DNA of 25,345 nt from a virus, in IMG/VR virus record IMGVR_UViG_3300009605_000129, positions 1-25,345 of that record. One strand, 5' to 3'. Both the position numbers and the translations under genes were made by a program. The stretch's first letter is position 1. Each line of letters starts with the position of its first letter. Positions 1-25,345 of the stretch are shown here, one piece after another. The notes below the pieces were generated by a model. It searched no databases and was not told where the DNA came from. It saw nothing but the letters and a program-made list of their open reading frames with translations.

Positions 1-3000
1 GGGTATAGTTATTAGAGTAAGCAGAGTCCCCCCAAGCCACGTAAAAACTATCTTTAGCGCCAGTAGAATCGGAAGTATTTCGCTTACGATATACCCACTC
101 TTCATTAATGGCCAGTTCGTCGCCAATAATTTCTAATCCGCCTTCGGCAGAGGCGTCTACGGCCCATGCACGAGTAGGTGGATTTAACAGGTCTTGCTCA
201 ATGGTATATTCATTCGCAGCCAAGCTAGCCGTTATCCCGTCCCCGCCAACTACGGTGGGACCAGCCAACTGCCCATCACTCGCAACAAGGTTAGTACCGG
301 CTATAGCTGAAACAAAATCAACTACAGATTCTTTAGCGTTTGTTCCCGTTGCTCCACCGTCCAAGAACAGGATGTAATCGTCAGCAACTTTTATCTCAGC
401 TTCATCAGCTTCTTGTAAATCTACACCGATCTCAATTGTTCCTGCGCCGTTAGTGATATCGATCAAAGCACCTTCTGTCAAGGTTGCTTTTGCGAGTGTG
501 TCACTAGCAGTGTGGCCGATAAGAAGTTCGCCGTCAGCATAAGTCGTCTGCGCAGTTCCACCCTTGGCAGTTGCCAACGTGCCGCCAATCGATGCCGCTG
601 AAAGATCGACAGCCATCTCGTCTGATTCTAATACTAGCCCACCATCGGCCTTTAGGTCTACGTTGAATATGGTGCCATCAAGCTCAAGGCCGTCTCCTGC
701 CGTATATTCGGTGTTAAGAGTCGTAAAGGTAATGGTGTCAGCAGAAGCCCCTCCCTCAAAGGTTGTAATCGCAATATTAGCATTGCCTTCTACGAGTGTT
801 AATGTGTCAGTCGTGTTCTCTGCACCAATAGTAGACTGTCCGTCAACAGCAATAAACTTGTACGCATTGTCGCCTCCAGCGCCAACCGTGTCAATGGCGG
901 TGTCCAAATCAAATACTGTGATAGCCTTCCACTCGCTAGCAGACTGATCCCAGATTATCAGCGTGTCTTGGGCATCGGCGGGGTCAAGGGAGGTCTCGTT
1001 AAGAGCGTTAAGGTTGTCTGGATCGTCAATTTCTATGCCGTCTGTCGTAAGCGCCAGAGGAGATGCTACTAAATCAGATAAAGCAACTTTCTTGAGGGCG
1101 TGTGTATCTTCACTATCGGAAATTAATATCTCGTCTGTAACTACAGGGTCGGTCTTTGCGGCGGTTCCGTTGATGTCCACCTTGAGGTTATCAGACCCAT
1201 CATCTGCCAATCCATCACCGGCAAAATCGTTTGGCTCTATTCCCAACTCTCCGTCAGGAGAGGAGCCGGTAAACTTTAGACCGCCACCAGATAGGAGATC
1301 TACATCTAGCGTTACGTCAGTCGTATTATCGGTCAAATCAAGACCGTCTCCAGCAACCAAGGCTCTTTCATCGGAAAGATCAGCGTGCATTCCTATAACC
1401 ACATATTCACCATCAGTTGGAGCGCCGCCACCACCTGAGCCAGCATCTACGTAAGCCTTTATCGCTTTCGTCGTGGCTATCGACGTATCGTTATCGCTAG
1501 ACGCCAGCCCCTCTGTAGATAAGACTAGAGTAGCAGCCGAGAAGTGTGTAGTATCGATATCTTGCGCGGTAAATGTTAACTCATATGAAGGCCCGATGGT
1601 ATCAGTCCAATTGATATTAACGCCGCCGCCTTCAACAAACTTTACATCCTCTCCGTCTGAAATAGTGACGGTGTCACTGTCTCCGTCTTCCAATATGAAA
1701 TTGTCCATCTTGGCATCCCAAGTGGTGGAAGAGGCAATATATAAATCAGCAATAGCATCGCCCTGCCAAGTACCCTCAGTAATAGTACCAACACCAGCCA
1801 GAGAAGTTAGAGACGTTAAACTGGTATGATCTATCAAGTATGTCGGTATTCTCGATAACGTTGAGAACCTATTAGTTCCACCTGCTCCATCATCAACAAT
1901 GAATAGATCCTCATCGACCAGCGCGGCGCTAATATCTACGCCGCCGTCTATATCAAGGTTGGCAATGGCAAAAGCGCCATCGGTGCAATCTAGCGTGGTA
2001 AATTCGCCAGCAGCAGCCTCGTTTATACCGATTGGAGTGCCGTCAATAGCTCCACCATCAATATTAATACTGTCTAGGGCAGCACTCTCAATAAAGTCTG
2101 CACGAGTGATTTTTTGGATTGTGCCATCGGCCCCGTCGTCAATCAGGATGAGGTCAGAATCTACTACTGTAGTAGTGGCAGCTAGGGTGTGCATCTCAAT
2201 CTTAAATCTTAAATCAAACGGGTCAGAATCAGACCCGGTAGATGTATCGGTCCATTGGACACTAACACCCTTTTCGCCATAAAGCATCATTTCATTGCTG
2301 TCAGCAATATCTACTTCTACTTCATCAGTATCTTGAATAGTAAAGGTGTTCATGCTACCACCGGCACCTATGCCTAGGTTGTCTATGGTAACCTTCTTGA
2401 ATGTACTAGTGGTAGCATCCCAAATCAGAAGATAGTCATTGGCAGTATCGGTAGCTCCAATGGCTGACTGGGCACTAATCAATTGGGGGGCTACATTAAA
2501 CGTAAGAGCATACGGATCTGAAGTATCGCCACCGTCTGTGTCCGTCCAGTTGATATTGATTCCCGTACCTTCGGTAAACTGTATAAATTCACCGTGAGAA
2601 ACTGTTACATCGTCGGTATCACCGTCTCTTACTACGAAGCCTGCCGTTATCGAATTGCTTAATATTCCAGAAAGCTCTGTTGGATCTATGGCAAGAATTT
2701 TCTTGTTACTATTAGTATACAGTACCGTATTAACGCCGCTGACGCCACTAACAATTACAGTGTCTGCTTGGTGGATCGCCTTTGGTGTGCCCGGAGCATT
2801 TGGCCCAAGATTGAACATGTCTCCCATGTCGAACTGTAAACCGTGATGCAAAGTTAACCCGCTACCAGCAGTATAAGCTCCGCTTATGATATTGTCGCAG
2901 TCACCGCGAAAGACTATGCCGCTAACATCAACCTTGGCATGCATTGGTCCCGATTCATTTTCTCCATCAAAGGAGGTCCAAGCATTACATGTCTCTTTCC

Positions 3001-4189
3001 AAACCCACTTCTTGTCTGAAACTGTAACCTCGGTGCCGTCGCCAGAAGACTTAATAATAATACCAGCAGTATCCACCAAGCTGTCTGTATAGACCGCATT
3101 GCCACTCATAGAAGCTAATTCAAGATGCTTGTCCCATATCGTAACGGTACTGCTGTCTATATATGTGACATCGCCCATGATATCCATATCGCCGCTAACT
3201 GATATGTTTCCACCAACAGTCAGATCGCCTGTAAGCGTCTCACTACCTCGTACTCTCAGATGATTAAACGTGGACTCCCAATATAAATCATCGTCATCTG
3301 TTAAGACATTATCTTCTGCCCAAAACGCAACGTTTCCCTTCGTCGTCGTGCCATTTCTGGTAACATATACATTGGACAGATCCGGTATGTCATCGTAGGT
3401 TAGAAATCTAAAGCTGGGATAAGCCGGGGAACAAGCCGTAGGAGTGCAGCCGCTGGGAGGACCAGCTAAGACATATCCCTTGGGTTGCTTCTTAAAGCAC
3501 AGCGTCTCCTCCACGATTCCGCTAAGCTGAAATACGTCATCCGTACCTGTTTTAGTACTAAGCTCATTTCTTAGGAAGTGCTCAAGCTGTGTCCCGCCAA
3601 TATATGCGGAGGTTGTGTTGCCACTAGGAAATATTACGCCAGAAGCGCCGGTAATTAAGCCAGAAGCCCGAATGATAGCCTTGTTAGGCCCGCCACCAAC
3701 ATCAATTGCATAAGCTGGAGCAGTATTCTCAATACCAATTCTGTTGTTCGTAGAGTCCCAAATGATACTAGGATCATAGTTTAGGATATTAGAAGTTTCC
3801 CAAAAAGCAAAGCCGCTGGCCGCAGGCTTGTTATAAGTACTCTCTAGTCCAGAAGCGGTGTATACCGAGAACGCGGCTGGATAAGTAACGTAGATTTCCT
3901 TCACACCATCTGGAAAATTAACGAGACCATCGCTACTGGTGCTTTTGAATGGGAATCTAACTAGTTGATTATAGGTAATGCTGGGATCTGATTCGTCAAG
4001 GTATTGACCTGATCCAACTTCGTATCTAACACCGTCAGTAATAGCATAATAAATTAGCGCATTATGCTCATAAAAACTGCCAAAAGAGCTAAATCCCGTC
4101 GCGGCACCTTCTAGTTGTAGATTTCCAGTGCCCGTAGTGTTACTTAGCTCTTTTATTCTGTCTGATAGGATTATTATATTGCTGGGCAT
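1..4189 (-). CDS. Giant tail-fibre protein, C-terminus beyond the window
   Basis: An uninterrupted minus-strand frame runs from an ATG at 4189 to the left edge, giving about 1396 residues with no stop. The start follows the TAG of the preceding gene by 4 nt, with a purine-rich GAGAGATAG stretch as ribosome site. Residues about 9-110 form the same N-terminal module as the fibre at 7114-8463 (R-I/V-K-E, G-x-G, GFxSF, YYxI, EVGxGxY, TYPA). Then come typical fibre segments: IIWDSTNNRIGIENTAP, VIFPSGNTTSAYIGG and GDLTVGGNISVSGD. The distal two thirds are built of degenerate repeats: three WTDT modules, six D-x-(hydrophobic)4-D modules and several AGDGL/VDL units. I infer a long trimeric beta-rich receptor-binding or side fibre. 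No transmembrane segment or enzyme motif is seen. The C-terminal tip, which would carry receptor specificity or a chaperone domain, is outside the window. Confidence 0.85.
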   Translation of the reverse strand, partial: MPSNIIILSDRIKELSNTTGTGNLQLEGAATGFSSFGSFYEHNALIYYAITDGVRYEVGSGQYLDESDPSITYNQLVRFPFKSTSSDGLVNFPDGVKEIYVTYPAAFSVYTASGLESTYNKPAASGFAFWETSNILNYDPSIIWDSTNNRIGIENTAPAYAIDVGGGPNKAIIRASGLITGASGVIFPSGNTTSAYIGGTQLEHFLRNELSTKTGTDDVFQLSGIVEETLCFKKQPKGYVLAGPPSGCTPTACSPAYPSFRFLTYDDIPDLSNVYVTRNGTTTKGNVAFWAEDNVLTDDDDLYWESTFNHLRVRGSETLTGDLTVGGNISVSGDMDIMGDVTYIDSSTVTIWDKHLELASMSGNAVYTDSLVDTAGIIIKSSGDGTEVTVSDKKWVWKETCNAWTSFDGENESGPMHAKVDVSGIVFRGDCDNIISGAYTAGSGLTLHHGLQFDMGDMFNLGPNAPGTPKAIHQADTVIVSGVSGVNTVLYTNSNKKILAIDPTELSGILSNSITAGFVVRDGDTDDVTVSHGEFIQFTEGTGININWTDTDGGDTSDPYALTFNVAPQLISAQSAIGATDTANDYLLIWDATTSTFKKVTIDNLGIGAGGSMNTFTIQDTDEVEVDIADSNEMMLYGEKGVSVQWTDTSTGSDSDPFDLRFKIEMHTLAATTTVVDSDLILIDDGADGTIQKITRADFIESAALDSINIDGGAIDGTPIGINEAAAGEFTTLDCTDGAFAIANLDIDGGVDISAALVDEDLFIVDDGAGGTNRFSTLSRIPTYLIDHTSLTSLTSLAGVGTITEGTWQGDAIADLYIASSTTWDAKMDNFILEDGDSDTVTISDGEDVKFVEGGGVNINWTDTIGPSYELTFTAQDIDTTHFSAATLVLSTEGLASSDNDTSIATTKAIKAYVDAGSGGGGAPTDGEYVVIGMHADLSDERALVAGDGLDLTDNTTDVTLDVDLLSGGGLKFTGSSPDGELGIEPNDFAGDGLADDGSDNLKVDINGTAAKTDPVVTDEILISDSEDTHALKKVALSDLVASPLALTTDGIEIDDPDNLNALNETSLDPADAQDTLIIWDQSASEWKAITVFDLDTAIDTVGAGGDNAYKFIAVDGQSTIGAENTTDTLTLVEGNANIAITTFEGGASADTITFTTLNTEYTAGDGLELDGTIFNVDLKADGGLVLESDEMAVDLSAASIGGTLATAKGGTAQTTYADGELLIGHTASDTLAKATLTEGALIDITNGAGTIEIGVDLQEADEAEIKVADDYILFLDGGATGTNAKESVVDFVSAIAGTNLVASDGQLAGPTVVGGDGITASLAANEYTIEQDLLNPPTRAWAVDASAEGGLEIIGDELAINEEWVYRKRNTSDSTGAKDSFYVAWGDSAYSNNYT
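300..2452 (-). repeat. Six degenerate D-(hydrophobic)4-D fibre repeats
   Basis: Six units share a core of D-x-(L/I/Y)-(hydrophobic)3-D followed 8-10 residues later by a basic residue and a D/F-L or D-F pair. Examples are DYLLIWD, DLILIDD, DLFIVDD, EILISDS, DTLIIWD and DYILFLD. They lie at roughly 2376-2452, 2080-2170, 1850-1925, 1065-1145, 900-975 and 300-390. They alternate with the WTDT units and with AGDGL segments, so the distal fibre looks like a string of two or three repeat types. Borders are approximate and were read by eye. Confidence 0.55.
1565..2630 (-). repeat. Three degenerate WTDT repeats inside the giant fibre
   Basis: Three copies of a roughly 40-residue unit lie at about 2495-2630, 2205-2335 and 1565-1690. 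The pattern is D-(T/S)-D-x-V-x-(V/I)-x-(D/H)-(G/S)-x-E, then G-x-G-(I/V)-x-(I/V)-x-W-T-D-T, an acidic loop, and a closing beta strand such as YALTF, FDLRF or YELTF. The WTDT tetrapeptide is identical in all three while the flanks have diverged, which points to old duplication of a shaft module. The function is inferred to be structural. Confidence 0.65.
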
Positions 4190-4193
4190 TTAT

Positions 4194-4616
4194 CTATCTC
4201 TCTAATATTTGAGGCCAGTATGCTTGTAAGTCTTCTACAGTCTCACAATCATCAATATCCTTTCTATCGGTAATATCTCTCAATCTTTTCTTTTTGCCCG
4301 CAATAGCTGCGGCCTTTTTGTCTTCACCTCGCTCCATGGCTTTCATCCAGCACACATCCAACTCTTTCAAACGATTATCTCTAGCAACCCTGATTTTGTT
4401 CATCCATATATGCTTAGCCTTATCCATATCTATTCCACAATTCATATCCCATGCCTCCCTGAATAACCTACTCTCAGGAAGCTCACTATCGTCAATTACC
4501 TTGTAACCAACGTCCTTGGGGACATCGTTGACAATTACGTGACGAATATTTACGCCGGGAGCAGGAACTATGACGGCCACGCCGTCCTCATGCTCATGAA
4601 TAACTACCTTTGCCAT
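4194..4616 (-). CDS. Tail-fibre assembly (chaperone)-like protein
   Basis: This 140-residue protein starts at an ATG with a strong GGAGG site 8 nt upstream. It has a short beta-rich N-terminus (residues 1-40) and a helical, highly charged middle with W-M-N-K-I-R-x-A-R-D-N-R-L-K, then D-x-x-x-M-K-A-M-E-R-G and K-K-R-L-R-D-I-T-D. It ends with an E-D-L-x-x-Y-W-P segment. The pattern of W..R..R..L..D, A..G, LRD-(I/P) and a terminal WP resembles the C-terminal part of phage tail-fibre assembly proteins. It sits between two fibre genes, only 4 nt before the start of the giant fibre, which fits a dedicated folding or attachment factor. The family call is by pattern and context and could be wrong in detail. 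Confidence 0.55.
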   Translation of the reverse strand: MAKVVIHEHEDGVAVIVPAPGVNIRHVIVNDVPKDVGYKVIDDSELPESRLFREAWDMNCGIDMDKAKHIWMNKIRVARDNRLKELDVCWMKAMERGEDKKAAAIAGKKKRLRDITDRKDIDDCETVEDLQAYWPQILER

Positions 4617-4643
4617 TGTCGATCCTCCACTATATAAAGTGTT

Positions 4644-5534
4644 TTAGCCTACGCCTTTACCCAGACCAAAAACTACCAAGTCATTAACTTTTGCGTCAAC
4701 ATAAGCCCCAAGCTCATTCAAGACAGAATAAGATAGGTTTCTAAGAGTCACCGCGTCGTCACCCTGTCTAACTACAAGACCAACAGTGTTTCTATCAAAG
4801 TCCGTGTTATCGTCAGCGGAATCTCTTGCGTTGCTGTTGCCTATGGCCGAGTAATTGTTGTCGGATAGTACGCCAGAAGTAAAGTTTATCTGGAACTTGC
4901 CAACAGCTAAGTCGGTAATAGAACTAATATTGTGGGACGAGTTAATAGAGGGGCTTCCTGTGCTTGCATCAAAATTAACCCAAGCCTTGGCCGTAGCATT
5001 ACCCGTACTGATTCTAGACGAATCCTCGAATATTAATTGCCCAGATACAAGTACTTGCTCTACTCTTTTCGCATCGCTGTCAACTTCGTACTGAAATTTG
5101 ATACCCCTGTTAATAGTTCCAGATGAGCCGATCCAATAATCGGTCATCATAAGGTTGGCCTCCATGCCTCTGGAGCCATCCACTGGTAAGTATTGCAGGT
5201 GAGGATCGCCGGTTGTTAGCCCCCCTAGGGTATTATGCAAAATAGCTCCAGCGCCGGGGTATGGTTCATACTGTGAACCGGCATTGGGCAATCCGTTATC
5301 AAACGTGATACCCGACTCGGTAACAAACATCCCGTTTCCGTTATCCGACGAAACCCTTACATTGTTAACAAATGGATATGCGACATTGTGATCACCGCTA
5401 CTGACGATACCATTAATTGAATTAATAGTATCTTCCATGTTGTGTCTAACATCTCTTGCGGAAATCAATCCAGCATTATTGTCAGATAACTCTGTCGATA
5501 TATTGGCTAAAATTTCTGCCTTTGACTTTGCCAT
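4644..5534 (-). CDS. Tail-fibre protein, short, DVRHN-type N-terminus
   Basis: This 296-residue protein begins at an ATG with an AAGGAGATAG ribosome site overlapping the end of the upstream gene. Residues 1-40 carry the attachment-like module S-K-x-x-I-x-x-N-I-x-x-E-x-x-D-N with I-S-x-x-D-V-R-H-N, which recurs in the 1809-residue fibre at 8500-13929. A shaft segment LGGLTTGDPHLQYLPVDGSR (about residues 102-121) follows. The distal part, about 182-235 (AWVNFDASTGSPSI, ISSITDLAVGKFQINFTSGV), is a widespread phage fibre tip pattern. The protein is glycine, serine and asparagine rich with no enzyme motif. I infer a receptor-binding or accessory fibre docked at the same site as the larger paralogue. 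Confidence 0.75.
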   Translation of the reverse strand: MAKSKAEILANISTELSDNNAGLISARDVRHNMEDTINSINGIVSSGDHNVAYPFVNNVRVSSDNGNGMFVTESGITFDNGLPNAGSQYEPYPGAGAILHNTLGGLTTGDPHLQYLPVDGSRGMEANLMMTDYWIGSSGTINRGIKFQYEVDSDAKRVEQVLVSGQLIFEDSSRISTGNATAKAWVNFDASTGSPSINSSHNISSITDLAVGKFQINFTSGVLSDNNYSAIGNSNARDSADDNTDFDRNTVGLVVRQGDDAVTLRNLSYSVLNELGAYVDAKVNDLVVFGLGKGVG

Positions 5535-5548
5535 TTAACTATCTCCTT

Positions 5549-6061
5549 CTAATATAGAAATCCGCCTCTGTGGTCCATGTATCTCTGCGAAACCATGTCG
5601 CTGCCGGGACTATACGGACCAAGAATAGCATGCCCAGCAATACTTCTTCCAGCACGGTAATCCAATAGTAATTTATCGTATTTCATACATAAGTCTTTGT
5701 ACAGTAAGACTAAGGTAGACGCAACCCCTCTAAGGTCTATCGCTGATGGACCATCTTTAATGGATATTGCATTACTTGCTTCGCTGCGAACCTCTCCTCC
5801 CAGAATAATACAAGCCGCCCTCAGACTAACCAAGTTAATAAATGCGTCTTCTTTAGTATCAGAGTCTGTGGGATCTGGGCTTAGCCCACATTGCTCCACA
5901 TTAATAGTGTAATCGTTAGAAAAATCAACCTCCAGCATAATAAGCTGAGCAGCTACTAGCAGAGTCGTTTCTACACGTTGGTTGTTATATTTGTACGCAG
6001 TTGAATCGATATCATCAACCAGATATCTTACAATAGTGGACATTTGGCCTTGCCAAGACAT
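5549..6061 (-). CDS. Putative virion structural or connector protein
   Basis: This 170-residue protein starts at an ATG whose AGGTGA site overlaps the stop codon of the preceding gene. It is predicted mostly alpha-helical: an N-terminal helix (MSWQGQMSTIVRYLVDD), an RVETTLLVAAQLI helix around residues 29-41, a D-F-x-x-x-Y-T-I-N-V strand, a conserved-looking SPDPTD turn, then an A-F-I-N-L-V helix. The C-terminal third has KDGPSAIDLRG and GPYSPGSD. I recall similar proteins of unknown function in aquatic phage structural modules, and the helical fold could suit a head-tail adaptor. The only direct evidence for a structural role is its place between BppU-like and fibre genes. Confidence 0.5.
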   Translation of the reverse strand: MSWQGQMSTIVRYLVDDIDSTAYKYNNQRVETTLLVAAQLIMLEVDFSNDYTINVEQCGLSPDPTDSDTKEDAFINLVSLRAACIILGGEVRSEASNAISIKDGPSAIDLRGVASTLVLLYKDLCMKYDKLLLDYRAGRSIAGHAILGPYSPGSDMVSQRYMDHRGGFLY

Positions 6062-6068
6062 AAGTCAC

Positions 6069-6374
6069 CTATAAGTTACAGTGAACCTTGAAAGTCTGTA
6101 TATCTGTATAAAAGGTGCCGCTAGTTATCGTTACCTTTCCCTGTATTTTGTAATTGCCAACCTCGTCTAGGTCTCCAAGAATGGCGTCATAATAAATTTG
6201 TCCATCAGTTCCGTCTGTCATCAAAGTTCCTGTTTTAGTCATAACGGTATCGCTTGGTTTTCTAAAAATGATCTGTAACAAAGTGGCACCAGACACATCT
6301 ACAACAGTTCCGTCGTCTTTTATAGTTACCAAGAACCTTGTCCCGATATCATTTACATGGATTTCACTGGCCAT
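6069..6374 (-). CDS. BppU-like baseplate/tail protein, N-terminal domain only
   Basis: This 101-residue all-beta protein reads V-N-D-I-G-T-R-F-x-V-T-I-K-D-D-G near the start. Around residues 27-50 it has D-V-S-G-A-T, I-I-F-R-K-P-S, and it finishes with G-N-Y-K-I-Q-G-K-V-T-I and Q-T-F-K-V. The order of parts (native boundary condition, linear term, polarised F-x-K-P strand, D-G-x-x-x-Y strand, G-x-Y strand) matches the immunoglobulin-like N-terminal domain of BppU-type baseplate upper proteins, without the longer C-terminal part of that family. An AGGAT site precedes the ATG. It probably links a fibre to the baseplate or tail tip. A generic Ig-like virion protein is the alternative. Confidence 0.6.
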   Translation of the reverse strand: MASEIHVNDIGTRFLVTIKDDGTVVDVSGATLLQIIFRKPSDTVMTKTGTLMTDGTDGQIYYDAILGDLDEVGNYKIQGKVTITSGTFYTDIQTFKVHCNL

Positions 6375-6402
6375 GGCGTTATCCTACAAAAACGTAATAT
6401 TA

Positions 6403-6410
6403 TATACCAT
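6403..6410 (-). promoter_or_regulatory. Weak promoter-like site before the BppU-like gene
   Basis: In the 68-nt gap between 6374 and 6443 the minus strand reads ATGGTATATAATATTACG. It resembles the GTGTATA sites but lacks the exact heptamer, and lies about 29 nt before the ATG. It also resembles an ordinary sigma-70 -10 box (TATAAT). A weak candidate only. Confidence 0.2.
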
Positions 6411-6442
6411 CTGGATGGATAATGAGAATTCAATTACCATAG

Positions 6443-6646
6443 TTATTCCTTTATGTCCTTTTTAATGGGCAAAACTGATTCTTGCTTTCTCTGCACGCTA
6501 AAAACTCGATCAGAGCTAGTTAACACGTCTATTGCGCGTGGAGATTCCTGTTGTATACTCAAAATTAACCCTAGTAATTCTCCATTGATTGCTTTAACAT
6601 CAGATTCTGAAAATCCAGTCCCTGAAAAACTATGGCCACCAAACAC
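6443..6646 (-). CDS. Small hypothetical protein, GTG start
   Basis: This 67-residue product begins at GTG 6646, only 2 nt after the TAG of the 94-residue gene; a CAGGTG stretch inside that gene's last codons can serve as ribosome site. The protein has a glycine-rich beginning (FGGHSFSGTGF), a helix with L-L-G-L-I-L-S-I-Q-Q, and a lysine-rich end. I do not recognise a family. The tight coupling with a gene that looks real, and its position inside an otherwise gap-free operon, are the reasons to call it. The antisense open frame over the same bases lacks such context. Confidence 0.55.
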   Translation of the reverse strand: MFGGHSFSGTGFSESDVKAINGELLGLILSIQQESPRAIDVLTSSDRVFSVQRKQESVLPIKKDIKE

Positions 6647-6648
6647 TA

Positions 6649-6933
6649 CTACACCTGCGGGTCATTAATATTGATACTTGTATCCAAGTTCTCAGAAGCC
6701 TGTTGCTGAGCTTTAGCCATTTCATACGCAGAGACGTTTTCGCTCAAAAACCCGCGAACCATTCTGTTGGCAAACATGGCCTTAGACTCTGGATTTGGAA
6801 TCGATTCTGGATCAACGCCCCCCTCTATGTAGTCAGGATTTGAAACATTTTCTCGCCATTTATAGTTTGCCGCCATAGCGTCAAGAACTCTCGATACATC
6901 CTCGTCGGCTATTTCAATTGAAAAACTCGCCAT
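6649..6933 (-). CDS. Small phage protein, helical, conserved-looking
   Basis: This 94-residue protein follows a strong AGGAG site. It reads F-S-I-E-I-A-D-E-D-V-S-R-V-L-D-A near the start, then Y-x-x-x-E with a short acidic loop and N-P-E-S-K-A-M-F-A-N-R-M, and a last helix A-Y-E-M-A-K-A-Q-Q-Q-A. Short proteins with this layout (beta strand, D-V-x-R-V helix, NPES, alanine-rich last helix) are common in tail regions of aquatic phages, but I know no assigned function. It is the first gene after the 180-nt gap at 6934-7113 and may head a separate transcription unit. Confidence 0.65.
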   Translation of the reverse strand: MASFSIEIADEDVSRVLDAMAANYKWRENVSNPDYIEGGVDPESIPNPESKAMFANRMVRGFLSENVSAYEMAKAQQQASENLDTSININDPQV

Positions 6934-7113
6934 TTTTCACTCTCCTGTAAATGATACTATGTGATCTCTCATTTAGTTATACACTTTTTTCTCTATTTTA
7001 GTTTGCTAAAAATCAATCCACAAATAACAGGAAGGCTGGGCTTGTAGCCGCCGCTGATACTTCTGGTACATCTGCACATTCAAACCACGCCTGAGAGACT
7101 TTAACGTATTCAC
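6934..7113. other. 180-nt intergenic gap with promoter-like site and orphan reading frame
   Basis: The gap holds the ribosome site of the 94-residue gene (6940s), the GTGTATA heptamer at 6978-6984, and a stop-bounded minus-strand frame from about 7012 to 7120. That frame encodes protein-like residues (ending in SPAFLLFVD) but has no ordinary start codon. I see no terminator hairpin. Confidence 0.6.
6978..6984 (-). promoter_or_regulatory. Candidate phage promoter, GTGTATA heptamer
   Basis: The minus strand reads AAAGTGTATAACTAAATG here, 48 nt before the first base of the 94-residue gene (44-49 nt spacing class depending on the edge used). The heptamer is identical to those at 14451, 17643 and 19832, all in intergenic gaps on the coding strand. 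No good -35 box is seen, which would suit a phage-modified RNA polymerase. The promoter role is inferred from repetition and position only. Confidence 0.4.
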
Positions 7114-8463
7114 CTAGATCAAATACCAGTTGCTGTTATTGGAAATAATAGTAACTGCTTCATACAGGTGTTCGATATTGAAAGAAGACTCTCCGTCTAT
7201 GGTCTCTGAACTATAGGTGTCGATAGTAACTATGTTATCCCCCGTGGCTCTCTTGATCGTAAACTCTTCGCCCCCATTATCGACTGCCGTTGGCAGTGTT
7301 ATTGTAACTGAACTGCTTGATGAATCAACAAAAACTGCGTCATGAGTAGGTGTTAGTATTGCACTGTCTGTAATTGTTGTGTAACGTCGCCGGTGCGTGT
7401 GGTCTGGGTTTGTATCCGTAGGTATGGCTGTAGTTTGAGATGTTCCATCGTTAAAATATAGAGTCGGTACAGTGATAGCCCCAGCAGAGCTTATAGACGC
7501 AAGGACTGTGCCGATACTACTCTGCCATTCTTGCAAATTTGAGGATTGTAGGGCTGCGCTCTTGATTTTTAACGCCGTGGTGGAGGCCACTGCATTATAT
7601 AATACCATACCCTCAGTTCTGTCGAGATTGAAGAGTGCTGAATCTTTGTGCTTTACCCAAAAGCCCGTTGTATAATGAAGCAAAAAAGCGCTGTCGCTAG
7701 TTGCATACATTCCTACCGACCCATTGTTTCCATAAGCATATCCCTGACTGGGAATCTCTGTGAATGACGAGGGGGAATTCTTCAGTCCCAATCTCCAAGT
7801 AGGACTGCTTTCGTTATCAAGATAAAGACCAATTGTTCTGTCGAATGTATTATCTACATAAGCGTGAAAAATGTTACCAGCAGAAGTTCTAGTAAATGCA
7901 GTAGTTCCATCTACAGACAGATCTCCGGCAACGCTTAAATCACCCGAGAATTCACCGGTTCCATCGACTACTAGCTTGCTATCACTTACGCTCCATGTAA
8001 GCTTAGGATCATAAGAAAAAGATAGCTCCCCATCCCAGTAAGGAATAGCTTCATTAAGACCCACGCCACTAAGGTATGCGGCAGTTTCTTGTATGCTCTC
8101 ATCTGGAAAAATAATGCCGCTATAAGGAGTTACGCCATCCGCGTACCCGTCCTCGTTTAAGATAAATGCCTTTTCTGCCGGATATGTAATAAAAACTATA
8201 GACGCGCCCTCTAAAGAGATTTTACTTCCATCATTGCTACTTGATAAAATAATATCTCTAGATAGCGTATTGTCGCCAGATTTATATGTTCCTATCCCAA
8301 CTTCCCAACGACCAAAGTTTTCAATACCATAATAGGTACTGTTCCCGTCACCCACGCCCTCAGAGAAAGACTGAAACCCGGCTAAAGCCCCTCCAAGCGA
8401 CATGCTACCAAGGCCGGAAGTAATCGTGGTTTCTTTTACCCTACCTGCAAGAATCAAGGCCAC
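7114..8463 (-). CDS. Tail-fibre protein, RVKE/GFxSF-type N-terminus
   Basis: This 449-residue protein starts at GTG 8463 with AAGGAG 7 nt upstream. Residues about 7-95 are the fibre attachment-like module (R-V-K-E-T, G-L-G-S-M-S-L-G-G-A, GFQSFSEG, YYGIENFG, EVGIGTY, LSRDIIL, ITYPAEKAF) shared with the giant fibre at 1-4189. A shaft follows with IIFPDESIQETAAYLSG (about 117-133) and GDLSVAGDLSVDG. The C-terminal 85 residues (about 365-449) form the common fibre-end domain with VTITLPTA, GEEFTIKRATGDNIVTID, SETIDGE and the terminal SNNSNWYLI. The whole pattern is that of a trimeric tail fibre, and its terminal NWYLI marks a complete C-terminus. It lies between the 1809-residue fibre and the small-protein cluster. 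Confidence 0.8.
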   Translation of the reverse strand: MALILAGRVKETTITSGLGSMSLGGALAGFQSFSEGVGDGNSTYYGIENFGRWEVGIGTYKSGDNTLSRDIILSSSNDGSKISLEGASIVFITYPAEKAFILNEDGYADGVTPYSGIIFPDESIQETAAYLSGVGLNEAIPYWDGELSFSYDPKLTWSVSDSKLVVDGTGEFSGDLSVAGDLSVDGTTAFTRTSAGNIFHAYVDNTFDRTIGLYLDNESSPTWRLGLKNSPSSFTEIPSQGYAYGNNGSVGMYATSDSAFLLHYTTGFWVKHKDSALFNLDRTEGMVLYNAVASTTALKIKSAALQSSNLQEWQSSIGTVLASISSAGAITVPTLYFNDGTSQTTAIPTDTNPDHTHRRRYTTITDSAILTPTHDAVFVDSSSSSVTITLPTAVDNGGEEFTIKRATGDNIVTIDTYSSETIDGESSFNIEHLYEAVTIISNNSNWYLI

Positions 8464-8499
8464 ATCTCAACTCCTTAAGAATCAGGGGGAGACTACGAT

Positions 8500-11400
8500 T
8501 TAGAATGTCTGATTATCGTAGACGTTACCCTTGATATACAGGTTGCCGTCGCGGTCCAGATAAGCGACCATTTCCGTGTCATTCCACCACGTCTGTAACT
8601 TCGTGTCAGTGGGCGCATTAGCAATCACGTCTAGCACGCCTGTTGGAGCAAGTATAGCATTGCCAATAGAGATGCGTTTTTGGGACATGTCGCCAGCAAT
8701 GCAAGTTCCCAAGGCAATCTTGTTACTAATCTCTCCTCCACCAATAACCCTACTAGACCCACCAACTCCGGCGGTAAGTTCGATATTATACTCTCCAGTT
8801 ACTGATTCTAGAGCATTATCACCGATACCAATAGACCTAGCGCTGCCCGCAAACTGGCCAGCAGAATCACCGATGAATACGGACATTCTAGAATCATCAG
8901 CCCGATATCCAGCGCTTGAGCCAATAAATACCGAGTGGTCTGCGTTACTGGCTTCCCAACCGGCTCTATATCCCATGAAGTTGGAATAGCTACAGCTATC
9001 AACAATAGTAGAGTCAGTTTCGCTTGCTCCAGCTTCTGTTCCAATAAAGTTTGTAAAGTCGGAATTAGTTGATCTGTGCCCAGCTTTATATCCAAAGAAG
9101 TTGGTATAACAATTTGTAGAGGATATTGTACTAGTGTTGGTAAATACGTGGTTCTGACCTCCTCCACTATCGCAGTCTTGTATTCTCGGACTTCCCGCTT
9201 CAATATGATCACCAATATCTGCAATATTGATTTTACCTAATACGTCATCAGTACTTATCACTAAGTAGGAGTTGATATCACTTACAGTGGAAACAGAGTC
9301 TGCGTCTGCAAGCTCTTCAATATCTATATGGAATTCCTGATTGCCCAAGGATGTATTAAGCTCGCTGCGTAAGCCGTCGCCAGCGAGGATAACTATACCA
9401 GTAGTGCTACCCATGCTGGTTCCATCACAGAACCTAATGGAGCCTCTTAGATTCAAATCCCCCTTAAGTTCAGCTACCGGCCTTTCTGTTGATGGAACGT
9501 GATAGGAACAACTATTGCCCATTGGAGCAACGTGATGTCTAAGTGTAAACAAGGTATTTTCGTCATCGTTTGCGCCGGTAAAGACAAATGCCACTCCACC
9601 GGCAGGATAATCGTTAACTGTATCTATTTTCTCTATCAGGCTAGCTATTTTATCTGAGCCAAAGAAATCCTGATCGTGACCTAGCGTTAACTTATCGACT
9701 CCTTGGTCTGAAGTAACAGAAAATCTAGCTTTTGGAACATATAAATGTCTATCCGCAACACTCGGCCCCATAATGCCACGGAGCACAACGTTGTCTTCGT
9801 CAGAGCCAAGCATAAAGGTGTAATCAGTATCTACACCTCTACCTATGTCACCACCGCCAATAATAATACTATTCGTTAGTCCATCAGCGGCATTGGATAG
9901 CGCGGTATGTCCGATAGCAATGTTCTTGTGGCCATCAACAAGAGATTCGCCAGCGCTATTGCCGATAAGGAGGTTGCCATACCCAGCCTCTACTGCCACG
10001 CCAGCGTCAACACCTATAGCAAGATTATCATCACCAGTGGTAATCTGATTAAGGGCAGAGTGGCCCAGCGTGGTATTTTTAAATTGCCCCTGAGAAATTA
10101 CATCTGCTCTAGAATCTGGCGTATGTCTCCCAGCATATGTGTTTTTATTATCATCAGCATAAAGAAGGCTACCGTCAGTTACGTCCATTGAACTGTGGAC
10201 TAAATCAAACTCATGTCCCCCGTCGTCCATGAAGTATAGAGACTGTGTTTGATCTGGAACTACCTTTTCTTTAACGTATACCTTGCCGTATTCATCCGTT
10301 GTGGTATCTGGCTTTACGTCTTGCTGCTGAATGCTGATAGCTGCCGAGCCGGTAATTCCGCTTGATAACGTAAGCAACTCATTGGGCGTAGCCGTGTGTA
10401 TTCCAACGAATTTATTATCATTGTCTAGGGAAATGATGATTTTACTTGAGCCATGCTTCCAAAGAGACATATCTGCTCTTCGTGTCAAAACAGAATATTC
10501 AAGCTCAACACCTTCAGAGGACACCCCTAGAGGGTTATTATCAGAGGCCAACAGTTGCAAAGAAGCTTTATGCGTTCCGCCCAAAGTAGTATTACGGGCT
10601 ATAGTTTCTCCCGTACTCTGAATATTAAAGATGGTTTCTGGAAGGATCGCATAAGCTACGTTTTTAATATCATTAATACCCACTAGCCCCGGATCACTAG
10701 ACCTCATGACCGTTATTGCGTTGAGCGGGTGTGGCGAATCATCATAAGCAGAAATAGTTAATCTGTCCTTCTTCTGCCCTGTATATCCTACTACATCTTT
10801 CTCATCTATATTATCAATGCCAAATCCGGTAATATGGTCTCTAGGTGGGTCAAATTGCGTAGCTTGTTTCTTGTTCATCGTTCTCGTAACAAGCCGTTGA
10901 CCAACAGTAACGCCAGAGCCTAGGTGTGAGTAACTAACATGATAATCACTGACGCCGGAAGATATGAAATTGACATCTGTAACGTTAGCAATGTTGCCTT
11001 CTGGACCAATTGGGTTTGGCGTAATGTGTGCTTCCTGAGCAAGGTAAACAACGTTATCTGACTCAATTATAGACGATATGTCTGATGAGCCGTCTTGGAC
11101 GGTTTCCACAGCACAACTGCCACCGACAGAAGATGGTCCTTGACCTTCATGGCTGTATAGTGACATGCCTAACCTAGGAGCTTCATAACCATCAACAGTA
11201 AGATCAGTACCTGTACGCCCTCTAGTTGTGATCTCAAGAGGCGAGGCGGATTGACTTTCATACCTTGCGATTAAAACCTCATCTTGAGCAAGTAGGGTTT
11301 CGTCAGTATATGTGATGAACCATCCGGCATACATTAAGTCATCAGCAATCGAGCCTTCTGGCCAATTGCCTAGAGCTTGATAGGTCACACCCGCCCCGTT

Positions 11401-13929
11401 AGATGATATAACCATCTTGCCATTACCAAACGCATCATCGAATTTGGCCTGAGCCATCGCTACGCTATCGCTTGAAAAGACCGAGCAGGTGGTGGACGAA
11501 CCATCAATAAATTGAACGAATCTAATAGTATGACCAACATTATAAGGTTCGGCAATGTCTGGATCATACTGATCATTGTCTGCCCATATACTAAAGTCCG
11601 TTCCGGTGTGGTGGCCGTATTCCCGTCTTGGAGTATAATCCCATGCGAGGGTGCCTACAAGATTAGTGAGATCTGGCTCTATTGGATCGCTGGGGGCGTG
11701 ACCCGCCGGATACGGATAAAAGAAACTAATCTTGGTGAGGGAGGAAATGTTGTCATCAATGGAGGCTCGATCTGGCCAACCGGCGGCAATGGTGAAGAGT
11801 CTGTTTTGGCCCGCGCCATCAGTTAATGGCTTTATGGTAGGATTATGGTCATCATTACTTGCTATAATCTCTGATATAGCGCAGATGCCAACGCATTCCG
11901 GGAAACCTGTCGATGAATTTGTTGTTTGGTCCCACTGATAGCGGCCCGGTGTTACCGTCCATCCAGTAACACCAACCTCCAAGACCTTGGCGTTAAGAAT
12001 GTCGCATATTTCTGTCTGAGTTGCGTCATAAGGTATGTCAGGTGTCGAATGAATAACATCATCCCATTCTGTCCTAAATCTTATCTTCCATGACCCACCC
12101 GTTGCCGCAGTCCCGGCGTTGATGTAAAAGTAATCCGCAGTGAAGGGCGTGGTGTCATCGGTGTGCGAGCCGCCGCTGTCGTAGTTTCCCGGTGCCATGA
12201 ATGAATGAACGAAGTATTTTCTAACTTCGCTTCCGCTACCACCTAGGGTCAAAGCTGCGCCATCGCATGTAATCTGCGGAAGATCTGTATTAGCCTTAGT
12301 TCCAACAAATGTAACCGTCCACGACCCCCCGTCATTTCCGGTAACAGCAACGTCGTCCACTGCTATGTTTGAGAGAGCCTCAAGCGCAGTTTGAACTGTA
12401 GCCGAAGATGCATCAAAGGCAATAGCGGCAGTTGGGCCTTCGCCATCAAATGATAGAGTAAACGTTCCGCCGGTAGCATTAACCGTTATTAACTGAACTT
12501 CGTTCTGACCAGCCTCGCCAGTTCTAATAGTATCGTCAGTCTTTTGTATAAAGATACCATAGCCGGGGGAATGGCAATTAATCAGCGCAAGATTATCTCT
12601 GCCAATAACCCTATCTGTCTTGAGATGGCCGCTTGCAGCAATATGCACACTGATATTGCTATTCCACGACGATCTGGTATAGGGCGTATCTGCTTCTAGG
12701 CACTCCAAGGTGGTGTCTGGAGCGCGATACACCCACTCATAGTCTCTTCTATAGTTAGTACCGCTAGACTGAAGAACTATTCCGCCGCCCTCTATCTGCT
12801 GATCCTGCAAGAATCCACACGGAGCGCCGCCGGGATTACAAACATCCCCACTGGAAGCTAGATAGAGAGTTCTGCACTCATAAATGCAGCTATTAATCTC
12901 TTTATAGTTATACGTAGTAATGTCTGCCGTGCCACTAACAGAGATATTCTTAAAGAATCCATAATTCCACCTTAGTGGCTCAGCCCCCAAGTCAAAAGTA
13001 TCGGATAATTGAGGAACTATATTACCCTTAGAGGTAACTAATCCTTGGTCTCCAGAGGGAGCGTTGGTGCCAAATCCAATACTGCCGTCGCCGTCTAGGT
13101 ATACAACATCCGTCTTGCCGTAAAGATCAGTTGTCTTAGACGGGGTAGAGGACTGGATAGAGAGACTGGCATCGGCTGGATAATCTATCGTGCTGGAAAG
13201 GTACAGGCTCTTCCATCTCTTTGGTTCTCTACCAAGGTGATCATCACCGTATATACCCGTTCCCCCCTCTACTGGAGTTATGTCTCCAGATACCTGTAGA
13301 ACGCCAAAGCGATGGAGGGTATTTGTAGCAACACCCAATTTGAGATCCTTCAAATCCCCGAAAAGGAGGGGCGAAGGAGAGCCGTCGTCGCAATCCGCTA
13401 CGGGATGACTACCTAGGTAGAAAGTATAGTCAACATTATCGCCTATATAATAACCGGCGCCATGCCCAACAGCTATATTAAAATCGCCCTGCTTATTTGT
13501 TTGCAGGGCATGATTACCTAGAGCGACATTGCCGGAACCCAAAACGTTGCCAGCTATCGCATTATATCCCACGGCTGTATTGCTACTACCATAAAGATTA
13601 CAGCTTATGGCAAAAGAACCAATAGCGGTGTTTTTCGTCCCATCGTAGTTGTTGGATAGAGCAGAATAACCAAAAGCAGAGTTATCTGTACTACTGTATC
13701 CATCAAGATGAAGCTTGGATATGGCCGAATCACCGGCTCTGGTTGTGCGTGTGGCTACAGTGCCAAAGTTTTTAGAGAGTAGATCTTGATCAGCCGGGAA
13801 TAAATTATGGACTGAATCTACAATATCAAGCAGGTTATGCCTGACATCATTTGGAGAAATCTCCGCAGTAGCGTTATCTGGGATCTCTCTTTTTATATTG
13901 TCTACTATCTGTGTCTTAGATAGAATCAT
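8500..13929 (-). CDS. Giant tail fibre/adhesin with YadA-head-like beta-rolls
   Basis: This 1809-residue protein starts at an ATG 9 nt after the preceding stop, with TAGGGCG as a weak site. Residues 1-40 are the DVRHN-type module shared with the 296-residue fibre. Three blocks of N-T-A-(I/V)-G-x-x-A-type repeats (about residues 83-165, 1285-1377, 1606-1723) match the left-handed beta-roll of YadA-type trimeric autotransporter heads. Residues about 476-563 hold a beta module with NEVQ, GGTFTLSFDG, ATVQTALEAL and VTFVGT, a unit seen in many phage structural proteins. About 600-660 looks like a diverged second copy (SWKIRFRTEW, DIPYDATQTE, GWTVTPG). The far end has LQTWWNDTEMVAYLDRDG, a frequent fibre tip. 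No S74 chaperone domain or signal peptide is visible. Inferred role: a long trimeric fibre making the first contact with the host or an environmental surface. Confidence 0.85.
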   Translation of the reverse strand: MILSKTQIVDNIKREIPDNATAEISPNDVRHNLLDIVDSVHNLFPADQDLLSKNFGTVATRTTRAGDSAISKLHLDGYSSTDNSAFGYSALSNNYDGTKNTAIGSFAISCNLYGSSNTAVGYNAIAGNVLGSGNVALGNHALQTNKQGDFNIAVGHGAGYYIGDNVDYTFYLGSHPVADCDDGSPSPLLFGDLKDLKLGVATNTLHRFGVLQVSGDITPVEGGTGIYGDDHLGREPKRWKSLYLSSTIDYPADASLSIQSSTPSKTTDLYGKTDVVYLDGDGSIGFGTNAPSGDQGLVTSKGNIVPQLSDTFDLGAEPLRWNYGFFKNISVSGTADITTYNYKEINSCIYECRTLYLASSGDVCNPGGAPCGFLQDQQIEGGGIVLQSSGTNYRRDYEWVYRAPDTTLECLEADTPYTRSSWNSNISVHIAASGHLKTDRVIGRDNLALINCHSPGYGIFIQKTDDTIRTGEAGQNEVQLITVNATGGTFTLSFDGEGPTAAIAFDASSATVQTALEALSNIAVDDVAVTGNDGGSWTVTFVGTKANTDLPQITCDGAALTLGGSGSEVRKYFVHSFMAPGNYDSGGSHTDDTTPFTADYFYINAGTAATGGSWKIRFRTEWDDVIHSTPDIPYDATQTEICDILNAKVLEVGVTGWTVTPGRYQWDQTTNSSTGFPECVGICAISEIIASNDDHNPTIKPLTDGAGQNRLFTIAAGWPDRASIDDNISSLTKISFFYPYPAGHAPSDPIEPDLTNLVGTLAWDYTPRREYGHHTGTDFSIWADNDQYDPDIAEPYNVGHTIRFVQFIDGSSTTCSVFSSDSVAMAQAKFDDAFGNGKMVISSNGAGVTYQALGNWPEGSIADDLMYAGWFITYTDETLLAQDEVLIARYESQSASPLEITTRGRTGTDLTVDGYEAPRLGMSLYSHEGQGPSSVGGSCAVETVQDGSSDISSIIESDNVVYLAQEAHITPNPIGPEGNIANVTDVNFISSGVSDYHVSYSHLGSGVTVGQRLVTRTMNKKQATQFDPPRDHITGFGIDNIDEKDVVGYTGQKKDRLTISAYDDSPHPLNAITVMRSSDPGLVGINDIKNVAYAILPETIFNIQSTGETIARNTTLGGTHKASLQLLASDNNPLGVSSEGVELEYSVLTRRADMSLWKHGSSKIIISLDNDNKFVGIHTATPNELLTLSSGITGSAAISIQQQDVKPDTTTDEYGKVYVKEKVVPDQTQSLYFMDDGGHEFDLVHSSMDVTDGSLLYADDNKNTYAGRHTPDSRADVISQGQFKNTTLGHSALNQITTGDDNLAIGVDAGVAVEAGYGNLLIGNSAGESLVDGHKNIAIGHTALSNAADGLTNSIIIGGGDIGRGVDTDYTFMLGSDEDNVVLRGIMGPSVADRHLYVPKARFSVTSDQGVDKLTLGHDQDFFGSDKIASLIEKIDTVNDYPAGGVAFVFTGANDDENTLFTLRHHVAPMGNSCSYHVPSTERPVAELKGDLNLRGSIRFCDGTSMGSTTGIVILAGDGLRSELNTSLGNQEFHIDIEELADADSVSTVSDINSYLVISTDDVLGKINIADIGDHIEAGSPRIQDCDSGGGQNHVFTNTSTISSTNCYTNFFGYKAGHRSTNSDFTNFIGTEAGASETDSTIVDSCSYSNFMGYRAGWEASNADHSVFIGSSAGYRADDSRMSVFIGDSAGQFAGSARSIGIGDNALESVTGEYNIELTAGVGGSSRVIGGGEISNKIALGTCIAGDMSQKRISIGNAILAPTGVLDVIANAPTDTKLQTWWNDTEMVAYLDRDGNLYIKGNVYDNQTF
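8762..9113 (-). repeat. YadA-head-like beta-roll block 3
   Basis: Residues about 1606-1723 carry NFFGYKAG, NFIGTEAG, NFMGYRAG, VFIGSSAG, VFIGDSAG, IGIGDNAL and then NIELTAG. The units use F at the position where blocks 1 and 2 use A, so this block belongs to a different sub-type. The open plus- and minus-strand frames over this stretch are shadows of the repeat. Confidence 0.7.
9798..10077 (-). repeat. YadA-head-like beta-roll block 2
   Basis: Residues about 1285-1377 carry NTTLGHSAL, NLAIGVDAG, NLLIGNSAG, NIAIGHTAL and NSIIIGGGD, then TDYTFMLGS. The shared closing motif D-Y-T-F-x-L-G-S with block 1 suggests the two blocks came from one internal duplication. Confidence 0.75.
12241..12504 (-). 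other. NEVQ/ATVQTALEAL beta module inserted in the giant fibre
   Basis: Residues about 476-563 read NEVQLI, GGTFTLSFDGEGPTAAIAFD, ATVQTALEALSNI, GGSWTVTFVG and LPQITCDG. I recognise this as a self-contained module of about 85-90 residues that recurs, often in tandem, in phage and bacterial surface proteins. Here one clear copy is followed by one diverged copy near residues 600-660. Its role is not established; a beta-sandwich spacer is the simplest reading. Confidence 0.6.
13435..13683 (-). repeat. YadA-head-like beta-roll block 1
   Basis: Residues about 83-165 of the giant fibre contain successive 14-18-residue units: NSAFGYSAL, NTAIGSFAI, NTAVGYNAI, NVALGNHAL, NIAVGHGAG. This is the classic alternation of small and hydrophobic residues in YadA/Hia head left-handed parallel beta-rolls. 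The block ends with VDYTFYLGS, which recurs at the end of block 2. Confidence 0.75.
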
Positions 13930-13938
13930 TATCGCGCC

Positions 13939-14403
13939 CTACTTAAAGCTGATTTCTAAAGTATCCACATCGAACTTTACATTATCTCCTGTGTAAATGA
14001 TTCTTGGATTCGTTAGCTGGGCGTGCATTAATAAGTTGCCTTCACCAATAGTGGAGCTATCCACAATAGCAACGCCAGAAACCCATCCCCAATCACTTAG
14101 GGCCGGATTGAAGATGATTTGACCACTGTTTTTAACAGTGCCGCTACCAGCATCAAATTCATGCGGCCTGAAATTCCACGTAGTATTTCCGTCTTCAACA
14201 GGACTACCAAGGTCTACCCTGTCGTAGCCAGTACCTGAACCGCTCCAGCTAGAGGAAAATTCGGGAATAGTGCCGCCGTCATGACCATCAAGGGGGATAC
14301 CACTAGTTAACGCCACAGAGATATTACTTGGCTTTGGGAAAGATTGGCCTCTGAAAACATGGTGTATCAGGCCAGATTCTAGATAATCGGATAGAGCAGC
14401 CAT
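13939..14403 (-). CDS. Small phage tail protein, beta-rich
   Basis: This 154-residue protein starts at an ATG with a strong AGGAGAC site and is the first gene after the capsid terminator. It opens with A-L-S-D-Y-L-E-S-G-L-I-H-H-V-F-R-G, then a beta strand I-S-V-A-L-T-S-G-I-P and an insertion rich in S, G and D. A C-terminal half follows with W-G-W-V-S-G-V-A-I-V-D-S, G-N-L-L-M-H-A and N-P-R-I-I-Y-T-G-D-x-V-K-F. Proteins of about 130-160 residues with this plan (YLE..LI..hFR, hhVALytS, WG.V...GIyD, GNLL, TGD) are widespread in tail modules of aquatic phages. I know no firm function. Its place right before the giant fibre suggests a fibre adaptor or tip protein. Confidence 0.6.
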   Translation of the reverse strand: MAALSDYLESGLIHHVFRGQSFPKPSNISVALTSGIPLDGHDGGTIPEFSSSWSGSGTGYDRVDLGSPVEDGNTTWNFRPHEFDAGSGTVKNSGQIIFNPALSDWGWVSGVAIVDSSTIGEGNLLMHAQLTNPRIIYTGDNVKFDVDTLEISFK

Positions 14404-14450
14404 TGTTGTCTCCTATCATTTGTCCTAAAAATGCAAGTATTCTATAACTA

Positions 14451-14457
14451 TATACAC
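14451..14457 (-). promoter_or_regulatory. Candidate phage promoter, GTGTATA heptamer
   Basis: The minus strand reads TTATGTGTATATAGTTATAG, right after the T-run of the capsid terminator and about 47 nt before the ATG of the 154-residue tail gene. A terminator followed at once by this repeated heptamer is what one expects at a transcription-unit border. The promoter role is inferred. Confidence 0.45.
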
Positions 14458-14462
14458 ATAAT

Positions 14463-14493
14463 AAAAAAGCCACCCCCCGATATGGGGGGCGGC
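14463..14493 (-). terminator. Rho-independent terminator after the capsid gene
   Basis: On the minus strand the arms GCCGCCCCCC and GGGGGGTGGC form a 10-bp stem (one G-U pair in RNA) with loop ATATC, followed by TTTTTT. The second arm holds a T where the plus-strand version would give an A-C mismatch, so the hairpin is perfect only in minus-strand RNA. It begins 34 nt after the major capsid stop codon. Confidence 0.9.
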
Positions 14494-14527
14494 TCAAGAA
14501 CGGGTCTAGTTAGATCGCGTACTAGTA

Positions 14528-15535
14528 CTAGAATGAACCCAGAATAATTCTGCGGTTGTCCAGAACACCAAAGCCGAGTTCCATCCAGCCATAGAAACCG
14601 GCTCGCTGTTGTCGGTGCAGTGTGGGATCTTCGAAGACATCGAGTTCTTGCTTGATAGGCATGACAAAGCTATCATTGCTGGACTGGTCAAGTCCCACAA
14701 CAAGCTCTAGGTCAGAGGTCTCAACTGCTCCGCTAAGTTCATTAACGAAGAAGTTCTGATATTCCTGACCTTCGCCAAGCTCATCAAGATCATGGAGATT
14801 CACACCGAAGATACGGGTGATGGGCGCTCCACCCTCACTCGCGGTATAAATCTCTCTTCGGGTCACTTCATCAACCTGATCCAAGCCCCAATGACGCACA
14901 TCTTCCAGTGCCTCTGGGCTAACATAAAGATCGGTCAGACGACCACGACCCACCGAGGCGCTGTTTCCACCAGAGTTCCGACGCATAACAGTCTGCATCA
15001 GAGAAACTAGTCTCTTGGAAAACATGCCGCCAGTTGCATCCGCGTCATAAACGAGGATGTTGCGATCAACGCCAGCAGCCAAGAGTGTATGCCAGCCATC
15101 GTCATTCATCTTCTTGACGAAACCAGCCTCCATGACCTGCATAGCTCTTCCAACGATATCCCAGCGAGCTTCGCGGGCATAACGCAGAAGGTAGTCGATT
15201 GAACTCGTGATGCTATAAGTGGGAATCATCACGAAGTCACTCTCGACTGCCCGTTCTGGGATTCTACCGTGACCGGGATTCGTGTAAGCAATGTGCTCAC
15301 CTTCCATACCCGGAGAAATCAAATCCAGCGGGAATTCTGTAGTGCTTCCACCTTCAACGGGGATATTCTCAAAAATATCACCTAAGATGTTGCCTACCAA
15401 AACGCCCTTGCGTAACGGAAGTTCTAGGGCTTTAGCAAATTCTCTTTGGGCTGCGGTAGCCACATTGATATCGCTATCTCCAGACTTGCGAAGTAGCGCA
15501 AGGAATTCTTCACTTGGTCTATTCATATTAGCCAT
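14528..15535 (-). CDS. Major capsid protein (HK97-fold, probable)
   Basis: I place the start at ATG 15535, because AAGGAG lies 6 nt upstream of it; the ATG at 15562 has no such site and would add only MKTTHKENN. This gives 335 residues. The features fit an HK97-fold capsid protein: a helical N-terminal arm (PSEEFLALLRKSGDSD), a long beta hairpin or E-loop region with V-L-V-G-N-I-L-G-D-I-F-E-N-I-P, P-T-Y-S-I-T-S-S-I-D-Y-L-L-R-Y, a spine helix around 110-135, Y-V-S-P-E-A-L-E-D, and a C-terminal domain ending in G-W-M-E-L-G-F-G-V-L-D-N-R-R-I-I. Gene order (protease-scaffold, decoration, this gene, strong terminator) supports the call more than any single motif. High expression is expected from the strong ribosome site. 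Confidence 0.85.
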   Translation of the reverse strand: MANMNRPSEEFLALLRKSGDSDINVATAAQREFAKALELPLRKGVLVGNILGDIFENIPVEGGSTTEFPLDLISPGMEGEHIAYTNPGHGRIPERAVESDFVMIPTYSITSSIDYLLRYAREARWDIVGRAMQVMEAGFVKKMNDDGWHTLLAAGVDRNILVYDADATGGMFSKRLVSLMQTVMRRNSGGNSASVGRGRLTDLYVSPEALEDVRHWGLDQVDEVTRREIYTASEGGAPITRIFGVNLHDLDELGEGQEYQNFFVNELSGAVETSDLELVVGLDQSSNDSFVMPIKQELDVFEDPTLHRQQRAGFYGWMELGFGVLDNRRIILGSF

Positions 15536-15541
15536 GTTATT

Positions 15542-15547
15542 CTCCTT
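15542..15547 (-). promoter_or_regulatory. Ribosome binding site that fixes the capsid start
   Basis: AAGGAG on the minus strand, 6 nt upstream of ATG 15535. It lies inside the reading frame that would be used from ATG 15562, so it decides in favour of the shorter capsid protein. Confidence 0.8.
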
Positions 15548-15564
15548 ATGAGTGGTTTTCATTT

Positions 15565-16071
15565 TTAAGTAATTGGCAGGTTACCATAAGCACCGTGGTT
15601 CGGAAGGTTGACTTCAACCTTGCAGTAACCGTCTTCATCCTTACCTGAAAGAAAACGACCAATTGCAAGATTACCAGAAGACTGCTCGTCTGCCGGATAC
15701 AAATGATTACCAATGACGCCAGCGTCATCTACATATGCAACATCGCCAAAACCCGGTGTGCCAACGATATTGTTAGTCACAACCCAACCCTTGCGGAGAA
15801 TCGTAACCTTCCCACCCTTTTGCACTTCATCTTTGAAGTGATTCAGGTGAGTTCGGGTTAGATCCTTATTAACCACATCATTCAGGAGAATGCCTACAGG
15901 AACGTTAGTTGGACCAACTGTCGCAACCATAGATACTGTCTGGGCACCCTGATCCATTGCGGCACCGGAACCAGCAGCAAGATGGCAAACAACGCCACCA
16001 CGGACACCCGTTGCATCCATAAAGAAGCTGATATCGGTTTGAAGTTCGTGTCTATCTGCTTTTAGAGCCAT
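15565..16071 (-). CDS. Capsid decoration/head-stabilising protein
   Basis: This 168-residue, glycine-rich beta protein begins at an ATG with AGGAGAC upstream. It has the sequence trend R-G-G-V-V-C-H-L (about 24-31), V-P-V-G-I-L-L-N-D-V-V (about 57-67), a K-G-G-K-V-T-I-L-R-K-G-W-V-V-T segment, G-D-V-A-Y-V-D-D-A-G and I-G-R-F-L-S-G-K-D-E-D-G-Y-C-K-V. This succession (stable gas-like loop, P-V-G-I-L, G-x-x-V-x-V-x-x-x-G, D-x-A-Y, V-G-R-F) is typical of head decoration proteins encoded just before the major capsid gene. It ends 29 nt before the chosen capsid start. No protease or enzyme motif is seen. Confidence 0.7.
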   Translation of the reverse strand: MALKADRHELQTDISFFMDATGVRGGVVCHLAAGSGAAMDQGAQTVSMVATVGPTNVPVGILLNDVVNKDLTRTHLNHFKDEVQKGGKVTILRKGWVVTNNIVGTPGFGDVAYVDDAGVIGNHLYPADEQSSGNLAIGRFLSGKDEDGYCKVEVNLPNHGAYGNLPIT

Positions 16072-16102
16072 GTTTTGTCTCCTATATTTATGACTTTGAG
16101 TC

Positions 16103-16822
16103 TTACTTGCCTGAACTTAAGAAATTCTCAGAAATCCACTCAGCCATACCGGCTCTAGTGGTTTGTAAAGCATCTTCTTCTTCGGTTTCGATTAGTGTAG
16201 CCTCTGTAGACTCTACTTCATCAAAGACTTCCTCAGAAACTTCCGCCTCGGCTTCTTCTGTATTCTCTTCGTCAACAGTCTCGGCCTTGACAGCAGGCAC
16301 ACACTTGCCATCCTTTTCGACGAACCCTTCTTTACAGTTGGGCGGATAGCCCGCTTTATCAGCGGCGTCTACAAGGTTTTCATCTTTCTTTGTGATCCAC
16401 TTGTTAACAATGCCCTCAAAGGCTTCATCATCAAGAGCATCGTAAAGAGCCAAAGATTCCTCAGCTTCATCATCACCAAATCCAGCCTCGACTAGCGTAG
16501 CAAGACGCTTCCGCATCTTTTCTGATCTATGCATGTCGTTAATAGACTGAACAGCGTTGGAAAGCTCTTCGTTCTTCGTCGCAAGCTCGTCTTCAAGTTC
16601 AGCAATTCTAGCCTGAGTTGTCTTAACAGTCTCTTCTAGGCCAGCAATCGCCTCGTCCTTGGAAGCAATATCAGCTTCAAAAGCTTCAGTAGTAGAGGCA
16701 AGCTCTTGCGTAAGAGCATGCTCGGCGTTCTTCTGTAGTGCCTTGTTCTCTTCTTTAGCTTCGGCAAGATCATTTTGAAGATCAGCAAGCTGCTTCTCTA
16801 ATAGAGTTAAATTCTCTGACAT
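16103..16822 (-). CDS. Nested in-frame scaffolding protein
   Basis: ATG 16822 is codon 271 of the protease-scaffold frame and starts a 239-residue product beginning MSENLTLLEKQLADLQ, exactly at the first heptad of the coiled coil. AGGAG at 16831-16835 lies 8 nt upstream, encoded within S-I-G-D-V-T. The full-length start has no comparable site. This matches the known lambda C/Nu3 arrangement, where a protease gene contains an internal start for the scaffold. The product would lack the protease domain and keep the coiled coil, helical domain and acidic tail. It is inferred from sequence; no expression data are available here. Confidence 0.65.
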   Translation of the reverse strand: MSENLTLLEKQLADLQNDLAEAKEENKALQKNAEHALTQELASTTEAFEADIASKDEAIAGLEETVKTTQARIAELEDELATKNEELSNAVQSINDMHRSEKMRKRLATLVEAGFGDDEAEESLALYDALDDEAFEGIVNKWITKKDENLVDAADKAGYPPNCKEGFVEKDGKCVPAVKAETVDEENTEEAEAEVSEEVFDEVESTEATLIETEEEDALQTTRAGMAEWISENFLSSGK

Positions 16823-17632
16823 TGTAACATCTCCTATTGAAAATTGAGTAACTATGTCTTCATTGTTCACGGTAAAAGCCTTACTAGAACTGAATATGAC
16901 ACTTCGTGGATTAGCTGGCTTGGACACAAGACCCTTGCCAGAAAAAGAAATACCACGCAGCGCCCTACCCACTTTGTATCCTTCATACTCACCTGTTCCA
17001 CCATATGACCTCAAATGCTTGGTCAAAAAGGCAGACTCCTCATCTCTTTTGACTATCTTTGAACCCCCTTGGGGGTCTATAAGGGCATAATCAAAACCTG
17101 CAAAAAGGCACTCCATTGAAACAAACCATTTGCCTTCTGTGATCTCGGCAATAATTTGCCTCATCCTGTCTCTGTTTTCCGGGCTTTGCCAGCTATTGTA
17201 TAGAACAGCCTCGGTTATGATATCAAACTCTTTTGGGGCATTCTGCTCATCAGCATCTATTCTATTACCGGACTTGTCGAGAACATAGCTGTCTGTAATA
17301 TGACCAATAATATCATTTTCGTCGTGCATAAAGTTGAACTGCTTGTCTTCAGGAGTGTTTCTAGCAGACCAAACCTCTTCTACATCAAACACGTCATCGT
17401 TTTTATTCCAGCCAGTGGAGACCAATACCGATTCTAAATAATACAAATCAACCTGATCTGGATTGCTCTTGGCAATAATTTTGCGCAGAGCCTCTGGCAT
17501 TTCGGATGCTTGCTCTGGATGCTGCTTTTCACATACTATGTGTGCTTCTGTACAGTATGCAATGGTGCGCTCTGCCAAAACTAAGTCGGCAACGCCATCC
17601 AGAACTTCTTGCTTGTATGTGGTTATATTCAT
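16103..17632 (-). CDS. Prohead protease-scaffold fusion (XkdF-like)
   Basis: This 509-residue protein has two parts. Residues about 60-250 look like a prohead serine protease of the XkdF/HK97 S78 type: W-N-K-N-D-D-V-F-D at 75-83, F-M-H-D-E-N with a candidate catalytic His103, W-F-V-S-M-E-C-L with candidate Ser172, and K-G-L-V-S-K-P-A-N-P-R-S-V near 233-245. Residues about 272-370 form a long coiled coil (LLEKQLADLQNDLAEAKEEN) as in scaffolding proteins. A helical domain, a C-x10-C mini-motif and a very acidic tail (about 453-495) follow. It probably matures the capsid and itself, with the distal half acting as scaffold. The ATG at 17632 has no clear ribosome site, unlike most genes here. An internal in-frame start at 16822 can yield the scaffold alone. 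Confidence 0.8.
   Translation of the reverse strand: MNITTYKQEVLDGVADLVLAERTIAYCTEAHIVCEKQHPEQASEMPEALRKIIAKSNPDQVDLYYLESVLVSTGWNKNDDVFDVEEVWSARNTPEDKQFNFMHDENDIIGHITDSYVLDKSGNRIDADEQNAPKEFDIITEAVLYNSWQSPENRDRMRQIIAEITEGKWFVSMECLFAGFDYALIDPQGGSKIVKRDEESAFLTKHLRSYGGTGEYEGYKVGRALRGISFSGKGLVSKPANPRSVIFSSSKAFTVNNEDIVTQFSIGDVTMSENLTLLEKQLADLQNDLAEAKEENKALQKNAEHALTQELASTTEAFEADIASKDEAIAGLEETVKTTQARIAELEDELATKNEELSNAVQSINDMHRSEKMRKRLATLVEAGFGDDEAEESLALYDALDDEAFEGIVNKWITKKDENLVDAADKAGYPPNCKEGFVEKDGKCVPAVKAETVDEENTEEAEAEVSEEVFDEVESTEATLIETEEEDALQTTRAGMAEWISENFLSSGK
16831..16835 (-). promoter_or_regulatory. Internal ribosome binding site for the scaffold
   Basis: AGGAG on the minus strand, within an AATAGGAGATG stretch, 8 nt before ATG 16822 and at the border of the protease and coiled-coil parts. 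It is one of the best ribosome sites in the head module. Confidence 0.65.
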
Positions 17633-17642
17633 GCTAATAAAG

Positions 17643-17649
17643 TATACAC
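17643..17649 (-). promoter_or_regulatory. Candidate phage promoter, GTGTATA heptamer
   Basis: The minus strand reads ATTGTGTATACTTTATTAGC in the 53-nt gap before the protease-scaffold gene. The heptamer ends only 10 nt before the ATG at 17632. If it is a -10-like element, the transcript would be leaderless or nearly so, which would fit the missing ribosome site of that gene. The role is inferred. Confidence 0.4.
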
Positions 17650-17685
17650 AATTTTGTTTGATTATTGTGAATTACATCGTTTTGA

Positions 17686-19782
17686 TCAGTTTATATACTC
17701 GACATAACACCCTATCACATGTTGTCTGTAAACGTCTATACTCATATCTCGGGAGTTAATATTCTTTCTAACTAGCGTGTTTTTAAAATCTGTCGGGGTT
17801 TTCGCTCCCTCAGATAGCTTTTCATGCACCGAGCTAAAAGTAATTTCGCCCATAGGCTCGATGCTGGTTAAAACATCCAGCTTAATACTTTCTAGGTCAG
17901 CCACGTCGTCACTGGTTAGTTGCCTCAAATTTTTCTTACCCTTGAGTCCAAGAAATGAATCGTTTACCATGTCAGATATTTGAGAAAAGGCTACGTGGGT
18001 CCAAGCCACCAATTCTGCTAATCCGGGCTTAGAACGGGGCTTATCAACTCTTTTCTTTCTAGGCTCTTTATCCTGAGAAAACTTAGGTCTTCCGCCGTTG
18101 GGGTCTTTGGGCTTCTTGCCATTCTTTTGATCAGGCCCATTAGAATTATCAGGAGGCGGAAACTTTCTATCGATCATCTCTTGAGAATCTAAGCTACTTT
18201 CTACACCAACATCTTCAGGCGTAACCACTCCCTGTTGCAGAGCAATCTTTTCAAGGTCATGGTCATGCTGAGGATTATGATAAGGCCCGGCCTTGTCTGG
18301 GGTAGCCTCGTTGTCTCTATCTTTGACTTCTCTCTTTAGCCTAATCTTTTCGATGGAAGGTATCTCCTTGAATCGTTCTAGAATAGTTTCGTGACTAACA
18401 ATATCTCTATCAGCCAATTGTATTAACAGATTCTTTTCTGCTGCCTCATCAGCTAGACTCATTTGATCAAAATGTATCTGTGCGGGATATCTAAATCCCA
18501 TAGCGCGTCTCACTAGCTCAATCTCATGCTGCCAAAACTTAATCAGTAAGTCCCTGCCGTATTGCAATCTCTCAACAAGAGTTTTAAGCGAGATAAAGTT
18601 GTTGGTAAATCCACCGCTTTGGCCAGCGATACCCGTAAGGGTCGGAGGCACTCCAAGGCCAGCATAAATACTATTAAGAACTGCTTGGTATTTTTCAGAA
18701 CCCAAGAACTTGTAAACTTCACTATGAGATTCGGTGAAGGTAAGTTCTGGCCCCCAGACCAGTTCCATAGTGCCACCGCCAACGTTGCCAATCAAAATAT
18801 CTCTCAATTTGTTAATAGCCGCCTTGTTGGGAAGAATCTTATGATCTAAGCTACCCAAAGTCCACAGCCTGATATTAGATATGGCTCCATCTAGAGCCGA
18901 CAAATCTGCCAACCTCATCTTTTCCAACATCATGATATCGTCTAGAATGGCATATATCATGGGGTTGGCCCACTGCATCCAGTCGTCCTTCTTGTAGTGG
19001 AACACAGACAATCTCTCCGCATCAAGTGGGATACGCTTGTCTCCTCTTTGAATGCCCCTCTTAACATTTGCTGGAAGGGTATCTATGACATGCTGTGGAA
19101 TACCCCCCTCTTTAAAATTGTCATGAAACATCTTGGTTGTAATAGTGAAATCCTTTTTCCCCAAGAATAGTGAAAGATTTCCTTCTTTAATGTCTACGGT
19201 TGTTGGGTTGAAAAAGTTATAGCGCCAAGGAATAGATCCCTTTTCTGTCTTAGGAATTTTGACCTTTATATCTTCTGCCAAAGACTTCATAAACTTACTA
19301 ATCTCTGGAGTAATGTTGGCAAGGCTGCGATATATAACTACATTGCCAGTTTTATACAGGTTATTAAGAAATCTTTCGGATCTTTCTTTGCCATCTATCT
19401 TTTTGAACCATTGGTGATAAAATTTTTCAACGCTCTGGTTGGGATGAACTAGGTTTATGCCCTGCGAACCAAAATCACCCATGAGGTCAATTACATTACG
19501 AATAATACCAACCTTGTCGTATGCGTCCATGCACATCTTAATAATGCGCTTTTTCTTTGCTGGAATATCTTCATCAGCACGGAAGGCATAGTAATCTGAA
19601 TTTCTGAAGCCCGTTCTCACAGAAACGTTAGGCTCTATACTGTCAAAGGTTTGTCTGTGGCTAGCCCGTGATTTGGATATTCCATCATAGGCAGTTATAG
19701 AATCTGAGTATTTAGAAAATGCTTCTGATCGACCCTGCGCGTCCTCAGCCCAAGTAATAAACTGATCATTGTTTTCGTTCAT
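17686..19782 (-). CDS. Portal protein with C-terminal extension
   Basis: This 698-residue protein follows the terminase gene, as usual. Portal hallmarks include Y-D-K-V-G-I-I-R-N-V-I-D-L-M-G-D-F-G-S-Q-G-I at 88-109, H-Q-W-F near 123, I-P-W-R-Y-N-F-F near 184-191, V-F-H-Y-K-K-D-D-W near 260-268, the helix after D-D-I-M-M-L-E-K-M, and A-G-L-G-V-P-P-T-L-T-G at 374-384. It forms the dodecameric ring through which DNA is packaged. After the core (to about residue 535) there is a proline-, lysine- and asparagine-rich linker, probably disordered, at about 540-587, then a helical domain to the end. Most portals are shorter (commonly 400-550 residues), so the extension is notable. Its role is unknown. 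The ATG has only a weak GGTGAG site. Confidence 0.85.
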   Translation of the reverse strand: MNENNDQFITWAEDAQGRSEAFSKYSDSITAYDGISKSRASHRQTFDSIEPNVSVRTGFRNSDYYAFRADEDIPAKKKRIIKMCMDAYDKVGIIRNVIDLMGDFGSQGINLVHPNQSVEKFYHQWFKKIDGKERSERFLNNLYKTGNVVIYRSLANITPEISKFMKSLAEDIKVKIPKTEKGSIPWRYNFFNPTTVDIKEGNLSLFLGKKDFTITTKMFHDNFKEGGIPQHVIDTLPANVKRGIQRGDKRIPLDAERLSVFHYKKDDWMQWANPMIYAILDDIMMLEKMRLADLSALDGAISNIRLWTLGSLDHKILPNKAAINKLRDILIGNVGGGTMELVWGPELTFTESHSEVYKFLGSEKYQAVLNSIYAGLGVPPTLTGIAGQSGGFTNNFISLKTLVERLQYGRDLLIKFWQHEIELVRRAMGFRYPAQIHFDQMSLADEAAEKNLLIQLADRDIVSHETILERFKEIPSIEKIRLKREVKDRDNEATPDKAGPYHNPQHDHDLEKIALQQGVVTPEDVGVESSLDSQEMIDRKFPPPDNSNGPDQKNGKKPKDPNGGRPKFSQDKEPRKKRVDKPRSKPGLAELVAWTHVAFSQISDMVNDSFLGLKGKKNLRQLTSDDVADLESIKLDVLTSIEPMGEITFSSVHEKLSEGAKTPTDFKNTLVRKNINSRDMSIDVYRQHVIGCYVEYIN

Positions 19783-19831
19783 TTTTTCTCACCATACAAA
19801 CAATTGAAATGTAATTGGAATGCTATGTAAC

Positions 19832-19838
19832 TATACAC
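19832..19838 (-). promoter_or_regulatory. Candidate phage promoter, GTGTATA heptamer
   Basis: The minus strand reads AATCCGTGTATAGTTACATAG in the 59-nt gap between the terminase stop and the portal start, about 49 nt before the portal ATG. It is identical in its core to the three other sites in this window. The promoter role is inferred. Confidence 0.4.
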
Positions 19839-19841
19839 GGA

Positions 19842-21836
19842 TTAGTAGATATCTTTTACGCCGTCCACAAACCAGTTTGGTCCCGAATATGGGTTTTCAT
19901 CCTGTTTTGCTTTATAGGTCTTTCCTTTCACGGCAAACCCTCCATAAAAGTTATACTCTTGCTCTGAGGGCATTCTTTGAAGGACTCTAGCGGACATGTT
20001 AGCCATAAGAAGTGCAGAGTATCGATCCTTACGCATCTTACGCTTCCTACCGGCGCCCACAATAACTTCTGGAGTATCCCACCTGTCTCTGCCGCTTGGG
20101 GTTTGGGTCATTGATATCATAGACAACTCATCTTTAAGTTCCTCAATATCCATAACGCATTCTTCCAAGGTGTCAAAGTGCCTATTTATAATTGAGTCTT
20201 CGGCGTGTGATAGCCCTAAGCTGACCGCATCGAAAAACGGAAAAATTAATGCCTTGTCTTCAAAATCTTTCCTTAGCCCATGATTAGCTTCGGATAACCA
20301 GTCGTATTTAGCAAATTGACACATTTCTAGAATGTGTAAGCCTCTCTCATCATCTGTGTCGGCCTCCTTGTCTTCATTTATAACAGGCCAAATAGGAATC
20401 TCGCCCTCCTGTATTTTGTCATTGTCATGCAGGGATTCCATAACTGCAATTCCGCCGCCTTGAGCATCCATGGCTATATGTATGCACGGAAACAATCTCA
20501 TTAGGTCTCTAATTTTTCTGGCGCAGTACGCATAAAAATCCGTCTCTGAAGAATGCCCCTTCTTTACCTTCTCGCGGTGCTCTGATCTAGTGGTAGTCCA
20601 GCAATGAACAATTCTCCGATGACTTGGGTGGACTTCCAAGACAACTATGCTGAAATTGTCTACCTCGGAAGCGGGGTCAACGCCAAATATGTATCTCGCC
20701 TTCCGGTCTCCTAGCAGTGACGCTTCAAAAAATATCTCCTCCCCATTGTTGTCTTTGATAACGTTCTCATTGGTGATAACGCATGATTCGATTAGAGACC
20801 TCTTAAAGAATCCTTGGGAGTCTCTAGTAAAACACGCCCCAAACTCCATTTGATAAATCCCCGTGTGAACAGTCGCTTTGGAGCGAGCCACCTGAGCAGC
20901 ATCCATGAAGCCCGGAGGAAGAATTTCATAAGGTATGCGTATAATTGAATATTGCTTCCAGTCAAAGTCCTCTGGCGGATCTTCTCCACCAAAAACTTCT
21001 CTAAGCTTAGAGCGGCGTCCCCCGCTTTTAATAATAGATTTCCACTTCTTCCAATATTCAGAAAAGTGATTAAAATCGTAATAGGCCGTACCAGAAATAA
21101 TAATCTGATTATCCTTACTTTCAGAAATATAGCTCGATTCTTCCTCTACCTCCACGCCAAGTTCAAACGCTTTCTTTCTTGCTGCCACCCTTTTTACATT
21201 ATCTATCGGATCAGCCGTAACAGCAGCAAATCCGGCTACCACTGTTTCAAAGATGTCTCTAGGTATAGAAGCAAATTCGTCACTAATAATATCATTTGCT
21301 CGTTGTCCACGAATTTTTTGTCCGTCGCCAAGGGGCAGACATGTAACAGTACTTTCATTTAGTCTCATCACGCATCGATCTACGTCTCTACGAGGTCCGC
21401 TAGTACTGCCACATATATCCCTTAATATTGGAGCATTTCTCCATATTGTCTCCATATATTCAAATAAGATCTTTGACTGTCTAAACGCAGCGCCGACGAC
21501 GACTACTTTCCTTCTAGGTAATAATAAAGCTCTTAAAATGGCGTATAGAGAAAGCACGAATGACTTTCCAAAGCCACGACTAGCTATAAGGATAGGAAAT
21601 TTTCTGTTCCACATCTCATACATCATCAACGCCTGAGAGGGCAACAGTTGAATATTTAGGATGTGCTTACATAGGAAAGAAAAATATTCTGGCTGCGTCA
21701 TAAGCCAAGCTAGCTTAAGATGGTAATCTTCTTCACGGGGCTTGAGAATAAGGGTCGGATTAAATATGTTCTTGTCTGGGATATCTAATCCTAGCCACGC
21801 ATCATCTATCTTCTTTAAGCTAACTTGCTCTGTCAT
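19842..21836 (-). CDS. terL: Terminase large subunit
   Basis: This 664-residue packaging motor cuts and translocates concatemeric DNA into the prohead through the portal. Visible motifs: an adenine-binding region LLPSQALMMYEMW (64-76), Walker A ASRGFGKS (85-92), Walker B D-I-I-S-D-E-F (183-188), and coupling motif S-G-T-A-Y-Y (248-253). The RNase-H-fold nuclease follows, with candidate metal ligands D387 (I-F-G-V-D-P-A), D457 (I-A-M-D-A-Q-G-G-G) and D604 (K-D-R-Y-S-A-L). Length and motif order fit a T4 gp17-like large terminase. No small-subunit gene is adjacent in the window; the gene directly upstream is a metabolic one. The start has only a weak GGA upstream, 19 nt after the dioxygenase stop. 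Confidence 0.95.
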   Translation of the reverse strand: MTEQVSLKKIDDAWLGLDIPDKNIFNPTLILKPREEDYHLKLAWLMTQPEYFSFLCKHILNIQLLPSQALMMYEMWNRKFPILIASRGFGKSFVLSLYAILRALLLPRRKVVVVGAAFRQSKILFEYMETIWRNAPILRDICGSTSGPRRDVDRCVMRLNESTVTCLPLGDGQKIRGQRANDIISDEFASIPRDIFETVVAGFAAVTADPIDNVKRVAARKKAFELGVEVEEESSYISESKDNQIIISGTAYYDFNHFSEYWKKWKSIIKSGGRRSKLREVFGGEDPPEDFDWKQYSIIRIPYEILPPGFMDAAQVARSKATVHTGIYQMEFGACFTRDSQGFFKRSLIESCVITNENVIKDNNGEEIFFEASLLGDRKARYIFGVDPASEVDNFSIVVLEVHPSHRRIVHCWTTTRSEHREKVKKGHSSETDFYAYCARKIRDLMRLFPCIHIAMDAQGGGIAVMESLHDNDKIQEGEIPIWPVINEDKEADTDDERGLHILEMCQFAKYDWLSEANHGLRKDFEDKALIFPFFDAVSLGLSHAEDSIINRHFDTLEECVMDIEELKDELSMISMTQTPSGRDRWDTPEVIVGAGRKRKMRKDRYSALLMANMSARVLQRMPSEQEYNFYGGFAVKGKTYKAKQDENPYSGPNWFVDGVKDIY

Positions 21837-21855
21837 TTTTCCAAAACCCTTTTAA

Positions 21856-22533
21856 CTATTTACCACAATGGAGCCTAACGACCAGTCTTTCTTTGCCTTC
21901 TGCTACACACCCCCCTTTATGAAAGGTGTTTGTATCAAATACAACTAGTGTCCCTGCTGATGCTTCAACTGGTTCTGCGGGATACTCTGTAAAGAGGGTT
22001 GGATAATCTATTTCTATCCTGTTTTTTACTTTATCATAGCTATTAGTATTATTCCACGCCTCTTGTCTCAGCGATTTGCCCTGTTGTCTTGAACCTACAG
22101 AACAGCTAAACGCTCCGCAGCTTTCATCTATGTCTGTTAGGTATATGAAGAACTTTAAGCACCAGTCTCTATCAAAATGTAGCCATCCGTTTCTAGCTAG
22201 TTCTCCTGTAAATTTGTAATCATGTGTAGCATAAACATTCTTGCCGTAACCTCTAGCGTTGCCAGAATATTGTTCATGCAGTTTTCTCATCCAGTCTTCA
22301 TTGTATACATGTGAGATTATGCTGTCGTCAGGAAAGGTACGCAACGCATCACCCCTGTAATTGCGGCCAAATTCATAATGGCTCGCTTTGCTTTGACATT
22401 TGCCCAGTATATCGTCATGTAACTCTTGTAAAATGTCGCCGGATAGGTAGCGCTCAATTGTGAACACTCCGTCTGACACTAGCGTGTCATGCATATGAGA
22501 TATTGTATCTCTTATTGTAAGTGTTTTTATCAT
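21856..22533 (-). CDS. Fe(II)/2-oxoglutarate dioxygenase, PhyH-like
   Basis: This 225-residue protein has the double-stranded beta-helix oxygenase signature: H-x-D at H119/D121 (W-L-H-F-D-R-D-W), distal H205 (T-F-H-K-G-G) and a 2-oxoglutarate-binding arginine at R216 or R220 (E-R-L-V-V-R-L-H). F-F-I-Y-L-T-D-I-D near 128-136 and A-G-T-L-V-V-F-D near 193-200 are the usual PhyH-family core strands. All iron and cosubstrate residues are present, so it is probably active. Known relatives hydroxylate lipids, amino acids or small metabolites; the substrate cannot be read from sequence. It follows the reductase gene by 10 nt with an AGGGAT site and leads into the terminase, so it belongs to the metabolic cassette by position. 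DNA- or protein-modifying roles are alternatives. Confidence 0.8.
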   Translation of the reverse strand: MIKTLTIRDTISHMHDTLVSDGVFTIERYLSGDILQELHDDILGKCQSKASHYEFGRNYRGDALRTFPDDSIISHVYNEDWMRKLHEQYSGNARGYGKNVYATHDYKFTGELARNGWLHFDRDWCLKFFIYLTDIDESCGAFSCSVGSRQQGKSLRQEAWNNTNSYDKVKNRIEIDYPTLFTEYPAEPVEASAGTLVVFDTNTFHKGGCVAEGKERLVVRLHCGK

Positions 22534-22543
22534 TTCGTTATCC

Positions 22544-23197
22544 CTATACCCCTATGGGAAACTCTAGGCCGGTATACAGCTTGAATTGATGTGACGCTTG
22601 CATGTTGGCTAGCTGTTTACCTGTGGCTGTTTGCACTATACAATCAATTATAGTATTATTATCGCTCACTATAGATTTCAAATTTTCAACAGGTGTGCAG
22701 TTGTATACTACGCCATTATCTATATTATCTAATTGCTCCCAATTTTTTCTAGTAATATTGACATAGTGGATATTAAGATCTTCTGCTGCCGCTTTAACTG
22801 CCGCTGCATATCCCCCGTTTCCTATGATATAAAAATTATCATGGTTCTGAAAGTCTTTAAGGTAATCTAGAGCAGCCAAATAGTCTGTGTTGTATGCTTT
22901 TAATTTGTTGTTTTCATTTATGACTGTGTTTGCCGCTCCTATCCGACCACCGTCCCAGATCTCATCAACATACTCTAATACCTCTTGTTTAAACGGCATA
23001 GTTACCGCAAAGCCCTTTACGTCCAGTGTCTTCACAGATTTTATAGCATCCTCTATGCTGTCCACGGAAAACGATTTGTAGATCTTGTTTAAGCCGTAGT
23101 AATAAAATGCGGTGTTCATCATTTGGCAACCGGTATTACCAGCAGTCTTGGCAAATGAACAATATACCTCTGTATCTTTATTGATCCACAAGTTCAT
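22544..23197 (-). CDS. Shikimate/quinate dehydrogenase-like reductase, compact
   Basis: This 217-residue protein aligns by eye along most of AroE (usually 270-290 residues). A-V-T-M-P-F-K ends at K70 (the catalytic lysine position), I-G-A-A-N-T-V-I is at 86-93, N-T-D at 103-105 gives the catalytic aspartate, the nucleotide loop is G-N-G-G-Y at 126-130, T-R-K at 149-151 suggests NADP, Y-N-C-T-P is at 165-169, and Q-A-S-H-Q-F-K-L-Y-T-G at 200-210 matches the closing QA..F.L..G helix. The N-terminal S-x-S substrate motif of AroE is replaced by G-N-T-G (20-23), so shikimate may not be the substrate. The loops between elements are short. Its ATG overlaps the end of the GatZ-like gene by 20 nt, implying coupled translation. 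Confidence 0.75.
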   Translation of the reverse strand: MNLWINKDTEVYCSFAKTAGNTGCQMMNTAFYYYGLNKIYKSFSVDSIEDAIKSVKTLDVKGFAVTMPFKQEVLEYVDEIWDGGRIGAANTVINENNKLKAYNTDYLAALDYLKDFQNHDNFYIIGNGGYAAAVKAAAEDLNIHYVNITRKNWEQLDNIDNGVVYNCTPVENLKSIVSDNNTIIDCIVQTATGKQLANMQASHQFKLYTGLEFPIGV

Positions 23198-24134
23198 TTA
23201 AATCCCTTAGTTTGTTTTTTATAACCCCATTGATTTTATCGTCTATGTCCAGTTTAATGAGTAAAAACTCATCATCAGAAAGAACATAATGGCCACACAC
23301 CTTTATCAATTCTTTCTTGTTGTCTTCGGGAACAAAATCCTCGTCAACCCATTTTCTCCATCTGTTTGAATGATAACAAATTTGATAAAAATCTTCTATG
23401 TCATCACCCATTTCGTCCAAATAGCACAATGTTTCAAGCTGGCCCAATTCAGGGGCTATGTTTATTGCGTCAAGGCCCAAGTCAAACCTAGCTTTATATT
23501 CGTTGTTGGATAAGTAGTCTCCGTTGTGTTCTTTGCTCTTCTTGCCAAATTTTTTACACACCGCGATCATTTGTTCTAAATCGTTTGAATTGAAAGCTCC
23601 GGTATTAATTCTCTTGCCCAAATTCAACCCAACTCCAGATTGTATGGTTACGTATTCTATCGCGTCAAACATTTCTGGTAACAACTTTGACTCTAAATCT
23701 GATAAAAATGTACTTAATGATGCAGCACTAAACTTTCTTATGGCCTCTTCTGTACCAACTTCAAATCTGATATGTCTATTGGTGTAATAGCAAAATGCTA
23801 TATTGCTTATACATTCTCTAAGTCCTTCATGATATCCAGAATATTTGACCCAAGGGTCTATGTGGATTATCTCTACATTTTCGCAGTCTGCTTTTAGGGA
23901 CTCGTATCCGTCATCATCCATATAGCCCTGACTCGCCCCCGCGTGGTCTCTTTCAATTGTAACTCGTCCATTTACATACTTAGCAAACGTTTCAGTGGTC
24001 CAGTTGTTGACATATCCACCACTATAATCAACCTGTCTTCTCGAAGGAATGAAGCCAAACACATCGCCAAAATCTATAACTGCATCGGTTATATTTAGAG
24101 ACATCGGCCCTATAAAATATTTGATATTATTCAT
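23178..24134 (-). CDS. GatZ/KbaZ-like tagatose-bisphosphate aldolase subunit homologue
   Basis: I choose ATG 24134 (318 residues). The longer frame begins with TTG at 24182 and adds a cysteine-rich stretch unlike the family. Family landmarks in order: Q-V-D-x-x-G-G-Y-V-N (34-43), E-R-D-H-A-G (61-66; GatZ has G-G-D-H-L-G-P), I-H-I-D-P-W (90-95; GatZ I-H-L-D-A), E-V-G-T-E-E (125-130), Q-S-G-V-G-L (165-170), E-H-N-G-D-Y-L (202-208) and I-A-P-E-L-G (226-231). In known systems GatZ/KbaZ assists the class II aldolase GatY/KbaY, which is not present here. The protein is about 100 residues shorter than E. coli GatZ. It may bind or convert a sugar phosphate on its own. ATGAATAA at the overlap with the kinase gene couples translation. 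Confidence 0.7.
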   Translation of the reverse strand: MNNIKYFIGPMSLNITDAVIDFGDVFGFIPSRRQVDYSGGYVNNWTTETFAKYVNGRVTIERDHAGASQGYMDDDGYESLKADCENVEIIHIDPWVKYSGYHEGLRECISNIAFCYYTNRHIRFEVGTEEAIRKFSAASLSTFLSDLESKLLPEMFDAIEYVTIQSGVGLNLGKRINTGAFNSNDLEQMIAVCKKFGKKSKEHNGDYLSNNEYKARFDLGLDAINIAPELGQLETLCYLDEMGDDIEDFYQICYHSNRWRKWVDEDFVPEDNKKELIKVCGHYVLSDDEFLLIKLDIDDKINGVIKNKLRDLNELVDQ

Positions 24135-25345
24135 GGTCCTTTTGCAACATCTGATGTGACTTGAAAAATAACAAATCTCCAAGCTCTCTCTCGTGGAGGG
24201 GAGACATGTTTAAAAATATAAGGGAGGTAATCGTCTTGATTTTTTCTAAATCGTATCCGTTGTCTACAATCCATTGTTCGTACACCAACTTAAACTCATC
24301 CAGCTTAGGGTTAGATTTATAATTGTAAGTTACTATTTCTTTGTTAACATAGCAAGAAAAATTGTTACTATCTTTCATTGAGGAATAAGACATTAAGATT
24401 CCGCCATACATTTTTGCTAAGTCGTAATACACATCTCCAACGACCTGTCCCGCGAAATCTTGTCTCCAGTCTAATAGATAAAATCTACCGCAATCTGTGT
24501 GAATTACATTGTCAAATTGTAAATCTCCATGAAACATTTCTGTTGGTAGGCCCTTGCTCAGACGGCTCCATTTAAAATCATGCAATAAATCTTTAATGGA
24601 ACTTGTTTTCACTCCGTTAACGATATGGCTGTTTAAATATGACTCCCCCCTTTCCGACAAGAACAATTTTAGTCTATCTAGAGTTTTATCCTTGTAGAAT
24701 AATAAACAATCCTTTCTAATATCCTTATCAATCGGTTGCCACATATTATTCTTCATAAAAGATAGGAACTTTTTCCAAATATCGATATCATTGCAATCAT
24801 ATAAAGTGTTTCCTTCTAGCCACTTGTATGAAAACAAGTTGTTCCCGCAATAAACCACATCCGGGGCCAGCCCCCTTAACTTTTTGGCTCTCTCTACTCG
24901 CCCACTAATGAATTTGTCGTCTGAAGACAGTTTGATGAAATTGTTATCAACTCTGTAAAGAAATTCTCCGCTATTTTTAGGGATGCTATACCTCACATTA
25001 TCGTCGAATGTTTTTTGGGCATGCAAATAATTTTCTACCGTTCCGATGTCATACCAATCAAACATGTGGCCTTTCAGTGTTGAATATTTATCAGTGTTGT
25101 AGTAAGCGCTAACAACCTCCACGCCCTCCAATTCCTCCCAAAAGGTTTTGTAGTCATAAACTCCGGCCAACCCAATGAATGCATAATCATATCCATCTTC
25201 AGACTTATCTTTAAAATCAGTTATGTCTCCATTTTTGACATTTGCGGTGGAATATCTACTTGGAATACTCGTGGGGTAAAGGCCGAGCCAATCATAATCT
25301 ACAGGAGGAAGGTCGTTTATAATAACTACATCTGCAGTTATTATA
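24127..25345 (-). CDS. Nucleotidyltransferase-phosphotransferase fusion, N-terminus missing
   Basis: The frame is open to the right edge, giving about 405 visible residues; the TTG at 25170 is an internal codon, not the start. Visible residues 1-110 are the C-terminal part of a sugar-1-phosphate or MobA-like nucleotidyltransferase: Y-D-Y-A-F-I-G-L-A-G-V-Y-D-Y near 51-64 and F-D-W-Y-D-I-G-T-V-E-N-Y near 95-106. From about 120 on it is an APH/choline-kinase-type domain with F-S-Y-K-W-L-E-G-N-T-L-Y-D, the catalytic loop H-G-D-L-Q-F-D-N near 272-279 and the metal site L-L-D-W near 290-293. The pairing recalls LicC and LicA, which phosphorylate and then nucleotide-activate choline. Here the substrate is unknown and may be a polyol or sugar. 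Context suggests synthesis of an activated surface or virion component. Confidence 0.75.
   Translation of the reverse strand, partial: IITADVVIINDLPPVDYDWLGLYPTSIPSRYSTANVKNGDITDFKDKSEDGYDYAFIGLAGVYDYKTFWEELEGVEVVSAYYNTDKYSTLKGHMFDWYDIGTVENYLHAQKTFDDNVRYSIPKNSGEFLYRVDNNFIKLSSDDKFISGRVERAKKLRGLAPDVVYCGNNLFSYKWLEGNTLYDCNDIDIWKKFLSFMKNNMWQPIDKDIRKDCLLFYKDKTLDRLKLFLSERGESYLNSHIVNGVKTSSIKDLLHDFKWSRLSKGLPTEMFHGDLQFDNVIHTDCGRFYLLDWRQDFAGQVVGDVYYDLAKMYGGILMSYSSMKDSNNFSCYVNKEIVTYNYKSNPKLDEFKLVYEQWIVDNGYDLEKIKTITSLIFLNMSPLHERELGDLLFFKSHQMLQKDHE

What the first reader, a model, noticed from the sequence alone, without database searches (positions are those of the whole stretch)
1..8463. A second shared anchor (RVKE/GFxSF type) in the other two fibres
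Seen: the fibre at 7114-8463 and the giant fibre ending at 1 share an N-terminal module of about 90-100 residues with R-(I/V)-K-E, G-x-G, L-x-G-A, G-F-x-S-F, Y-Y-x-I, E-V-G-x-G-x-Y and T-Y-P-A. With the DVRHN pair this makes two docking types, each used by one short and one giant fibre: a two-by-two arrangement, which implies a multi-fibre or switchable adsorption device.
Basis: partly seen in the sequence, partly recalled or inferred. Interest (0 to 1): 0.55.

Follow-up and report, generated by a model that had tools for sequence, protein, structure and literature searches.

The report
Four-slot phage fibre gene array
This uncultured phage carries four host-attachment fibre genes built on two kinds of shared root piece, and its close relatives keep those roots in the same fixed order, which suggests several fibres worn at once rather than swapped in and out.

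Summary
In detail: the fibre at 7114-8463 and the giant fibre 2-4189 (cut by the contig end) share a ~100-residue N-terminal module (score 141, shuffled mean 31.6); the other pair shares 43 residues. The reading is half right. In relatives the order is always B1 (giant, after a gp80-type gene), optional A1, B2 (short), A2. A2 follows B2 in 36 of 36 arrays; A1 is found in 19 of 36. A1 and A2 are separate old lineages (100/96, 100/99), as are B1 and B2: four slots, not two interchangeable pairs. Short/giant is fixed for B; for A only a tendency (A2 longer in 12 of 14 decidable arrays). Switching finds no support: reverse transcriptase and serine recombinase 0 of 21 records each. Module A is shared with named phages but has no Pfam or PHROG model. 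Its A1 model resembles the N-terminus of a phage GP4 fibre (Z 8.3), without significant sequence similarity and not reproduced with the A2 model. Best reading: a four-slot, multi-fibre adsorption apparatus of an uncultured long-tailed phage lineage.

The parts
2..4189 (-). A2-slot fibre, 1396 aa as seen, cut by the contig end
   Evidence: open frame; module A at the N-terminus; phrog_31660 tail fiber at residues 1199-1261
3863..4189 (-). module A, A2 subtype (residues 1-109)
4194..4616 (-). probable fibre assembly chaperone between B2 and A2
   Evidence: Phage_tail_APC 21.4 bits, below the 26.6 cut-off; phrog_20196 unknown function E 1.3e-17, tail fiber assembly families weak, E 0.003-0.005
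4644..5534 (-). B2-slot short fibre, 296 aa
   Evidence: module B at the N-terminus; distal part phrog_11355 tail fiber
5406..5534 (-). module B, B2 subtype (residues 1-43)
5549..6061 (-). conserved 170-aa protein c8; neck/connector by position only (inference)
   Evidence: in all 10 mapped phages, next to c7 and B2; directly behind the putative capsid gene in a distant relative, L269; no significant family or PDB match
6069..6374 (-). conserved 101-aa protein c7, BppU_N-like
   Evidence: BppU_N 20.1 bits, below the 23.1 cut-off; in all 10 mapped phages
6649..6933 (-). small conserved protein c17, function unknown
   Evidence: family in 5 of 10 mapped phages
7114..8463 (-). A1-slot fibre, 449 aa, GTG start
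   Evidence: module A at the N-terminus; C-terminal phrog_37034 E 9.2e-7 (unknown function) and phrog_20556 E 0.0021 (baseplate protein)
8164..8463 (-). module A, A1 subtype (residues 1-100)
   Evidence: model m97be4777628d pLDDT 87.7
8500..13929 (-). B1-slot giant fibre, 1809 aa
   Evidence: module B; phrog_4636 tail spike and others
13801..13929 (-). module B, B1 subtype (residues 1-43)
13939..14403 (-). gp80-type virion protein (PF23140), directly before B1
   Evidence: 87.1 bits against cut-off 27; PDB 8jou_a E 1.6e-6; next before the first module B in 149 of 149 loci that hold one
14528..15562 (-). putative major capsid protein (by position, size and conservation; no family match)

Best explanation
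The window holds the adsorption island of an uncultured long-tailed phage lineage. Four fibre-type proteins occupy four fixed, non-interchangeable slots (B1, A1, B2, A2). Each N-terminal module is a docking domain. A1 and A2, and likewise B1 and B2, are ancient duplicates that now dock at different places (different virion sites or different partner proteins), while the parts behind the modules vary in length and content. A virion therefore most likely carries several fibre types at once, with A1 optional. Shown: the shared modules, the fixed order, the one-clade status of each slot, the B2-A2 and gp80-B1 pairing. Inferred: docking function, simultaneous presence, receptor binding by the distal parts. 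Not known: where on the virion each module docks.
For: Module similarity far above shuffles. Order B1-(A1)-B2-A2 in every array that spans it; A2 follows B2 in 36 of 36, A1 found in 19 of 36. Slot trees: A1 100/96, A2 100/99, B1 against B2 99/99. Mean identity 0.56 within A1 and 0.53 within A2 across phages, 0.34 between them. Four columns where both slots are at least 80% conserved with different residues, e.g. S against K. gp80 next before the first module B in 149 of 149 loci (163 examined). Module A also heads proteins of six other phage records, four of them annotated as tail fibre and two as S74-like or hypothetical. The A1 model (pLDDT 87.7) has as best solved match residues 4-107 of a GP4 tail fibre protein present in 18 chains (Z 8.3, next 5.9). 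All fibre genes lie on one strand, gaps 4-274 bases, with a chaperone-like gene between B2 and A2.
Against: No experiment on any member; the putative capsid protein has no match among 50,697 phage records. The GP4 resemblance is not backed by sequence: profile probability 0.45%, E 0.13, score 13.3 against 200 shuffled-column scores of mean 10.8 and maximum 21; the aligner's own note says a best Z of 7-8 is typical of models without a clear relative. The A2-slot model is poor (pLDDT 69.8); its best solved match is an unrelated helicase at Z 6.4 and GP4 is not among its 50 rows. The trees rest on 100 and 42 columns, and the B bootstrap had not settled. In three of the four fixed A1/A2 differences the other phages mostly share the A2 residue, so they mark A1 rather than two specialised slots. 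Records are fragments, some near-duplicates, so counts are not independent.
Confidence: 0.6

Rival explanations
1. Branched complex: only some of the four proteins touch the virion and others dock on them; A2 docks on B2, its invariable neighbour, as tail spikes dock on one another in Ackermannviridae.
For: A2 next to B2 in 36 of 36 arrays; precedent of shared N-terminal domains linking four tail spikes (PMC11414711, passages).
Against: Pfam reported no family, so no gp10-type domain, in the four fibre proteins. Module A occurs in six other phage records with no module B among the 21 proteins examined there and none found in the collection by tblastn with the B2 N-terminus, so module A can work without a B partner.
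Confidence: 0.25
2. B1 is a neck or head fibre working with gp80, not a tail adsorption fibre, as in the gp80 fibres of GP4, while the A proteins are tail fibres.
For: gp80 next before the first module B in 149 of 149 loci; gp80, A and B are all undetected in the more distant clade (0 of 83 loci each); the gp80 relative is a GP4 virion protein with 10 chains in 8jou. Neck fibres of A-1(L) and the DEV collar show such sites exist (PMC10966104, PMC10925440).
Against: Adjacency is not contact; module B has no solved relative; B2 shares module B but lies away from gp80. The collar is not general: passages of PMC11654681 report C12, not C15, for two relatives of DEV.
Confidence: 0.3
3. Switchable device: the two A or the two B fibres are alternatives expressed or assembled in turn.
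For: Only the pairwise sharing of modules.
Against: No reverse transcriptase in 21 and no serine recombinase in 21 records, window included; only one 21-nt, 81% inverted pair in window 1-14500; slots diverged long ago; same strand throughout. Other switch types were not tested and the records are fragments.
Confidence: 0.07

Closest known systems
Module A of other phage records (Methylophilales phage Venkman, Pelagibacter phage HTVC023P, Roseobacter phages CRP-6 and CRP-603, metagenomic genomes ct7L0027 and ctXG6705)
   Same: Same N-terminal module, profile probability 100%, E 2.3e-45; a small protein lies upstream, of phrog_240 (the gp80 family) in 3 and phrog_644 (unknown function) in 3 of 6; in ctXG6705 an HNH gene lies between
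   Different: One module A place per record and no module B among the proteins examined; here two A lineages plus B
Ralstonia podophage GP4 fibre apparatus (PDB 8jou, 8jov)
   Same: gp80 relative; A1 module fold resembles the N-terminus of the 439-aa fibre protein with 18 chains; several fibre types on one virion (recalled from Zheng 2023, whose title was seen only in reference lists)
   Different: No significant sequence similarity of the modules; a tape-measure gene and so a long tail here; no counterpart of module B found in solved structures
Ackermannviridae branched tail-spike complex
   Same: Four receptor-binding proteins with N-terminal domains shared between some of them, variable distal parts (PMC11414711, passages)
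   Different: No gp10-like domain reported here; which proteins share domains differs; partner binding unknown
Anabaena myophage A-1(L): neck fibres plus long and short tail fibres
   Same: Several fibre types at two sites on one virion (PMC10966104, three sections read)
   Different: Contractile tail; no sheath or Baseplate_J match in 16 records of this lineage; relation of its gp82N to module A untested

Membership tests
Module A fibre N-terminus of other phages (unnamed) | profile match over the whole module | tested here: met
   105 columns, probability 100%, E 2.3e-45; Venkman gp58 E 1.1e-40
Module A fibre N-terminus of other phages (unnamed) | at the N-terminus of its protein | tested here: met
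   match starts at residue 2-6 in the 28 ORFs listed; one later ORF call begins further upstream (G033)
GP4 long-fibre N-terminal anchor (8jov_1 type) | same fold over the domain | tested here: inconclusive
   A1 model Z 8.3, rmsd 3.6, 96 aligned, next row 5.9; not among the 50 rows shown for the low-confidence A2 model
GP4 long-fibre N-terminal anchor (8jov_1 type) | significant sequence-profile similarity | tested here: not met
   probability 0.45%, E 0.13; shuffles reach higher scores
GP4 long-fibre N-terminal anchor (8jov_1 type) | docks on the tail nozzle as trimers (recalled) | not testable with these tools
gp80 family PF23140 (13939-14403) | score over the curated cut-off | tested here: met
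   87.1 bits against 27; 8jou_a E 1.6e-6
Diversity-generating retroelement fibre system | reverse transcriptase in the genome | tested here: not met
   PF00078 in 0 of 21 records, control rings in 3 of 14 genomes; records are fragments
Invertible (Gin/Cin-type) fibre switch | serine recombinase and inverted repeats around the fibre genes | tested here: not met
   PF00239 in 0 of 21 records, control rings in 10 of 14; only a 21-nt 81% inverted pair
Branched receptor-binding complex (Ackermannviridae type) | gp10-like XD domains | tested here: inconclusive
   no Pfam family reported at E 0.1 for the four fibre proteins; partner binding not testable
Contractile-tailed phage | sheath and Baseplate_J genes | tested here: not met
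   0 of 16 longer records each, window not among them; diverged homologues not excluded

The most novel reading that the evidence does not exclude
A non-contractile, long-tailed phage lineage builds its virion with four different fibre types from two duplicated anchor families at two stations: gp80-linked B1 at the head-neck region and A-type fibres at the tail, with B2-A2 as a joint unit and A1 as an optional fourth arm. Anchor and gp80 genes are gained or lost as one package between clades (present here, 0 of 83 loci in a more distant clade), so the whole adsorption organ is exchanged as a module.
Probability: 0.22. Interest if true: 0.6.

Novelty: new variant of a known kind. Interest (0 to 1): 0.4.

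Why it matters
Phages with several receptor-binding proteins are, to my knowledge, studied mainly in cultured phages of well-known hosts. Its fixed four-slot array gives a clean system for asking how duplicated anchors diverge into separate docking sites. It also brings out two anchor modules that lack good models: A has only scattered weak matches (best PHROG E 0.011, best Pfam E 0.0011, each in one of 22 members), B only weak phrog_3614 matches (14 of 24 members, best E 0.0021).

Tried and rejected
Collar reading of module A. DEV and GP4 have 15-copy neck collars, and the best structural match of module A was first seen only as the GP4 portal-tail complex. One search showed that the matched chain is a 439-aa tail fibre protein with 18 chains, so I dropped the collar reading. 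BcepMigl gp26 hits a different GP4 chain, 8jou_D. BcepMigl gp28 gave nothing useful.

Direct homology of module A to the GP4-type fibre N-terminus: not supported by profiles. Replication with an A2-slot model failed, though both models find largely the same predicted phage proteins in BFVD. c8 as a known neck protein: no significant match. c7 to module A: no match. tblastn of the B2 N-terminus in the phage collection: no match. In one search the QVRRGT column is invalid because that model failed to build; one search replaces it. The B2 search mostly returned relatives of its distal tip and was not used for slot counts. A line in my notes that six of six upstream genes are gp80-like was corrected (3 phrog_240, 3 phrog_644); six of the eight records were examined.

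Full report
Setting. The window is a 25,345-base virus record with the listed genes on the minus strand: terminase (phrog_2, E 3.2e-23), a portal-like protein (phrog_2739, E 6.7e-6), a putative capsid protein at 14528-15562 named here by position only, a gp80-type protein (PF23140), then the fibre region to the contig end. In a relative with more sequence (G013) the order continues to a tape measure protein of at least 2191 aa, so the tail is long. No sheath or Baseplate_J gene was found in 16 longer records.

Observation. The two A proteins share about 100 N-terminal residues and the two B proteins 43, both far above shuffled sequence; the three cross comparisons run are at chance, and the rest of each pair is at or near chance. 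The giant A protein is cut by the contig end.

Relatives. Profiles of 22 A modules and 24 B modules were run over the whole records of 36 of the 80 relatives, and an A profile of 23 rows and the same B profile over 15 more records, 14 and one MAG; I chose mainly long contigs. In the first set plus the window (37): order BABA in 15, BBA in 7, BA in 10, B alone in 5 (one record, G022, is counted across its ends). In the second set: BABA in 4 arrays, BBA in 10, B alone in 2; the MAG, named SAR202, holds two arrays. So of 36 arrays with B2, A2 follows in 36 and A1 is found in 19. No array has the modules in another order. Among 163 loci (80, 5, 77, the window), 149 hold module B, and in all 149 the gene before the first B is gp80; these loci overlap in part and include near-duplicates. 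One extra weak B match (E 9.5e-4) in G042 is probably chance.

Slots. A1 and A2 each form one clade (100/96 and 100/99), and A1 lies closer to modules of unrelated phages than to A2 (42 rows, 100 columns, two A2 rows relabelled from their coordinates). B1 and B2 split at 99/99 on 42 columns, 53 and 9 rows, with six B rows of unclear slot left out and a bootstrap that had not settled. Mean identity across phages is 0.56 within A1, 0.53 within A2, 0.34 between; 0.58, 0.60 and 0.38 for B. Fifteen columns are conserved and identical in both A slots; four are conserved but different, and at three of these the other phages mostly have the A2 residue. This is the pattern of four orthologous slots, most simply explained by separate docking partners.

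Lengths. Uncut B1 frames are at least 528 aa and uncut B2 frames 296-353 aa. Of the 19 arrays with both A genes, 5 cannot be decided because one A gene runs off a contig end (G008, G011, G022, G025, G031). In the other 14, counting the window's cut A2 as a lower bound, A2 is longer in 12 and A1 in 2 (G006, G027). A1 exceeds 1500 aa in 5 records (G008, G021, G025, G027, G031). So the short/giant pairing is firm for B and a tendency for A.

A more distant clade. Searching with the capsid-like protein of L270, 64% identical to the window's, gave 80 more loci. With L269-L271 (64-67%) these 83 loci show neither A nor B nor gp80 (0 each); they have a BppU-like gene in 76 and a QVRRGT-type module in 62. 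Many loci end soon after the capsid gene, so absence there is weak. In L269 c8 lies directly behind the capsid gene. The A/B/gp80 set therefore looks like a package.

Structure. The A1 module model has pLDDT 87.7. Foldseek finds no significant solved match, but among its candidates the structural aligner ranks 8jov_1 of GP4 first (Z 8.3, rmsd 3.6, 96 aligned, next 5.9). That chain is a 439-aa tail fibre protein with 18 chains, identified through BcepMigl gp25 (E 2.9e-26). Eighteen chains fit six trimers; that these sit on the nozzle is recalled, not shown here. Profile comparison gives no support, Z 8.3 is only just above what unrelated models reach according to the tool's note, and the A2 model did not reproduce the match. 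I treat the GP4 link as a lead of moderate weight. Predicted viral proteins with the same fold are many (34 at E up to 0.001; 29 for the A2 model), mostly from uncultured phages.

Mechanism. Most likely each N-terminal module docks its fibre at its own site and the distal parts meet the host; several fibres are present at once and A1 is optional. Switching lacks support. A branched B2-A2 unit and a gp80-B1 neck fibre are the main open rivals; both fit the fixed pairings. Precedents: Ackermannviridae tail spikes (PMC11414711, passages), A-1(L) neck and tail fibres (PMC10966104, sections 7, 8 and 13 read), DEV gp53 collar (PMC10925440, a preprint, section 10 and passages read), GP4 fibre proteins as cited in PMC13243795 (section 16 and passages read). 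PMC10386132 (passages) states that the N-terminal domain of a tail fibre is seldom replaced within a phage group, in line with the conserved modules here. Passages of PMC12796354 and PMC11654681 were seen for neck symmetry only. Literature searches listed no paper that I recognised as describing module A or this array; they cover open-licence papers only.

Noticed in passing
L268 and G049 contigs C7 (152,655 bases) and C9 (93,671 bases): A SAR202 cluster bacterium MAG holds two contigs, each with a full B-A-B-A array. SAR202 may be a host, or the phage contigs were binned wrongly; the four other MAG hits carry other taxon names. No paper in the library held four tried phrases for SAR202 viruses.
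   Followed up: partly
L350-L429: More distant clade with contigs up to 243,821 bases uses a QVRRGT...WNSL-type module; 39 of 83 loci have two or more matches to it (not checked whether in separate genes), perhaps a second way of doubling fibres in the same position.
   Followed up: partly
window 21856-25344: Four open frames upstream of the terminase have no clear PHROG match (best E 0.0078; Pfam not run); the 217-aa one at 22544-23197 resembles shikimate dehydrogenase by eye (recalled, no call). Possible auxiliary metabolic genes.
   Followed up: no
L273: Another record (IMGVR_UViG_3300009418_003129) matches the window's 44-residue B1 N-terminus at 100%; possibly the same or a very close phage.
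   Followed up: no
between B1 and c7 in G009, G014, G033, G022: The stretch between B1 and c7 grows to about 29 kb (G014) with giant proteins without relatives in the mapped set (up to 3690 aa in G009), a hypervariable island.
   Followed up: no
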